Positions 1 to 63,642 of a stretch of DNA of 63,642 nucleotides are shown here, piece by piece. The stretch is taken from NCBI RefSeq assembly GCF_900215215.1, contig NZ_OBDR01000011.1, positions 1-63,642 on the forward strand. The letters run 5' to 3'. The notes under the pieces are model-generated. The model worked only from the letters and a program-made list of their open reading frames with translations. It ran no database searches and was not told where the DNA came from. The number at the start of each line of letters is the position of its first letter. Positions within the stretch are counted from its first letter, which is position 1. Source of the DNA: Methanohalophilus euhalobius (lineage in GTDB: Archaea; Halobacteriota; Methanosarcinia; Methanosarcinales; Methanosarcinaceae). A program made the translations under genes and the position numbers.

Positions 1-92
1 GCAAAAGAGGTCAAGTTCAAATTATTAATCCATAATATAGACAGGGCAACTTCTATTTCAGTAATTATTCAAATGAGGATTTCTACAGAGCC
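1..92 (+). mobile_element. Right end of an IS, same element as at 17171-17765
   Basis: The first 92 bases repeat the 3' part of the IS at 17171-17765, ending in the same terminal repeat (TTTCTACAGAGCC). The window therefore starts inside a second copy, in the same orientation, which encodes the last residues of the transposase. The left part lies outside the window, so it is unknown whether this copy is complete. It has inserted into an epimerase gene, whose reading frame runs into the IS end. Confidence 0.9.
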
Positions 93-258
93 ATTCTGTT
101 ATTCTTTTAAATGATTTATCTTGAATATTTTGAGGATAACTAGTTATATTGTTGTCAATGACGATTACAGGTATTTTCAGTTTCAAAAATCTAGTTACCA
201 AACTTTTCCCAATGAAACCGTCTCCTCCAGTTATCAGTATTGGTTTTTTTGATTTCAT
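93..258 (-). pseudogene. NAD-dependent epimerase/dehydratase, N-terminal fragment cut by the IS
   Basis: This encodes about 55 residues of a Rossmann-fold sugar epimerase: a start ATG, then ILITGGDGFIGKSLV, the GxxGxxG dinucleotide-binding loop, and VIVIDNN, the acidic end of the second strand. The frame then enters the IS and ends 11 residues later. Extended SDR epimerases are about 310 residues long, so more than 80% of the gene, including the YxxxK active site, is missing. The rest may lie beyond the other end of the IS, outside the window. Function is assumed lost. Confidence 0.85.
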
Positions 259-400
259 CTATTATCACTAGCATTAAATCCAAAATAATATCTTATTGTA
301 TCAATTAGATTATCCTAACCCAACAAATGATGGCAATCCTCCTAAATACATAATCAGTCTATAGGTAACTGCCATTACATCTGGGGAAATATTACTATTT

Positions 401-3400
401 TTATACAGTAGCATTTTTATTTGCTTCTACTTTCAACCAAAATTTCTCTAGAAACTCCATAACTTTCCCTCTGTTTAATTCTTCATGGCAAAATTGATTT
501 CCATAATTTCTTAAACATCCATAACAACTAGAATTGCCCTCTTTTCCTCCACACGTACATTCTCTCATTTTCGTGTATGTAGTTTTAAAGAGATTGATTA
601 TTGAATCCTGATCTTTCGCAATTCTTTTTACATGCCCTGCACCACCAGGCACATTATCAAATATTAGAAGGGCTAATGAATCTGGTTCTCCAATATAGGG
701 ATATAAACAGCCATCCAGATCTTGTCTTTCAATATCGAAATAAATGCTTGCACCTTCCAATAAACCATAAAGAACAGAATACCAAAATCCCATGTCCCAA
801 TTATCGTAATCTTCAAAGCTTAATTGTAGTACATCCGTTTTGTATTCATGGCCTAAATGGTACCTCATCAAAGTACCTTCACATTCTCCACCCCAAGTAT
901 TTTCATGTGATGTCGGTGCTTTGTCGTTTCCTAAAATAGTGTATCCACATAATGGACAAACTTTAAATCCTTGCCCACCTGCATTATTAACAATCGCTAA
1001 TTTACCATGATTACCTACCATGGCATTTATATTTAAATGACCTAGACTAACTGATAACTCTTTTTCTTTATTCACTTCACCCGAATAATATGTGCGTGTT
1101 GTGTAGGTTTTTTTAGGTTTTTTATTGCCAGGTTTCTTTGGTGGTTTCCTGCTGCTTATGAAGCCAAATTCTGGTACAACGAATGTACCTCTTATACCAG
1201 TATCTAGTGGATAACCACATGAATCACATACAGTTAATCCATCATTTGAAGTTGCTAGCACCCGTTGATACCTATGACATTTTTCACAAATTGCATATTG
1301 ATATTTTGGCCATTCTCTATGAGGTATTTTCTTTAAATATCTACTTTGCCAAAGTTGTCCACCTGCAACGATTTCGCTTCCAGGAGCATATTCTGATAAA
1401 GCCATTCTAAGATCTCTACTTAATTCCAATTTATTTCCTGCATCAGAATGACTTATCAACTGAAGCTCTACAACATCTATGGGGAACCCATACCTGGGAA
1501 TTACGTTATGTGCTGAAAGATAGTTTATCAAAGGGCGTTTTTTAATAGTATTAATCATTCTTAGAAGATAGTCGGATTTTTTTCCTTCACTAATTTTTTT
1601 ATTTCTAGATGTTGACAATATACCTATATCAGATTCGACTTCTTCTTTTGCTTTTAATAATACACCATTATTTTCATCATAAAGACCTGAAACCCATCCC
1701 CAACTATCGAGATTTAATTTTGAATGTAAGTTTTGAGGAACGATTTTTTTAATTGATTCTAACAGATCCTTTGGTTCTGATTCCAGGTATTCCCTTAATT
1801 TTTCGGGCCCGTTTTTATTTGGATTAAAAAAGAAGTCTTCTGTCTTTTTGAACATATCTGAATTCATCATCCAGAATTTAGCAAGTGCTGTTGCATAAAC
1901 ATGTCTTTGAACAATGATTTCATTCTCTATTTCAAAATGAGGTGTACTCACCATACCTGAGACCATCTTTATTGGATCTGCAAAATATGTCATATCATGC
2001 GAACGCCGTCTGCAAAATGTCAATACAAAAGCTGTAGAATCAGTACGTCTCCCAGCTCTTCCTGCCCTCTGTACATAGTTTGATGCTGAGGGAGGAACGT
2101 TTAACAGGAAAACAGATTCTAAATCTCCGACATCAACTCCAAGTTCAAAAGTAGTAGAACAACTAAGGACATTGATATCTCCATTGATAAACCTAGACTG
2201 ATAATCTGCAGCAGTTTCACTACTTAGCTGAGCAGTATGTTCTTCAGCTTTCATCCTCAATGGTTTCAATTCGGAATACAAATTTTTGTAGTGGTCATCT
2301 TCATACATTTCAGAAGGATTACATTTTTCGAGCATTCCATTGCAACGATAGTTTGGACAAATATTTTTCAAATTCAAATGAGTCAGAGTTTTACATTTAT
2401 TGCAGTAGTACCATTGCAATTGGTCTCCATCTTTAATTTGCCACAATTTATGATTGATTTGGAAACCAGTTCCTTCTGAGTTAAGTGCGGTTTCTATCAA
2501 ATGTTTGTCCCATATTAGTTTATTCAATCCTTTTTTCCACATATTTGATAGCAATTCAGTACAATTCTCTTCACAATTTGTTGAATTGATTTTATAGTAT
2601 AATCTTTGAAGAAAATCTAATCTACTATTTAGTCCACCTGAGGGAGTCCAGCCTTTTATGTTTCTATCTTTTGATGAACCCGTATGCCTGAAATATCGTT
2701 TTTGATTTTTGGGTTCAAAAAAGGAATCGTAAGGGTCGATAGAATCAGGAAAAGTAATAGCACCGTAATCCCTGAAGTCATTTAATAATATTTGGTATAA
2801 TGTCCATATTTCATCGTCAGTTAAATTCCATGGGTCTTTTTTTAATGGAGGTGGTGCACACCACTGACTTGGCTTTACTAATTCAAAACCCAGAAATCCC
2901 ATATGTTCTAAACCATTCTTTCCATCAACATTCATTAATTCATACAACAACCATTTCCAAGCTTCATCTTCCAACTGTTGTAGACTTATTGATGGGAATA
3001 AGCTTAGTTCACGTATTTTTTTCTTAAGGGGAATTATAATATCTTCAATTTGCCACTGATTATCAATTATTTTTTGCTTGTTTTCTTCAATAGTTTGTAA
3101 TATGAGATGCCTTCGCAATATTTTAGAGTATGTTCTGTTTAAGAAGGGAGCAAAAAAAGCTGCATCCTGTCTATTATCTGAAAAAATAAGTAATTGCCTT
3201 GAATCTTTTTCCATTATAGATTTTTCAGGCTCATCTTTTATTGTTATCCATTCATTTTCATCATCCTGAGAATCTTTTTCCAAGATATCAACTGTTGATT
3301 CTTTATCAGGTATTTGTTGATATAAAGAAGTAGACAATACACTTGCGATTGCATCTCTGCTTTGCAAAAAGCGAGTTACAACAGAACTCTTAGTATTTGT

Positions 3401-5230
3401 TTTTGAACAAGCAGGACATTTATGCACCATTCCATTTCTAGAGACAACTTTTGTCAAAGGAATATAATCTGCTTCATTACATTCGCAAAGTGAATTAACG
3501 AGATTTATCTTGTCGATTGCTCCACATTTTGGACATAGATAATATTTATCACTTGCTCTATTCTCTATCTCCTCTTCATCTTCATTAATAGGAACTAATT
3601 CAAATTCATTATTCATGAGTAAATAATACTCAAGAGAACTTTCATTTTCATAATATGATTTACTCGGCTGTTTGAGGACATTTTTTCCATCATCATTTGA
3701 CTTTTTACCTACAATGTAGACTGATCCACAATTATGACAATTACCAATTTCAAATACTGGATAATTTATTCCATTTTCTGTTACACATTCCATTCTTTGC
3801 AAAAACAATTGTTTTTTTGGATAAAACCCTACAAAAGCCCCTTCCATCGATTTTATGAATAAATGGTATCTAGCTGGTAAAAGAGGTTGATCATTTGGAT
3901 TATTTCGTGCTTGGTTAGCAATGTCAACTAATGAAACCAAAGTTTCTTCAGAATTACTATTTTTTGAAAATATTTGTTTTGCTGTTTTTGAAAGAACTTC
4001 ACTATTTTTTTCTTCAATTGTTTCTTGTAAGGAGATTAAATTTCGATCACCTTTTAAAATAAAATAAAGAAATTTCTTATAATCTCCATCTGAATCTGCT
4101 TTTGCCTTTTCAATAATCTGTGAAGGCACTTTATGCATCACTGCTGAATTCGCAAGTTGCTCTAATTTATTATCTGAAACATTGGAAAGTATTTCCTGCC
4201 ATTCAGAATATAATTTTTCATTCGGTACACCCCAACATTTCCCAACAATCCTATCTTCATCAATTGCTTTTACTATATCTTCAGTTTCAAATGGTTCACT
4301 GAAAAGACCCGATGCAAATTTAGCAATGTCATCGGGTGTTTCATTCTCATTGCCTAATGTAGCACTTGTAGCAATACATGTTAGGTCATTTGCTCTTGTA
4401 GAAATGCGTTCCTTTAATCGCCGAAGTAACATTGCAGTCTCAATACCCTTTGCACCACTGTAGGTATGGGCTTCATCAACAACTATGAATTTCCAGTTAT
4501 TTGAGAACTCACCATCAAAAAAGACATTGTCTTGAGGTCTTAGAAGTAGATATTCCAACATTGCATAGTTGGTAAGCAAAATATGTGGTGGATTTGCTTT
4601 CATTTCTTCCCTTGATATCAATTCATTTTTCAAGGGTTTTTCTTTATACATCTTTTGGAATAGTTCTTCAGCACTTTTTCTTTTTTCCTCTGTTTCTCCC
4701 GTATAACGTCCAAATGTTATTTCTGGATAATTTGCCAGCAATTTACGAAAACGTTTTAGTTGATCATTTGCAAGTGCATTCATTGGGTAGAGAAGAAGAG
4801 CACGCACTCCAGGATTAAGTGTTCCATGTTTCTTTTGTTCAAACAAGTAGTTTAGTATAGGTATGGTAAACGTTTCGGTTTTTCCACTTCCTGTTCCTGT
4901 TGCAACTACAACATTCCTTTGGTGCTTAACAATTTTTTGAATTGCGTTCTGCTGATGTGAATACAATGGTCTATCAATTGGCAATGAGTTGGAATTTAGA
5001 TTAATGAACTCATCCGATAGTATTCCTTTCTTTACTAGAACATTTAATGTATCTTCTTTTTTAAACGAAGGAGTTGTTTCTAAAATAGGCCCTTTTACAA
5101 AATCTTGTGGTTGCAATTTTGATACGAATTGATTTTGCAAATCAGAGTCACTAAGTTGAAAAATATTTGCAAGATAAGAAGTATATTTATCAGTAATGTA
5201 TTTTGTAGTCTTAATAGGATCAAGTGACAT
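401..5230 (-). CDS. Large DEAH-box helicase with C-terminal DUF1998/MZB domain (YprA/DruE-like)
   Basis: This 1609-residue superfamily 2 helicase has Walker A ATGTGSGKT near residues 110-118, DEAH at 252-255, an ATSATL motif III near 287, and a second RecA domain with QRAGRAGRR. Many CxxC pairs are scattered through the middle, and the C-terminus has the four-cysteine zinc site of DUF1998 (CTCGG then CYGCLRNYGNQFCHEEL). YprA/MrfA-family helicases act in DNA repair, but very large versions are the core of defence systems such as Druantia (DruE) and relatives of DISARM. The start ATG is preceded by GAGGA. It lies 10 bp downstream of the 1059-aa gene and is surely co-transcribed with it. Family is secure; the defence role is inferred from size and context. 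Confidence 0.85.
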   Translation of the reverse strand: MSLDPIKTTKYITDKYTSYLANIFQLSDSDLQNQFVSKLQPQDFVKGPILETTPSFKKEDTLNVLVKKGILSDEFINLNSNSLPIDRPLYSHQQNAIQKIVKHQRNVVVATGTGSGKTETFTIPILNYLFEQKKHGTLNPGVRALLLYPMNALANDQLKRFRKLLANYPEITFGRYTGETEEKRKSAEELFQKMYKEKPLKNELISREEMKANPPHILLTNYAMLEYLLLRPQDNVFFDGEFSNNWKFIVVDEAHTYSGAKGIETAMLLRRLKERISTRANDLTCIATSATLGNENETPDDIAKFASGLFSEPFETEDIVKAIDEDRIVGKCWGVPNEKLYSEWQEILSNVSDNKLEQLANSAVMHKVPSQIIEKAKADSDGDYKKFLYFILKGDRNLISLQETIEEKNSEVLSKTAKQIFSKNSNSEETLVSLVDIANQARNNPNDQPLLPARYHLFIKSMEGAFVGFYPKKQLFLQRMECVTENGINYPVFEIGNCHNCGSVYIVGKKSNDDGKNVLKQPSKSYYENESSLEYYLLMNNEFELVPINEDEEEIENRASDKYYLCPKCGAIDKINLVNSLCECNEADYIPLTKVVSRNGMVHKCPACSKTNTKSSVVTRFLQSRDAIASVLSTSLYQQIPDKESTVDILEKDSQDDENEWITIKDEPEKSIMEKDSRQLLIFSDNRQDAAFFAPFLNRTYSKILRRHLILQTIEENKQKIIDNQWQIEDIIIPLKKKIRELSLFPSISLQQLEDEAWKWLLYELMNVDGKNGLEHMGFLGFELVKPSQWCAPPPLKKDPWNLTDDEIWTLYQILLNDFRDYGAITFPDSIDPYDSFFEPKNQKRYFRHTGSSKDRNIKGWTPSGGLNSRLDFLQRLYYKINSTNCEENCTELLSNMWKKGLNKLIWDKHLIETALNSEGTGFQINHKLWQIKDGDQLQWYYCNKCKTLTHLNLKNICPNYRCNGMLEKCNPSEMYEDDHYKNLYSELKPLRMKAEEHTAQLSSETAADYQSRFINGDINVLSCSTTFELGVDVGDLESVFLLNVPPSASNYVQRAGRAGRRTDSTAFVLTFCRRRSHDMTYFADPIKMVSGMVSTPHFEIENEIIVQRHVYATALAKFWMMNSDMFKKTEDFFFNPNKNGPEKLREYLESEPKDLLESIKKIVPQNLHSKLNLDSWGWVSGLYDENNGVLLKAKEEVESDIGILSTSRNKKISEGKKSDYLLRMINTIKKRPLINYLSAHNVIPRYGFPIDVVELQLISHSDAGNKLELSRDLRMALSEYAPGSEIVAGGQLWQSRYLKKIPHREWPKYQYAICEKCHRYQRVLATSNDGLTVCDSCGYPLDTGIRGTFVVPEFGFISSRKPPKKPGNKKPKKTYTTRTYYSGEVNKEKELSVSLGHLNINAMVGNHGKLAIVNNAGGQGFKVCPLCGYTILGNDKAPTSHENTWGGECEGTLMRYHLGHEYKTDVLQLSFEDYDNWDMGFWYSVLYGLLEGASIYFDIERQDLDGCLYPYIGEPDSLALLIFDNVPGGAGHVKRIAKDQDSIINLFKTTYTKMRECTCGGKEGNSSCYGCLRNYGNQFCHEELNRGKVMEFLEKFWLKVEANKNATV

Positions 5231-5240
5231 CCATAATTCC

Positions 5241-8200
5241 TCATAACTTTATGTTTTTAATTTTCTGTTGAATAGATTTCAATGTCGGATCATTTTGAAA
5301 TGTTTTGTGTTGTATTAATGATCCCAGTTCTCTAGCAATATCATTAAATTCATTAATCTTATTCAAATGTTTTATTATCTGATTGAAATCAATATTTTCT
5401 TTATTTAATCTCATCAAAGAAGCAAAGTACATCTTTTTATTTTGATAATTTTCAATAAACATATACGTTAATATTTTTAAAAAAACTTTATTAGAAAATA
5501 AATCAAATCTTTGTTGTTTTGCTTTTAACAATAAATGATTGATAATTGTAAAACATTCACTATTTAGTAAATCAGTTTTTGTGAAAAATAAATCATCAAA
5601 TACATTTATTGCTTCTTCAATTTCTTTGTCAGCCAATATGTTTAATTTGTGTAACCATAAACTTTTGAGATGGTCATTTTTACGATATGCATCTTTTAAG
5701 AGACTTATACCATCGATATATCTGGCTTCATCGTAGTATTTATTAAATTCTTCAAGAGGTTTTTCATTATCGATATCAATAAGAATTTCTTTACTATTCG
5801 GAATATTTTCCCCTGGAAATACCAATGGAGTCCATCCATCTGATTTTGTAAAATGAAGCAAGTATCTACCAATTTGAATATCACTTTCAGTCATTTCAAA
5901 AGTAATAGGACTTCTTTTATTATCGATATTTTCTTGATGTAACAGTTTTTCATGGCCTGACCCTAGTTTCCAGAAAGCTAATGTTTTATCCTTAGTGGTT
6001 CCTTCTTCAGACCATTCAATTTTAAAAATACGTTTGTCCTCTTTTTTGTCTATATAATGTCTAATGTTGCTTATTTTCCATTTCTGAACGCCAAATAAAT
6101 CGACATCTTCTATATTATCGTTTCCATAAACATCAAAACTAAAATTCATGATACTTTTTTCATTGGATCTTATTGTATCAGAAAACTTCGATAAATCAAA
6201 TTTACAGATTCCTTTTCTTAATATCGTTTCCTCATATTGTTTTGTAGGTCCTAATTCCAACTTACATTTTCCATTTATTTCAGGGAATAAATTTACAATT
6301 AATATGGGGTTGGAATCTGAATCAAATAGCACTTCTTCTTCAACTTCAACATAATCACTGAATTCTGATTCGTATTTTCGATTATTTAGACCTTCAATAC
6401 TCCATTTCAATTTTGGCATATGAAATTCAACAGGTATTTGTATAGGACTTTTAACATCGACAAATATTCTAAAATTTTCTTTTAGATAATCTTCTGATGA
6501 AGTTGTTTGCAAGTGATAATCGGTGTTATTTATTTGTTTGACTATATTTTTTGAGCCAATAGGTACAATTTCAGAAGTTTTCAAATACAAATTTATTTCA
6601 TATGGACCATCAGTTTGTGGTATATATATTCCTCTATCAAATTCAAAACTAATAGGAGGAATGAAAACTACGTTAAATTCGTAATCTATACCTTCTATAT
6701 CATTTGTTATTCTTATATCGAAGTTGCCTACAGCATTATTTCCAAGTAATGACTCATCAGATAGTGGAATTACACAGGTTGAATCATCTGGATATTCTAA
6801 AATATTTTCATAATCATTAAGTTTGGAATAGATGGGTTTTTGAAGTGTGGTTTCTCCACGATATGTAATATATAGATTCCAATCAGCACTATCAAGAGAA
6901 TTTTCAGTTTGTATTTTTATAGATGGAAGTTCGCCAGAGTAAACTGGATTGCCATTAGAAGTGACAGAATTCAATAAATTCCCATTAACAAGTTTAGGCT
7001 TTAAATTCCTCTTTTCTGACACTGGTAGATGAAGACGATTCAGCTCTTTATCTTCTATAAAAAGGGGTTTTTCTGTATCTTGAATATTTACTGCAAAATA
7101 TCTATATCCAAACCAACTCCCAAATAGGTCTCCTTTCTCAAAGATCAAAGATTCTGGCTTTAAATCATATTGTTTTTCTGCAACGACTATTATTGTATCT
7201 TGTGGTAATGTTTCTTTTTGTATTATTTTTTTACTGTCATATTCAAAAGCAAATAGAAGGCTATCTGTATGAAAACTACTTTCAAAGTCCCAACTTTGGA
7301 GTCTTTTACTTCCATTTAGTAACCTGAAAAAATACCTAGTTGCAGGGAATTTTAGTTTTATCTTTTTCTCTTCAGTTTCAATGTAGCTACCGTTGCGATA
7401 AGCAGAAATTTTTTCTTTATAGATGTTATTCTGTTCATCACTGATTTCTAATATAACCTTATTTATGTATTCATCAAAGATAGTTTGCTGTGGCAACACT
7501 AAAACTAAATCATCTTTATAATCAAATTTAATAATTGGTTGTCTAAACCTTCCGTGTTTGTTTATTGAAGTTGTACTATTGCTACTGGTTTTTGTAATAT
7601 TTTGAGGATTATTCCACCAAACTATAAATGCATCTATAATTCGTTCTGATAATTCAATATTGTCTTTTTTTTGTGAAAGTGTTCCTTTTTGGCCAAATTC
7701 TAGCATCAAATAGGAGTTATAAAAAAAGCAATCTGCTATTTCATTTCCATATAACAAAAATCTCCTTATTGATTCACTAATATACGGAAAAGCTTGTGGG
7801 ATTGAATTTAGATTTTCTTGGTCTGAGATTGATAGTTTCTTTTTATTTATGAGTCTAGACGAACCCTTTTCATTTATCCTTAATCTTTGATTGTTATAAG
7901 CCCTTTGTTTATTTAGATAAAACTTAATCCCTTCATAATCCGTACTGGGCAATTCGTCTTTCCTTTTAATTAGGACTTGGTCAAAATACTCTTCCAAATT
8001 TGAATTTGGGATCATTCCATGGATTAATATGTTTGAAACATATCTGAATGCACTTGGAATACTGAATTTTGGCAAATTATTTTCATGTAAATATGAAAAA
8101 AACAATTTTCCAATATTTGTTTTTTGAATAGCATCCAACTTTCCGATACTTTCTTCTACACTAGACCAAAAATCACCATTTTCTGAATTATATTCATATA

Positions 8201-8420
8201 TCCCTTTCCATACTAAAAAATGAGATACAGAAGCCTTTGCATATTGCTTTAAGTACTTTATCCCTCTAATAGATAAGTGCTGTTTTATCAAATTGCCTAT
8301 ATGTTCTACCTCTTGAGGAGTAAGAACATTTTCGCCTATCAAGGTTATATTTTGTGTTCTATTATGCAATATCTTTTCACATTCTGCTATTTTAGAACAA
8401 TTTTCAATCATATCAAGCAC
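5241..8420 (-). CDS. 1059-aa protein, probable partner of the DUF1998 helicase (DruH-like candidate)
   Basis: No catalytic motif is evident. Roughly residues 1-200 are helical, the middle (about 230-800) is strongly beta-rich and looks like consecutive beta-sandwich modules, and the last 200 residues are helical and repeat-like. There is no signal peptide or membrane segment. It lies directly upstream of the helicase with a 10-bp gap, so the two form one operon. A very large protein of unknown fold beside a DUF1998 helicase is the layout of Druantia type III (DruH-DruE); that match is inferred from arrangement and size, not from a sequence comparison. The start may be GTG at 8420 or ATG at 8411; neither has a strong ribosome site. 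Confidence 0.6.
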   Translation of the reverse strand: MLDMIENCSKIAECEKILHNRTQNITLIGENVLTPQEVEHIGNLIKQHLSIRGIKYLKQYAKASVSHFLVWKGIYEYNSENGDFWSSVEESIGKLDAIQKTNIGKLFFSYLHENNLPKFSIPSAFRYVSNILIHGMIPNSNLEEYFDQVLIKRKDELPSTDYEGIKFYLNKQRAYNNQRLRINEKGSSRLINKKKLSISDQENLNSIPQAFPYISESIRRFLLYGNEIADCFFYNSYLMLEFGQKGTLSQKKDNIELSERIIDAFIVWWNNPQNITKTSSNSTTSINKHGRFRQPIIKFDYKDDLVLVLPQQTIFDEYINKVILEISDEQNNIYKEKISAYRNGSYIETEEKKIKLKFPATRYFFRLLNGSKRLQSWDFESSFHTDSLLFAFEYDSKKIIQKETLPQDTIIVVAEKQYDLKPESLIFEKGDLFGSWFGYRYFAVNIQDTEKPLFIEDKELNRLHLPVSEKRNLKPKLVNGNLLNSVTSNGNPVYSGELPSIKIQTENSLDSADWNLYITYRGETTLQKPIYSKLNDYENILEYPDDSTCVIPLSDESLLGNNAVGNFDIRITNDIEGIDYEFNVVFIPPISFEFDRGIYIPQTDGPYEINLYLKTSEIVPIGSKNIVKQINNTDYHLQTTSSEDYLKENFRIFVDVKSPIQIPVEFHMPKLKWSIEGLNNRKYESEFSDYVEVEEEVLFDSDSNPILIVNLFPEINGKCKLELGPTKQYEETILRKGICKFDLSKFSDTIRSNEKSIMNFSFDVYGNDNIEDVDLFGVQKWKISNIRHYIDKKEDKRIFKIEWSEEGTTKDKTLAFWKLGSGHEKLLHQENIDNKRSPITFEMTESDIQIGRYLLHFTKSDGWTPLVFPGENIPNSKEILIDIDNEKPLEEFNKYYDEARYIDGISLLKDAYRKNDHLKSLWLHKLNILADKEIEEAINVFDDLFFTKTDLLNSECFTIINHLLLKAKQQRFDLFSNKVFLKILTYMFIENYQNKKMYFASLMRLNKENIDFNQIIKHLNKINEFNDIARELGSLIQHKTFQNDPTLKSIQQKIKNIKL

Positions 8421-8650
8421 TTTTCCATTTAGAGTTTAAATTTTAGTTGTATGTACCTACAGTTTGATTAATTTACATATAAATGTAACGATTTAAATCT
8501 GTGATATCAGAATAATAAATAATCCGACTACAAACCTTTGCGGTTTATATCTTATATTGCATACCTACCCCACCTTCCATCAATTCACATAAATTTATCT
8601 ATCAGTAAAGAAATATGTTTGTTAAAATATATGGTAAGTGGGGATGAAGA
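8421..8650. promoter_or_regulatory. Divergent promoter region between helicase operon and TPR gene
   Basis: This 230-bp AT-rich spacer separates the two divergent units. On the plus side there are TATA-like tracts ATAAATTTATC near 8589 and TTAAAATATATGG near 8622, then GGGATGAAG just before the ATG at 8651. The second tract is only about 25 nt from the ATG and would give a nearly leaderless mRNA; the first allows a short leader. On the minus side the sequence is AT-rich without one clear TATA box. No inverted repeat long enough to call an operator was seen. Confidence 0.4.
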
Positions 8651-11233
8651 ATGACATTAATTGAGAATCTGCAATCAAGTGCACAAACAGGATATTATAC
8701 AAAATTGATTTTGAATACAGGGAATGAAATAGAAGGATATATCGATACTATTACTTCTGATTCTCTCATTTTAACTAATGAAGACAATATAGCGGGAATA
8801 AAATATGATGCTATAATATTATGGCAATTGTTTCCAAACAGCTGTTGTAATGAAGAAATTGTTGAACAAGATACTTCTACAAGCAATGATTCTGAAGATG
8901 TTGAAAATGAAAATAACTCATTTTATGAAAATGAGATTGTGAAAAAGATAGATGCCTTTGCAAAAAATGACTCTATTATCACTTATCTTCATCCCAAAGA
9001 TCAACCAATTACTCAGGTGCCAGATATATTAAAAGTTTCAGAGGATGATGAGAAATCAATATGGGATAGTATTTTTTCAAAATACCAGAATGCAATAAAG
9101 CAAGATGATAGGGAAAAAATAGAGTCTCTCTCAATAGAACTAGAAAAACTAAGTGACCAATATCCAGAATGTGCTACCATTGCCTATAGTACTGGTTGCC
9201 TTAAATTAAAAGCACATAACTACCCTGATGCAGGAAAATATTTCGATAGAACATTTGAAATTGATAATAGCAAAGATTCCCTATACAACGCTATTTTTTG
9301 TCATCTTGTTGCAGGTGATGAAGAGAAAGCACTAGTTGATATTGCAAAGTATTTCTACGAAGGAAAAACAATATCTCATGATAAACTGTTTTTTGAGTTT
9401 GTTATATTAAGCCGAAATCAGCATGAATATGCATTATTCTTAGAAATTATCCAGAGTATCCTTAATGAAATAGATTCTGATGAAGAATTCCGTGAACAAC
9501 TTTCATTGCTTGTAGGATCGACGATATATACGCTCCAGGATACCAATATACCTAACGATTACGTTTCCGATCTAAACACATTGGCCAAATCTGCTGTAGA
9601 AAATATTGAAATTGAGTCGTACATAGATATTATCAACGATATTAATGACGAATTGAAAAATTCGGAGGCTGGAAATCAAAACGAGGAATTCAATAGATGG
9701 CTGACCACTGATAAATCTGAAGTGACTGATCAGCAAGATGAGCAACTCCCAATAAATGAAGAACAACAAAACGATAATGAAAATGTTGATGATGATAAAA
9801 CAGATTTTGAACATAACTATCTATATCCAAAATTCACATTTGGATTAAAGAAGGGTATAATATACCGCTTTATCCCAGTTGCACATAACGGAAACATCGG
9901 ATATGGATTTATGGAGGATAGTCAATCAAAGAAGGAAGTTCATTTCAGAAATGATTCAATTATCGGAAATATTCATTTAAACACTCTCTCAGAGAATATT
10001 CCAGTGTTGTATAAATCAATTCTTTCAAAGGAAATAGAAGCTTCTGTTGATTATACAGCGTCGGTAGTAATCTCTATAGATATGCTGGACAATCTATGGG
10101 ATTTAGCCACCCATTTTGCACATGAAAAAGATTATCGTAGTGCATTACTGGAAATTGAAACGATTTTGCAATATGATCCAGATAATAATGAAGCTCAGGA
10201 TAAAAAGAAACGATGGACGAATCTCTACAATAAACATTCAACTCCATATGATAAAATAAAGCTGAATCCAAATACTGAAAAGGAGTGGGAAGATTATGGA
10301 AATTGTATGATTGATAGAAAGATGTTTGCAGAGGCAATTCATGCTTTCACACATATATCTGGTAATCCAAATAAATCAAGTTCATGGTATAATAAGGGTA
10401 TTTCATACCTGCATAATTTGAACTATGATGATGCAATTGAACATTTTAATACTGCAATTGAGAAAAATAAGTATTACTATCATGCAATTTTTGCCCGTGG
10501 GTTGGCCTACTTGAGAGATGAGCAGTTTGAAATGGCATTGAAAGATTTTGATGCTACTCTTAAGTTACGTCCTGATTATGTGCCTGCTTGGTCACATCGT
10601 GCTCTTGCCATGCAGTTTTTAGACAATAATATAGAAGCAGAGAAGAGTTATAATTGGGCACTTTTACTCGATGAAAACAACTGGACCATACGTGCTTGGA
10701 AAGCAGGTTTGTTAATTAGAATGAATAAGATCGTTGAAGCAATGAAAATTATAGATGATGTACTTGAAAATCATCAACCTAAAAATGCTGCTATTCTTTT
10801 TGCGAAAGGCTACGCATTGCAGAAGCAAAATCATTATTCAGAAGCTTTGGACTATATCGAGAAAAGCCTGGAGATTGAACCTGATAATATCAAGGCATTG
10901 ACAAAAAGGGCTTATGTAATTGCTTGTCTTGGAGAATATGATAGAGCCAAGGATGCTATAACAGAGGCGATATCCAAAAAGAAAACAAATTCAAAATCAT
11001 GGTATTATAAAGGTGTTATAAATTATATGTCAGGTAATTATACAGCAGCACATGAAGCATTTAAACAATCTTTGGAATTAAAACCTGATGTATCTCGGGT
11101 AATTCATTGTAAAAATAAAGCAAAAAGAAAAATGGAATCTGCTAATCGAGCTAATAATGCTAAAGGGCAGGAATTGGAAGGTATAATTGGTCAAATTAAT
11201 GATAAGTTTGGAGGATTGGGATTTCATGAATGA
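8651..11233 (+). CDS. TPR protein with LSm-like N-terminus and cold-shock-like middle domain
   Basis: This 860-residue cytosolic protein has three parts. Residues about 15-60 (KLILNTGNEIEGYIDTITSD and after) fit an Sm/LSm-like beta-barrel. An acidic linker follows, then a segment near 395-480 with GIIYRF...GNIGYGF...KEVHFRND, the strand pattern of a cold-shock OB fold. From about 490 to 830 are tandem tetratricopeptide repeats; helical repeats also occur before the linker. Two RNA-binding-type folds joined to a TPR scaffold suggest an RNA-linked assembly factor or sensor. It is divergent from the helicase operon and convergent with the ATPase operon (23-bp gap), so its link to either rests on position only. 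The TPR call is secure; the small domains are fold-level guesses. Confidence 0.7.
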   Translation: MTLIENLQSSAQTGYYTKLILNTGNEIEGYIDTITSDSLILTNEDNIAGIKYDAIILWQLFPNSCCNEEIVEQDTSTSNDSEDVENENNSFYENEIVKKIDAFAKNDSIITYLHPKDQPITQVPDILKVSEDDEKSIWDSIFSKYQNAIKQDDREKIESLSIELEKLSDQYPECATIAYSTGCLKLKAHNYPDAGKYFDRTFEIDNSKDSLYNAIFCHLVAGDEEKALVDIAKYFYEGKTISHDKLFFEFVILSRNQHEYALFLEIIQSILNEIDSDEEFREQLSLLVGSTIYTLQDTNIPNDYVSDLNTLAKSAVENIEIESYIDIINDINDELKNSEAGNQNEEFNRWLTTDKSEVTDQQDEQLPINEEQQNDNENVDDDKTDFEHNYLYPKFTFGLKKGIIYRFIPVAHNGNIGYGFMEDSQSKKEVHFRNDSIIGNIHLNTLSENIPVLYKSILSKEIEASVDYTASVVISIDMLDNLWDLATHFAHEKDYRSALLEIETILQYDPDNNEAQDKKKRWTNLYNKHSTPYDKIKLNPNTEKEWEDYGNCMIDRKMFAEAIHAFTHISGNPNKSSSWYNKGISYLHNLNYDDAIEHFNTAIEKNKYYYHAIFARGLAYLRDEQFEMALKDFDATLKLRPDYVPAWSHRALAMQFLDNNIEAEKSYNWALLLDENNWTIRAWKAGLLIRMNKIVEAMKIIDDVLENHQPKNAAILFAKGYALQKQNHYSEALDYIEKSLEIEPDNIKALTKRAYVIACLGEYDRAKDAITEAISKKKTNSKSWYYKGVINYMSGNYTAAHEAFKQSLELKPDVSRVIHCKNKAKRKMESANRANNAKGQELEGIIGQINDKFGGLGFHE

Positions 11234-11256
11234 AATATTTTATATAAGAAACTACA

Positions 11257-12963
11257 TTAGTTACCCGTATCTAGCGAACCAGGAGTTAAATCAATTACAT
11301 TTTTATTTATTTTCATTTCTAAGGGTTTTTTATTTATTAACCCAAAAATTGTTTTATCGAATTTTAGTTTTTTGTTATCAATAAATGTTGTTAGTTTTTC
11401 TTTTTTATCTCTATTTTCTAAATCATGCAAACCTATTATTTCCCAACATTCCTCCATATCTAATTGTTTTAATTCTACAACATAAGAATAATCTTTGCTT
11501 TTACTATGAATTAATTTTTTAACATTATTATTTATTCTTTTTTCTATACCTTCGATTAAATTGTTACTAAGTACAATAAATATAGCTTCATTTATTTGGT
11601 TGTTTGTTAATGCAGCAAATATAGCCCTTATTTTATCATGATTGGACTTATTATCTAAAAGAAATTGAAATCCAATAGTATGTGCTTTATAATGAACCAA
11701 CAAATCTATATTTTCAAATTTCAAATCATAGTGATTACGGTTTTTTATGAACACATGTTTGTCGCTTTCATTTATCCCAAAATTAGAGTTTAATAACTTA
11801 AGATAATTACTGAATGAATCTATCAATAATTCAGAGCTAATATTTGTATATTTTTTTGCATTATACCTTATGCCCTCTATTTCTGCTGTTTTCACTTTTG
11901 CATCCAAGAGATTATCTAATTTATTTTGTAATTCTTGATTTTTACCGTAGTTAACAAAATAAGTAGAAAAACGTCTGACAACTTCGGCTGCATCGTGTTT
12001 ATTCACAATAAGGTTATTTATGTCATTTGATTTACAACTAAATATTTTCTCATTCAATGCTAATGAACAAGCCATTGAGATATCACCTGGTACACTCCCC
12101 AATTCCCAAAATAATTCGATTGCTTCTTCAGTGAATGGAAAAGTATTGACTCCATTAGCATTACAAGAGTCTATACAAGGAAGTTGAATATTTCCATTTC
12201 TTTTCGACCAGAGTTCCATAAATTTATGAACCATTTTTTTTGAATCCTCAAAATCAAACCTATCTAAAATAATAGGCTCTCCATTTTTATCTGTTACAAA
12301 AGAAAATCTTCTTCCTTGTGATGTATCCTTTAAACTTTCTTTTAAATCTGTATATAAATCACGTGTTATAGCAAAAACAACACATGTATTACTCAAATCG
12401 TTAAAAAGTGACATTATAGTTCCTAACAAATTTCTTATTATTACCCGCTTATTTCCTTTTCCACTTGATTCCATTTTCCTTACATACTCATCTACAGAAT
12501 CTATCAATAGGCAAAACCCAATTTTGTTATTTCTATTATCAACTCTAATTTTGGTCATCAATTCTTGCATTTGTTTTAAATTTCTTTCTGAATTATTATA
12601 ATCGACTAAATCATAATTATATTTTTTAAAAAAAGAATTTACACTTTCATTTTTGAGTATATAATTTGTTAAATCATCATCAGATATTGTTTTATCTTTT
12701 AAATCTAATATCATTGACAATCTATTATTTTTCTTTTTTGAAACGTAATCTATATAATGCAACATTTGTGTTTTGCCTACACCTGGATGACCAATTACAC
12801 ATGTCATTATCGAATTTATCATTGCCATATTGTAAATTCGATTTTCAAAATCGGATAAGTAATTCTCAGCTAATTTGCCTATCAATATCTTTCCTGTATT
12901 TGAATTTGTACGATGAATTTTAAAAGGCCTGTCACTTCTTAAAAGATTACAATATTTGCACAT
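11257..12963 (-). CDS. P-loop (AAA/STAND-like) ATPase, 568 aa, second of a pair
   Basis: Walker A GHPGVGKT lies near residues 58-65 and Walker B CLLIDSVDE near 151-159. The segment before Walker A (ILIGKLAENYLSDFENRIY) resembles the lead-in of Orc1/Cdc6-like and STAND ATPases. The protein begins with CKYC. The C-terminal half (about 330-568) is alpha/beta and lysine-rich and may hold a sensor or nuclease-like fold that I cannot name. It is the last gene of a three-gene operon, 19 bp after a clearly related ATPase, which suggests duplication and a hetero-oligomer. Its tail faces the TPR gene. ATPase assignment is firm; function is unknown and defence is inferred from the island. Confidence 0.7.
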   Translation of the reverse strand: MCKYCNLLRSDRPFKIHRTNSNTGKILIGKLAENYLSDFENRIYNMAMINSIMTCVIGHPGVGKTQMLHYIDYVSKKKNNRLSMILDLKDKTISDDDLTNYILKNESVNSFFKKYNYDLVDYNNSERNLKQMQELMTKIRVDNRNNKIGFCLLIDSVDEYVRKMESSGKGNKRVIIRNLLGTIMSLFNDLSNTCVVFAITRDLYTDLKESLKDTSQGRRFSFVTDKNGEPIILDRFDFEDSKKMVHKFMELWSKRNGNIQLPCIDSCNANGVNTFPFTEEAIELFWELGSVPGDISMACSLALNEKIFSCKSNDINNLIVNKHDAAEVVRRFSTYFVNYGKNQELQNKLDNLLDAKVKTAEIEGIRYNAKKYTNISSELLIDSFSNYLKLLNSNFGINESDKHVFIKNRNHYDLKFENIDLLVHYKAHTIGFQFLLDNKSNHDKIRAIFAALTNNQINEAIFIVLSNNLIEGIEKRINNNVKKLIHSKSKDYSYVVELKQLDMEECWEIIGLHDLENRDKKEKLTTFIDNKKLKFDKTIFGLINKKPLEMKINKNVIDLTPGSLDTGN

Positions 12964-12982
12964 GTACCCAATTTCCTTATTC

Positions 12983-14584
12983 TCATATTTTTGAGGGTTT
13001 AGTAACCATCAAGCTTTTAAGATATCTTGCCATTTTTAATTTATTGTCAATGTAGTTAAATAATTTCTTTCTTTCCTTTATGTTATTCATCTTTTTCACT
13101 CCAATTATTTGTTCAATATCATTTGATGTCAATCTTTTTGATCCAAGGGTGGGTGTATAGTCTATATTTTTATTTCTAAAATATCTACTAATTTCTATAA
13201 ATTCATTTTCATATATTAAAAAATCTTTATCTTTATATTCATCATACTCTTCATCTGTAATATATATAAATAAACAGGCATTTGAAATTCCTTTGAGCAA
13301 ATTATTTGCCACAGATTTGAAATCTATTTTCGGAATTTTAGTCCCATCTACAAATTTTAGTTCCACCTCTTTTTTGTTGCCGTCAATAGTATATCCTACA
13401 AACAAACCCCTTTCACCACTATTAATTGAAAATTCTAATGATAAAAAGTAATCTTTGAATGATTCATATAATATACCTTTATCTTTAAATTGCCAATTCT
13501 GATTTCCAATAAAATCTTTCAATAAACTTTCATATTCGTCTTTTTTAGTGATGTAATCTATATTATTCCATAATTTTTCTCTGTAATCTAAAGTTGGATC
13601 TGACTTGTTTTTCAAAAGAATTGTAGCCATTTCATATTCAGATATTTTTAATGATTTTTCTTTTGTTGTGGTATCATTATATTCATAAACTTTTTTATTT
13701 AAACATTGGCTACAAATTTTTGTTAAACTCCCAGGAGTCGAGGCAACTCGCCAAGCTAAATAGATTGCTTCTTTTGAAAAAGGATAATTTCCGAAATCAA
13801 TCTCTTCCAAATTGTTCCTTTTAGCCCATTCTTTCATTGAAACAGTTACAAGCTCATATGCTTCCTTTTCTTTTAATGATCCAAATTCTATAGGTTTGTC
13901 ATCAATTCCATTTGGTACCAAGATTCTACGACGTAAGGTCTGATCCCCGCTTATAACATCACGAAAAATATGATACACATCTTTCGTCAAGGCAAAGATT
14001 ACAGCAGTATTATCAAAGGTATCTAAAATTAATCTATATGTTCCTAGTAAATCTACTACAGCTTTATCGCTTTCTACATTTTTTAAATCAACTATTTTTC
14101 TTATACATTCATCGACAGTATCAACACCGATAAATAATCCAAAATCTTTCCAATCTTCTTTTGCTCTAGAAAGTAAATAATTAATTTCCTGTTTTTTGTC
14201 GTCATAATTTTCCCCCTTAAGTACGACGTTATATTTTTCAGCCAGATCTACAAAATGAGTGTTTGTGTATATACTTTGAAGTATTTGTTCTGTTGTGGGG
14301 ATTTTATCCTTTAAATTAAATATGACTACTATCCCATTTTTTGATTTTTCAATATTTGTCCTATATTCTAAATTCCACAAAAAATGTGTTTTACCTGTTC
14401 CTGGATTTCCAACAATCGCTGTCATCAAAGAGTCAACTAAACATGTTTCAAAAACTTTGTCCATCAGGGATTTTAACTCTGTAGCCTTTGTGCCAACTAA
14501 TAATGACTTGTTATATGGATTTGAATTATGGAACGAAAATGGTGGGTCCTGCTGTAGAGCTTCCACGAATGATGAAGTTTTCAA
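12983..14584 (-). CDS. P-loop (AAA/STAND-like) ATPase, 533 aa, first of a pair
   Basis: Walker A GNPGTGKT lies near residues 59-66 and Walker B LFIGVDTVDE near 150-159, with a sensor-1-like AVIFALTKDVY segment further on. Overall order and spacing match the next gene, including a VGTKATELKSLMDKVFE lead-in, so the two are paralogues. The C-terminal half differs more and is rich in acidic and aromatic residues. It starts 4 bp after the stop of the 430-aa gene, so expression is coupled. Paired ATPases of this size occur in several multi-gene defence and plasmid-partition systems. I do not recognise this exact family. Confidence 0.7.
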   Translation of the reverse strand: MKTSSFVEALQQDPPFSFHNSNPYNKSLLVGTKATELKSLMDKVFETCLVDSLMTAIVGNPGTGKTHFLWNLEYRTNIEKSKNGIVVIFNLKDKIPTTEQILQSIYTNTHFVDLAEKYNVVLKGENYDDKKQEINYLLSRAKEDWKDFGLFIGVDTVDECIRKIVDLKNVESDKAVVDLLGTYRLILDTFDNTAVIFALTKDVYHIFRDVISGDQTLRRRILVPNGIDDKPIEFGSLKEKEAYELVTVSMKEWAKRNNLEEIDFGNYPFSKEAIYLAWRVASTPGSLTKICSQCLNKKVYEYNDTTTKEKSLKISEYEMATILLKNKSDPTLDYREKLWNNIDYITKKDEYESLLKDFIGNQNWQFKDKGILYESFKDYFLSLEFSINSGERGLFVGYTIDGNKKEVELKFVDGTKIPKIDFKSVANNLLKGISNACLFIYITDEEYDEYKDKDFLIYENEFIEISRYFRNKNIDYTPTLGSKRLTSNDIEQIIGVKKMNNIKERKKLFNYIDNKLKMARYLKSLMVTKPSKI

Positions 14585-14588
14585 AAAA

Positions 14589-15860
14589 TCAACTCTTAAG
14601 GAATTTTATATAGTAATATCTGTTTTTCCCTGTATCAATCCATCCAGCATCTGTTTCACCAATTGGAGTTCCAACTTCTAAATCAACAAAATTCTGTTCA
14701 AAACATTGTAAAACGAAGGAATCAAATTTATCTGCTGATATGTTCATTTTTTTGCATACTGCCTCTTTTAATGGAGGTATTTTAATTGAATACTGTAAAT
14801 TGTTGTTTAAATTCATAGCTTCTGCATGTAAGACAGAATAAAATGAATTGATATCTATGTCCCATTCTATTCTTTTTGTAATATTGAGCAAGTAATCAAG
14901 AGTAACTATATTTAGTCCATCTCTTAGGATATCGATATCATTAAACCCTTGTGAATTAAGTTGTGACTTTAATTGATAAAACGTATCAGATCTGAGAATT
15001 CCACTTTGATCTAATCTATTTTTATTTATTTCTTTTAGTAACTTTCCTGTATTCTTAACATTACAATATTCGTCTAATTTTCCTTCTGTTTTATTTAGGA
15101 TATTCTGTTGGAAGACTTTTTGTTCATCCATTTTTTTATCTAAATTGCTTAGTAAAGATGCTAATTCAGATATTATATGCTGTTGCTGATTAATTTCCTG
15201 CTTCATCAATATTATTTCTGATTTTAGCGATTTTACTTCACTAGCTAATTGTGCTGTATTTTTTGATTTAGCATTACTTTTCTTATTTGGCAATGTGGTA
15301 TCAATTGCTTTCTTTAAATTATCTTTAGATATTTTCTCATTCCCAATTAACTGTTCTATTTTATTTTTTATCGTTTTTATATCATCATTTTCCTCTATGT
15401 CAATTCCTAATTCTTTTGCAATTATTATCAAATCATCCTTCTTTTTTAATGAATTTATTTTTGCATACATCGACCACATACAAGCTTTATTGTATATTAT
15501 TTCAGAATCCAATGTGTTTTTTAGTATCCATACCTTTATTGTCTCTATGATCCCTTCTTTTTTTTCTTTTGATTCGAATCGTCTTCGTTTGTCTATGGGA
15601 ACACTTTTTAAAATCTTGTCTTTTGAGAGGGAACTTAAAATAGGATATATTTGGAAATATTTTGTTAAAAGAAAGAGCTTGTTTAAATCATCTGTAGTAT
15701 TTGAATTAATAATTTCGTCAACTATCTCTTTTTTTGACAAATTTTTAATTTCGTTTTTTACGCCGACATCTTTAGCCATTTTAGAAAGAGATTCATCATC
15801 TAATTTTTTTATTTGTCTTTTTAATTCGTCAGTATTAGGTACATTGGAATTCTCGCTCAT
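14589..15860 (-). CDS. Coiled-coil protein with Rho-N/SAP-like helical repeats and winged-helix-like C-terminus
   Basis: This is the first gene of the ATPase operon. The N-terminal 60 residues (LKRQIKKLDDESLSKMAKDVG, then KKEIVDEIINS) and a second unit near 150-190 (KKDDLIIIAKELGIDI) look like short two-helix Rho-N/SAP/HeH modules, often nucleic-acid binding. A long coiled coil follows (about 210-265), then a C-terminal domain of 130 residues whose helices and final hairpin resemble a winged helix. I prefer ATG at 15860 over a TTG 21 bases upstream. It may be the DNA-binding or adaptor subunit serving the two ATPases; this is inference. Confidence 0.65.
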   Translation of the reverse strand: MSENSNVPNTDELKRQIKKLDDESLSKMAKDVGVKNEIKNLSKKEIVDEIINSNTTDDLNKLFLLTKYFQIYPILSSLSKDKILKSVPIDKRRRFESKEKKEGIIETIKVWILKNTLDSEIIYNKACMWSMYAKINSLKKKDDLIIIAKELGIDIEENDDIKTIKNKIEQLIGNEKISKDNLKKAIDTTLPNKKSNAKSKNTAQLASEVKSLKSEIILMKQEINQQQHIISELASLLSNLDKKMDEQKVFQQNILNKTEGKLDEYCNVKNTGKLLKEINKNRLDQSGILRSDTFYQLKSQLNSQGFNDIDILRDGLNIVTLDYLLNITKRIEWDIDINSFYSVLHAEAMNLNNNLQYSIKIPPLKEAVCKKMNISADKFDSFVLQCFEQNFVDLEVGTPIGETDAGWIDTGKNRYYYIKFLKS

Positions 15861-16144
15861 ATTTATTCTATTATCTATCAAATTATTTATTTATTGTCCT
15901 TTTAAAGTAGTCTAAGCTTTACTCATAAAAAGAATTTCATTTAGATTAGTTAATTACGTGTATATACAACAAAATTAGGTAGGATAAATTGATGAAACAA
16001 ATACATGAGTATATCGAATGTTTTTGAATATATTTTTTGAAAAATAGCAAGCACAAAATTATAGTACAGAGATTTCCGATTAACCCCTCTTCTCAGTCAA
16101 ACTAAATAACAATATTTATATTTAATTAAGATAAATTTAGTTAT

Positions 16145-17137
16145 ATGAGTACCTTTAGTAATTTCACCCTGAAACAGGAATATGACCGTTTGATAGCTGC
16201 TGGTGACAAACTATCCGAAATAGACAAGTTGATCAACTGGAAACCATTTCGTACCATACTGGAATCTATGTATATCAACAGGACAGACAAAGGTGGTCGA
16301 CCTGAAAATGATGTTGTAATGATGTTCAAAATGCTTGTGTTACAACAATGACATGGTCTTTTTTGATCCAGAACTTGAACGACAATGCATTGATCGTATT
16401 TCATTCAGAAAGTTCCTGGGTCATGTTGAATCAGAGATTTAACAGGAGTTGCAGATTTTCAATCTGCAACATTTTCCAAAACGAATACCTGATGACACAA
16501 CTGTATGGTCATTCAGGGAGAGGATTGCAAAATTGGAACTGGAAGAACAAATATGGGGAGAACTACAAAGACAGATTGATTGTAGAGGATTGGAAATTAA
16601 AAAGGGAATGATTCAGGATGCAACCTTTATTGTTGCAGAACCAGGACATGCCAATCAGGAGAAAATGAGAGGTGATGAGGCAAAAACAAGAAGAAGCAGG
16701 GATGGGAATTGGTCAAAAAAAGGTGGCAAATCATATTTTGGGTACAAACTGCATACGATTATTGATAAGGAGAATGAGTTGATTCGAAGGTTTGAAACGA
16801 CTGTGGCATCAGTACATGATTCACAGGTGGATCTGTCCGAAGAGGGAGAAGTGGAGTATAGGGATAAGGGATATTTCGGAGTGGCGGCAAAGGGATTTGC
16901 AGCAACGATGCAAAGAGCTGTAAGAGGAAAACCATTGAATATCAAGCAGATTATGACAGGATTAGTGTACAGAGGATGCCCTGTGAAAGGGTGTATGCGG
17001 TGACAAAAGGCGTATTCAAAGCGGGAAAAGTGATGGTTACGACAGTGAAACGAGTAAATCTAAAAATGATGGTGACGGCGTTTTGTTTCAATTTGCATCA
17101 AATGAGGACGTTAAAAAGAAAAGGGGTGATGGCCTGA
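16145..17137 (+). pseudogene. IS5-type transposase, broken by frameshifts and a 46-bp insertion
   Basis: Read across frames it gives a nearly complete IS5-family DDE transposase: MSTFSNFTLKQEYDRL at the start, RPENDVVMMFKMLVLQQ, then FPKRIPDDTTVWSFRER, then VASVHDSQVD and YRDKGYFG, and a last part ending LKRKGVMA at 17137. Lesions seen: a frameshift and stop near 16349, an inserted 46-bp double hairpin at 16425-16470 with an in-frame TAA, and a frame change near 16960. It cannot make active enzyme. Terminal repeats of the element were not clear; the left end is probably near 16075-16090, and the right end may have been overrun by the IS at 17171. Confidence 0.85.
16425..16470 (+). repeat. 46-bp double-hairpin element, copy 1
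   Basis: It consists of an 8-3-8 hairpin (GTTGAATC, AGA, GATTTAAC), a 4-nt linker AGGA, and a 10-3-10 hairpin (GTTGCAGATT, TTC, AATCTGCAAC). It interrupts the IS5-type transposase between the codons for LGH and FPKR. CAT stands on both sides (the second CAT uses the last base of the element), which may be a 3-bp target duplication. Taking out 48 bases rejoins the frame. Confidence 0.85.
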
Positions 17138-17170
17138 GAGCGGAAGCTATCTAAAAATAAGTAGAAATTC

Positions 17171-17765
17171 GGCTCTGTAGAAACCCTTTCCTCTAACTTC
17201 CACTAATACATTATTATTTTTATAAGAAGAGGTCCCCAATGTGATTTTAACCACAAAAACACAAAGGGGATGAATGTGTTTTGTTCCAGATTGGAAATCT
17301 GGAACTCCCATTAAATCTGTGATTTAATGGCATGTCAAGCGATTACTTAAACTTTATCGATACAGCTATGTCTGTAGCTGGAAGATCCCGTCTTCCAATC
17401 TATAGTTGTAAATATTCCAAACGAAAATATACTCAACATCAGTTACTGACATTGGTATTGATTAAAGAGTATACAGGTAATGACTATAGAGCAGAAGCCA
17501 TCATACCTGTAAGATGTCGAAAAAGGAAGAAGATCAAAGGAAAATACCGTCGTAAAATGAGAGATGAGTTTGATGAGGACATCTATCATTACAGAAACCT
17601 GGTAGAGACGATGTTTTCTGTTTTGAAAAGGAAATATGGGGAAGAACTGAAGGCAACAAAATACAGAAATCAGGCAAAAGAGGTCAAGTTCAAATTATTA
17701 ATCCATAATATAGACAGGGCAACTTCTATTTCAGTAATTATTCAAATGAGGATTTCTACAGAGCC
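17171..17765 (+). mobile_element. Internally deleted IS (about 595 bp) with 13-bp inverted repeats
   Basis: The ends are GGCTCTGTAGAAA at 17171 and its exact complement at 17753-17765. Inside are the start and end of a transposase gene with the middle missing, so the element is a non-autonomous, MITE-like derivative that would need a full copy elsewhere. Its right 91 bases are repeated at the window start in the same orientation, so the two copies bracket the helicase/ATPase island as direct repeats. No target duplication was obvious. Confidence 0.8.
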
Positions 17766-17781
17766 GAGAAATGATTGTTGA
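17270..17781 (+). pseudogene. Transposase with the catalytic middle deleted
   Basis: The N-terminal part (SSDYLNFIDTAMSVAG... up to LVLIKEYTGNDYR) is joined directly to a C-terminal part (AEAIIPVRCRKRKKIKG ... YHYRNLVETMFSVLKRKYGEEL). About 150 residues carrying the first DDE acids are missing compared with the usual 300-residue form. The open frame starts at ATG 17332; the original start is probably ATG 17270, preceded by AAGGGG, and separated from the rest by a 46-bp hairpin element. The reading frame leaves through the right IS end and stops 16 bases beyond. Confidence 0.75.
17283..17328 (-). repeat. 46-bp double-hairpin element, copy 3 (inverted)
   Basis: Read on the minus strand it is an 8-3-8 hairpin (ATTAAATC, ACA, GATTTAAT), linker GGGA, and a 10-3-10 hairpin (GTTCCAGATT, TCC, AATCTGGAAC). 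The layout is the same as copies 1 and 2 to the base, but the fourth pair of the long stem is C-G instead of G-C and the outer pair of the short stem is A-T instead of G-C, so pairing has been kept. It sits at the very 5' end of the deleted transposase gene. Confidence 0.8.
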
Positions 17782-18036
17782 GGTATACCAGGGAAGATTT
17801 GAAAAGAAATCTGAACGATGTTGTCATCTATTGTTGTCGGTTTTACTTCCCTGGTGTATATAAAAGATGGTTTTCTTTTTATAAAGGATTATGTGAAAAG
17901 TTGATTTTTTGCAGATTTTCATATGCGCATAGTCTTCCATTGCTAGCATCAACTTGATGTATGAAAAAAGGATTAACTATTCAAAGTAAACAATCAAAAA
18001 TTGTAGTTAGTAATAGGACTATCTATAAATTTTGAG

Positions 18037-18111
18037 TGCTCCGATCGGGATTCGAACCCGAGTCACAGGAGTGAGAGTCCTGTATGATTGGCCGTGCTAC
18101 ACTATCGGAGC
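18037..18111 (-). tRNA. tRNA-Glu (CTC)
   Basis: The acceptor stem GCTCCGA/TCGGAGC closes a complete cloverleaf. The anticodon stem CAGGA/TCCTG holds loop CTCTCAC, giving anticodon CTC (codon GAG), and the T arm contains GGTTCGAATCC. CCA is not encoded. Upstream on the minus strand lies an AT-rich box (CTTAATATAACATAAAT, near 18141-18157) that fits an archaeal TATA promoter. Confidence 0.95.
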
Positions 18112-18182
18112 GCATTGCCATGAGGGCACAATTCTAAAGCAATTTATGTTATATTAAGCTTTTGTAAAAACAGGAAGCGGGG

Positions 18183-19409
18183 TTAGGCAAACATCCCGCT
18201 TGCTGTGCTCTGTTCTTCTTCAGTTGTGACCTTGTTGAAGGCTTCAGTCAGATCCTTCATGGTGATCTGTTCGCCCCTGCGACGCAGGACAAACATCCCT
18301 GCCTCTTTGACAATGATCTTGAGGTCTGCTCCACTCAGGCCGTTGGCCATCTTAGCAAGTTTGGTCATGTCCACATCATCTGCAAGATTCATGTGGCGGG
18401 TGTGGATCCTGAGGATATCCTCGCGCGCTTTCTCATCGGGTATTGGTACCTCGATCACCCTGTCAAACCTTCCCGGGCGAAGAAGTGCCGGGTCAAGCAG
18501 GTCTATACGATTTGTGGCCGCTATGATCTTAACTTGGCCGCGTGGCTCGAATCCATCCATCTCGGACAACAGTTGCAGCATTGTACGATTTACTTCTGCA
18601 GAACCTGTGGTGCCGTCATGGGTACGCATTCCGCCCACGGCATCGATTTCATCAATAAACAGTATGCACGGGGATTTGTCCCGGGCCATCTGGAATACAT
18701 CTTTTACAAGCCTTGCTCCTTCTCCGATGAATTTCTGGACCAGGTCCGAACCGGACATACGTATGAAACTTGCATGGGCGCGAGATGCCACTGCTTTGGC
18801 AATCAGTGTTTTTCCTGTGCCGGGATCACCATACATAAGGACACCGGATGGAGGTTCGATACCGATCTTATCAAATAGTTCGGGTTCGGTAAGGGGCATC
18901 TCTACGGATTCGATAACCTCGTTGAGGACGTCATCCAGCCCGCCTATCATATCATAATCTACATCAGGGGAACTGATAACTTCCATTATCTGGGCGCGCA
19001 TGTCGGTTGCTTTGCGCATTACTGATACAATGGAAAATGCAGCATTGATGGATACTCGCACACCTGGTTCGATTTCATCCTTGAATTCTGCGGGGATCTG
19101 TGTAACGACTTCCTGGTTGTTGCCATGCTGACGGATAAGCGCCATATCATCTTCTGTTTCCACGACAGTTGCAATGAAAAGGGGGGGTGATGTAATACGC
19201 TCGAGTTGTTCCTTGAGTTTTTCCATTTCCTCGAGGTAGTTGTTTGCCAGCATATTGGCTTCAAGAAGCTTTGCCCTCATTGATTCACTCTGGACCCGTA
19301 GTTCCTCATTTTCCTTTTTGAGTGATTCGATCTCAGAGTCCATCTCCTCTGCAGTATCAACAGTGTTATTGGTATTTTCAATAGGAGTATTTGCAGTTGC
19401 ATCGGACAT
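18183..19409 (-). CDS. pan: Proteasome-activating nucleotidase (PAN)
   Basis: This hexameric AAA ATPase unfolds proteins and feeds them to the archaeal 20S proteasome in the cytosol. The 408 residues are of normal length: an N-terminal coiled coil (about 22-72), the OB domain (about 75-135), then the AAA module with Walker A GDPGTGKT at 194-201, Walker B ILFIDEIDA at 249-257, a sensor-1 AATNR and an LLRPGRFDR arginine-finger region. The C-terminus ends in GMFA, so the HbYX gate-opening tail has Phe where Tyr is usual. It is monocistronic, with a TATA box just upstream. Confidence 0.95.
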   Translation of the reverse strand: MSDATANTPIENTNNTVDTAEEMDSEIESLKKENEELRVQSESMRAKLLEANMLANNYLEEMEKLKEQLERITSPPLFIATVVETEDDMALIRQHGNNQEVVTQIPAEFKDEIEPGVRVSINAAFSIVSVMRKATDMRAQIMEVISSPDVDYDMIGGLDDVLNEVIESVEMPLTEPELFDKIGIEPPSGVLMYGDPGTGKTLIAKAVASRAHASFIRMSGSDLVQKFIGEGARLVKDVFQMARDKSPCILFIDEIDAVGGMRTHDGTTGSAEVNRTMLQLLSEMDGFEPRGQVKIIAATNRIDLLDPALLRPGRFDRVIEVPIPDEKAREDILRIHTRHMNLADDVDMTKLAKMANGLSGADLKIIVKEAGMFVLRRRGEQITMKDLTEAFNKVTTEEEQSTASGMFA

Positions 19410-19432
19410 AATGCGTCCCTATGCATATCATC

Positions 19433-19442
19433 GAATATAAAT
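19433..19442 (-). promoter_or_regulatory. TATA box of pan
   Basis: On the minus strand the sequence is ATTTATATTC, ending 24 nt before the pan ATG. That spacing implies a very short or absent 5' leader. Confidence 0.55.
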
Positions 19443-19911
19443 CCACTCCTGATTTCAGGTATTATCTGGGCTATTATGTGTAGTTTTTACCTCTGTTTTT
19501 ATGTTTTTCATCTGTGTTTGTGCGGAGATTATCCTGTTATATGCCTTATTTCACACTTCTATACAGATAAAAACAACCCCTCCGTTTCTATTGGAGAAAT
19601 AGGTGAGTTATGGTAATATTTATATCACTTTGTTCTCTTTATTGGCTGTGAATAATGAGAAATATGGACTTTTAAATTGTTTACTTTTATTTTATTGTTT
19701 TTCACAAGTAAAAAACAGTTTAAAACAAATATATAACAAAAGACTTATATATGATCTTATCATAGCAAATATTGCATATAATGGATGTGTGAAACTGTAA
19801 TTACGCTTCACAAGTCAATCTAAACAATGCAAACCATAAATCTGAGGGGATGAATGGCTTTGCACTCCATTGCATCTGAGGGGATGGATGGACTTATGCA
19901 GAGGCTAAAAG
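19443..19911 (+). promoter_or_regulatory. Intergenic region with a direct repeat and tiny reading frames
   Basis: These 470 bp separate pan from the winged-helix gene. An AT-rich promoter-like stretch lies near 19735-19755 (TTATATATGATC). Two 18-bp repeats, ATCTGAGGGGATG(A/G)ATGG, stand at 19840-19857 and 19874-19891. Each contains a GAGGGG ribosome-site-like run and an ATG. The first opens a 9-codon frame (19850-19879); the second opens an 18-codon frame (19884-19940) overlapping the true start at 19912. They may be leader peptides or a protein-binding repeat. Confidence 0.45.
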
Positions 19912-20664
19912 ATGAAGATTCGACTCGAGTTATTCGATGATGATGACAACGAGGTTGCCAGAGTCCAATTTGAAGGGGATACTTGGCAAAATCGCTCGAT
20001 CCAGTTTATCAACATGTTTGGTGAGGCGCAACCTCCATCGGAAGAATCTTCATCTTTTAACCTTTCTTCACAATCACAAAACAGTCATGAAGTAAACACA
20101 CCTTCACATTCCGGTGTTCAATATCCACCACAGCAGCAGCAGCAGGTTCCGCCACAGATGGTTCCCCCAAATTATCCGCCTATGCCTGCACAACATTACT
20201 ATAATCCAATGTATTACCCACCGGTTTACTACCCGTCGATGATGCCACAATCACCACCTCCCATGCAACCCACCACCCAGGCACCATCGATGTCCCAGCC
20301 ACCTCATGTCCAGCAGGGACAGCAAGGTGGTAGTGTAAACCGGTCCTTTCCTTCTCAACAGGTGAATAAATCAAAATCAGATCCCTCGTTGACAATAAGT
20401 GAAAGACTTGAATTGTTCCTGAAATACGAGTTTCCACGTATGTGGGGTACTTCTCAGGAAATACAGCATCAGTATGAGCAAGTGTATGGCCCAATCAAAC
20501 TGAGCACTGTGTCCACATACCTTTCCCGGATGTATCGTAAAGGTCTCCTCCAGAGACGGGGCAATCGCACCAATCGGGAGTATCTTTATGTGGGCGATAT
20601 GGAAGAGCAATCTTCAGTTCATCAGTCTTTTTCTCCGGGTTACATCCAGAGGAATGATATTTAA
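19912..20664 (+). CDS. Winged-helix protein with Pro/Gln-rich linker
   Basis: This 250-residue protein has a short beta-rich N-terminus (MKIRLELFDDDDNEVARVQF), a long low-complexity centre (about 45-160) rich in Pro, Gln, Tyr and Met, and a C-terminal domain (about 165-235) with the helix-turn-helix and wing of a winged helix (STVSTYLSRMYRKGLLQRRG). It is probably a DNA-binding regulator; the target is unknown. GAGG stands 7 nt before the ATG. It is followed by two DUF131 genes on the same strand. The low-complexity linker is unusual for a protein of this size. Confidence 0.7.
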   Translation: MKIRLELFDDDDNEVARVQFEGDTWQNRSIQFINMFGEAQPPSEESSSFNLSSQSQNSHEVNTPSHSGVQYPPQQQQQVPPQMVPPNYPPMPAQHYYNPMYYPPVYYPSMMPQSPPPMQPTTQAPSMSQPPHVQQGQQGGSVNRSFPSQQVNKSKSDPSLTISERLELFLKYEFPRMWGTSQEIQHQYEQVYGPIKLSTVSTYLSRMYRKGLLQRRGNRTNREYLYVGDMEEQSSVHQSFSPGYIQRNDI

Positions 20665-20687
20665 TATCTGAAACCTAATCTTTTCTC

Positions 20688-20936
20688 ATGAACTCAGCAG
20701 AAAATTCTATAATAAAGGGTTTCGTGCTGGTTGCAATCGGCTTTTTTCTATTGTCCTTAGGTCTTATTATAAAAGCGATTTATGAAAATGCAGGTCACGC
20801 AGAATTTGGCGGGCTTGTGCTTATAGGTCCTATCCCCATTGTGATAGGGTCTTCTGAAGGTGTTTCCTATTCAATGCTTCTATTAGGACTTTTAATATTT
20901 GGGATTTACATTTTGTTATGGAGGACTAACCGTTGA
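20688..20936 (+). CDS. TIGR00304/DUF131 family membrane protein
   Basis: This 82-residue protein has two hydrophobic segments (about 10-28 and 60-78) flanking the family signature GLVLIGPIPIVIGSS. The family is almost confined to archaea and has no known function; it is expected in the cytoplasmic membrane. Its stop overlaps the start of the next, related gene by 4 bp, so the two are translated together and probably work as a pair. Confidence 0.8.
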   Translation: MNSAENSIIKGFVLVAIGFFLLSLGLIIKAIYENAGHAEFGGLVLIGPIPIVIGSSEGVSYSMLLLGLLIFGIYILLWRTNR

Positions 20937-21244
20937 TCGGGAATATACTTGTTTACGGAGGTATGGTTCTTATTGGGTTTGGCATTTTCCTGATAATACG
21001 GGGTATCAGTGAACAAAATGTATTTCACAAAAAACAGTCGTTATCACAGGCACATGGTACTGTGAATGGAGTTCAAAAAGATGACAAGAGGGACTCTTTT
21101 CGCTCTGATGTCAAAAGTGGAGGAGTGATCATGATCGGCCCCCTGCCGATAATTTTTGGCTCAGACAGCAATACTTCTAAAAAGGCGATGGTGCTTGCCA
21201 TCATTCTGATGCTGATTTACCTTTTGGTGGTAGTATTGGTATAA
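20933..21244 (+). CDS. TIGR00304/DUF131 family membrane protein, second copy
   Basis: This 103-residue paralogue of the gene before it carries GVIMIGPLPIIFGSD between two membrane segments (about 5-23 and 83-102) and has a longer charged insertion before the signature. It begins with TTG at 20933, overlapping the upstream stop. Function is unknown. uvrB follows after 33 bp but has its own TATA-like sequence, so it need not belong to the same operon. Confidence 0.8.
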   Translation: MIGNILVYGGMVLIGFGIFLIIRGISEQNVFHKKQSLSQAHGTVNGVQKDDKRDSFRSDVKSGGVIMIGPLPIIFGSDSNTSKKAMVLAIILMLIYLLVVVLV

Positions 21245-21277
21245 TTATATACGTTTTCACAACAGATAGGATGTAGT

Positions 21278-23254
21278 ATGCCGGAGTTTGAACTTGTATC
21301 AAACTACAGTCCGCGTGGTGACCAGCCACAGGCGATCGAAAACCTCTCGAATGGTATAAACGGTGGTTTCACACACCAGACACTGCTGGGTGTGACCGGT
21401 TCAGGTAAAACCTTCACAATGGCAAATGTCATTCAAAATGTGCAGAGGCCTACCCTTGTAATTGCTCATAACAAAACCCTTGCAGCCCAGTTGTTTTCAG
21501 AATTCCGCGACTTTTTCCCGGACAACGCGGTGGAATATTTTGTCAGTTATTACGATTATTACCAGCCTGAGGCCTATCTTCCCACAACTGATACCTACAT
21601 TGAAAAAGATTCTTCCATCAATGAAGAGATAGACAGGTTGAGGCTGTCTGCCACCAAGTCGCTTATGGAGCGCAGGGATGTGATTGTTGTGTCCAGTGTG
21701 TCATGCATCTACAATCTGGGTTCTCCCAGGGAATGGCAGGAAATGTCCCTTTTTATGAAACCGGGGGATGAGGTTGACAGGAGCTGGATATTCAGTAAAC
21801 TTGTAGATATCCAGTATGAAAGGAATGATGTGGAATTCACCCAGGGTACTTTTCGTGCCCGTGGGGACACTGTTGAGATTTTCCCGGCGCAGGATAATGT
21901 AGCAGTGCGGGTAGAGATGTTCGGGGATGAGATTGACAGGATATCCTATTTTGAACCACTTACCGGCAAGGTTGTACGTGAAGTGGAAGACTATATGCAG
22001 GTTGTGATATATCCTGCCAAGCATTTTGTTATGCCCCAGTCACAGATTGATCGTGCTCTCGTATCTATTGAAGAGGAATTGAAGGATACAGTTGCCGAAT
22101 TTGAAAAACAGGGTCAATTACTGGAAGCCCAGCGTATCATGCAACGCACAAGGTTTGATATCGAAATGATAGAAGAGCTTGGGTATTGCAGTGGTATTGA
22201 AAATTATTCCCGTCATTTTGATGGCCGCAAACCAGGTGAGGCTCCTTCTTCACTGCTGGATTTCTTTCCGGATGATTATTTGCTCATCATCGATGAATCC
22301 CATGTGACTATCCCGCAGATAGGGGGGATGCATAATGGGGATCGGGCACGCAAAAAATCTCTCATTGAATATGGGTTCCGTTTGCCTTCTGCCTATGACA
22401 ACCGCCCTCTGAATTACAGGGAATTCGAGGAGAGAATCAATCAGGTTGTTTATGTTTCCGCCACACCTGCGGATTATGAGCTGGGATTGAGTGATCAGGT
22501 AGTGGAGCAGATCATTCGTCCGACAGGGCTGGTTGACCCACCGGTCTAGGTCAGGCCTGTGGCAAATCAAATCGATGACCTGATGGAAGAAGTCCGGAAG
22601 GTATCGGAAAGCGGTTACAGGACTCTTGTGACAACTCTGACAAAGAAAATGGCTGAGGATCTGACTGACTACCTGTTGGAGATGGGTATCAGGGTGCGCT
22701 ATATGCATTCGGACATCGATACCCTGGAGCGGGCCGAGATCGTGCGGGAATTGCGTAAGGGCACCTTTGATGTGCTTGTGGGGATTAACCTGTTACGTGA
22801 AGGATTGGACATTCCCGAGGTCGCTCTTGTGGCAATACTTGATGCAGATAAGGAAGGTTTTCTCAGGTCGGAACGCTCTCTTATCCAGACGATTGGCCGG
22901 GCTTCTCGGAATGTGGATGCTTATGCTATTATGTATGCGGACAGGATTACCGGTTCAATGTCCCGTGCAATGAGTGAGATGGAAAGGAGGCGTAATCTGC
23001 AACTGGAATTCAATCGCAAGCATAACATCACACCGACCAGTATCATGAAGGAAATTCAGCGTGAAATTGTGGAGGCTGAAGAGGTATCCACTCCTGCTAC
23101 CGGAGTTGACATGGGTCTTTCCAAAATGGAGGCCAATAGCATGCTTATTGATATGGAGGCGGAGATGCATGAGGCTGCCCGCAACCTGGAATTCGAGGAA
23201 GCAGCCCGGCTGAGGGATGCTATCAGGGAAATGAGGGAAACCTATTCCCTGTAA
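21278..23254 (+). CDS. uvrB: UvrABC excinuclease subunit B, with an in-frame TAG at codon 424
   Basis: UvrB is the damage-verifying helicase of nucleotide excision repair; it is loaded by UvrA and recruits UvrC. Read through one TAG (22547-22549), the gene encodes 658 residues, the normal length. Seen: Walker A GVTGSGKT at 38-45, the damage-probing hairpin [12 protein letters not shown] near 91-102, IIDESH, helicase motif [11 protein letters not shown] and a C-terminal UVR domain. The TAG stands in [21 protein letters not shown], where E. coli UvrB has Glu. No other damage is present. Either UAG is decoded (pyrrolysine) or it is a fresh nonsense mutation. A TATA-like AATTATATACG lies near 21244. 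Confidence 0.9.
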
Positions 23255-23339
23255 TTGTATTCTGTTGCTGGCAAAACCATGTGTTGTGGCATGGCCGAAA
23301 GGGTTATATCTAAAAAATACTATCAAGAGGTTGCAGTGA

Positions 23340-23411
23340 GCGTTGATGGTCTAGTGGCTATGACTGGGGCCTTCCAAGCCCTAAACCCGGGTTCGAATCC
23401 CGGTCGACGCA
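23340..23411 (+). tRNA. tRNA-Gly (TCC)
   Basis: Acceptor GCGTTGA/TCGACGC; the anticodon stem GGGGC/GCCCT encloses CTTCCAA, giving anticodon TCC (codon GGA); the T arm has GGTTCGAATCC. CCA is not encoded. A box GTTATATCTAAAAAATAC lies about 30-38 nt upstream. Confidence 0.95.
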
Positions 23412-23472
23412 CTTTTTCTTACAATCCTGTTTTGGACAAAGATATTTATTAGTAAGTATTTGATGTCTTTTC

Positions 23473-23640
23473 ATGACCACAACAGATATTGTTCTTAAAA
23501 AGTTGCATGAGAATGCCAATCCCACTGCTGTGGGTGGTATGAAAAAGTATGGTATCACATCATCTGAAGCATTGGGAGTTTCGATACCAATTCTGCGCAG
23601 CATTGCAAAGGAGATCGGAAATGATCATGAACTGCCCCTC
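23473..23640 (+). pseudogene. DNA alkylation repair (AlkD-like) protein, N-terminal remnant
   Basis: The first 55 residues (TDIVLKKLHENANPTAVGG, then GITSSEALGVSIPILRSIAKEIG) match the start of AlkD-like HEAT-repeat DNA glycosylases. After DHELPLSQRM the frame enters unrelated sequence. AlkD proteins are about 230 residues long, so three quarters, including the catalytic region, are gone. The break point leads straight into a remnant of a SOUL-domain gene, which suggests one deletion that fused two neighbours. Confidence 0.7.
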
Positions 23641-23649
23641 TCTCAGAGG

Positions 23650-23858
23650 ATGTGGTCCTGCAAACACTGTCCCCTCGCAGGATTGCAGTGGTTAAGTTCA
23701 GGGGCAGCATTTCCGATGCCATCATTTCCATAAACGCAGTTATCTGGAGCAATTCCTGGATTCTCATGATGACATCCGCAAAGACAGGCTGAGCTATGAC
23801 CCGCCCTGGGTTGCCGGATTTCCTGAAACGTCATGAGATTGCCACAAGGATTGAATGA
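23650..23858 (+). pseudogene. SOUL heme-binding domain protein, C-terminal remnant
   Basis: Across two frames the sequence gives VVLQTLSPRRIAVVKFRG, then YLEQFLDSHDDIRKDR, then LSYDPPWVAGF and KRHEIATRIE before a TGA. PRRIAVVKFRG and YDPPW...F(L)KRHE are the recognisable end of SOUL/HEBP proteins, which bind heme or porphyrin. At least two frameshifts and the missing 5' half show it is dead. Confidence 0.6.
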
Positions 23859-23974
23859 TATTTTTGCGCAACATTAATATCTATGTGTGCCCATGTAAGA
23901 CCACTTTCCACACAGCCGGACGATAAGTACAGGTTGTAGATATGGAAATATGTGCAATACTTTTCAATCTTTTT

Positions 23975-24059
23975 GCGGGGGTTGCCCAGCCAGGCCAAAG
24001 GCGCAGGGCTTAGGACCCTGTCTTGTAGAAGTTCGTGGGTTCGAATCCCACTCCCCGCA
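23975..24059 (+). tRNA. tRNA-Leu (TAG)
   Basis: Acceptor GCGGGGG/TCCCCGC; the anticodon stem CAGGG/CCCTG holds loop CTTAGGA, giving anticodon TAG (codon CTA). A long variable arm (TCTTGTAGAAGTTCG region) marks a class II leucine tRNA. CCA is not encoded. Confidence 0.93.
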
Positions 24060-24316
24060 TCTGTTTTTTTTGGGTTACAGGTATCCTGAAAAATAGATAC
24101 TCAGAATTTTAGAAAGTTAGTAGTTCAAATTTAAGTTCCTTCAAGATTGTTAGGAGACATTCTAAAATAATTATTTTTTTGCAAATCTAACAATTAGAAA
24201 ATTATTATAACCAATACATCAGAAAATAAAAATAATGATTTGTTTTAATAAGGGTATAATTTGTTATTTGAAAAAGATGCGATAAAAGGTTTCTATGACC
24301 TTTTACTTTTTAGTAC

Positions 24317-24493
24317 TTATTTTGGAATTGGCTGGTCAGGCGTGACACCATAGTAATTAGTTCTAGCCTTACCCCATGGACAACCATTTGGACCTGTTAT
24401 CTTCAGTTCAATGTTCTGTAGTGTTTTACATAGACTGTTGCCAGCACGTGCACCTTTGCAGATGGGGCAGAGCTTTTCACAGAATATTGGAGC
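24317..24493 (-). other. Cysteine-rich open segment in the +1 frame after the flavoprotein stop
   Basis: Directly past the TGA of the iron-sulfur flavoprotein, the +1 frame stays open for about 54 codons to a TAA. It encodes CEKLCPICKGARAGNSLC and ends in CPWGKARTNYYGVTPDQPIPK, with two CxxC-type pairs. It has no ATG, GTG or TTG start and overlaps the end of the flavoprotein. It looks like real coding sequence: a C-terminal extension detached by a frameshift, or reached by +1 frameshifting at CTG-TGA. Between here and the tRNA (24060-24316) nothing was recognised. Confidence 0.45.
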
Positions 24494-25193
24494 GTTCTGC
24501 TTTCATGGCTTCCATCATTTGCATTAGTTCCTGTACGGTTTTCCCACGGCTGTAATCAGGTGAACGGAGCATATCGCCAAGTTTCTTCCCTGCATCTTCG
24601 GCTGCCTGCATTAATTCTTCATCTTTTGTAACATCGGGAGTTGTTTCCAGGGTGATAGGGGCAACATCAGGTCCTTGTAGAAGGTAGGGTATGCCAACCT
24701 TGCAGGTTTCACCGTATCCGCAATAGTGGCAGCCAGCAGCACCTATTCCCTGAACATTGTCTACGACTTTAATCACGTTAGCGAAACAGATTTTATTTAG
24801 AACATCAGTAGCTGGTGCAGGATTATGGCCACCAAGACTCATAGTAACTGCAAGTTTTCCCCAAAGGATATCAGCTTCACGGTGCCTGAACTGATACCAT
24901 CTTTCCATGAAAGAAAGCATCGCTGCGTTCAATGTGTCAAAATAGTTGACACCACCCAAAACATATGCGTCGGCTTCAACAATTTTATCACGCAGGGTTT
25001 CCATGTCATCATGTACTTTACATACGTTGTCCTCAACGCATGCCATACATGCGATGCATCCACCTATGTTTTTACCGTGCAGTGAAATAAGTTCATATTC
25101 ACATCCTGTATTCTCCACGATCTTCTTTACAACTTTAATAGAGCCTGAGCGTGATTCTGCCCTTGGGCTTCCTGATATTCCGAGTATTTTCAT
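24477..25193 (-). CDS. Iron-sulfur flavoprotein (NADPH-dependent FMN reductase fold)
   Basis: This 238-residue protein begins with MKILGISGSPRAESRSG, the FMN phosphate-binding loop, and then CIACMACVEDNVC, the C-x2-C-x2-C-x5-C cluster motif of archaeal iron-sulfur flavoproteins. A second Cys group (CHYCGYGETC) lies near 175-186. Such proteins move electrons from ferredoxin in methanogens, often under oxidative stress. It is a paralogue of the gene at 30376-31032. A short 3' extension in another frame may once have belonged to it. The winged-helix regulator lies upstream on the same strand. Confidence 0.8.
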   Translation of the reverse strand: MKILGISGSPRAESRSGSIKVVKKIVENTGCEYELISLHGKNIGGCIACMACVEDNVCKVHDDMETLRDKIVEADAYVLGGVNYFDTLNAAMLSFMERWYQFRHREADILWGKLAVTMSLGGHNPAPATDVLNKICFANVIKVVDNVQGIGAAGCHYCGYGETCKVGIPYLLQGPDVAPITLETTPDVTKDEELMQAAEDAGKKLGDMLRSPDYSRGKTVQELMQMMEAMKAERSNIL

Positions 25194-25359
25194 CTTTTAA
25201 ACTCCTTATCTATGAATTATTTTACCGATGAATAAAATGCAACAACGCATCGAATTAACTATATGATAATTAACTTGAACATTAAAAAAGATTCGGGGCA
25301 CTGTTAAGTAGTTAGTATAATATAGTGACCTTAAAAGTTATACTATGGAAAATTGGAAA

Positions 25360-26112
25360 TCAGTTTTCTCCTGGAGCGAGAGAAGAATAAATGTCACCGA
25401 TACCTTCCATCACCTTGAATCCTTTACTGGTGATCATATAATCACCCCTTTCATGCTGTTGGAGGATCATGCCGCTATCAGTAAGTTTCTGAAGATGGAA
25501 CAAAAGGTTCCCTCCACGAAGGTCTGTAAGTTTGGAAAGAGCAGAGAAACTCATCGTTTGACCAGAAATAGCTTTTAAGATCTCGAAACGTTTTGCATGA
25601 CATAAAGATTCCAGCATGTCATCGACTACATCTTCTGTTGGAAGCTGTGATATATACTGCTTCTTATCCTTGTTTACTTCATAGATTCTCATGGACTTCA
25701 TGAGATTGACCTGTTTTTCAAAAAGGTCGCCTGTCTCGGCGAGACAGATGTCACATTTCTTGTAAGGCAGGATTTCTCTCATGTGTTTAATTTCCGCACG
25801 GTTGCTATCAATAGTTTCACTGTCAACCGAATCCTGTTTGATAAGAGCTGCATTCTTTTGCAACATACCTGTAAAGTACGGTCTGCATACTTCGAGCCTT
25901 TCACATTTTTCGACCATATTCTTTGCAAGGCCTTCTTTTATATCGTTAGAGAGGTGTTTTTCCAGGGCATTGGAATAGTCATTTCGGACAAAAGCCAGAA
26001 TGGTTTCGAGGTGTTCCCTGTTGGAATCTTCAATGAATGCCTTCATATCATTCTGTATCTCATCGAGTTTTTCCTTGATGTCATTTAATTCGGACTCTGA
26101 TCTTTTGCTCAT
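25360..26112 (-). CDS. Winged-helix transcriptional regulator (ArsR/MarR-like)
   Basis: This 250-residue protein has a helical N-terminus (ESELNDIKEKLDEIQNDMKAF, and HLETILAFVRNDYSNALEKHL), a middle with a CDICLAE cysteine pair, and a C-terminal winged helix (FEILKAISGQTMSFSALSKLTDLRGGNLLFHLQKLTDSGMI). The cysteines could sense redox state or metal; this is inference. A truncated relative lies at 31531-31755. It is next to the flavoprotein and close to two genes sharing a promoter motif, so it is the best local candidate for their regulator. Confidence 0.75.
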   Translation of the reverse strand: MSKRSESELNDIKEKLDEIQNDMKAFIEDSNREHLETILAFVRNDYSNALEKHLSNDIKEGLAKNMVEKCERLEVCRPYFTGMLQKNAALIKQDSVDSETIDSNRAEIKHMREILPYKKCDICLAETGDLFEKQVNLMKSMRIYEVNKDKKQYISQLPTEDVVDDMLESLCHAKRFEILKAISGQTMSFSALSKLTDLRGGNLLFHLQKLTDSGMILQQHERGDYMITSKGFKVMEGIGDIYSSLAPGEN

Positions 26113-26201
26113 AATAGTGATTTAGGCGCATCGTTAATAAGAGTTTTCAGTGAAACTTTAAGAGTTATTCAAGTTACCTGAATATACTATGTATAGTGCA
26201 G

Positions 26202-26227
26202 TGCCGATTAAGTATATATGAATAACT
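26202..26227 (+). promoter_or_regulatory. Shared promoter motif, copy A
   Basis: TGCCGATTAAGTATATATGA followed by ATAACT includes a TATA box (AAGTATATA). It ends 27 nt before the ATG of the small CxxC gene. 25 of 26 bases match copy B at 31415-31440. Upstream, AGTTACC, TGAAT and GTATAGTGC are also shared with copy C. Confidence 0.65.
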
Positions 26228-26254
26228 TGCATATAGCATATTGAGGTAAAATAT

Positions 26255-26407
26255 ATGCCAACGTGGAAATATACAGATAAAACAGTTACTAAGGAAGAGC
26301 TTGAAAAGTCATTAGAAAGTGTGAAAGGTGCATGCTTTGCATGTGAGACACATAGCGATGATTGCCCCATTGCAAAACTTGGTGGAGAGATTGCATCACT
26401 TATGTAA
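26255..26407 (+). CDS. Small 50-aa CxxC protein
   Basis: It starts MPTWKYTDKTVTKEELEKSL and continues to GACFACETHSDDCPIAKLG, ending at residue 50. Three cysteines, two as CFAC, suggest a metal or redox site. A GAGGT ribosome site lies 7 nt upstream and the shared promoter motif is directly before it, so it is very likely a real gene. Family not recognised. Coregulation with the MTH865-like gene at 31101 is expected. Confidence 0.65.
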   Translation: MPTWKYTDKTVTKEELEKSLESVKGACFACETHSDDCPIAKLGGEIASLM

Positions 26408-26534
26408 ACAGAAAAATGCTGTGGCTGTAATTGCTGAAAGGACAAGGTTCTGAAACCTTTTCCTTTTTCCCCTCTCTTCTGAAAAACTATTTAAATTATG
26501 CGATTGAAGTTAGCAAGTTCTATTGGAGGATTTT

Positions 26535-26792
26535 TTGAAAGGTACCGAATGGAAAGCATGGATCGAAGCATTTCGACTATTTTTTAATGGAGAAGCTCTG
26601 CGCTTCTGCATCCCGGTAGTACTTGTTGTTGGCTTACTATTGTCAGCCATTAATCAAGGTGATGTCATTGCAAGTGGAGCGGCAACTACTTTTACATGGT
26701 TCAAAGTCGGGATGAACTTTGTAATACCATTTTGTGTTTCCAGCTATGGATATCTTAGAGCGTGTCGGTCAAAAACTCCAATAACTTATTGA
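26535..26792 (+). CDS. NrtS-like membrane protein
   Basis: About 85 residues with two membrane segments (around FCIPVVLVVGLLLSAINQGD and FVIPFCVSSYGYL). The INQGD motif after the first segment and the FCVSSYG ending match the NrtS family, described as a nitrate/nitrite transporter in marine bacteria; its role in a methanogen is unclear. Start: GGAGG at 26525-26529 overlaps an upstream TTG and is correctly spaced (5 nt) for the TTG at 26535, which I choose. Confidence 0.65.
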   Translation: MKGTEWKAWIEAFRLFFNGEALRFCIPVVLVVGLLLSAINQGDVIASGAATTFTWFKVGMNFVIPFCVSSYGYLRACRSKTPITY

Positions 26793-26849
26793 TAGTGTGG
26801 AATTTCATAAAAGTAACAGAGAATTGCATAAATAAATTCGGAGAAAAAT

Positions 26850-26936
26850 ATGTCTGCATTAAGTGTATTGGCCTGTAAAATACTCTAGGATGAACTTGTC
26901 TAGATCCTGAAGAATGAAATAAGTAGCAGCAATTAA
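26850..26936 (+). pseudogene. DUF1638 N-terminal remnant with two in-frame TAG codons
   Basis: MSALSVLACKIL-TAG-DELV-TAG-ILKNE is parallel to MPVLSIVACEMLEDELVHVL of the complete DUF1638 gene 100 bp downstream. TAG stands at 26886 and 26901; a TAA follows at 26934 and the homology ends. It is a partial duplicate, probably dead, but both internal stops being TAG is notable here. Confidence 0.6.
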
Positions 26937-26952
26937 TAAAACTGATCTAATC

Positions 26953-27804
26953 ATGCCTGTTCTGAGTATAGTTGCATGTGAAATGCTTGAAGATGAACTT
27001 GTACATGTCCTCTCAATTGATCATGACATCAGACAATTGTATTTAGTTGAAGATACGAACAGTTTCAGATTGACGAGGAAACTGAAGTCCAGAGGCATGC
27101 GACCTTTCATATTTCCTTTTGATAGGTTATCTGCTATTGTTATGGAAAATAGTAGAAATCTGTTCTCTGAAGGCATTTTGCGTTTTCCAAAGTTTTCTAT
27201 TTTCAAGAAGATACACTATGCTCTTAAAGCAGGAAAATGTGATCATCTCATTATTGTAGTGAATCTCCTTCCAAAAGACCTGCATGCTGATACGGATCGT
27301 CTGCATTCTGAAGTATACCGCAATGCCAGAGATATGGCAAAGTTTTCGGATGGAATCCTGCTTTTCTACGGGAAATGCGCTTACAGTTATGAATCCAAGA
27401 CCAAGTTAAAGTCACTTGATTGTCCTGTTTATTTCCTGAAAGACAATAACAGTGAGGTTGTGGAAGATTGCATCAGTACCGCACTTGGTGGCAACGATGC
27501 GTACACGAAAACCGATCAACTAGGAAAAGGTGTCTTCTATGCAACCCCGATGTGGATTACTTACATGAAAGAGAGGATAAAGCCGGATAGACCATCCAAT
27601 GATTACAACTATCTGAATGATCCAAATTACAGCCATCTCTTCAAGATAAACAGACTGGATTCTGACAATGCTGACTTTTCCATAAACGCATCGGAGTTCG
27701 CAAAAACCTTTGACATGGATATCATCAATATTAACGGCACTATGAAAATAGCAATTGACTCCTATATGAATGCGAAACTTGCGGTATGTAAAGACTCAGA
27801 TTGA
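26953..27804 (+). CDS. DUF1638 family protein
   Basis: This 283-residue protein begins MPVLSIVACEMLEDELVHVL, the hallmark of DUF1638. The family is common in methylotrophic methanogens and is often found near corrinoid methyltransferases, but no reaction is proven. It has a conserved Cys at residue 9 and an ILLFYGKC stretch near 131-138. It appears cytosolic. A truncated duplicate stands directly upstream. No close ribosome site was seen. Confidence 0.75.
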   Translation: MPVLSIVACEMLEDELVHVLSIDHDIRQLYLVEDTNSFRLTRKLKSRGMRPFIFPFDRLSAIVMENSRNLFSEGILRFPKFSIFKKIHYALKAGKCDHLIIVVNLLPKDLHADTDRLHSEVYRNARDMAKFSDGILLFYGKCAYSYESKTKLKSLDCPVYFLKDNNSEVVEDCISTALGGNDAYTKTDQLGKGVFYATPMWITYMKERIKPDRPSNDYNYLNDPNYSHLFKINRLDSDNADFSINASEFAKTFDMDIININGTMKIAIDSYMNAKLAVCKDSD

Positions 27805-27850
27805 TATTGTTTTTAACATAGTTGGAGTTACCCAAGTGAATTAAGTATAG

Positions 27851-27876
27851 TGCTGATTAAGTATGTACTAAATAGC
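27851..27876 (+). promoter_or_regulatory. Shared promoter motif, copy C (diverged)
   Basis: TGCTGATTAAGTATGTACTA matches copies A and B at most positions, with AGTTACC and GTATAGTGC upstream as in copy A. No convincing gene follows on the plus strand; only a 25-codon frame (MLLCKHSICTG..., 27899-27976) is present. It may be an orphan promoter left by a lost gene. Confidence 0.4.
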
Positions 27877-27972
27877 TACCTATAGACAGGCAATAGTTAT
27901 GTTGCTCTGCAAACACAGTATTTGCACAGGGACATTTCCTCTAATATATGCTCACTCTTTGCAGGACAGTAA

Positions 27973-28377
27973 TTAAATGCCATCGTTTTCAAAAACCGTC
28001 TGATTTTCATCCATGTACATTCCTGGCGGATGAAGTGGTTCTTTCACTATAAAAGTCAGATATGTGGAAATAATACGGGTATATTCCTTCAAATACCTTT
28101 GATCGGGAGCATACTCATCCATATACTTGTTAATCCTGAAACTAAAATCTTCAAGCTTTCCAGTATCAATCTCCTCGGACAAATCTGTGCAATTTCTTTC
28201 TTTTAATTCATAAAATTTCTTACGGTTATATTTTGCAAGATATTCAATATTATACTGAAGACTCCCACGAGGACCCTGAATATCCCCTGTTTCTTTTTTA
28301 TTAACCCTTGCTAGATACCCTGAAGATAAATTGGAAGCTTCTTTTTGTAATAAAAATAATAGTTCACATGAATTCAT
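27973..28377 (-). CDS. Hypothetical protein, 134 aa
   Basis: A soluble, helical protein rich in Lys, Glu and Tyr (NIEYLAKYNRKKFYELKERN, and RYLKEYTRIISTYLTFIVKEP). No motif known to me. GAGGAGGG upstream of the ATG supports translation. It lies alone between the DUF1638 gene and the cas1 remnant. Confidence 0.55.
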   Translation of the reverse strand: MNSCELLFLLQKEASNLSSGYLARVNKKETGDIQGPRGSLQYNIEYLAKYNRKKFYELKERNCTDLSEEIDTGKLEDFSFRINKYMDEYAPDQRYLKEYTRIISTYLTFIVKEPLHPPGMYMDENQTVFENDGI

Positions 28378-28538
28378 ATGAAATCCCTCCTCATTTTTTT
28401 ATATGAAACATCTTTCAAGCTATAGTTTCGCTTAGTTTGTCTTTTGTGTCCGTCTGTTCTGTCTCTTGTCTGTCGCCTACATTTGTCTCCTGAATTCCCA
28501 CTCAAAGAGACAAAAAGGACAGCTAAGCGACACCAAAT

Positions 28539-28810
28539 TCAAGCATTTGCAACAAGTTTTTCCCATTGTTCTAAACGTTCTCTTACATGAGCATTAAGTT
28601 TAAAAGGCTTGTCTGCTTTTGCATTTTGTTTCATGTAATGCAATGTTCCTTTTGAAAAACCTAGATTTTTCCACTCAACATAGGATATATCAAGAATCAA
28701 CTTCCTTATTTCCATATTGTCCTGTCTTTCAATTTCATATCCTTGTGACACAAAATCAACGGTTTTCTTTTTACCAACAAGGTATTGAGCCAGTTATCTT
28801 GTCTCAATCC
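28539..28810 (-). pseudogene. cas1: CRISPR-associated Cas1, C-terminal remnant
   Basis: The last about 90 residues of a Cas1 integrase are visible: LAQYLVGKKKTVDFVSQGYE, then EIRKLILDISYVEW, GFSKGTLHYMKQNAK and DKPFKLNAHVRERLEQWE. The Cas1 C-terminal helices have this GxSKGTLHY...KPF pattern. A TAA replaces a codon just before LAQYL and no earlier Cas1 sequence was found, so it is a dead fragment. No repeat array or other cas gene was seen in the window. Confidence 0.65.
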
Positions 28811-28966
28811 CCATAAGGCCTCTAATTGTACCTGATTTCATAAATCTACATTCTCATCTATACTTGAGTTGCCATACTGTACCGAAAACGAAAAAAGGCA
28901 TTTCACTAACCCATATTTATATAAGATAGGAACAAGTAATTTTTAAGTAATTATAGGAGGGATTAT

Positions 28967-29464
28967 ATGAAAACATTAGTAACATATATGTCACAGACAG
29001 GAAATACAAAGAAAATAGCTGAAGCAATATATGAGGAAATTACCGGTGAGAAGGATATCAAAGACATCAAAGATGTAAGCAACTTCGAAGGTTATGATCT
29101 CGTGTTTGTGGGTTTTCCGGTCCAGCAATTCAACATTCCAGAAAATGTCTCTGAAGTTGTAAAAGAGAATGTAGCTGGTAAGAATATAGCATTTTTCATG
29201 ACCCATGCTGTTCCCGAAGGAACCGAAGCCATTCATTCATGGACCGGCTCCTGCAAGGATATCGCAGCCACTGGAAATTATCTTGGTACATTTGATTGTC
29301 AGGGTGAGTTGGCACAACCTCTAATCGACAGGTTGCTGGAATCCGATGATCCACAAATGAGAGAGTTTGCTGAGATGGGTTCTTCCACAAAGGGTCAGCC
29401 TGACGAATCTCGTGTACAGAAGGCAAGGGAATTCGCAAAAGAAATTCAGGCAAAGGTTCAGTGA
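28967..29464 (+). CDS. Flavodoxin family protein
   Basis: This 165-residue protein has the N-terminal FMN phosphate loop TYMSQTGNTKKIAEAI (residues about 7-22) and GYDLVFVGFPVQQFNIP, the second flavin contact. Such flavodoxins are small cytosolic electron carriers. GGAGGG stands 7 nt before the ATG and a TATA-like ATTTATATAAG near 28914. The C-terminal 25 residues form a charged helix. It belongs to a group of redox genes running to 31340. Confidence 0.85.
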   Translation: MKTLVTYMSQTGNTKKIAEAIYEEITGEKDIKDIKDVSNFEGYDLVFVGFPVQQFNIPENVSEVVKENVAGKNIAFFMTHAVPEGTEAIHSWTGSCKDIAATGNYLGTFDCQGELAQPLIDRLLESDDPQMREFAEMGSSTKGQPDESRVQKAREFAKEIQAKVQ

Positions 29465-29577
29465 CTGGATATTTCTGATTTCCTGCAATTCATCGGGGGT
29501 TCAAGTGCTATTAACAAAGATTAATCACAACTCAGTTTGAGTTCATTTAATCTTTTATTTTCCCATACTTGAATCAA

Positions 29578-30273
29578 TTAGAAATTGTTCAAAGGGCACA
29601 CTTTAATGCATAGTCCGCATCGAAGTCCGCCAAGAACATTAAACATATACTCAGCGCATTTTTCTCTATGAATGACCCCTTCTGATGTAAGAGCATCAAC
29701 CGGACACACTTCGATACACTTCATGCATTCACTGCATGCATCATTTATAAATGGCAAATCGGTTTTTTCTTCTGTATCCAATGGTGCATCCGTCAGTATA
29801 GCAGCCATACGTACTTTAGGTCCAAAGTCCTTTGTTATCAGAAGATGATTCATGCCAAAGTTTCCCACGCCTGCACGATAAGCAGCATATTTGAAAGATA
29901 AATCTGCTTTAAGTGTTTCACGATTGGCATACCAGTAACCGTACTCACTTCCTTCACTTGGAGCAATCGTTGCCATATAACCTTCTTTTTCAATAAGTTT
30001 GGCTAACTTGAATGCAATGACCCTCAATGTAGTTGTAGCTGCCATAAGTGTATTTGTATATTCGCCTCTGCCCTTTGGTAAGGTTTCAAAAGCTCCTCGT
30101 GGTACAGAAACCCCCAGGATTATTACTGATTGTAAATTTTCCATTACATCCTGAGGTTTGTTTCCAGTATAATCTGAATCTTCAAAGCAGGATTTATTGG
30201 TTATACTGATAAAATCTACACCTAACTCAGAGGCCATGTTTCTCAAATCTTCTGTAATATTGTTTTCTGTCAT
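29578..30273 (-). CDS. 4Fe-4S double-cluster protein (QueG-related reductase domain)
   Basis: This 231-residue protein ends in two ferredoxin-type Cys groups, CSECMKCIEVCPVDAL and CGLCIKVCPLNNF. The N-terminal 150 residues (VIILGVSVPRGAF, and YRAGVGNFGMNHLLIT) resemble the corrinoid-binding part of epoxyqueuosine reductase and the related activators of corrinoid methyltransferases, but the protein is shorter. Possible roles are reductive activation of corrinoid proteins or a reductase. I choose ATG at 30273 because AAGGAG lies 6-7 nt before it; an upstream ATG lacks one. Confidence 0.75.
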   Translation of the reverse strand: MTENNITEDLRNMASELGVDFISITNKSCFEDSDYTGNKPQDVMENLQSVIILGVSVPRGAFETLPKGRGEYTNTLMAATTTLRVIAFKLAKLIEKEGYMATIAPSEGSEYGYWYANRETLKADLSFKYAAYRAGVGNFGMNHLLITKDFGPKVRMAAILTDAPLDTEEKTDLPFINDACSECMKCIEVCPVDALTSEGVIHREKCAEYMFNVLGGLRCGLCIKVCPLNNF

Positions 30274-30375
30274 TTTTATCTCCTTTTGACAAGAACTATT
30301 TATGATACTATTCAAAAATACCACAGTAAAACATTGTACACAGCGTTTAAAAAATATACTGTAAGCATTCCTGGT

Positions 30376-31032
30376 TTATTCTTTTGACTTCAGGTATTCT
30401 GCAATATTCTTGCCCAGTTCTTTTGCGGCATTGACAGCTTCAGGTTGGTCCTCAAATTTGTTTATTCCTACAGACTCTTTTGTTGCATCTGGACCAAACA
30501 TCATCTTGATACCGCTCATGTCACATTCGTCTCCAAATCTGCATCGAACACATGGATTATTGCCAAGGATCCTAACAGAGCCTACAGCCTCCATCCCTTC
30601 TTCCATCATGTAATATGTAATTGCATTGATACCGTTATCAGAGGCGGGTGGCATCATCTCAAAATCCTTCGGGATTGCAGATGTGATTATTGCTCCCCCT
30701 GGTTTTCCTTGCATGAATCCATATTGATGGCGGAGTGAATAAAGTCGTTCAATAAATGCTTTTGTGCGCGAATCAAGGGTGGAATATGGTGTAAAACCTG
30801 CAATAATAAGAGCATCTGCTTCTTTAGCTTTTTCTGCCAAAGCAATGCCGTCGTCTTTAATTACACAGACATTCGTTTTTACACAGCCCAGGCAAGCCTT
30901 ACAGGGAGCAACAGTATAATCAATAATCTTGACAAATTCGTATTCCATGTCTGTTGCTTCAAGGGCTGCTTTTAGAGCACGATCCGCATTACTGTCTTTG
31001 ATAGGGGAACCTGATACACCAAGAATTTTCAT
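30376..31032 (-). CDS. Iron-sulfur flavoprotein, second paralogue
   Basis: 218 residues. MKILGVSGSPIKDSNADRA is the FMN loop, CKACLGCVKTNVC (about 47-59) the cluster-binding motif and CVRCRFGDEC a second Cys group. It is related throughout to the protein at 24477-25193. It probably transfers electrons between ferredoxin and an oxidant. GGAGGG precedes the ATG. The MTH865-like gene lies upstream on the same strand; a 68-bp gap permits one transcript. Confidence 0.82.
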   Translation of the reverse strand: MKILGVSGSPIKDSNADRALKAALEATDMEYEFVKIIDYTVAPCKACLGCVKTNVCVIKDDGIALAEKAKEADALIIAGFTPYSTLDSRTKAFIERLYSLRHQYGFMQGKPGGAIITSAIPKDFEMMPPASDNGINAITYYMMEEGMEAVGSVRILGNNPCVRCRFGDECDMSGIKMMFGPDATKESVGINKFEDQPEAVNAAKELGKNIAEYLKSKE

Positions 31033-31100
31033 TATTATTCCCTCCTATTGACAATCAGTTTGTAAACATCTTAAGTGTTGTGTGCAAAAGGGTGTGGTTA

Positions 31101-31340
31101 TTACAACCCAGCCCTTTCAACGAGGGTGTCAGCGACCTGCTTTGCACTCTCAATTGGGAAATCTTCTGGTGTAAGAAGTGCACCTGCTTCTCCTGCGGTA
31201 ATCTCTACATCTCCTGCTTTACATTTAGTGTCTGCACCAGCAGGCATTGCTGCAAGAAGCTCTTCAGGTGAGTTTATAGGGAATGATGCATCTGCCAGTG
31301 CTCCAACAATCTGGGAATGGATTTCTTCTTTTACGCTCAT
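31101..31340 (-). CDS. MTH865-like protein
   Basis: 79 residues, [33 protein letters not shown], then a single Cys and [22 protein letters not shown]. This matches the small MTH865 family of methanogens, which has an EF-hand-like helical fold; its function is unknown. GGAG stands just before the ATG. The promoter motif shared with the small CxxC gene lies 74 bp upstream. Confidence 0.75.
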
Positions 31341-31414
31341 TTTGTTTTCTCCTTTATGGTTTTTTATGTGGCTTCATGTTCTTTGGAACATTTGAACCAC
31401 AATAGATAATCGAT

Positions 31415-31440
31415 AGTTACTCATATATACTTAATCGGCA
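31415..31440 (-). promoter_or_regulatory. Shared promoter motif, copy B
   Basis: On the minus strand TGCCGATTAAGTATATATGA followed by GTAACT; 25 of 26 bases match copy A. It lies upstream of the MTH865-like gene. GAGTTATTGTAA and GTTACTCCACTATAC elements next to it recall the flanks of the other copies. Confidence 0.65.
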
Positions 31441-31530
31441 TTACAATAACTCTTGTATAGTGGAGTAACTCCTATAACCTTTAAGGTTTTACTAGGAACC
31501 CTTATATGCAATGTGTGTAAATTCTATATT

Positions 31531-31755
31531 ATGAACAATAATTGCGAATCCGAACTCGGAGATATAAGGGAAAAACTTGATGATATCTACAGAGAAGTCA
31601 GATCATTTACTGAAGATACAAACAGGCAACATCTTGAATCCATTCTGGCATTTGTAAGAAGTGATTATTCTGATGCTATGGAAAAACACCTTGTTGCCGA
31701 TGGTACAATTAAATACAGGATGCCAAAACCTGCAGCCAGTATATTCCATGAATGA
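31531..31755 (+). pseudogene. Truncated winged-helix regulator (N-terminus only)
   Basis: The first 50 residues (ESELGDIREKLDDIYREVRSF, HLESILAFVRSDYSDAMEKHL) closely match the N-terminus of the regulator at 25360-26112. Then the frame changes to unrelated residues (VADGTIKYRMPKPAASIFHE) and stops. The sensor middle and the winged helix are absent. Without a DNA-binding domain it could at most interfere with its paralogue by dimerising; decay is more likely. Confidence 0.7.
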
Positions 31756-32109
31756 TGGATATACAGGGCCTTTGCAGCCACATGACCAGCAGAACAGGAT
31801 TTTGAAAATAGTAATACTCTGATACTATGATTATGTGTAATTTACCTGTGATATATCCAGATAGTTTTCAGGTTGTGGCAAGTTTAACCAGGCTTTATTT
31901 CAGAAAAATTTAGAATTCGATCTTATGCAAAGCATCAATACACTGTTTTGGTCTTAATTCAACCTTCTCACATGTCCTTGAATTGGATGGTGGAAATGAC
32001 ATATGGCGGCGTTCTCGCCACATATAAAGCTATCGGGAGGTGTTGTTAAGTTCAGGTGCTCAAAATTAGCTAAGTACTGTATGTATATATTCAACTTTTA
32101 GAGCAGGAG
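31756..32109. other. Gene-free stretch
   Basis: No gene, RNA or repeat was recognised. Near 32062-32095 GTGCTC, TTAGCTAAGTAC and TATATATTC faintly recall the shared promoter motif. Confidence 0.4.
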
Positions 32110-32123
32110 TTTCCTTCCGTAAT

Positions 32124-32324
32124 GTGTGTGGACATAGCGTGATCTTTGCAGGCCACAGGCCGTATTATTCTCTGTATCCCGGGCAGTTGCAGGAGTTGTC
32201 CGGACAGACTCATTCTGTTATCGTGGATGGCAGGAATGTGGGGGAGCCGGATGCTTTCATTGATGCAGGGTTTGTGTATAAGGGGATTGGCAGAGGAGAT
32301 AAGAACGGGCATGAAATATTTTGA
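32124..32324 (+). pseudogene. Nucleotide-sugar dehydrogenase, C-terminal remnant
   Basis: SVIVDGRNVGEPDAFIDAGFVYKGIGRGDKN is the ending of UDP-sugar/UDP-ManNAc-type dehydrogenases (VVDGRN, then GFVYKGIGRG). A complete enzyme has over 400 residues; only about 60 remain. It is likely a leftover from the surface-sugar locus. Confidence 0.65.
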
Positions 32325-32404
32325 TTAATTTAGTGTTATCAACACCTCAAATTGTGGCTATCATATCTGAGCCACAAATCAGATTTTATTTTTATTTCGA
32401 GGTT

Positions 32405-32667
32405 AAAAAGGCTCGCGCCGAGGCCATAGCGTGCAATGTTGCCATTATCTAAAGGGCCGCGGCTAAAAACTGGCGGGCGGCTGCCTGGTGGCTTGAGCGC
32501 AGTTGTCCGGAACTTAGCGAAAAGGGAATGTGGAGGTCAATGTGAACCAGAACGTTTCCCGCACGCAGGTAAATCTTGCCAAGATTGCCAATTCACCGGA
32601 GGTGCTGGAGAAGGCCAACGAATTGTCCAGAGAACTGAATGAACTATACGAGGAGGACAAGGACTGA
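32405..32667 (+). pseudogene. Phage-like (small terminase-type) remnant
   Basis: One frame gives KKARAEAIACNVAII, a stop, then RAAAKNWRAAAWWLERSCPEL; a second frame continues VNVNQNVSRTQVNLAKIANSPEVLEKA and ends NELYEEDKD. The AAKNWxAAAWWLERxxPE pattern is typical of small terminase-like or related phage DNA-binding proteins. At least one stop and one frameshift show decay. GC content is higher than in the neighbours. Confidence 0.5.
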
Positions 32668-32893
32668 TCTTTTTGCAGGAGGTGGCTTTCTGAGGGCGAT
32701 TATCCATGCCACCGTGGACAGGAATACTCTTTTGGTAATCCACAGGGTGATGAAGGAGAGGAAGTGCAAGAAAAGTGCGGCGGTTGATCATATTGTTGGA
32801 GAGTATGAGAGACGTAAACGGAAAGGTCGGATCGATGAGGTTGCGGAGAGGGTTATTGAGAAACTTGCGGATAGGGGAGGGACGAGGGTATGA
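32639..32893 (+). CDS. Possible ribbon-helix-helix protein
   Basis: The part from about 32708 (TVDRNTLLVIHRVMKERK, CKKSAAVDHIVGEYERRKRK) has the strand-helix-helix outline of CopG/ribbon-helix-helix regulators, followed by a charged helix. The first 24 residues look unrelated, and the true start may be GTG at 32714. It follows the phage-like remnant. It could be an antitoxin or a fragment. Confidence 0.35.
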   Translation: MNYTRRTRTDLFAGGGFLRAIIHATVDRNTLLVIHRVMKERKCKKSAAVDHIVGEYERRKRKGRIDEVAERVIEKLADRGGTRV

Positions 32894-33262
32894 GTTTTGT
32901 CGGACAGCCTGTTTAGTTATGGAGTTATGTCAGACAAGAGCATTAGACATCTGTATTCTATTTGCACAATTAATATATTATATCAGGGTTTTGTTTAACA
33001 AGACCTGGGCAAACAACGACTACAAAAAGAACAATCCATCTCTCCTCCAAAATATACGACTCTTCAGATGTAGGTTCTGGTTCCATTATTCTTGAAAACA
33101 CAACCTCCGGCTATCCCGAACAGTGCATCCTGGTGAAGATCAGGGCTGAACTACTATTTTGTCCGAAAATTCGATTTGACCGATAATTCACATCGCTGAC
33201 CAAAAAATAATTCAAAATGATATTTTCATATCATCAGTATCAATTTTATGAAACAGGATAAA
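32894..33262. other. Gene-free stretch
   Basis: These 370 bp hold no recognisable gene or repeat. A weak open stretch (IILENTTSGYPEQCILVKI, near 33090-33150) may be a fragment of a lost gene. Confidence 0.4.
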
Positions 33263-33988
33263 TTAAGATTCAAGTTTCGAAAAAAGATATGTAACAACCC
33301 AGCGTGGTAACTGATTTTCAGTTTTTATCAAAATTGTTCCATCAACATCTTTTTCTGCAATTAAGACAGCTGAACCTTCAGTTGAATTGTCGAATACATA
33401 TGCTCTTCTGCATAGCTTTGATGCGTCATATAAAAAATTATTTGATTTTATATATCGATCTATTATTTTCTGATCAGGAACACTATGCTCTCCTTTCTCA
33501 GCACGTTCTTTCACTCGATCTTGATTAATTGTAATATCTGATGTACTTACAAAATAAAGGTATAGGCTCCAACCTTTTTGCTTAGCTCGTTCCATGAATT
33601 CAAGTTTAGATTCATGTGAAAATACTGTTTCAAATGAAAATAAATTGATATCTGACTCAACTAGCTGATCTCTAATGAAATCTGCTACCAGTGAACCAAC
33701 ATATGGATTGTTTAGATCATTGATAAGACAATTGTTTCCAAATTTGATATCTTCAATATCAATATTACTTTTTGGGAATAGGGTTGATTTTAAAAGATGG
33801 TCTTTGAATTCGGATATATTTGTTTGTATCCCAAATTTTCCAAAATCAATAGTGTCTGTGATATTAAGTTTGTCAGGATCAACATGCAATTGTTTATTTA
33901 GTAACCAGGGCTTACCTTCAGTAAATTGTTTGACCAGGGTAGATTTGCCTGATCCATTTGGACCCGCGATTATTCGAATCCGTTTCAT
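33263..33988 (-). CDS. Zeta-toxin-like P-loop kinase
   Basis: This 241-residue protein starts MKRIRIIAGPNGSGKSTLVKQF with Walker A GPNGSGKS near residues 9-16, and has FSFETVFSH near residue 126-134, as in zeta/UNG-type kinases that phosphorylate UDP-sugars or other small molecules. It overlaps the upstream small gene by 4 bp (ATGA), the arrangement of antitoxin then toxin. Zeta toxins act on UDP-N-acetylsugars in bacteria; many archaeal relatives have unknown substrates. Confidence 0.75.
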   Translation of the reverse strand: MKRIRIIAGPNGSGKSTLVKQFTEGKPWLLNKQLHVDPDKLNITDTIDFGKFGIQTNISEFKDHLLKSTLFPKSNIDIEDIKFGNNCLINDLNNPYVGSLVADFIRDQLVESDINLFSFETVFSHESKLEFMERAKQKGWSLYLYFVSTSDITINQDRVKERAEKGEHSVPDQKIIDRYIKSNNFLYDASKLCRRAYVFDNSTEGSAVLIAEKDVDGTILIKTENQLPRWVVTYLFSKLES

Positions 33989-34278
33989 ATCTTATAAACA
34001 CGTTTTTTAGGGGTTACAAATGCATTTTCAAGTGTTTTTAGTACTTCAATCCTACCATCCGGATGTTTCCTGACAATAGCATTACCCTGTTGGAATGTAA
34101 TAGACCTGCCATTTTCGAGAGCATCCTTTGCTGCACGGGTTGTTGCCTTCCGTGCCATTTCTTCAAGGCGTTTAGATTGTTCATCCCGTGGCAAATCCGC
34201 GAAGTCTTTACATGTTGGTGCACCGATTTGTCCATCAAAGATAGAATGAACAGTTGGTAGTTTGCTTGTGTTTGACAT
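33985..34278 (-). CDS. Putative antitoxin of the zeta-like kinase
   Basis: 97 residues, helical and basic near the centre (RLEEMARKATTRAAKDALENGRSI), then a short hairpin (FQQGNAIVRKHPDGRIEVL). Small proteins with this ending are commonly encoded directly before zeta-like kinases. The stop overlaps the toxin start by 4 bp. Assigned by position more than by motif. Confidence 0.6.
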   Translation of the reverse strand: MSNTSKLPTVHSIFDGQIGAPTCKDFADLPRDEQSKRLEEMARKATTRAAKDALENGRSITFQQGNAIVRKHPDGRIEVLKTLENAFVTPKKRVYKI

Positions 34279-34359
34279 GTAATTTCCTCATTGCTTTGGT
34301 ATACTCAAATATGTCGTTAGGCTATAAATAAATTGGTTTTTATTGCAATTTGTCCGAAA

Positions 34360-35103
34360 TCAGATTTTTCCATGGCGGATTGCACTCAGGAGGGACATGA
34401 GCTGCATCGAGTCTCTACCAGGATGCCCTTTTGATGTAATATGGGGTTCAAATTCCCCATGGGAATCTGCATATCCCCCGCCAGAGATATATCTCAATTC
34501 ATTACGGTTCCATGTCCACCTGTTCTCCAGAAGGTGACACCCGAGACTGTCCTCAATCTCCGCCAGAGCGAACGAGAGTACCACCCGGACTCCCTGAAGG
34601 ATATTCTCAACAGCCTTTTCTTCCCGCATACCACCAGGCGGGATACAGTCTACATATCCATCAGAGGGATGGGCATCTCGTGGGATCAGAAACCGTGTCA
34701 CACTCCCCATCTTTGTATGGCTTTTATCAGAGAGAGCCGCATAGATCTCGTTTCGGTCTTTGATGGTGATTCTCTCCGTATTCCCGAGGTTCTTTCTGAT
34801 CTCGAATGGTCGTTCCAGCTGGATCAGTTGTTTTTGTGTGGCATCGTTTCCTACACCAAAAGCCCAGAAGAGCCCCATCTCACGGTTTCTTGTGAGGATA
34901 ATTCCAATCCACTCGCTTTCCAGTCCCATCCTCAGACAGTTAAATGACGGGGTGTTCAGCCCCTTCTCAGCCAATATGGTTCCTGCGAGGAACTGATTAT
35001 AGGCGTTCACAAAGAGACATCGTATGATCTTCGGGTTGAACTCCGTGGTTTCAATGAATTTTTGATATTTAAGAAGACATTCATTCGTTGTTGTTAATGT
35101 CAA
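34360..35103 (-). CDS. Hypothetical protein, 247 aa
   Basis: A soluble protein, mostly helical in the first half (IIRCLFVNAYNQFLAGTILAE, FNCLRMGLESEWIGIIL), resembling DUF5677-type proteins that count residents of a helical bundle, but I am not certain. A Gly/Pro-rich part follows (CIPPGGMREEKAVENIL). Its start overlaps the stop of the wecB fragment by 4 bp. GC content is higher than in the helicase island. Confidence 0.45.
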   Translation of the reverse strand: MTLTTTNECLLKYQKFIETTEFNPKIIRCLFVNAYNQFLAGTILAEKGLNTPSFNCLRMGLESEWIGIILTRNREMGLFWAFGVGNDATQKQLIQLERPFEIRKNLGNTERITIKDRNEIYAALSDKSHTKMGSVTRFLIPRDAHPSDGYVDCIPPGGMREEKAVENILQGVRVVLSFALAEIEDSLGCHLLENRWTWNRNELRYISGGGYADSHGEFEPHITSKGHPGRDSMQLMSLLSAIRHGKI

Positions 35104-35531
35104 GTATCATCTCTCCTTCCCATAGAAAATAATTGGATAATCGGGATAATTTTAACAATCTTCTCACAAGCATCTCCACATCCAAATGCATCCGTCTTCA
35201 CAGCGGCGCCTTCAAATTCCCTGATCTGCTTGAAAATCTCCCCATACTCCGCACCCACCAGCACATTCCAGCCGGCCTCCACGGTCTCCACCCACTCGGT
35301 ATTCTCCCGCAGGGTAATGCAGGGCAGACCCAGCATGCAGGCCTCCTTCTGCAACCCACCGGAGTCGGTCAGCACCTTCTTTGCATTACCCGTGAGTTTG
35401 AGCATGTCCAGATAGCCCACCGGTGTTGTGAGTACCAGATTTGCACTGGCTTTTTCCCACAGGCCGTACTGCTTCATGTATTTGGCCGTCCTGGGATGTA
35501 CCGGAAACACTATTTTTTCTCCGCAGTCCAC
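35100..35531 (-). pseudogene. wecB: UDP-N-acetylglucosamine 2-epimerase, C-terminal fragment
   Basis: 143 residues: FPVHPRTAKYM, then KKVLTDSGGLQKEACMLGLPCITLRENTEWVET, the UDP-binding C-terminal lobe. The usual 350-370 residue enzyme needs an N-terminal lobe that is absent; no further homology exists upstream. The protein could still fold but cannot be an epimerase. A complete homologue lies at 52220-53284. Confidence 0.8.
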
Positions 35532-35665
35532 AAAAGCATTATAATATACTAAGGATGCATATTTTAATTCAAACGTTTTATGTCCAATAACACCTCTTCC
35601 GAATACATCTTATACTATAAAAAAATATTATAAGCAGCATTCATCATTGTTGTGAGGCTCAAATA

Positions 35666-36625
35666 GTGGCGGAGAAACAGATACAAAAGATACTGATAAC
35701 AGGCGGTGCGGGGTTTATCGGCAGCCATCTGGTAGACAGTCTAGTCTCTGAAGGCTATGAAGTCACAGTGATTGACAATTTAAGTTCAGGGAACAAGGAA
35801 TACATAGAATCTCATCTCGACAAACCAAATTTCACATTTCTGGAAGCCGATCTGCTTGACGAACCTGCTATCAATGAAGCCTGCAACAATATTGATCTGG
35901 TCTATCACGTGGCAGCCAATCCCGATGTCCGGCTGGGTGCGGAAAATACAAAGGTACACTTCGACCAGAATATTCTTACTACCTATAATCTGCTGGAGGC
36001 TATGCGTAAGAATAATGTAGAGAATATTGTTTTCACCTCTACATCCACGGTGTACGGGGAGGCAAAAGTTATTCCCACGCCCGAAGATTATGGGCCACTT
36101 GTCCCAATTTCCCTTTACGGAGCATCCAAACTTGCAAGTGAGGCGCTGATCACATCATACTGCCATACGTTTGATATGAACTGCTGGCTATTTCGTTTTG
36201 CCAATATCATTGGAAGCCGTAGTAATCACGGTATAATCTTTGATTTTATCAGAAAACTAAAAGCCAATCCTGAAACACTGGAGATCCTTGGAGATGGCCA
36301 ACAATCCAAATCCTATCTCCATGTTACGCAATGTGTAGAAGCCATTCTTTTCGTGGTGAAAAATGCAAAAGGTGTAGATTCTGAAAACGTGAACATCTTC
36401 AATATTGGTTCAGAGGATACCATCAGTGCCACTGAGATAGGTGAGGCCGTGGTAAAAGAAATGGGCCTGGCAGATGTTACATTCAATTATACCGGAGGCT
36501 CCCGCGGCTGGAAAGGCGATGTACCGAAAATGTGCCTTGCTGTGGAGAAACTTAAAAATCTGGGCTGGAAGCCCGAAATAAATTCTGGGGAAAGTGTCAG
36601 GCAAACTGTGCGAGAATTACTTTGA
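35666..36625 (+). CDS. NAD-dependent nucleotide-sugar epimerase (GalE-like)
   Basis: 319 residues of an extended short-chain dehydrogenase. ILITGGAGFIGSHLVDSLV is the NAD loop, VIDNLSSG ends strand two, and FTSTSTVYGE with YGASK gives the Ser-Tyr-Lys catalytic set. It probably interconverts UDP-glucose and UDP-galactose or the N-acetyl forms for surface glycans. It starts with GTG; a TATA-like stretch (TATACTATAAAAAAATATT) lies 35-55 nt upstream. It heads a plus-strand series with manC and the flippase. Confidence 0.85.
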   Translation: MAEKQIQKILITGGAGFIGSHLVDSLVSEGYEVTVIDNLSSGNKEYIESHLDKPNFTFLEADLLDEPAINEACNNIDLVYHVAANPDVRLGAENTKVHFDQNILTTYNLLEAMRKNNVENIVFTSTSTVYGEAKVIPTPEDYGPLVPISLYGASKLASEALITSYCHTFDMNCWLFRFANIIGSRSNHGIIFDFIRKLKANPETLEILGDGQQSKSYLHVTQCVEAILFVVKNAKGVDSENVNIFNIGSEDTISATEIGEAVVKEMGLADVTFNYTGGSRGWKGDVPKMCLAVEKLKNLGWKPEINSGESVRQTVRELL

Positions 36626-36749
36626 ATGCTTAGTTCCGATACATAATTCCAATATTTATGTGTATAACATTTGCAAATGATTCTTATTATATAACAAAAT
36701 ATAGGGAACTATTTCCCTAATTCCCACTCAATAATTTTGGTGAAACAAC

Positions 36750-38123
36750 ATGAAGTCCATCATTCTTGCAGGAGGTTCCGGCACCCGTCTCTGGCCGCTC
36801 AGCAGAGAGCATTATCCGAAACAGTTCTTAAAAATTGGAGAATATTCCCTCTTCCAGCAGACTTTCCTGCGCTGCAGTGAGGTATCTGATGTATCGGAAA
36901 TATTCGTGGTTACCAATGAGGACCAGAAATTCTACGTTATAGGCCAGATACAGGAATTGGGTTATGATTATCCTAAAGAGAATGTGTTGATTGAACCTGA
37001 AGGCAAAAATACCCTGCCTGCGATCTGTTTCGGGATGAAAGAAATCCGGGAGAGGTTCGGGGAATCCAATGCAGGCATTTTCTCTTCTGATCATGTGCTG
37101 GATTCCCGGGCCATGCAAACCATTTCAGAGGCAAAATCCCTGGCATCCCGGGGGGGTTATCTTTTAACTTTTGGCATCAAACCGACCTCTCCAAATACAG
37201 GTTATGGCTACATTAAGCCTGCTGAGAATCTGGGTATCGGACAAAAAGTCTCCGAATTCAGGGAAAAACCTGATGAAGAAACCGCTCGCCGGTATATTGA
37301 GGAAGGCTGTCTCTGGAACAGTGGCATGTTCCTTTTCAATACAGAAACTTTTTTCAGTGAACTGGCACAGTGTGCGCCTGAAATTTATGAGTCATTTGAA
37401 CATAATGAAGATATAAACCAGGTTTATGCAGAGGTGCCTTCCATATCCGTGGACTACGGTGTCATGGAAAAATCGCAGAAAGTGGCCGTAGTTCCCCTGC
37501 AATACAAGTGGAGTGACCTGGGCAACTTTGCTGCTCTCTATGATGAACTGGATAAGGATTCGGACGACAACGTGGTATATGACTGTGAACTCCTGCCCCT
37601 TGATTCCCAACAGAATCTGGTGCATTCCAGAAACGGGAAACTCATCTCCCTGATCGATGTGAATGACATGATTGTCGTGGATACTCCGGATGCCCTGCTC
37701 ATAAGTCCTAAAGAGAGCAGCCAGAAGGTCAAGCAGATTGTAAACCAGCTCAAGGAAAAGAATGACTCCCGTGCCAAAATCGGCCAGACGGTGTATCGAC
37801 CCTGGGGCTCCTATACAGTCCTTGAAGCATCCAACAATCACGTGATTAAGAAAATAGTGGTCATGCCGGAGCAAAAACTCAGTCTCCAGTTGCATTATCA
37901 CAGAAGTGAGCACTGGGTGGTTGTGACAGGCATGGCTGAAGTACATGTCAATGGCGACGATTATTTTGTCAGGCCCGGGGAAAGTACCTTTATCCGTGCA
38001 GGTGAGCGGCACAGGCTGGGTAATCCTAGCAAGATTCCCCTGGGGATCATTGAAGTGCAGCTGGGAGAATATGTGGCAGAGGATGATATTGTCAGGTTCG
38101 ATGATGTGTATGGTCGTAGTTGA
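36750..38123 (+). CDS. manC: Mannose-1-phosphate guanylyltransferase / mannose-6-phosphate isomerase
   Basis: This 457-residue bifunctional enzyme makes GDP-mannose. The N-terminal pyrophosphorylase signature is LAGGSGTRLWPLSREHYPKQF (residues about 5-25), with FREKPDEETA near 170. The C-terminal type II isomerase domain has RPWGSY near 350, then LQLHYHRSEHWVV (metal-binding His) and PGESTFIRAGERHRLGN. Length is normal. GGTGA precedes the ATG. It supplies GDP-mannose for the glycosyltransferases beyond the IS. Confidence 0.93.
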   Translation: MKSIILAGGSGTRLWPLSREHYPKQFLKIGEYSLFQQTFLRCSEVSDVSEIFVVTNEDQKFYVIGQIQELGYDYPKENVLIEPEGKNTLPAICFGMKEIRERFGESNAGIFSSDHVLDSRAMQTISEAKSLASRGGYLLTFGIKPTSPNTGYGYIKPAENLGIGQKVSEFREKPDEETARRYIEEGCLWNSGMFLFNTETFFSELAQCAPEIYESFEHNEDINQVYAEVPSISVDYGVMEKSQKVAVVPLQYKWSDLGNFAALYDELDKDSDDNVVYDCELLPLDSQQNLVHSRNGKLISLIDVNDMIVVDTPDALLISPKESSQKVKQIVNQLKEKNDSRAKIGQTVYRPWGSYTVLEASNNHVIKKIVVMPEQKLSLQLHYHRSEHWVVVTGMAEVHVNGDDYFVRPGESTFIRAGERHRLGNPSKIPLGIIEVQLGEYVAEDDIVRFDDVYGRS

Positions 38124-38194
38124 AATGTTGGAAAAATGTTGGCATGGCATAATTTCTTTGAAGTAGATACCTAATAGGAAATTATTGTGATTCT

Positions 38195-39697
38195 ATGTCT
38201 GATTTAATAAATAAGTCACTCAATAAAATAACAAAAAGCTCTAGTATTGTATTGGTTGGTACGTTTTTTAGTTTATTTTTGGGATTTTTGGGCAAAATTA
38301 TTTTTGCAAGATACACAGCTCAATATGAATATGGAATTTTTACTTTAGGAGTTACAGTTGTATTAATTCTAACCACTATATCTACTCTAGGTTTGCAAGA
38401 AGGATCTGTAAAATATATTGCCCACTTTAGAGGTAAGAATGATCCCGAAAACATTAAAGCTACAATATTTTCATCTATAATAATTAGTTTGACTACAAGT
38501 ATTTTTATCACTGTAATATTTTTTATGGCATCAAATTTTATAGCAACAGATATATTTAATGCATCAGACGCGTCTCTGATATTAAAAATCTTATCAGTGT
38601 CAATTCCTTTTTCTGTTTTAATAAGTATTATTATAGCAATATATAGAAGTTTTAATATAACAAAAACAAAAGTTTTTTTTAGTGATTTTTTGAGGCCAAT
38701 TGTGTATCTTCTTTTTTTGACTGTAATTATTTTGTTGGGCAGATCTTATGTTGCGATGGTTTGTGCTTATGTCATATCCATTGTAATCACTGGTTTAACA
38801 TTAACGATATATTTTCTTAAAAAACCACCTTTTATGATTAAATGGAATGAAATAAGTGCTAATAACATAACAAAAGACCTGGTCTCATATTCAATTCCTC
38901 TTTTTGTGGCTGGTATATTATTAACGATAATGTCATGGACTGATACGCTAATGCTTGGTTACTTCAAAAACCCAGATATTGTTGGTGCTTATAATGCAGC
39001 ATATCCTATATCCAGCCTTCTTTCTATTATTATAAGTTCTTTAAGTTTTCTCTATGTACCAATTATATCTCAATTATATAGTAAAAACCAAGTTAAAGAA
39101 CTTGGGATAATTAACGCAACTTTGACTAAATGGGGGTTCATGTTAACTCTTCCATTTTTCTTTATAGTCTTCATTTTCCCTGATTTTGTATTAAATTTAC
39201 TTTTTGGTCCACAGTATACTGAAGCTAGCACAACTTTACAAATATTGTCTATAGGTTTTATTTCTAATTCATATTTTGGTTTTAATTATTATACTTTGTT
39301 ATCTACCGGTAAATCCAATTTTTTAATGAAATGTTCTTTTATTAGTGCTATTTTAAATATAATTTTAAATTTAATTTTGATTCCTATGCTGAGCATGAAC
39401 GGTGCCGCTATAGCATCAGCATCATCTTTTATATTGATAGAGATATACATGACGATAAGTTTGTATAAATTTTTGAAAATACATCCATATTCAAGAAATT
39501 ATTTAAAAATTACCATGATATCTATTTTGCTTGTTCTTGGTTTTTATTTAAGTAAGTTTTTGTTTTCATCAAGTTTTTTTGTACTGATTATGTTTGTTAG
39601 TATGTTTATGCTTTTTTATGTATTTTTAATCTTGTTTTCACAATCTCTTGATAATAATGATATATTAATGCTGCAATCTATAAAAAATAAAATATAG
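38195..39697 (+). CDS. Wzx-like oligosaccharide flippase
   Basis: 500 residues with about 14 membrane segments in MATE/MOP order. The start (LNKITKSSSIVLVGTFFSLFLGFLGKIIFARY) is typical of RfbX/Wzx polysaccharide exporters, which flip lipid-linked sugars across the membrane. AT-rich codon use differs from the preceding manC and matches the glycosyltransferases further on. This suggests that the genes were acquired together and later separated by the IS. Confidence 0.85.
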   Translation: MSDLINKSLNKITKSSSIVLVGTFFSLFLGFLGKIIFARYTAQYEYGIFTLGVTVVLILTTISTLGLQEGSVKYIAHFRGKNDPENIKATIFSSIIISLTTSIFITVIFFMASNFIATDIFNASDASLILKILSVSIPFSVLISIIIAIYRSFNITKTKVFFSDFLRPIVYLLFLTVIILLGRSYVAMVCAYVISIVITGLTLTIYFLKKPPFMIKWNEISANNITKDLVSYSIPLFVAGILLTIMSWTDTLMLGYFKNPDIVGAYNAAYPISSLLSIIISSLSFLYVPIISQLYSKNQVKELGIINATLTKWGFMLTLPFFFIVFIFPDFVLNLLFGPQYTEASTTLQILSIGFISNSYFGFNYYTLLSTGKSNFLMKCSFISAILNIILNLILIPMLSMNGAAIASASSFILIEIYMTISLYKFLKIHPYSRNYLKITMISILLVLGFYLSKFLFSSSFFVLIMFVSMFMLFYVFLILFSQSLDNNDILMLQSIKNKI

Positions 39698-39818
39698 CAT
39701 CTCCATTCTTCATATAAATAATTTTGTGAGGTGGATATATAGATACATAGGATATTAATCCCGACTTTGACAGTCAAAAGTAATAATAGTGTTCTTAGCC
39801 TTGTTGTATTCGGTAAAA

Positions 39819-41294
39819 ATGCAACAAAAACTAAGAACATATGAGATTATTCCTAACAAGAATATATGCTTTCCTATCGGAACTGTCCTTGCCGTAAACC
39901 AACTTTACGAAATCCTCGATCTGCCTTTTAGTTTTTGGTAAACACAAGAAGAATGGTATTGACATCAACAACCTGCTCAAAGCCCTTGTAAGTTACAAAC
40001 TGACGGATAATTTCAGCATAAGTAAAGCTCATGAATGGATCAATCGTGAGGAAGTCCTTGACACTTTTACTCTTCCTGAATTCAGTGAACGAACTCTGTA
40101 CAGGGTTCTTGAAACCATGGGAAATAATCGTGAAACGATTATTTCCGATATCCAGGACAGACTGTTTGCAAGATACGATTTTGAACATACCAATATCAAC
40201 ATGGATTGGACCAGTATCGTATTACATGGTGATAAATCACCACTGGGTAATCGTGTTAAATCAAAGATTTAACAGGAGTTGCAGATTTCTAATCTGCAAC
40301 AATACGGATACATTCGTGACCACAGGCCAGATAAGAAGCAGGTCACACTGGGTATAAGTGAACTTGCTAAACCAATCAATGTTCCTGTGGGCATTACAGT
40401 TGAAAAAGGAAACCTGAATGATCAGAAACATTTCAAGAAAACGTATCAGCAAGTTAACAGAAGACTGAACAGAGGTTCTCTTGTAGTTTTTGATAAAGGA
40501 GCTCATAGTGTAGACAACACTTCCTTGATAAGAGAAGATGAGATGCATTATCTGACTGCAAGGAAACTGAACAAAAGTGATGATAAGAAAATAGCTACGT
40601 TCTGGGAATCTTTTCCTAAACTGATCAATGCAAAGGATGGAATATACGGGCTCAAGATAGTGAAACCAAGTAGTGTCAACTACTTCTATTTTTCAAAGAA
40701 ATTGCAGAAGGAACAACTTGATTCCAGAGCAAGGAAGGTCATGAGACAGATACAACAGGCAAAGGATATACAGAAATCCATTGATAAGAACAAGAAACTG
40801 CCCAAGAGATTCAGGATCAATAATGCACTTGTTGATGTGACTTATTCCTTGCAGACAAAACTGATGGAGATGGATGAAAAGGAGTGTATCAAACTGCTGG
40901 AAGAGAAGGTGATTACAGGCAGAGAAGGATTTTTCTGTTTGAAATCAAGCAGGGATTTGACACTAAAACAGGCTCTTTCTACATACAGAAAAAAGGATTC
41001 GGTTGAAAAATCATTAATTCTCTTAAGAATGAGATCGAGATCAAACCATTGCGGGTGTGGACGGATGCTAGTATTTATGGGGCGGTGATTATTGGTTTCA
41101 TTGCACAATTGTTCATATCACTGATGCGATATGAGTTCGATGAACTCAAGTCTAAGTCTACAAAATTCATGAAAAATAGCCTATTGAATTTGACAGTTAC
41201 CGTGGATTACATGAAAAATAAGGTAAAAAGGTATATTTACGCTAACTTTGATGCCATAAATACACTGATTTTAAGACAAAAAGGGATGAAATAG
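39819..41294 (+). pseudogene. IS1634-type transposase, disrupted three times
   Basis: Joined frames give MQQKLRTYEIIPNKNICFPIG, LVSYKLTDNFSISKAHEW, NMDWTSIVLHGDKSPLG, YGYIRDHRPDKKQVTLGI, FDKGAHSVDN and a C-terminus ending LRQKGMK. DWTSI holds the first catalytic Asp and FDKGAHS the second. Damage: an extra base near 39930, a 46-bp double hairpin at 40255-40300 bringing a TAA, and a missing base near 41012. All three make active enzyme impossible. Confidence 0.85.
40255..40300 (+). repeat. 46-bp double-hairpin element, copy 2
   Basis: 8-3-8 hairpin (GTTAAATC, AAA, GATTTAAC), linker AGGA, 10-3-10 hairpin (GTTGCAGATT, TCT, AATCTGCAAC). It interrupts the IS1634-type transposase between SPLG and YGYIRD. 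CTGGGT and three more bases (AAT) precede it, as CTGGGTCAT precedes copy 1. The frame is the same on both sides, so the total insertion is a multiple of three (about 51 bp). Confidence 0.88.
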
Positions 41295-41509
41295 TAGAAA
41301 TTGACGTGAATTATTTGATACTGTCAAATGGGTTCTCCTGACAAAAAAGCGAAATTTTTAGGTTGGAGGAGGAGACGGTTTCTTCAGCAAGGAGTGGATA
41401 CTGTCAAACTTGGGTTAATAATTGTATTTTTTATATGTTTATGCGTAATAGATTGACAAAAAAATTCTCTAATTTATGTGTAAAATATGCCACTTAAGGA
41501 TGTCGATTG

Positions 41510-43639
41510 TCATTTATGTACTTCTGAATTGCCATTTGCATAAATCTTATTTTGATTATTAATTACGGCTTCTGAACTAATGTATTCCAACATACTACTT
41601 GAACCTTCTTTCTTTAAAATCGTGATTTTATTTTCTACGGTATTTAAAGATCCAAAATATATGTAAGATTCATCGGGAATTTCACTTATATCCATTTGGA
41701 TATTTTCACATGATTTCCAATCAAAACTATCCAACAGTAGAGTTCTGTATAAATCGGCATATATTACATTATTATTTTTTACTTCATATAACCATTTAGC
41801 ACCTGAAAATTCTTGCTCATTGAAGTGCGGCCCATCTAGAGAGCTATTTAGTGAAAAAGATCCAGGGTTATCTTTTGCAACTTCAAAAACAAGTCCGCTG
41901 TTAAATAATAAAAATATAGCAAGAAAAATGGATATAGCTGGTAGTACATTTCGATTGTATTGTATATTCCATGATTGATGAAAAATATTTCTAGGAATAT
42001 TGTAAATAATGATAGCACCAACAATACAATACGGAGATAAGATAATAAGTGCGATATGGTAAAGTCTTATAGTATTTAATGAGCTTGAAAAAAATGGGAC
42101 TGCTATAGCCGCAAATAATATCATAAGGTTAACTAAAGAGAAGAAAATATATTCTTTTTTAAATTTTATTTTTATAAGTTTAAACCATGATGCAAATATG
42201 CCGACTACAATGGAGAGTTGAGCTGATAAATGAAGATATTTATTTATTTCATGTAGTGGAGATACGGTTTTCATAATTACATAGTTCATTCCTTGTGATG
42301 TTTCTGGTTTCAAAAAATCGGTAATAAATGAACTTAAAATTTGTTTTCCTAATAACACAACAACATTGAATGCAGAAGATTTTGTGACATACATGTACCA
42401 TGATATAGCAAATACAACATATAGTAAAATAAAAGTTAGTGATATATTTTTAATTGTATTTTTATTTTTGTATTGCACAAGATATAATAAAACCCACACT
42501 ATCACGAGTGATATCATGAATATATAAGATAAACCATAATGAGAAATGATAAGTGAAAAAGAAAAAATTATGAACAAAATTGATTTTTTTATTTGATACA
42601 TATTTTTGTCAATTATTAATAGTACTATTAAAACAAAAAATATTTCTGCTATTTGCTGTCTTGCCAATTCAATAAGTGCTAAATAAAAGGCAAAGAATGA
42701 CATGAAAAAAAATATGGATAGAAAAGCGATTTTATTGCTAGTTTGTTTTTGAAATATTCTATATAAAGTAAGAGGAACAAAAGAAAATAGAAACGGATAA
42801 ACTATTTTGAATACCCATTTTAGACTTATATCGCACACATTTGAATAAATTGGTGCAAGCAGTACTATGGAAAGCATACCATTGACTGTAGAATAAATTG
42901 TTGGATCCCATGACATGCTTTTTATTACATTATTAGCTAAATAATATTCTAACTGGATGTCCCATCCCGATATATACATTGAAATCAACGAAGTATGGTA
43001 TAAAAGAGAGATAGATATCACAAAAACAGTTAATGGGTATAGTCTATTTGGAATAAACTGATTGAATCCTATTAATACCACGATCACTGAAACTAAAAAA
43101 ATTAACAATATTAAAATAATATTATTATTGTAATAATTCATCAAATATGTTCCAAATATGGACAAAAAAGGGACTAAAGTTAAAAACAATACGGGTACTA
43201 CAGGCACATCCTTTGATTCTATTAGAGGTGATTCAGAATGGTCTTTATCTCTCAGATAAATCGTTGCACATAATATCAATACTATTCCGCTTATAGTAAT
43301 TATCAAAGGCATCAATGAAATTGGTTCGGAAATTCCTATTAGAGGATAGAATGTATTCATAAACAATCCCGTAAATAACAGAATTGCAATACTCAATCCA
43401 ATAGTGTATGAAAACATTTCAACAATGTCAATTTTGTGTAATTTGAAAATTCTCATACCGACAATGCCAGGTATAAATGCTAGATAGATGAAACCTATGA
43501 TTTGCCTTAAGATTGGAAACTTTAAACCAATTTCATCTAATGCTATGGAACCCAATAAAGCAAGTTGAATTGCTAAAATTACCCCACAAAATTTCTGAAC
43601 CCCCCAGTTATTTATCTGAAAAAAATTTTTAATTTTCAT
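41510..43639 (-). CDS. DUF2206 family polytopic membrane protein
   Basis: 709 residues with about 14-16 membrane segments and a soluble C-terminal domain of about 110 residues. The layout of first-loop acids and a long hydrophobic region recalls GT-C glycosyltransferases such as AglB/PMT relatives, and DUF2206 proteins occur in archaeal surface-glycan loci. A transferase or polymerase role is inferred. It is the last gene of the glycosyltransferase operon, 1 bp after the preceding stop. Confidence 0.7.
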   Translation of the reverse strand: MKIKNFFQINNWGVQKFCGVILAIQLALLGSIALDEIGLKFPILRQIIGFIYLAFIPGIVGMRIFKLHKIDIVEMFSYTIGLSIAILLFTGLFMNTFYPLIGISEPISLMPLIITISGIVLILCATIYLRDKDHSESPLIESKDVPVVPVLFLTLVPFLSIFGTYLMNYYNNNIILILLIFLVSVIVVLIGFNQFIPNRLYPLTVFVISISLLYHTSLISMYISGWDIQLEYYLANNVIKSMSWDPTIYSTVNGMLSIVLLAPIYSNVCDISLKWVFKIVYPFLFSFVPLTLYRIFQKQTSNKIAFLSIFFFMSFFAFYLALIELARQQIAEIFFVLIVLLIIDKNMYQIKKSILFIIFSFSLIISHYGLSYIFMISLVIVWVLLYLVQYKNKNTIKNISLTFILLYVVFAISWYMYVTKSSAFNVVVLLGKQILSSFITDFLKPETSQGMNYVIMKTVSPLHEINKYLHLSAQLSIVVGIFASWFKLIKIKFKKEYIFFSLVNLMILFAAIAVPFFSSSLNTIRLYHIALIILSPYCIVGAIIIYNIPRNIFHQSWNIQYNRNVLPAISIFLAIFLLFNSGLVFEVAKDNPGSFSLNSSLDGPHFNEQEFSGAKWLYEVKNNNVIYADLYRTLLLDSFDWKSCENIQMDISEIPDESYIYFGSLNTVENKITILKKEGSSSMLEYISSEAVINNQNKIYANGNSEVHK

Positions 43640-43640
43640 C

Positions 43641-44852
43641 TTAATGCACTATCCTTTCATATTGTGCATTTATTTCATCTGCCACTATTTCCCATGAATA
43701 TCTGCTTTCAACAAGTTTTCTACCATTATTTGCTATATTTTTTCTTAATCTTTCATCTGCAAGAAGTTCTATAATATTTGTAGCGAATTTATCTGGTTCA
43801 TCTGCAATAACTATGTTTTCATTAGGGATAATTTCTATTCCCATTGCACCAATAGATGTTGTGACAACTGGTTTTCGCATTGCCATTGCTTCTAATACTT
43901 TGTTTTTGATACCTGTTCCTTCTTTCATAGGAACTATTACAATCGTTGATTTTGCTAGATATTTTCTTATATCGTCAACATATCCTGTCACAATTATATT
44001 ATTAGAAGATAGTTGTAAGATTTCTTTAGAAGGATTTGCACCTACAATATACAATTTAACATTAGGATTTATTTTTAGTATCCGCGGATAAACATTGTTG
44101 TAAAAATAATGCATTGAATTTATGTTTTTTGAAGTATTCATAACTCCTATAAATATCAAAGAAGGAAAATCTTCTTGAATATCAAGAGGTTTAAAATATG
44201 AAAGATCAACTCCATTTGGGACAACTTCAACATTTGAAATTTGAAATTGAGGTTGCAATATTCTCTTATCTTTTTGGGTAACTACATTACAATAATTAAA
44301 TTTTTGTTGGTATTGCCTTTCACGATTTTTGGCTTTAATATATTGCATCCAATGCATCATCTTTTTCAATCTGTTATTTTCATTCAAAAATAATTCATAA
44401 GTATTTTCAGATATGGCGTCTAATGGTTCTACAATTTTTGGTAATTTATTATTATATACATAATGAGCCATTCCGCCATCTGTATATATAGCATCAAAAT
44501 TCTCAGTTTTTAACAGTTTATTTATTTCATCTTGAATTTTAGCTGAGTAATAGTAATTCAAAAAACTAATATTGCCGGATAAAATATTCTGTAAACATAG
44601 TGTATTTTTTATTGTATGCATTATTGTGCTAATAAAACCATTTCTATTTTTGATTTCAACTGGTGGAATTACATGGCAATATTTCTTTAACGTATGTTCA
44701 CATTCTCGAGTCTGGGATCCTTTTTTTTTAAAACACAATAATGTGATTTTATAATTATATTTTTTAGATAAGAATTTTATTAAATTAAATGGCCTGAGAG
44801 TATCCCCTCTATAAGGACTTGGAACATTGTGGCAAAGCATTAATATTTTCAT
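43641..44852 (-). CDS. Glycosyltransferase family 4
   Basis: About 403 residues with GT-B fold. N-terminal KILMLCHNVPSPYRGDTLRP, a VVPNGVDLSYF linker and C-terminal EGTGIKNKVLEAMAMRKPVVTT, which binds the donor nucleotide sugar. The N-terminal motif is that of the PEP-CTERM/Stp1-type sub-group. I choose ATG at 44852, since the upstream ATG at 44888 overlaps the preceding gene and encodes unmatched residues. It is cytoplasmic, membrane associated. Confidence 0.82.
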   Translation of the reverse strand: MKILMLCHNVPSPYRGDTLRPFNLIKFLSKKYNYKITLLCFKKKGSQTRECEHTLKKYCHVIPPVEIKNRNGFISTIMHTIKNTLCLQNILSGNISFLNYYYSAKIQDEINKLLKTENFDAIYTDGGMAHYVYNNKLPKIVEPLDAISENTYELFLNENNRLKKMMHWMQYIKAKNRERQYQQKFNYCNVVTQKDKRILQPQFQISNVEVVPNGVDLSYFKPLDIQEDFPSLIFIGVMNTSKNINSMHYFYNNVYPRILKINPNVKLYIVGANPSKEILQLSSNNIIVTGYVDDIRKYLAKSTIVIVPMKEGTGIKNKVLEAMAMRKPVVTTSIGAMGIEIIPNENIVIADEPDKFATNIIELLADERLRKNIANNGRKLVESRYSWEIVADEINAQYERIVH

Positions 44853-44868
44853 AATATCACCGTTAATA

Positions 44869-46038
44869 TTAAGGGGCAATGTTTCCATTCATTTTAAAAA
44901 TATGTTCATAATTATCAATATATTGTTGTGCAACTTGCTTAAATGTATATTTTTCTTCTATTGTTGTCCTTGCATTTGTACCAATTTTTTCTCTTAATTT
45001 TTTATCTGATAGACAAAGTTCAAGTAATTTTTTTAGTTCATTTGTATTTTGTTTTTCAAATAAGAATCCATTATGTCCATGTTTTATAATATCATTTGGA
45101 CCAGCTATGTCACTTGCAATCACTGTTTTTCCAGAGGCCATTGCTTCTAATAAAGTTACAGGCATGCATTCGAATAATGATGGTAAAACAAAGAGTGAAC
45201 ATTTTGATAAACATTCTCTTAATTCTATTTTGTCTAATGTAGATACAAATTTAACCTTATGCTCCATATTGTTTGTTGTCGTAAATTTTTTTATACTTTC
45301 TTCTTCGGTACCAGATCCGACAAGTAACAGGGTGGTACTAAAATTTTGGTGAATACGCAAAAAAGACTGAAGTAAATATTCAATTCCTTTAACTTTATTA
45401 TATCTTCCAGCAAATAAAATATAGTTATCATCTCCTTCATTTCTATATTTGTTTGCATCTATTCCATTTGGGATTAATGATATATTTGTGAAACCTTTTT
45501 TATACAAATAATTTTGAATATCACTATTAAGTGCAATAATCATGTTTGATCTAGAAAGAACTTCTTCCTCTATTTTCTTCTTAAATGGAAAGAAATATTT
45601 GTTTAAAAAATTATTTTCTAGAGAGAAATCTTTGTAAAATTCCATTGCATCAGGGTTATGTGTTACAAAGGTCATTGGAATATTTAATTTAGAAACGAAA
45701 TAGGCAGAAAAGCGGTCATTCAAATTAATGATATCTGGATTTATATTTTTAATAGTTTTCATTGCTAGCTTTGAATATAATAATAATGAACCAGTTTCAT
45801 ATATGATTTCATCTTTGAGATGCGGCATTTTAATATCGATAAACTTCACTCCTTCAATTATTTCATGTCCAGTTTTGCTTAATTCTCTGAAACGTCCTAT
45901 CACATAAACATCATGTCCAATTTTTGCAAGTTCTTTTGAAATTCCATATATTTCTGATTCTGTTCCAAGTTGTTTAAATTTTTCAAATGGACGTTTTTGG
46001 GAATATAGAAGCCCTGGAGCCAAAAAAAGAATTTTCAT
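44869..46038 (-). CDS. Glycosyltransferase family 4
   Basis: 389 residues. KILFLAPGLLYSQKRPFEKF starts the acceptor domain; ISLIPNGIDANKY and ILFAGRYNKVKGIEYLLQSF begin the donor domain, and PSLFECMPVTLLEAMASGKTVIAS holds the conserved ExxE-type donor loop. The sugar is unknown. It lies 2 bp after the next glycosyltransferase gene, in the same operon. Confidence 0.83.
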   Translation of the reverse strand: MKILFLAPGLLYSQKRPFEKFKQLGTESEIYGISKELAKIGHDVYVIGRFRELSKTGHEIIEGVKFIDIKMPHLKDEIIYETGSLLLYSKLAMKTIKNINPDIINLNDRFSAYFVSKLNIPMTFVTHNPDAMEFYKDFSLENNFLNKYFFPFKKKIEEEVLSRSNMIIALNSDIQNYLYKKGFTNISLIPNGIDANKYRNEGDDNYILFAGRYNKVKGIEYLLQSFLRIHQNFSTTLLLVGSGTEEESIKKFTTTNNMEHKVKFVSTLDKIELRECLSKCSLFVLPSLFECMPVTLLEAMASGKTVIASDIAGPNDIIKHGHNGFLFEKQNTNELKKLLELCLSDKKLREKIGTNARTTIEEKYTFKQVAQQYIDNYEHIFKMNGNIAP

Positions 46039-46040
46039 TT

Positions 46041-47234
46041 TTACACCTTTAATTGATTGAAATTATTGTTTTCATAAACTTTTTCTACTTTTGACGCAAT
46101 TTGCTTCCATGTCAAGTTATCTTCGATGTAAGCTTTACCTCTTTCAACCATTTTTAGTGCTTCTTCAGGGTTTTCAATAGCATTTTTCATATTTTCTTTT
46201 AATTCTCTCACATTTCCATATTTTACTAAATATCCACAATTAGCATCCCTTATTAATTCTCCACACCCACAATCATCTGCCACAATTACTGGTGTTCCAC
46301 TCAAAATCGCTTCAAATGGCACCAAACCAAATATTTCTAATGTAGCGGGGTATACTACTACATCTGCATCAACATATGCTGATATTTTATCGTCATCATT
46401 TACATATCCAATTATTTCGACTTTATTATTCAAACCCAACATATTTACCAATATTTTCATTTCTGTCATGTATCCATCATCATTACCTATTATTACTAAA
46501 ACCGCATTATTTGTTTCTTTTTCAAATTCAAAGAACGATTGTATCAAATAATCGATGCCTTTTCTTTTATGGATACGGCCCAAAAACAGTATCATATACT
46601 TCTTATTTATATTATATTTGTATCGAAATTTTCCCTTTACTGGCAAAGTTTCAAACATCTCAGTATTAATACCATTAGGGATTTTTATAATTTGACTTTT
46701 ATTGATTTGACTGTGTTGATATTGGCACATTTCTGCGTCTGAAAGAGCAATAATTTTTTGTGCATTCCTTAATATTTTATGGCTAAAAAAGAAATTATAT
46801 GCTCCAATCAAGCCTTTTTTTTGGCAAACCTTTGGAACAGACCCATGTGTTGTAAGAATGTATGGCATTTTATGATATTTGCAATATTTAGCTGTCATAA
46901 CAGCTTGGAATGAAATGAGGTCTTGCAAATGAACAATGTCGTATTCATTTAAGTTTTCTTTTAAATATGTTGATATTTTTGGAGATATGTAGATTCCTTT
47001 TTTCCAAGCTAAATTATCACTAATATATTTAAATCTAAAAATCCGAATCCCTTCTACATATTCAGGATTATTGCCTGCGACATATCGATTGTTAGGTTCA
47101 TATAAGTCTGTAGTTAGCATAGTAACTTCATGGCCATGCTTTACCAATTGTTTTGATAATTCATATACAACTCTGGCACACCCTCCTGTTGCCCACGCGA
47201 AAGGTGGTGTGGAAACGATCTGTAATATTTTCAT
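46041..47234 (-). CDS. Glycosyltransferase family 4
   Basis: 397 residues. TPPFAWATGGCARVVYELSK is the glycine-rich acceptor loop; LFLGRIHKRKGIDYLIQSF and YPATLEIFGLVPFEAILSGTPVIV form the donor-binding domain with the EX7E pair. Cytosolic, acting on lipid-linked glycan; specificity is unknown. A 27-bp gap separates it from the methyltransferase. Confidence 0.85.
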   Translation of the reverse strand: MKILQIVSTPPFAWATGGCARVVYELSKQLVKHGHEVTMLTTDLYEPNNRYVAGNNPEYVEGIRIFRFKYISDNLAWKKGIYISPKISTYLKENLNEYDIVHLQDLISFQAVMTAKYCKYHKMPYILTTHGSVPKVCQKKGLIGAYNFFFSHKILRNAQKIIALSDAEMCQYQHSQINKSQIIKIPNGINTEMFETLPVKGKFRYKYNINKKYMILFLGRIHKRKGIDYLIQSFFEFEKETNNAVLVIIGNDDGYMTEMKILVNMLGLNNKVEIIGYVNDDDKISAYVDADVVVYPATLEIFGLVPFEAILSGTPVIVADDCGCGELIRDANCGYLVKYGNVRELKENMKNAIENPEEALKMVERGKAYIEDNLTWKQIASKVEKVYENNNFNQLKV

Positions 47235-47261
47235 ATAACTCCCCCTGCTTGTATAGGTTTA

Positions 47262-47774
47262 TTATTTATAGCTATAATTGTTTCTTTTTATACCTTTTAC
47301 ATGAAGGCAGTTTGGAATAAATGGAATTCCTTTATAGCCATCTCTGATTCGTTTTATTTGTGTAATTCCTTGTTTTTCGAGAAGATTCTTTAGTAATTTA
47401 TATGAAAACCCAGATTTATGATAATTTGCAGAGTAGTCTTGTCCTCCATAGATATTTTGTATATTTCCCCATGATGGTTTTAAAGCAAAAAGTAATGACC
47501 TTGCCCGGAGGTCTGGACAGAGAATTTCTAAAGTACCTTCTGGTTTTAGTATTCTCGTCCATTCGCTCAGTACGTTATCAACTTCACAGTGTGAAAAATG
47601 TTCAATTACATGACTGCTACAAACATAATCAAAACAATCATTTTTGAAAGGCATGTCATGGGCATCACCAATAATGTTGGTTTCTTTTGTTTTTCTGATA
47701 TCGATTCCAATAGAATCCTTCATCTTTTTCTCGTCTCCAGGACCGATTTCACAAATTCTTAATTTTTGACTCAT
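47262..47774 (-). CDS. Class I SAM-dependent methyltransferase
   Basis: 170 residues. RICEIGPGDEKKM is a short motif I; IGDAHDMPFKNDCFDYVCSSHVIEHF is motif II to post-I of type 11 methyltransferases, and ILKPEGTLEILCPDLRARS follows. Given the glycosyltransferase surroundings it probably methylates a sugar of the glycan. It is shorter than usual (about 200-250) but has all core motifs. Confidence 0.78.
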   Translation of the reverse strand: MSQKLRICEIGPGDEKKMKDSIGIDIRKTKETNIIGDAHDMPFKNDCFDYVCSSHVIEHFSHCEVDNVLSEWTRILKPEGTLEILCPDLRARSLLFALKPSWGNIQNIYGGQDYSANYHKSGFSYKLLKNLLEKQGITQIKRIRDGYKGIPFIPNCLHVKGIKRNNYSYK

Positions 47775-47778
47775 ATCT

Positions 47779-48948
47779 TCAACCCAACAGTTCCTTAAAA
47801 TATTTTGGCCAATTTATTTCTGAAAATTCATTATTGAAATAAATTCTACAATTTTTAGACATCATGTCTAAATTATCTTTTATGAAAAGGGCACCTTTGA
47901 TCCACTCTTTTATATCTGAATTATTATCTACAAGATATCCTGTTTTTAGATGAGAAACTGTTTCTGACAGTCCTTCAATATTGCTTGATAGGACAGGTGT
48001 GCCATACATATAAGAAGTTAGCACTACTGAACTTTGTGTTGCAATCTTGTAAGGTGTGATTGTCATGATACTTTGTCGGAGATAATTGGCAATTTCTTCA
48101 TCACTAATCTTTTCTTTATGATATACTTTCAAATTTTTCCATTTGTAATACCGAGAATCAGTTATTTGTAAACGTGAAATTAATATAAAGTTTAGCTTTA
48201 AATTGTGTTGTCGTGAATATTCAGCGATTTTTAAAAATATTTCTGGACCTTTGGCGGCTACTGGCGGTCCTATAAATGTAATATATTTTCGATTGCCTAT
48301 ACTGTTGGAATCATTACCTAAATCTTCGTATATAAGAGGAATATATTTTTTTTCGCCTAGGAATTTTGGGTAACGTTTTTTAAAAAGTTGCATAGCTTTT
48401 ACTGAAGACATCACAGCAATATTAGTTTTCTCCAGTGCTTTTTCTTGAGCATACTCAAATAAATATAGCCAGTATGGCTTAAAACCCTCGTATGCCTGCT
48501 TATTTTCAACATAAGGTTCATGGACGTGTTGTATGAAAGTAACTTTATACTTTTGTGATAATTTCGCAACTTTATAATTAAGGAAAGGATGGAAATTATG
48601 CATGTAAACAAAATCTGGTTTTTCCTTTAGGAAGATTTTGTTCAACTTTTGTTTATGTTTAATATTTAATCCATCTATTATGGTAGATATGATATTTTTT
48701 GAATTGCCAACAAATACGGCTTTTTTCTTTATTTCTTCGGGTAGCATCCATTTATACTCTTCACTGAATAGGTATGTGACTGAATGGCCGCGTTTTTCAC
48801 TTTGTTTGCCAAGTGCACAACAATGTGATTTATAGATTGGACTATATTGCAAACTTCCGATGATTATATTCATGTTATCACTAAATATTTTTAGATCAAA
48901 GGTGTTAATAATTTTATACTCATAGCAACACGGTGGATGTTTAAACAT
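47779..48948 (-). CDS. Glycosyltransferase family 4
   Basis: 389 residues from the first ATG. The matching part begins at the ATG at 48873 (MNIIIGSLQYSPIYKSHC), so the real start may be there; a TATA-like GAATATATATTAG just upstream of 48948 keeps the longer form possible. ITFIGPPVAAKGPEIFL opens the donor domain and YKIATQSSVVLTSYMYGTPVL is the donor loop. Operon neighbour of the methyltransferase, 4-bp gap. Confidence 0.78.
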   Translation of the reverse strand: MFKHPPCCYEYKIINTFDLKIFSDNMNIIIGSLQYSPIYKSHCCALGKQSEKRGHSVTYLFSEEYKWMLPEEIKKKAVFVGNSKNIISTIIDGLNIKHKQKLNKIFLKEKPDFVYMHNFHPFLNYKVAKLSQKYKVTFIQHVHEPYVENKQAYEGFKPYWLYLFEYAQEKALEKTNIAVMSSVKAMQLFKKRYPKFLGEKKYIPLIYEDLGNDSNSIGNRKYITFIGPPVAAKGPEIFLKIAEYSRQHNLKLNFILISRLQITDSRYYKWKNLKVYHKEKISDEEIANYLRQSIMTITPYKIATQSSVVLTSYMYGTPVLSSNIEGLSETVSHLKTGYLVDNNSDIKEWIKGALFIKDNLDMMSKNCRIYFNNEFSEINWPKYFKELLG

Positions 48949-49047
48949 TTAATTATGGATGCATAGATTCTCTAATATATATTCATAGAAAAAAATATTA
49001 TTCATAAGATTCATATTCTTTTCAAAAAATATTCTCCCATTTCTCCC

Positions 49048-50178
49048 CTATTTTTCTTGCATACTTTTGTTTTTCTTAAGAAACAATACTATATTTTTAA
49101 AATAATCTATATTGTTGGGTTCCACAACACAGCCACATTGAGATTCATTGATAATATTAGCAGATTCTGTATCCTTATTGACAATTGCAATTACTGGCTT
49201 TTTACTGGCCATTAAATTGATAGTTTTTCCAGGTAAGCAAGGTGCTTTCATTCTTTCGTCTAGTAATATTAAGGATACATCTGAAGAATTAATTATGTTA
49301 AAATATTCTTCTCGTTCCTGAAAAGGTAATAATTCTACATTGTAGATTTTTTCTGTTTCAATTCTATTTTTGAGATGTTCTTTACTCATTCCATCACCTA
49401 CAATGTAAAATATAATGTCACGATAATCAACCAATAATTTTGCAACATCAAGAATGTCATCAATTTTTTGAAATGGAGATAAAATTCCTGCATAGGATAT
49501 CAGACATTTGTCTTTTATTCCTTTCTTTATTTTAAAATCTTTTTTGATAGCATAGTTATCAATATCTGTAACTAAAGTACCATTATAAATATGAGTTATT
49601 TTATCAGGATCTCCCCCTCTGTTTACAACATAATCAACTCCTCCCTCTGACAATACAGTAATATGATCTGCATTTTTATAAGCAGCTCTTTCTATATGTT
49701 CCATTATTTTAATTAACAGAGGATTTTTTAAAATTCCTACATCAGTAAGCTCTTGAGGATGAAAATCCTGGAAGTTTAGAACTGAAGGGGTACCATCATA
49801 TTTTTTTATCTTTTTTGCCAAGTAATATAAGGGTAAAGGAGGAATGTACATTAGGCAAGCGTCAAATTTTTTCTCCATTTTTTTATAGTGATTGAAATAA
49901 TAATATGGGATATAGAAATGCTCAAAACCCCTTACAACTATATTATCTCTATTTGAGGGATGCTTGCAACGATGAACATTAATACCTTCAAGAGATTCAT
50001 TGATAGGGAAACTGGTACCCACATCTTTTTCATGTAGATTATATTCTCTTGGATAAGAGGTCAGGACATCCACTTCATGACCTCTTTTTACAAATGCCTT
50101 TGCAAGATCATAATAAACATGAGCAGCGCTTCCAATTTCAGGAACGAAGTTCGCTACAACCATAAGAATTTTCATCAT
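49048..50178 (-). CDS. Glycosyltransferase family 4 (WbuB-like)
   Basis: 376 residues. MVVANFVPEIGSAAHVYYDLA and RGHEVDVLTSYPREYNL resemble WbuB-type GT4 enzymes. ISYAGILSPFQKIDDILD starts the donor domain and MKAPCLPGKTINLMASKKPVIAI closes it. It precedes another glycosyltransferase after a 99-bp gap with a possible internal promoter. Confidence 0.8.
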   Translation of the reverse strand: MMKILMVVANFVPEIGSAAHVYYDLAKAFVKRGHEVDVLTSYPREYNLHEKDVGTSFPINESLEGINVHRCKHPSNRDNIVVRGFEHFYIPYYYFNHYKKMEKKFDACLMYIPPLPLYYLAKKIKKYDGTPSVLNFQDFHPQELTDVGILKNPLLIKIMEHIERAAYKNADHITVLSEGGVDYVVNRGGDPDKITHIYNGTLVTDIDNYAIKKDFKIKKGIKDKCLISYAGILSPFQKIDDILDVAKLLVDYRDIIFYIVGDGMSKEHLKNRIETEKIYNVELLPFQEREEYFNIINSSDVSLILLDERMKAPCLPGKTINLMASKKPVIAIVNKDTESANIINESQCGCVVEPNNIDYFKNIVLFLKKNKSMQEK

Positions 50179-50245
50179 ATCGTACCTTGAATTATAAATA
50201 ACTTATATTTAGTTTCTACTAATGGTTTTATGAGAGTGTGAATCA

Positions 50246-51244
50246 TTAAAATTCAGCACTCTTTTGAATATTGTCCCAGTTATTTTCAAACCAATTGTGA
50301 ACATGTTCAAGACCATCTTTAAATTTCATCTGTGGTTCATAATCAAGTGTATTATTGGCTTTATCTACACAGGAAAGTAATTTGGTTTTAACATCCCAAT
50401 TTCTACGCTCTTTATATATAATGCCGGCTTCATTGCCGGTCAGGTCATTGACAATGTTTGCCATTTCTATAACTTGATGGTCCTTTCCTGAACCAAGGTT
50501 GAAGGCTTCTCCTATTGCTTTTTCTTCTACTCCCATAGCAACTAAGCCATTCACAATATCTCCCACATAGGTCCAGTCTCTTGTTTCGGCTCCTTCTCCG
50601 GTAATTGGAAGAGGTATTCCATTCATTGCCCAGTAGAAGAAATTCGGAATTACATTTCTGTATCTTCCGGGCACTTCTCCTGGTCCATAAGAATTAAAGA
50701 AACGGGCATTGACAATTGGAAGATCGTACAGATTCTGGAAATAGTTTGTATATAATTCGCCAAGCAATTTGGTGACCTGATATGGTGTATGAAGATTTAT
50801 GGAAACATCATGCTCTTCAAAAGGCATCTTTGATTCTAGTCCATAGACCCCACAACCGGAGGAAGAATATACAAACCTTTCTACATCCACAAGTTGGGCA
50901 TACTGGAGAACTTTCAGGATTCCAAGCCCATTGACATTGAGATCCTTTTCCGGATTGTCAACAGAATTCTGGTTTGCAAAATGAGCTGCCAGGTGGAATA
51001 CATAATCGGGCTGTTCTTTGAATACCCTTTTCAGCATTTCATCATCAAGAATATCTCCCTCTATAAAATTCACGTTATCTGCTTTTGGGATATTCCATTC
51101 ATAGGATGATGAGAGATCATCTAGAATAATAACTTTCTCAGCACCCATTTCCGAAAGTTTTCGGCAAAGATTTCCTCCAACTGCTCCTGCCCCGCCTGTA
51201 ACGAGTATAGTACTTCCTTTGTAATCTGCAGAATAATCACGCAT
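50246..51244 (-). CDS. NAD-dependent nucleotide-sugar epimerase/dehydratase
   Basis: 332 residues from the ATG at 51244. STILVTGGAGAVGGNLCRKL is the NAD loop, YSSSGCGVYG and YQVTK contribute Ser, Tyr and Lys, and RFFNSYGPGEVPGRYRNVIPNF follows. It probably makes an activated sugar for the operon. The ATG at 51280 lies inside the preceding gene; the later ATG is separated from that stop by 5 bp and is preferred. Confidence 0.82.
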   Translation of the reverse strand: MRDYSADYKGSTILVTGGAGAVGGNLCRKLSEMGAEKVIILDDLSSSYEWNIPKADNVNFIEGDILDDEMLKRVFKEQPDYVFHLAAHFANQNSVDNPEKDLNVNGLGILKVLQYAQLVDVERFVYSSSGCGVYGLESKMPFEEHDVSINLHTPYQVTKLLGELYTNYFQNLYDLPIVNARFFNSYGPGEVPGRYRNVIPNFFYWAMNGIPLPITGEGAETRDWTYVGDIVNGLVAMGVEEKAIGEAFNLGSGKDHQVIEMANIVNDLTGNEAGIIYKERRNWDVKTKLLSCVDKANNTLDYEPQMKFKDGLEHVHNWFENNWDNIQKSAEF

Positions 51245-51249
51245 GCTAT

Positions 51250-52188
51250 TCACTCCAACCTGTAATAATCTTTCATCCATTCAACTGTTTTCTTAATTCC
51301 TTCTTCTGGAGATACTTTTGGATCATGATTGAGGTCTCTGATCGCTTTTGAGCAATCAATTGTCTTTACTTTGGTCGTAAATTGTTCTGCTTCTTCATAA
51401 TTTACAATCGAATCATCTATCCCAACTGCATCAAGGATTATATCTGAATAAGTTTTGATATCCTTTTCCCACTCAGGCCTTCCAGCAACATTGTAAGCCT
51501 CTCCAGGAATGAAGTTATCAACAATATTGGCCCAGGTGTTACAGGAATCTTCTACAAAATCGATAATTCTTTTGTGACCTTTATACACAGTATAGGGCTT
51601 GTTGAAAAGAGCATGATAAATGAATTTCGGGATAAATCCTCTGTAAGGTGTATAATGCTCGTGTGGTCCATAACAGTTAACAGGTCTGACACGCACAGTT
51701 TCTGTACCAAACATCTTGGCAGAGTTCATGCACATTAATTCGCCTGCCCATTTGGTGATGGCGTAATCGTTCATCTGATAGGTATCTTTTATAGGATTAT
51801 TTGTCATTACATCCTCAGACATTTTTCCATTGTAATCACCATATACCTCTGCACTGGAATAGAAGATCATACGGAAATCCAATTTTTCCTGTAATCTGAG
51901 TATGTTCTTGGTGCCAATCATATTGGTCTGCCAGAGATTTTCATAATAATCTTCTCCGTTCCAGCGACCATACTCTGCAGCTAAATGATAAACATAATCA
52001 AAATTGTTATTCTCAAATACATTTTCAAGTTGCCGATAATTACGAACATCTGCTCGAATGTAATCATTGCGTCTAGTATTATAAAGATCAACAGCAAGTA
52101 CGTTATGTCCTCTGCTTTGCAATTCATTGACAAGGTTTGTTCCAATGAATCCTGCCCCTCCAGTTACCAGAATATTCTGAGTTTCCAT
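51250..52188 (-). CDS. NAD-dependent nucleotide-sugar epimerase/dehydratase
   Basis: 312 residues. ILVTGGAGFIGTNLVNELQSRG is the NAD loop; YSSAEVYGDYNG and YAITKWAGE complete the active site. It is closely placed with a second, different epimerase, so the two may act in succession or on different sugars. It has a normal length for the family. Confidence 0.84.
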   Translation of the reverse strand: METQNILVTGGAGFIGTNLVNELQSRGHNVLAVDLYNTRRNDYIRADVRNYRQLENVFENNNFDYVYHLAAEYGRWNGEDYYENLWQTNMIGTKNILRLQEKLDFRMIFYSSAEVYGDYNGKMSEDVMTNNPIKDTYQMNDYAITKWAGELMCMNSAKMFGTETVRVRPVNCYGPHEHYTPYRGFIPKFIYHALFNKPYTVYKGHKRIIDFVEDSCNTWANIVDNFIPGEAYNVAGRPEWEKDIKTYSDIILDAVGIDDSIVNYEEAEQFTTKVKTIDCSKAIRDLNHDPKVSPEEGIKKTVEWMKDYYRLE

Positions 52189-52219
52189 TTTAATTCCTCA
52201 TAAATCAATTTGATTAATA

Positions 52220-53284
52220 TTATGTACATATACTTACGATTTTTTCAGCGGCTTTTCCATCACCATAAGGATTTTCCCAGTTACTGTTTCTCGAAAGCAT
52301 TTCAGTAGTACATCTAAGAATTTCAGACGAATCCACGCCTGCCAATACATTAGACTTCACATTTAATGTTTCTGGACGCTCTGTATTTTCTCTTAATGTT
52401 ACACAAGGTACTCCCAAAATACATGTTTCTTCTTGAATTCCACCCGAGTCGGTAAGTACAATTTTTGCATTTGCTTCGAGCTGTAAAAATTCAAGAAAAC
52501 CCTGTGGCTTTATTGTATTGATGCCTTCCATGGATAAGCCAAATTTCTGTATCATCTTTTCAGTTCTTGGATGTATAGGAAATACAATTGGAACTGAAAA
52601 TTCTTCTTTAACTAATTTTAAACCGCTGAGAATATTTGCCAATCGATTTTTGCTGTCCACGTTTTCGGCTCGATGGCTTGTTACAAGTACATAATTTTTA
52701 GGAGATAAACCAAATCCGTCCAATACGTTTGTTTTTTTAGAAGCAATTTTCAGATTTTGCTGCACTGCATCTACGATGGTGTTACCTGTAACAAAGACTT
52801 TATTTGCATCAATATTTTCCTTTAACAATTGTTTTTTTGAGATTTCAGTAGGTGCAAATAAATAATCAGCAATATGGTCTGAAACGACACGGTTAATTTC
52901 TTCTGGCATTGTTCTATCAAAACTTCTAAGACCAGCCTCTACATGACCCACTTTTATGTTTAGTTTTGAGGCGGTTAGACTCCCTGCAAGAACAGTATTT
53001 GTGTCACCTTGAACAATAATCATTTCGGGTTTTTCTTCTAACAGGATATTTTCAATACCTTCCATAATTTTTCCAGTTTGAGCAGCATGGGTGCCGGAAC
53101 CCACATCCAGATTATACAGGGGTTGTGGGAGATTTAGCATGTCAAAAAAGATTTTATCCATCTCATAAGAATAATGTTGACCTGTATGTAAGACAAAATG
53201 ATCAATATTGTTTTTTTCACAATACCTGATAATCGGGGACATTTTAATGATTTCAGGCCGCGTTCCAAGAATTATTCCTATCAT
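52220..53284 (-). CDS. wecB: UDP-N-acetylglucosamine 2-epimerase (non-hydrolysing)
   Basis: 354 residues. MIGIILGTRPEIIKMSPIIR is the family start; QGDTNTVLAGSL, VGHVEAGLRSF and MPEEINRVVSDHI line the active site; VLTDSGGIQEETCILGVPCVTLRENTERPET binds UDP. It makes UDP-ManNAc. I choose ATG at 53284 over GTG 53293, which carries AGGGTG at a good distance. A dead C-terminal relative lies at 35100. Confidence 0.92.
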   Translation of the reverse strand: MIGIILGTRPEIIKMSPIIRYCEKNNIDHFVLHTGQHYSYEMDKIFFDMLNLPQPLYNLDVGSGTHAAQTGKIMEGIENILLEEKPEMIIVQGDTNTVLAGSLTASKLNIKVGHVEAGLRSFDRTMPEEINRVVSDHIADYLFAPTEISKKQLLKENIDANKVFVTGNTIVDAVQQNLKIASKKTNVLDGFGLSPKNYVLVTSHRAENVDSKNRLANILSGLKLVKEEFSVPIVFPIHPRTEKMIQKFGLSMEGINTIKPQGFLEFLQLEANAKIVLTDSGGIQEETCILGVPCVTLRENTERPETLNVKSNVLAGVDSSEILRCTTEMLSRNSNWENPYGDGKAAEKIVSICT

Positions 53285-53313
53285 GTTTAACACCCTATAG
53301 ATATAATATGAAT

Positions 53314-54201
53314 TTATGCAACCTCTAATCTTCTCATCATCCGTGCAATCGCATGCAATATTATCCCAGTAAACGTCATGAACATCCCCAAGATGGTCAG
53401 TAACATCATCAGCAAAGTAGGCCCAAAACTTAAAGGTTCTCCATGGTAGAACTCCTGCAGGAATTTCAGGCCCATGAATAATCCCGTTCCCGCCATAAGT
53501 GCTCCAGGGAGAGTGAAATAATACAGGGGCCTTCTGAATTCCATGTCTTTTAAGATAGCAATTAAAACCCCAACTCCGTGACTTACCGGGTTCTGGGTCG
53601 ATGAATCTTCTACATCATAACTGCAGTTTACCTGGACCTCTTCATATCGAAGGTTGTTGTCTGCAATCTCCATGAGGATCTCTGAGCCTGCAGACATGGA
53701 ATCGCTGTTGATTCTTATGTTCTGGATGGCTTTTTTACCGTAGGCCCTGAATCCACACTGGGAATCAGTGACATTCATGCCACCCACTGTATTGGTTGCA
53801 AGATCAAGAACTTTCATTCCTACTTTACGGTAGACTGGAATCCCTTCTGAAGTACCATCTATGAAACGGGATCCAAGCACGACATCAACACCTCTTTCAA
53901 GAGGTTTGAGCAATTTGGGAATTTCAGCAGGGTCATGCTGGCCATCCGAATCGATGATGACCATTCGTTTTGCATTGAGACTACGTGCCGTTTCAAAGCA
54001 ACTTTTTATTGCCGCACCATACCCCATGTTTTTTGGATGCTGGACAACATATGCACCGGCGGATTCTGCCACTTCGGCTGTATTGTCACTGCTTCCATCA
54101 TCAATTACAAGGACAGTATCCACATATTTCTTACAATCCACTACTATATCATGAATGGATTTGGCTTCATTGTAAGCGGGCATTGCAGCTATGGTTGGCA
54201 T
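53314..54201 (-). CDS. Glycosyltransferase family 2 with C-terminal membrane segments (DPM/GtrB-like)
   Basis: 295 residues. IAAMPAYNEAKSIHDIV, VLVIDDGSSDNTAEVAE and IIDSDGQHDPAEIPKL (DxD-type) define GT2; two hydrophobic segments (about 225-250 and 260-285) anchor it. It probably transfers the first sugar onto dolichol phosphate, as AglJ/DPM1-like enzymes do. Start: GGAGG lies 8 nt before ATG 54201. It heads the operon, with a TATA box near 54328. Confidence 0.88.
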   Translation of the reverse strand: MPTIAAMPAYNEAKSIHDIVVDCKKYVDTVLVIDDGSSDNTAEVAESAGAYVVQHPKNMGYGAAIKSCFETARSLNAKRMVIIDSDGQHDPAEIPKLLKPLERGVDVVLGSRFIDGTSEGIPVYRKVGMKVLDLATNTVGGMNVTDSQCGFRAYGKKAIQNIRINSDSMSAGSEILMEIADNNLRYEEVQVNCSYDVEDSSTQNPVSHGVGVLIAILKDMEFRRPLYYFTLPGALMAGTGLFMGLKFLQEFYHGEPLSFGPTLLMMLLTILGMFMTFTGIILHAIARMMRRLEVA

Positions 54202-54203
54202 AA

Positions 54204-54284
54204 TTAGTGCCTCCATTCTGCCACAAGGAGCACCATACTTCCAATGGCAATCTCCTCATCAAGTGCCGGCAGGATAGCAGCCAC
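54204..54284 (-). pseudogene. GT2 N-terminal remnant
   Basis: VAAILPALDEEIAIGSMVLL, then VAEWRH and a TAA, 2 nt before the intact GT2 start. It resembles the IPAYNEE...IGSVVL start of GT2 enzymes, so it seems to be the relic of another copy. It might still be translated as a leader that carries the ribosome site of the next gene. Confidence 0.45.
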
Positions 54285-54327
54285 TGTGGTCAGAAAATCA
54301 CCGCTATTGTATTAAATGAAACTATGT

Positions 54328-54342
54328 TAATATATATCACCT
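54328..54342 (-). promoter_or_regulatory. TATA box of the glycosyltransferase operon
   Basis: GATATATATTAACA on the minus strand, about 130 nt before the GT2 start and 45 nt before the remnant frame. No second candidate as strong was seen in 54285-54560. Confidence 0.4.
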
Positions 54343-54560
54343 TGTGAAATATTATTTGAGGGATAGAACGCATCCTATATAATTATTATGACATACATAT
54401 CATCAATAGTATAAAATTGCTTGGCTAGCCGAATTCTGATATCCGATACGTTCTGAAATACATATATACACCAAATATAATTCATCCTTTTTGAAACAGA
54501 AGCACCAAACCCAACACCAATAAATAAAAGCATACCGGAAGTTCTCCCTCCCGGCATACA

Positions 54561-55490
54561 TTACTTCCCCTTAAACCTCGCAGCACACAAAAGCCCAATC
54601 ACCACAAGAACGGCTCCAAAACCGGGCAGAAAACTTGCCTCTTCCTCCTGCTCAGGACCAACCGGGCTTTCATCCTCAGGGATATCCTCCTCATCACCTG
54701 GAGATACAGTGCCATCCCCGTCACCTGCAGATACAGTATCCTCTGTAAGCGAAGTATCAGTAACTATTGTAGCAGAACCTGTACCTCCGCCTCCCGTACC
54801 TGCGGACACACCATCCTCCTGGTCATCTGCAGATTCTACAACCTGTATGAGAACACTCCGATCACTTGCAGCACCCCTCTCATCCTCGGCTGTTACATTG
54901 ATCAGATGCATACCTTCATCAAGACTGGCATAAAGGGATGTACCATTGCCAATAATTCCGCTGACATTGGATATCCATGCAACACTGAAAGAATGACTTT
55001 CCGGATCAGACACGTTTGCCGAGAACAGAATATCCTCATCCAGAGCATACACACCATCTTCCGTCGGAGAAATAATCTCAATCAGGGGTGGATCATTGAT
55101 CTGTCCGTCAAAATACTGGGTACTGCTTTGAACCAGGGTCCAGCCTCCATCCAGATCTGCAAAAATATCATACCTGAGATAATGCAAACCATCCGTATCA
55201 GTAACAAACAGCATGGTATAATTCACCAGATTCTCTCCCTTTTCAAGCCCAAACTCATGGGTTGCATTTCCAATGAGTTTATTTTCTGGATTATAGATCA
55301 TCAGCTGTAGCTGTGCCGGTGTTTCCTGATTTGCATCAATCTCCAGATCAACCGTGATATTGTCTCCCGAGAAATAGGTATCATCTGAGGCCAGCGAAAA
55401 CGAAGGCGTCAGAAAAATCAAAATAAAAGAGGTTAATAGAAGCAGCCTCGCCGCTCTAAAAACCCCTTCTCTGTTAAAAATCATCTGCAT
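54561..55490 (-). CDS. Surface protein with PGF-CTERM anchor
   Basis: 309 residues. An N-terminal signal peptide (AARLLLLTSFILIFLTPSFSLAS), an extracellular beta-rich part with two Ig-like modules (about 35-125 and 130-215), an acidic Gly/Ser/Thr-rich stalk (about 220-285), then FLPGFGAVLVVIGLLCAARFKGK. PGF plus a hydrophobic helix and basic tail is the archaeosortase-processed PGF-CTERM signal. GGAGGTGAG, inside the end of the upstream gene, is its ribosome site. Several NxT/S sites could be glycosylated. Confidence 0.85.
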   Translation of the reverse strand: MQMIFNREGVFRAARLLLLTSFILIFLTPSFSLASDDTYFSGDNITVDLEIDANQETPAQLQLMIYNPENKLIGNATHEFGLEKGENLVNYTMLFVTDTDGLHYLRYDIFADLDGGWTLVQSSTQYFDGQINDPPLIEIISPTEDGVYALDEDILFSANVSDPESHSFSVAWISNVSGIIGNGTSLYASLDEGMHLINVTAEDERGAASDRSVLIQVVESADDQEDGVSAGTGGGGTGSATIVTDTSLTEDTVSAGDGDGTVSPGDEEDIPEDESPVGPEQEEEASFLPGFGAVLVVIGLLCAARFKGK

Positions 55491-55493
55491 GAT

Positions 55494-58400
55494 TTACTCA
55501 CCTCCTTGTCCCGGTCCAACCTGTGCAGCCTTCACGATCAGGTCAAACCCGTGTATGTCTAACAGATATTGCCCGGTCGCATCTCCATACATAATCTCAT
55601 ACCGATACACTCCAGAGAGTACATTGGGCACCTCAAAATCAATCGTGGTATTGCCTGCAATATATCCATTGTAATCCAGCCCTGGACCTGTCAAGGCCAG
55701 ATTATCGGCACGGCTCACATTGACATTCATCACCACAGTCTCTCCTGCCTCATACGCCTGTCTCTCTGTACTAATCCTGAGCCCGTTCACATCCCTACTG
55801 TCATGGATGTAATCCGAATTAATATACAGCGAGCGTCCTGAATCCTCGTCACCTTCAGGTGCATCCAGATAGACACTGATAAACACCTTGTTATCGGTCT
55901 GAGGGATCGGGATATCCACGGTAAAGGTATTGGTACTGTTCTTATCCACCGTAAACTCGTGCACATTATCAAGATCAAAATACTTGACCCTGCTATAGAG
56001 ATCCAGGGGATAATTACCATTATTCTTGACCTGCATGGTAAGGGTTGCATTTTCTCCGGGCAGATAGGCTCTCTTATCCAGCCAGGAGTTGACCGTCACA
56101 TTGGCCCCTTCCAGATAGAACCTGCTTTCGGTCAGGTTGTCTTCTGCAAGCCCGTAGTACAACGGATAATAACCTTCTGCAAGATCATCCGGTGCCTTGA
56201 AAGAAAACGAGAAGTTATGGCTGTCCCCTGAGGCAATCCAGGAAGTCAATGTATCCTCATATATTCCCGGAACATCCAGATACATATCCGCCATTGCGCC
56301 AATAGATCCTTTATTCGAGACCGTGAAATTGTATTTGAGTATTTCACCCGGCTGCACGTTTTGTTTATTCAAAGAAGGTGCAACCGTAAATTCAGGTGCC
56401 TGTATTGTGAAAGTCGAATTTACAACTTGGATTGTTTCCTGGCTCTCAAGCAATTGTGCCTGCAATGTGTAATTGCCGGGCGTGAGTTCCGGCAGGGATA
56501 TATTGTGCCCGATACTGGTGTTTTCCAGTGCAGAGAGATTGACCTGCTCAGCGGATTCATAGAAATCCGTAATTATCTCAACAGTCCCGTTAAAGGGAAG
56601 CAGGGATTGTTTATTGCTTAGATTTACCATGAAACTGAGATTACCTGAGACAACCTCCGGCTTCCCAAGTTCAAATCCTGTGGTCTGGCACACCTGGAAA
56701 GCAACTTTTTCAAATTCAACCGGGATCTGGCCCGTTGTATCTGCACTCAAATTATAATCTCCTGCAGCCAGATCAAAGACCAGGACATCGTCCACACTCT
56801 GGTTTATACCCAATATGTAGGATTTGTGCAGATGTGTCGTATCATTTACCGAAAACGAGACATTGAAATCGGTTTTGTATTGCCCGGTATTGGTGACATT
56901 AACCGGTATCTCCACCGTACCCGGTCTGTAGATGGCCTGGCATTGGGTATCTATATGCGCCCGTTCACCGAACTCAATGTCTTCTGTCAATCTGGTATTG
57001 ATATCTCCCGTAAATTCGGCCACAACGGTAGTGTTGCTCAAAACCGTTGTATTCAATGCCAGATACTTCGAAGTACCCGGCGCCAGGATTAAATCAAACT
57101 CCTCCTCGATACTGAGATTTGTTACAGTGACACCCGTCTTGGCCGATACATTGCCCGGATTGTTTGCAAAGAGTTCCACGGTGAAAGGTTTACTGCTTAC
57201 AACCTCCGGTACATTCATACTGACCTCAATTTGCGGACTTTCCACCACGATATCCCTGCTAACAACATCATCTCCCACACTTACATTCAGGGTGTGATTA
57301 CCTGCAGGTAGATTGGAAACCGGGATCTCGAATTTGTGGCTAACTCCAGATTCAATATTCAGATTTTGCTTTCCAATCTCATTTTCATCTATAGAAGATA
57401 CAAGTTCGCTTTCAAACGTGGCTGGTGCATTGTTTGAGACACGGACTGTGGCGTTGATCGGCTCATCAGGTCTGTAATATTCCTTTGCCGTGGACAGGGC
57501 AACGGATACGTCCCTTTCATAGACATCAACCGACGTTTTGGCTTGATCGGTTATCTGTTTTAAATCGGTTACAGCCTCAACTTCAAAGGTCAGTTGTCCG
57601 CTTCTGTCTGAGATATAGGTATCCTGCCATGTGCCTTCAGCGGAGAAGTCTGCAAACTGCACGGTTTTATCCATGACAAGTTGTCTTCCCTGCCCGCTCA
57701 GGGAAGTAATCCAGCCTCCGAATTCATCGTGTTCATCAAATTCGTAGATTTCATTGTGACCAGATTGACCGTATACCAGTACATTCTCATCAGCGCTTTC
57801 TATTCCATCTATCCAGGCATCTTCCACTATCATATCTCCGGTGTATTTGTTCCAGGTTTGCTCATCGAAGATGTATAGCCAGTCTGCAACGGCATATAGA
57901 GTTTCACCCGCACTGGCTAATCCCCATGTACCTTCCAGACTTTCTTCGGGACCTGAAGTTTCCTCAGTTGCAGGATTATATCTATAAAGCTCTGACCCAC
58001 CAGTCTTGAGCACCCAGTAAATTCCCTGATTGTACTCAAATTCAAGACCATTCCAATCAGTAAGTCCCGTCTCATAAGTTAGGACTTTATCGGACATGTA
58101 ATTGTATTCATGGATCGTGCCTGACGAATCAATAACAGCAACTATTTCTTCAAAAACCGTGATATCTTCTGGATCGCTTATATCCGGGCTATTGATGCTC
58201 GCTGTGCTCAATCCATCAGAGATACTGTATACCGAGACACCTCCGCCACCAAAGGCCCATATATCCCCGTTGTGGCCTTCAATCAATGAAACGCTGGATT
58301 CGTTATAGTCACTGTTTGATTCATTGAATATCGATATATCTCCTGTATTTTTATCAATACCGATCAGCTCGCCATCCGAGGCAATCCAGATATGGTCTGC

Positions 58401-59504
58401 GGTGAGCGTTACATCGTCTTGCCAATTTTCAACCGGCACTTCGATTTCAGTCCAGTCTCGAGATGAAATATCGTATATATTGAGCACGTTGTAATTTAGA
58501 TTTACAATAACATCACTATCTCCTCTTAGTGGGTATGGACTAAAATTGGTTTCCAGAATAAATTCCCCGGACGAGCCCATATCCTCCTGCAGGTATGCCT
58601 TGATGTATGCATCTCCCTGGGGCAATGTACCGCTGTGGTTCAAATGCACCTCATAATTGATGGTATCGTCCTCGAGATATTTTGTATTTGAAGTCTCGAT
58701 ATGTGGCTCAATGGTTATCCCATCTATCGTTAGTGATTGAGAGGTGGAATTACTCAAACCACTGGATTGATCTTTAACTTCCACAAACAAAACGTAATGG
58801 CCTGACATAATACCTTCAGGGATACCGAACGTCAAATTCACAGAACCGCTGGATGCATTGTGCACCTCTGGAGGAGATGTGGCGATTGTGTTATCCTGCC
58901 CGTCAAAGAGGCTCATTATAAAACTGCCATTCTCAATATTTGAGATATTGGCAGTTACCCCTATTGAGTCGCCCTGGAGATATTCAGCAGCATCCAGAGT
59001 CATTTCAAAGCTTGCGTCCGGGATATAGATTGATACTCTCTTACTATCTGTTGCACCCAGTTGATCTGTCAGTTCAAAAACGAATGTATACGTGCCACTG
59101 GCCTGATCGGAGGGTACTTCCAGTTCTAATAATCCAGTTTCCCCGGGAGCAATTGCAGACAGTTGTCCGCTGGAACCTTCAATAAGACTGTATCCATCAT
59201 AGATGCTAAGTTCATAATCTCCCGACAGAGCAATAGTTCCTGTATTCGAAACATTTGCTGTGAGGTTTTGTCCGGGTTTTACGGTTTGGGGTTGCAGTTC
59301 AAGACTGTATTCCAGACCTGATACTGGGATCGATTTTGAAAATGTCAGGACACGTTCGCTATTTGCTTCTTCACAGAGCACATACAGACCAAACGTTGCT
59401 GTGGACAGGTTTTCGGGAAGGGTGTATGTAAGCACCGATTGCTCCCCGACATTAACTGCCGTCTGCTGGGTTCCAAGATCATTGTTACCCAAATGAACTG
59501 TCAC
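55494..59504 (-). CDS. Very large surface protein (1336 aa), N-terminus lost
   Basis: Tandem beta-sandwich modules of CARDB/Ig type fill the protein: PGQNLTANVSNTG, PDEPINATVRVSNN and PGENATLTMQVKNNG mark several. Residues about 370-650 differ, with repeated YSISDGL/IYEFDEHD-like blades of a beta-propeller. No signal peptide precedes: the reading frame continues upstream only to a TAA at about 59577, without a start, and the assigned start is a GTG inside a module (NVTVHLGN). So the 5' end was cut off. It precedes the PGF-CTERM gene (3-bp gap), once probably its partner. Confidence 0.7.
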   Translation of the reverse strand: MTVHLGNNDLGTQQTAVNVGEQSVLTYTLPENLSTATFGLYVLCEEANSERVLTFSKSIPVSGLEYSLELQPQTVKPGQNLTANVSNTGTIALSGDYELSIYDGYSLIEGSSGQLSAIAPGETGLLELEVPSDQASGTYTFVFELTDQLGATDSKRVSIYIPDASFEMTLDAAEYLQGDSIGVTANISNIENGSFIMSLFDGQDNTIATSPPEVHNASSGSVNLTFGIPEGIMSGHYVLFVEVKDQSSGLSNSTSQSLTIDGITIEPHIETSNTKYLEDDTINYEVHLNHSGTLPQGDAYIKAYLQEDMGSSGEFILETNFSPYPLRGDSDVIVNLNYNVLNIYDISSRDWTEIEVPVENWQDDVTLTADHIWIASDGELIGIDKNTGDISIFNESNSDYNESSVSLIEGHNGDIWAFGGGGVSVYSISDGLSTASINSPDISDPEDITVFEEIVAVIDSSGTIHEYNYMSDKVLTYETGLTDWNGLEFEYNQGIYWVLKTGGSELYRYNPATEETSGPEESLEGTWGLASAGETLYAVADWLYIFDEQTWNKYTGDMIVEDAWIDGIESADENVLVYGQSGHNEIYEFDEHDEFGGWITSLSGQGRQLVMDKTVQFADFSAEGTWQDTYISDRSGQLTFEVEAVTDLKQITDQAKTSVDVYERDVSVALSTAKEYYRPDEPINATVRVSNNAPATFESELVSSIDENEIGKQNLNIESGVSHKFEIPVSNLPAGNHTLNVSVGDDVVSRDIVVESPQIEVSMNVPEVVSSKPFTVELFANNPGNVSAKTGVTVTNLSIEEEFDLILAPGTSKYLALNTTVLSNTTVVAEFTGDINTRLTEDIEFGERAHIDTQCQAIYRPGTVEIPVNVTNTGQYKTDFNVSFSVNDTTHLHKSYILGINQSVDDVLVFDLAAGDYNLSADTTGQIPVEFEKVAFQVCQTTGFELGKPEVVSGNLSFMVNLSNKQSLLPFNGTVEIITDFYESAEQVNLSALENTSIGHNISLPELTPGNYTLQAQLLESQETIQVVNSTFTIQAPEFTVAPSLNKQNVQPGEILKYNFTVSNKGSIGAMADMYLDVPGIYEDTLTSWIASGDSHNFSFSFKAPDDLAEGYYPLYYGLAEDNLTESRFYLEGANVTVNSWLDKRAYLPGENATLTMQVKNNGNYPLDLYSRVKYFDLDNVHEFTVDKNSTNTFTVDIPIPQTDNKVFISVYLDAPEGDEDSGRSLYINSDYIHDSRDVNGLRISTERQAYEAGETVVMNVNVSRADNLALTGPGLDYNGYIAGNTTIDFEVPNVLSGVYRYEIMYGDATGQYLLDIHGFDLIVKAAQVGPGQGGE

Positions 59505-59559
59505 ATTGGACCGGGCGTCAATGGCTCCTGTATTATCAATGGTAAGATCTAATGTATCC

Positions 59560-59607
59560 CCTGCACATACATAAAATTAATATCCAAACAGCCGCCATCA
59601 AATATCC
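59560..59607 (+). promoter_or_regulatory. Leader of the epimerase gene, repeated at 63424
   Basis: CCTGCACATACATAAAAT and what follows recur at 63424-63468 with few changes. ACATAAAATTAATA may serve as the TATA region. It abuts the broken end of the surface-protein gene. Confidence 0.45.
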
Positions 59608-60516
59608 ATGCACTCCCAAACAATCCTCATCACCGGCGGCCTCGGCCAGGTCGGCTCGTATCTGACCGACCGCTTCTGCACTGACAACAAGATAATCGTC
59701 CTGGACAATACTTCTTCTCCCTGCCGACATGAAGTACCCGCAGGGGTACAGCTGGTAGTCGGGGATATTCAGGGTCCGGAAGCGGTGCGGCTGGTCGAGC
59801 AGACCGATGTCGTCATCCATACCGCCGCCCAGATAGATGTCAACCGTTCCATGGAACAACCAATGTTTGACTGTGAGAACAATATCCTAGGTACTCTCAA
59901 CTTGCTCGAGGCAGCCCGCCAGACCAACTTAAAACGCTTCGTCTATTTCAGCTCCGCCGCAGTCTACGGCGACACCATATACACTCCCATCGATGAAAAC
60001 CATCCCACACAACCCCTCTCTCCCTACGGAGTCAGCAAACTCACAGGGGAACAATACGCTCTGATGTATCACCGCGCCTTCAACCTCCCCGTTTCAGTGC
60101 TGCGCCCCTTTAACATCTATAGTCCCCGCCAGGACCCTTCTAATCCCTATTCCGGCGTCATCACCAAATTCATGGAGAAGGTCAAAGCCGGGCAGTCACC
60201 GATAATCTTTGGTGACGGAGAACAGACCCGTGATTTTATCTCCGTACACGACATCGTGGATTTGGTAGAACTGCTGGTTGAAAAGGACGAAGCCATCGGC
60301 AAAGTTTTCAATGCCGGTACTGGCAAACAAACTTCAGTCAACAGGCTGGCTGAAATTGTACAAAACGTCTTTGACAGTAACCTGCCATTAGAATACCAAG
60401 ACGCCCGAACCGGTGACATCCGCCACAGTGTAGCCGATATAAGCGCTGCAAGAACACTGGGATTTACCCCGCAAGTTTCCCTGGAAGAGGGGCTGGCCGA
60501 ATTTGCGGGGGAATGA
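59608..60516 (+). CDS. NAD-dependent nucleotide-sugar epimerase (GalE-like)
   Basis: 302 residues. ILITGGLGQVGSYLTDRF is the NAD loop; VYFSSAAVYGD and YGVSKLTGEQ give the Ser-Tyr-Lys set; RPFNIYSPRQDPSNPYSGVI follows. It makes an activated hexose, probably for surface glycan. It is isolated from the other sugar genes and lies divergent from the surface-protein gene. GC content is higher than in the glycosyltransferase operon. A short, deleted duplicate lies at the end of the window. Confidence 0.87.
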   Translation: MHSQTILITGGLGQVGSYLTDRFCTDNKIIVLDNTSSPCRHEVPAGVQLVVGDIQGPEAVRLVEQTDVVIHTAAQIDVNRSMEQPMFDCENNILGTLNLLEAARQTNLKRFVYFSSAAVYGDTIYTPIDENHPTQPLSPYGVSKLTGEQYALMYHRAFNLPVSVLRPFNIYSPRQDPSNPYSGVITKFMEKVKAGQSPIIFGDGEQTRDFISVHDIVDLVELLVEKDEAIGKVFNAGTGKQTSVNRLAEIVQNVFDSNLPLEYQDARTGDIRHSVADISAARTLGFTPQVSLEEGLAEFAGE

Positions 60517-60618
60517 GGCAAAGCCAGTACCCTTCTTTCTTTGGGGAAGTGCAGCATACATATATATCAAAATGGCTATATATCATGGCAATGACTTTTA
60601 CGAGAAAGGGGTGAATCC

Positions 60619-61211
60619 ATGACATTTCCTTAATCGGAGCAAATATTGTTCTTTTAGCCAAAAACCATAATCCTTCAATCGTCTCCAGGGATTGGTTGTC
60701 GCAGAGAGGAATTTTGACAGACAGCATTAAATCTTTTACACACACCCCTGCCTTATCAGTTGTGGAAACCGAACGTTTCTCCTTTTTCGTAGATCCTGAC
60801 CGCCTTCAACTGGGGATAAAAAAGAATTTTATTAAAGAGGTAAACTCTCTTTGTGAAAAAATCCTGTCATACGTTCGCTATCTTCCTGAAACGCCATACA
60901 AAGCAGTTGGATTCAACTTTGGATATGAGCTAGAATATGAAACCTCCATCTTACAGAAGATATATTGTCCCGGCGACAAGCTTGAATCTCTGTTTTCGGA
61001 AAATTTCCAGCTTGGCGGTATAATCAAATACGAATTCAGTGGGTTCACAGTAAAGTTAATTATCCAGCCGGATATTAATGAAAAAATAAAGGCCGATTTC
61101 AATTTTCATTATGGACTAAATGATAATTCAGATATTGAGAACATAATAAAAATGCATGGTGAAGCAATGGCTGAATCCCGAAGAGTGCTGGAGGAGTTAG
61201 TCAATGAGTGA
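60619..61211 (+). CDS. Hypothetical protein, probable frameshift near the 5' end
   Basis: The open frame from TTG 60696 gives 171 residues (LSQRGILTDSIKSFTHTPAL...). But the frame is open further upstream to SLIGANIVLLAKNHNPSIVS, which would join an ATG at 60619 (MTF) if the short T run near 60625 had one more T. The whole would be about 197 residues. Either the gene is broken at codon 4 or starts at TTG. It has beta-rich character. It overlaps the next gene by 8 bp. Function is unknown. Confidence 0.5.
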
Positions 61212-61779
61212 AACGTACCTGCCTTCCCCGGGTTCAACAGAAAGTCTTGATCCAGACACTGTTCTAAAAATGTATGATTCAATGGATATGCTGGGCCGGT
61301 CCGAATCACAGAGTCTGCATAATACCGATTTTGTATTTCAGGAACCGAATTCAGCCGATTCTCCAATAATAATTGAGAAAGCCCTTGCATATGGCAATAT
61401 CTATAAATCGACGTGGAGGCAGGTCAGTTCATCTTTGAATATTGAAGAAGACCTATTCGCTTCTCAGCCAAGCCCTATATTATTCAATGAAATAGAATGG
61501 GATAATCACAAATTCAAACTCCTCAGGCCGCTTGGATTGGATATCAATTTTGTTGATGAGTTATGGGAAGGGGAAAACAGAGATCTGGATATATTCCTTG
61601 TTGCATCTGATATGGACGAGCTAATAGCCTCCTTCCGGGAAGAATTTTTTGTTATATGGGAAGTCTATTCCAGGGAGCCGGATTCCAATCTTACCACAAA
61701 AGCACAGCAGATAAAAGAAAATCTTCTCAAACTTGTAACTGAAGTAGAGATTGATGGTGTTACAGGTGGCTGTTTTTAA
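61204..61779 (+). CDS. Hypothetical protein, 191 aa
   Basis: Acidic and soluble (MSETYLPSPGSTESLDPDTV; LFASQPSPILFNEIEWDNHKF; IFLVASDMDELIASFREEFF). No known family. It is overlapped at both ends by neighbours, so the three genes 60619-62050 are an operon; the upstream gene may be its partner. Confidence 0.5.
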   Translation: MSETYLPSPGSTESLDPDTVLKMYDSMDMLGRSESQSLHNTDFVFQEPNSADSPIIIEKALAYGNIYKSTWRQVSSSLNIEEDLFASQPSPILFNEIEWDNHKFKLLRPLGLDINFVDELWEGENRDLDIFLVASDMDELIASFREEFFVIWEVYSREPDSNLTTKAQQIKENLLKLVTEVEIDGVTGGCF

Positions 61780-62050
61780 ACCCCGGGATATTGAAAAAGC
61801 TCTTTTATCAAAAGGCTTTCAGGTTGAACATACCCACCACGAATATTTCTGGCTCTACTATAATGGAAAAAGGACTCATATCAAGACCCGTATCAGCCAT
61901 GGGAAAAAAGAATATGGACCAAGCCTGATATCTGCAATTAAAAAGCAACTCAAATTACAATCAAAACAACAAATTGAAGATTTGCTCAATTGTCCAATGT
62001 CCGAAGAAGATTATATCGAGTTGTTACGGTCAAACGGTGAAGTGGATTAA
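61754..62050 (+). CDS. HicA-like protein (YcfA family candidate)
   Basis: About 98 residues: VFKPRDIEKALLSKGFQVEHTHHEYFWLYYNG, then KTRISHG and a helical tail. The order helix, glycine-Phe turn, His, strands recalls HicA mRNA interferase toxins, but the usual catalytic GSH(H) appears as HTHHEY. The start could also be GTG 61766. It overlaps the previous gene and is followed directly by a DUF433 gene. Confidence 0.55.
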   Translation: MVLQVAVFKPRDIEKALLSKGFQVEHTHHEYFWLYYNGKRTHIKTRISHGKKEYGPSLISAIKKQLKLQSKQQIEDLLNCPMSEEDYIELLRSNGEVD

Positions 62051-62051
62051 T

Positions 62052-62240
62052 ATGCCCTCCAATGATAGGATAACGATCAGTCACGAAATCTGCGCAGGCA
62101 AACCTGTAATCAAAGGGACCAGGATATCGGTAGATTTTGTCATTGAACTTCTGGGAAATAACTGGACATACGATGATATTCTGGAAAATTATCCCCAACT
62201 TGATAAAGAAGACATCCTTGCAGCATTAAAAAGATATTAA
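62052..62240 (+). CDS. DUF433 family protein (antitoxin-like)
   Basis: 62 residues: ICAGKPVIKGTRISVDFVIELL, then DDILENYPQLDKEDILAAL. GKPVIKGTRI is the DUF433 signature; these helix-turn-helix proteins usually pair with PIN or other toxins. One base separates it from the HicA-like gene, so the two may be a mixed toxin-antitoxin pair. The stop is 2 bp from the end of the broken RelE gene, convergent. Confidence 0.8.
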   Translation: MPSNDRITISHEICAGKPVIKGTRISVDFVIELLGNNWTYDDILENYPQLDKEDILAALKRY

Positions 62241-62242
62241 TT

Positions 62243-62496
62243 TCAGTATACCCTCGAACGTTTGTGGATTTTGATAATTCCAATTAAGTTGTCCTTATAG
62301 TTAACTTCATATAATATTCGATAATTTCCAACCCGGACCCTATACAGTTTTTCGTTATACCCTATTACAGTTTTAGAATCATGTAATATGGGGTGATGTT
62401 TCAGTTTTTCAATTTTTTCAACATTCTGGATAGATCGGTGTTGTCAAGGGACCTTAAGAATTTGGCAGCCTGCCTGGAATAATTTATATCAAACAT
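62243..62496 (-). pseudogene. RelE/ParE-type toxin, frameshifted
   Basis: MFDINYSRQAAKFLRSLDNTD in one frame, then VEKIEKLKHHPILH and YNEKLYRVRVGNYRILYEVNYKDN in another, ending IIKIHKRSRVY. YRVRVGNYRILYEV is the typical RelE core. A frameshift near 62433 stops it after 31 residues. Its ATG overlaps the antitoxin stop by 1 nt (TAATG). Confidence 0.78.
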
Positions 62497-62699
62497 TATA
62501 ATCCTAATTCTTTTTTTAGTTCCTCGTGGGAGATAAGTGTACCAGCCCTCTTCTCAGACCTGTATTGATTCAAAGACAGATTGTCATCTTCCGTCATAAT
62601 TGAATCTATATCTATCATATGACTTTTGATGAAATCAAGATCTTCCCTTATTGCTTTTAATTCATGCACAATCTCTACAGAGTCGATCACTTCTGACAT
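62496..62699 (-). CDS. Antitoxin of the broken RelE-type toxin
   Basis: 67 residues, helical and acidic at first (SVEIVHELKAIREDLDFIKSH), ending EKRAGTLISHEELKKELGL, a common tail of RelB/ParD-type small antitoxins. It lies directly before the toxin gene. It is intact although the toxin is dead, as expected if the toxin decayed first. Confidence 0.7.
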   Translation of the reverse strand: MSEVIDSVEIVHELKAIREDLDFIKSHMIDIDSIMTEDDNLSLNQYRSEKRAGTLISHEELKKELGL

Positions 62700-62739
62700 A
62701 ATTGAAAATTGGTTTGTGATTATTTAAATATATCTCTTT

Positions 62740-63012
62740 TTAGGTACTACACCCCACTCTAAAATCATTCTCACTGAAACAATTAGTAAAAAAGTGTAGT
62801 CGTGTAGTCTTTTTCTTATAATCTTTGAATGAACGTGCATAATAGTTGGCATAGTCTATTAGATAATCTTTATCGATATAATCTTCTTCTATGACAACGG
62901 TGTTTGCATTCAGATATCCAGATATCTTAACAGATAGCTGCTGGGGTCTGATGTACCCATTATATCAAAGAGTTGATCGCCTGTCGATGAAAATGGGTAC
63001 ACTTTCATACAT
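62740..63012 (-). pseudogene. Unidentified gene remnant
   Basis: One frame opens MYESVPIFIDRRSTL and stops; another continues YNGYIRPQQLSVKISGYLNA, VVIEEDYIDKDYLIDYANYY and RSFKDYKKKTTRLHFF to a TAA at 62740. The second half looks like real protein, but I do not recognise the family. It is at least frameshifted once. The 49-aa gene lies just upstream on the same strand. Confidence 0.4.
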
Positions 63013-63033
63013 GCCCTCAGAAAAAGTGTATGG

Positions 63034-63183
63034 TTAAATAGTAATTGGCTTTAAGAGATCTTCTACGTCTATATGGGTCAACTCTTTTTTTAATTCATTT
63101 TGTTGTGAAGCCCGGTTTTTCAATCTCTGTTTGAAGTTTTCAATAAGGCGCTGTTTTTCTTGTGGTGTGGGATAATTACTCAC
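63034..63183 (-). CDS. Small protein, 49 aa
   Basis: MSNYPTPQEKQRLIENFKQR, then KNRASQQNELKKELTHIDVE to LKPITI. Charged and helical. It begins with GTG, with a strong GAGGAGGT ribosome site about 8 nt upstream. It may be the first gene of the small operon whose second gene decayed. Function is unknown. Confidence 0.5.
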   Translation of the reverse strand: MSNYPTPQEKQRLIENFKQRLKNRASQQNELKKELTHIDVEDLLKPITI

Positions 63184-63423
63184 TAAATATACCTCCTCTC
63201 ATGAATCATAAAAATTTATGGGGCCACACTTCAGTAATCCAATATTGAAATGGTTCTTATATATATTTTTTGAAAGGAAACCACTCCGTCTGCAATGTAT
63301 GCCATAAGTACAAATTTCTATCCAATGTAATTGAATACATCAATATTATATCGATGAGAGGGCATTATCTCCTATATTCCCGGAAAAATCAGATTTACAC
63401 ACCCTCCTCTAATAATCGGACAT

Positions 63424-63557
63424 GCCTGCACATACATAAAATCAATACTCCAACAGTCACCATCAATAGCGTGGCCGACATCAGCGCTGCAAAAACACTG
63501 GGTTTTGTCCCGCAAGTTTCCCTGGAGGACGGGCTGTCGGAGTTTGTGGGGGAGTGA
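63424..63557 (+). pseudogene. Internally deleted duplicate of the epimerase gene at 59608
   Basis: The first 45 bp repeat the leader of the epimerase at 59560-59607; the rest, beginning at SVADISAAKTLGF and ending LSEFVGE, repeats its last about 30 codons. Everything between is missing. The junction lies near 63468. It looks like a deletion across an old duplicate copy. Confidence 0.75.
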
Positions 63558-63568
63558 AAATAACAATA

Positions 63569-63642
63569 TTAATTTGTTTCAAGCCATTTGTCCCTGGCGA
63601 TTTTGGCCTGCTTAAGAATTCTTTTTAGTAAAGCCACACCAA
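63569..63642 (-). CDS. C-terminal end of a gene outside the window
   Basis: The frame GVALLKRILKQAKIARDKWLETN followed by TAA runs off the right edge. It looks like an amphipathic C-terminal helix. Nothing can be said of the product. Confidence 0.35.
   Translation of the reverse strand, partial: GVALLKRILKQAKIARDKWLETN

What the first reader, a model, noticed from the sequence alone, without database searches (positions are those of the whole stretch)
401..15860. Possible new multi-gene defence island with a DruE-like helicase
A 1609-aa DUF1998 helicase plus a 1059-aa partner form one operon, and a coiled-coil protein with two related ATPases forms another; an RNA-binding-type TPR protein lies between them. 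The first pair recalls Druantia type III in size and order, but the ATPase operon and the TPR gene are not part of the known Druantia. The block lies between two direct copies of one IS and next to other ruined mobile genes.
Basis: partly seen in the sequence, partly recalled or inferred. Interest (0 to 1): 0.75.

Follow-up and report, generated by a model that had tools for sequence, protein, structure and literature searches.

The report
Archaeal Druantia III-B defence gene pair
Two of the six genes form an archaeal copy of a known two-gene antivirus system (Druantia type III, the branch without a built-in nuclease) that standard search models only half recognise; the other four genes are unrelated neighbours, so this is a new member of a known kind rather than a new six-gene defence machine.

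Summary
The genes are real and at the stated places, but they are not one system. The 1609-aa helicase (401-5230) and the 1059-aa protein (5241-8420) are DruE and DruH of Druantia type III, in the nuclease-less 'III-B' branch. Of 78 related loci with a single-ORF DruE, across Bacteria and Archaea, 69 have a homologue of the 1059-aa protein upstream in the same direction, nearly always adjacent. A Mycolicibacterium member has four functionally essential DruE residues at the published M. smegmatis positions, so the experimentally proven M. smegmatis DruHE system belongs to the same clade. PADLOC and NCBIfam DruH models miss this whole DruH branch; profile-profile alignment links it to E. coli-type DruH (E 2e-7), and a predicted structure shows the same helical / Ig-like / helical layout. 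The helicase is distant from the genome's own YprA repair helicase. The TPR gene and the ATPase operon occur in none of the 84 DruHE loci examined; the TPR gene stands alone in relatives, and the ORC/Cdc6-like ATPase pair with its coiled-coil partner is almost unique. The left 'IS copy' is 92 bases at a contig end. The segment is a low-GC block where synteny breaks at the 3' end of tRNA-Glu.

The parts
401..5230 (-). DruE (P0001, 1609 aa): YprA-family SF2 helicase of Druantia III-B; GTGSGKT 112-118, DEAH 252-255, SAT 289-291, AGRAGR 1056-1061, MZB/DUF1998 1489-1573; ends after MZB, no C-terminal nuclease domain
5241..8420 (-). DruH of the III-B branch (P0002, 1059 aa; homologues begin at Met4, so the start is probably 8411): helical N region 1-280, Ig-like beta array 296-880, helical C region 886-1055; lacks the 200-500-aa coiled-coil insert of its closest relatives
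8651..11233 (+). TPR-repeat protein (P0003, 860 aa), divergently transcribed; Sm-like N-terminus and a cold-shock-like stretch read by eye only; not part of the Druantia system
11257..12963 (-). ORC/Cdc6-type AAA+ ATPase (P0004, 568 aa), paralogue of P0005; not part of the Druantia system
12983..14584 (-). ORC/Cdc6-type AAA+ ATPase (P0005, 533 aa); AAA+ domain modelled well for residues 80-220, C-terminal part not resolved
14589..15881 (-). Coiled-coil protein (P0006; likely start ATG at 15860), SAP-like motifs read by eye; first gene of the ATPase operon
16150..17169 (+). Defective IS5-group element, broken transposase frames; bounds are those of the match to other copies
17170..17765 (+). 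Second IS5-type element, about 0.6 kb, transposase of 149 aa; its last 92 bases recur at 1-92
1..92 (+). Right-end fragment of the same IS at the contig end
93..258 (-). Start of a sugar-nucleotide epimerase-like gene (MKSKKPILITGGDGFIGKS..., named by eye), cut by the IS fragment
18036..18111 (-). tRNA-Glu (CTC); homology to five sister species stops exactly at its 3' end, so 1-18035 is strain-specific DNA there

Best explanation
Window 401-8420 is a two-gene Druantia type III antivirus system of the nuclease-less III-B branch, carried by a methanogen of the Methanosarcinaceae. P0002 is DruH and P0001 is DruE. Most likely mechanism, transferred from the studied relatives: DruH, with its helical ends and Ig-like array, senses a late viral structural protein and changes its assembly state; it then recruits or licenses DruE, an ATP-driven SF2 translocase, onto ssDNA-containing viral intermediates, which blocks circularisation or replication of the viral DNA and ends the infection. 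Because this DruE has no nuclease domain, any cutting would have to come from DruH or from host nucleases. Shown here: gene identity, pair conservation, clade, intact helicase motifs, shared fold layout. Inferred: the sensing, activation and DNA steps, and that it is active in this host. The TPR gene and the ATPase operon are separate neighbours.
For: DruE identity: PADLOC DruE models 646 bits (DruE1) and 571 (DruE3); a proven-clade mycobacterial DruE scores alike, 613/582, so PADLOC type numbers do not separate the branches. Tree: P0001 is sister to the helicases of G012 and UBA203, inside the DruH-linked clade, away from III-A, ARMADA and the host YprA. DruH identity: the same pair in G012, G088, G180, G176; iterative HMM finds the P0002 family upstream of DruE in 69 of 78 loci over many phyla. 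Link to experiment: in L122 (Mycolicibacterium) DruE residues K119, A292, A1016, C1516 stand at the positions published for M. smegmatis DruE (1667 aa; L122 has 1668), and correspond to P0001 K117, A290, A1059, C1558 (PMC13316683). Homology to E. coli-type DruH: hhalign probability 93.6%, E 2.1e-7 over P0002 30-589, collinear; N part alone 1.4e-4, Ig part alone 1.9e-4, reversed control 0.29. Structure: pLDDT 82, helical / Ig-like / helical, matching Ig arrays and MG domains in the PDB; DruH has helical ends and three Ig-like domains by cryo-EM (PMC13192584). Bell et al. describe a Druantia III-like branch whose helicases mostly lack a nuclease (PMC12458937).
Against: No PADLOC or NCBIfam DruH model hits P0002, even weakly; but they also miss the mycobacterial DruHs of the clade. 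Profile similarity to III-A DruH covers only the first 55% of P0002. The M. smegmatis link rests on residue positions and length, as its sequence was not at hand. Closest relatives carry a coiled-coil insert that this copy lacks, so it could be altered or inactive. Nothing was tested at the bench. Six loci have no detected DruH partner.
Confidence: 0.9

Rival explanations
1. All six genes form one new composite defence system in which the TPR protein and the ATPase operon serve the helicase pair.
For: Same low-GC block, close packing and a shared synteny break at tRNA-Glu. Composite Druantia-like systems exist; TALON adds a TPR-CSD gene (PMC12458937). L081 and L118 have other genes between DruH and DruE.
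Against: None of P0003-P0006 has a homologue in the 84 DruHE loci; P0003 orthologues stand alone in six relatives; three convergent or divergent units, not one operon.
Confidence: 0.04
2. P0004-P0006 are a second, independent and undescribed defence or mobile-element module: an ORC/Cdc6-like AAA+ pair plus a coiled-coil protein with possible DNA-binding motifs, placed beside Druantia by island clustering.
For: Tight three-gene operon; duplicated AAA+ paralogues; ORC/Cdc6-type fold; weak match of P0004 to PDC-M25A, E 1.6e-5; patchy distribution.
Against: Almost no relatives to show that the three genes travel together: one partial match at a contig end (G335:C48), none in plasmids, phages or viral contigs. 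AAA+ of this type also serve replication and partition.
Confidence: 0.35
3. The helicase is a DNA-repair helicase of the YprA/MrfA type and the 1059-aa protein a repair partner.
For: Shared SF2 core and MZB domain.
Against: About 765 aa separate motif III from the AGRAGR motif, the long insert region of defence YprA proteins (PMC12458937). Host YprA is separate and remote. DruE-type PDB entry 254 bits against MrfA 72.
Confidence: 0.01
4. The pair is a degraded or inactive remnant of Druantia III-B kept by chance near IS elements.
For: DruH lacks the coiled-coil insert of its nearest relatives; a sister species keeps only a 38-residue DruH fragment beside IS-like DNA; defective IS next to the block.
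Against: Both frames are fully open with intact helicase motifs; coil-less DruHs are the norm in actinobacteria and also occur in L057 and G176.
Confidence: 0.07

Closest known systems
Druantia type III of Mycolicibacterium smegmatis, MSMEG_1253-1254 (PMC13316683), taken as type III-B
   Same: Two adjacent codirectional genes, DruH then DruE; DruE of about 1.6 kaa ending soon after DUF1998 with no nuclease; essential residues K, A, A, C conserved.
   Different: Archaeal host; DruE about 35% identical to actinobacterial members; DruH about 15% identical in alignment.
Druantia type III-A of E. coli (DruH/YjiT 1096-1119 aa, DruE about 2110 aa; PMC13192584; PDB 9tud, 9tu7)
   Same: Gene order, DruE helicase core, DruH N-region and Ig-like region by profile alignment, overall DruH layout.
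   Different: III-A DruE has two C-terminal PLD domains, absent here; DruH sequence beyond single-model detection.
DruHE pairs of other archaea: G012 (probably Methanohalobium evestigatum, from chromosome length, by memory), UBA203, G180, G176
   Same: DruE 43-57% identical, DruH next to it.
   Different: G012 and UBA203 DruH carry a coiled-coil insert of about 400 aa; G176 has an extra 839-aa SF2 helicase between the two; G180 has a convergent 2046-aa RecQ/DpdF-like helicase fused to a DruH-type N domain.
ARMADA / TALON / DISARM (PMC12458937)
   Same: YprA-family helicase; TALON also has a TPR-CSD protein.
   Different: No BrxHII-like helicase, PglX-like methylase, TBP or NERD nuclease here.

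Membership tests
Druantia type III (DruH-DruE), nuclease-less III-B branch | Two-gene unit, DruH directly upstream of DruE on the same strand | tested here: met
   10 nt apart in the window; same pair in 69 of 78 related loci
Druantia type III (DruH-DruE), nuclease-less III-B branch | DruE: YprA-family helicase with RecA1, RecA2 and DUF1998/MZB, closer to Druantia than to MrfA or ARMADA | tested here: met
Druantia type III (DruH-DruE), nuclease-less III-B branch | Partner homologous to DruH | tested here: met
   hhalign E 2.1e-7 with reversed control 0.29; same family as partners in mycobacteria; fold layout. Single-model search with PADLOC and NCBIfam DruH gives no hit, for this and for mycobacterial members alike
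Druantia type III (DruH-DruE), nuclease-less III-B branch | Same clade as an experimentally proven member | tested here: met
   M. smegmatis essential residues at identical positions in L122 and L097, clade members by tree; indirect, as the M. smegmatis sequence itself was not compared
Druantia type III (DruH-DruE), nuclease-less III-B branch | Protects against viruses | not testable with these tools
   needs expression and infection
Druantia type III-A | Two C-terminal PLD nuclease domains in DruE | tested here: not met
   P0001 ends at 1609, 36 residues after MZB; no nuclease family in Pfam
Druantia type III-A | DruH matched by the DruH3/YjiT models | tested here: not met
   E. coli DruH is matched
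YprA/MrfA repair helicases | Helicase groups with YprA/MrfA | tested here: not met
[quoted passage not shown]
   neither among the six proteins; reference ARMADA loci L047, L049 differ
TOTE / TALON | TPR-CSD with TBP and NERD-type nuclease | tested here: not met
   P0003 has TPRs, CSD only by eye; no TBP or NERD among the six proteins

The most novel reading that the evidence does not exclude
P0004-P0006, a tight operon of two ORC/Cdc6-like AAA+ paralogues and a coiled-coil protein with possible DNA-binding motifs, is an undescribed archaeal defence system that sits beside Druantia III-B and perhaps acts with it.
Probability: 0.12. Interest if true: 0.6.

Novelty: new member of a known kind. 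Interest (0 to 1): 0.35.

Why it matters
It shows that the nuclease-less Druantia III branch, proven so far in a mycobacterium, extends through Bacillota, Chloroflexota and other phyla into methanogens, and that current DruH detection models miss its partner protein, so annotators will record a lone helicase where a whole system exists. The DruH alignment made here (39-69 sequences) would mend that gap. The variable coiled-coil insert and the fusion of a DruH-type N domain to a RecQ/DpdF-like helicase in G180 suggest that this domain is a transferable coupling module, which can be tested.

Tried and rejected
Single-model searches for DruH (PADLOC, NCBIfam, Pfam) gave nothing for P0002 and could have led to a false claim of a new partner; replaced by neighbour survey plus profile-profile comparison. 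Foldseek of P0002 against the PDB (to April 2026) returned tandem Ig/MG proteins, not DruH, which is in the sequence copy (9tud) but was not among the hits listed. Matching published M. smegmatis DruH residues by offset gave at most 6 of 13, no better than chance over about 1100 offsets, and was not used. Viral-contig scans for P0002, the ATPases and P0006 found none; the viral DruE relatives carry neither DruH type by HMM. Plasmid and phage searches for P0002, P0004, P0005 and P0006 were empty. The sister-species backbone next to tRNA-Glu was not found in this genome, so the far side of the insertion could not be placed. The P0005 model is unreliable beyond residue 305.

Full report
What is in the window. 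The window is one complete contig (G000:C21, 63642 bases) of a 1.94-Mb genome; relatives with 1.5-4.2 Mb genomes and a member whose chromosome is 2242317 bases (G012, by memory Methanohalobium evestigatum) point to the Methanosarcinaceae, probably Methanohalophilus (inference). The six reported ORFs are present as stated. They form three transcription units: P0002-P0001 (minus), P0003 (plus), and P0006-P0005-P0004 (minus). GC is 0.30 over 93-15881 and 0.42 over 18112-38000.

Boundaries. The exact direct repeat is 92 bases long, at 1-92 and 17674-17765, because the contig ends there. The right side carries two abutting defective IS5-type elements whose families have about 40 partial matches in the genome; the left fragment cuts the start of an epimerase-like gene. 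In five sister species the sequence is 94-96% identical from window 18036 or 18037 rightwards and stops there, at the 3' end of tRNA-Glu; to the left those species share their own, largely common DNA, of which the window shows no match longer than 150 bases. The block is therefore foreign or strain-specific DNA at a tRNA 3' end, a usual island site (established knowledge). Its left limit is unknown.

The helicase. P0001 has the DEAD domain, helicase C-terminal domain and MrfA Zn-binding domain and scores 646 and 571 bits with PADLOC DruE1 and DruE3. A mycobacterial member of the clade scores 613 and 582, so this ranking does not decide the type. In a quick maximum-likelihood tree of 41 YprA-family proteins P0001 is sister to G012 and next to UBA203 (set of three, SH-aLRT 99), within archaeal and clostridial members, apart from III-A, ARMADA and the host YprA (long branches, no bootstrap, root only by midpoint). 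The genome has its own YprA-like gene on contig C18. In the PDB the best match is 9tu7, a 2108-aa DEAD/DEAH helicase taken here as III-A DruE from its length and its neighbour entry 9tud (DruH), with 254 bits; MrfA has 72.

The partner. No DruH model hits P0002. Yet relatives of P0002 lie directly upstream of relatives of P0001 in G012, G088 and G180, and upstream with one gene between in G176, and an iterative HMM finds the family upstream of DruE in 69 of 78 single-ORF loci fetched by DruE similarity, in Bacillota, Chloroflexota, Actinomycetota, Planctomycetota, Aquificota, archaea and others. In most of them the genes overlap or lie within 40 bases; L081 and L118 have three ORFs between. 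The sample was chosen by DruE similarity (best 80 of 578), so it speaks for this clade only; three of the nine loci without a partner are cut by contig ends.

Link to proven systems. PMC13316683 shows that DruH-DruE of M. smegmatis protects against many phages, needs both genes and the DruE residues K119, A292, A1016 and C1516, blocks phage DNA circularisation and is triggered by a minor tail protein. In L122 (M. xanthum, DruE 1668 aa against 1667) and L097 these four residues fall at exactly these numbers, whereas E. coli DruE has a different spacing; they correspond to P0001 K117, A290, A1059 and C1558. So the proven system belongs to this clade, with the reservation that its sequence was not compared directly. 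PMC12458937 names a Druantia III-like branch (III-B) whose helicases mostly lack a nuclease, as here.

Homology to classical DruH. Profile-profile comparison of 69 P0002-family proteins with seven E. coli-type DruHs gives probability 93.6% and E 2.1e-7 over P0002 30-589 and DruH 35-543, in order. The N region and the Ig region are each supported alone (1.4e-4, 1.9e-4); reversed sequences give 0.29. The AlphaFold2 model (39 sequences, pLDDT 82, pTM 0.48) has a helical N region, a long beta-sandwich array and a helical C region and matches Ig and MG-domain arrays. DruH by cryo-EM has helical ends around alpha/beta domains and Ig-like domains (PMC13192584).

Variation. The nearest relatives (G012, UBA203, several clostridial loci) carry 200-500 residues of heptad-like, Pro/Gly-poor sequence at P0002 position about 190; the window copy has only a short linker, as do actinobacterial members. 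In G180 a convergent 2046-aa protein joins a RecQ/DpdF-type helicase to a DruH-type N domain; in G176 an 839-aa SF2 helicase lies between DruH and DruE.

The other four genes. P0003-P0006 have no homologue in any of the 84 DruHE loci. P0003 has full-length orthologues in several Methanosarcinaceae (39% identity in G013), each without the ATPases or DruHE nearby. The ATPase profile finds one partial match in 393 genomes of the phylum; P0006 finds one weak match in 295; plasmids, phages and viral contigs give none. The AAA+ part of P0005 resembles archaeal Cdc6/Orc1 best (2qby, E 1e-6). What this operon does is open; a replication, partition or defence role is possible.

How it most likely works. 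Shown: identity of the pair, its conservation, intact helicase motifs, no nuclease domain in DruE. Transferred from studied relatives: DruH as sensor of a late structural protein, assembly change, licensing of DruE on ssDNA-containing intermediates, stop of viral replication. Open: which virus protein is sensed, and who cuts DNA, if anyone.

Verdict. A real, probably functional, archaeal Druantia III-B locus; a new member of a known kind. The six-gene system is not supported.

Noticed in passing
window 21278-23254: uvrB is interrupted by one in-frame TAG (22547-22549) between Val423 and Val425; reading TAG as a residue gives a full 658-aa UvrB. In a methanogen group that can decode TAG as pyrrolysine this may be read-through, a nonsense mutation or an error.
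   Followed up: partly
L034:6193-12330 (G180): 2046-aa protein joining a RecQ/DpdF-type helicase to a DruH-type N domain, with a Vsr/DUF559-like stretch before the helicase read by eye, convergent to a DruHE pair.
   Followed up: partly
L037:9738-12674 (G229): 979-aa coiled-coil protein beginning with a DruH-type N domain but without a DruE detected near it.
   Followed up: no
L081:5355-10004 and L118:5363-10007: In two Streptosporangiaceae three ORFs (about 550, 272 and 680 aa) lie between DruH and DruE; a possible expanded III-B variant.
   Followed up: no
L020:9682-9793 (G001): Sister species keeps a 38-residue fragment of DruH (58% identity; 56 adjacent bases 96% identical) next to repeats shared with window 39.7-41.4 kb; trace of a lost Druantia locus.
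   Followed up: partly
window 41510-54216: Long low-GC run of glycosyltransferase, epimerase and polysaccharide genes, a second strain-variable-looking region.
   Followed up: no
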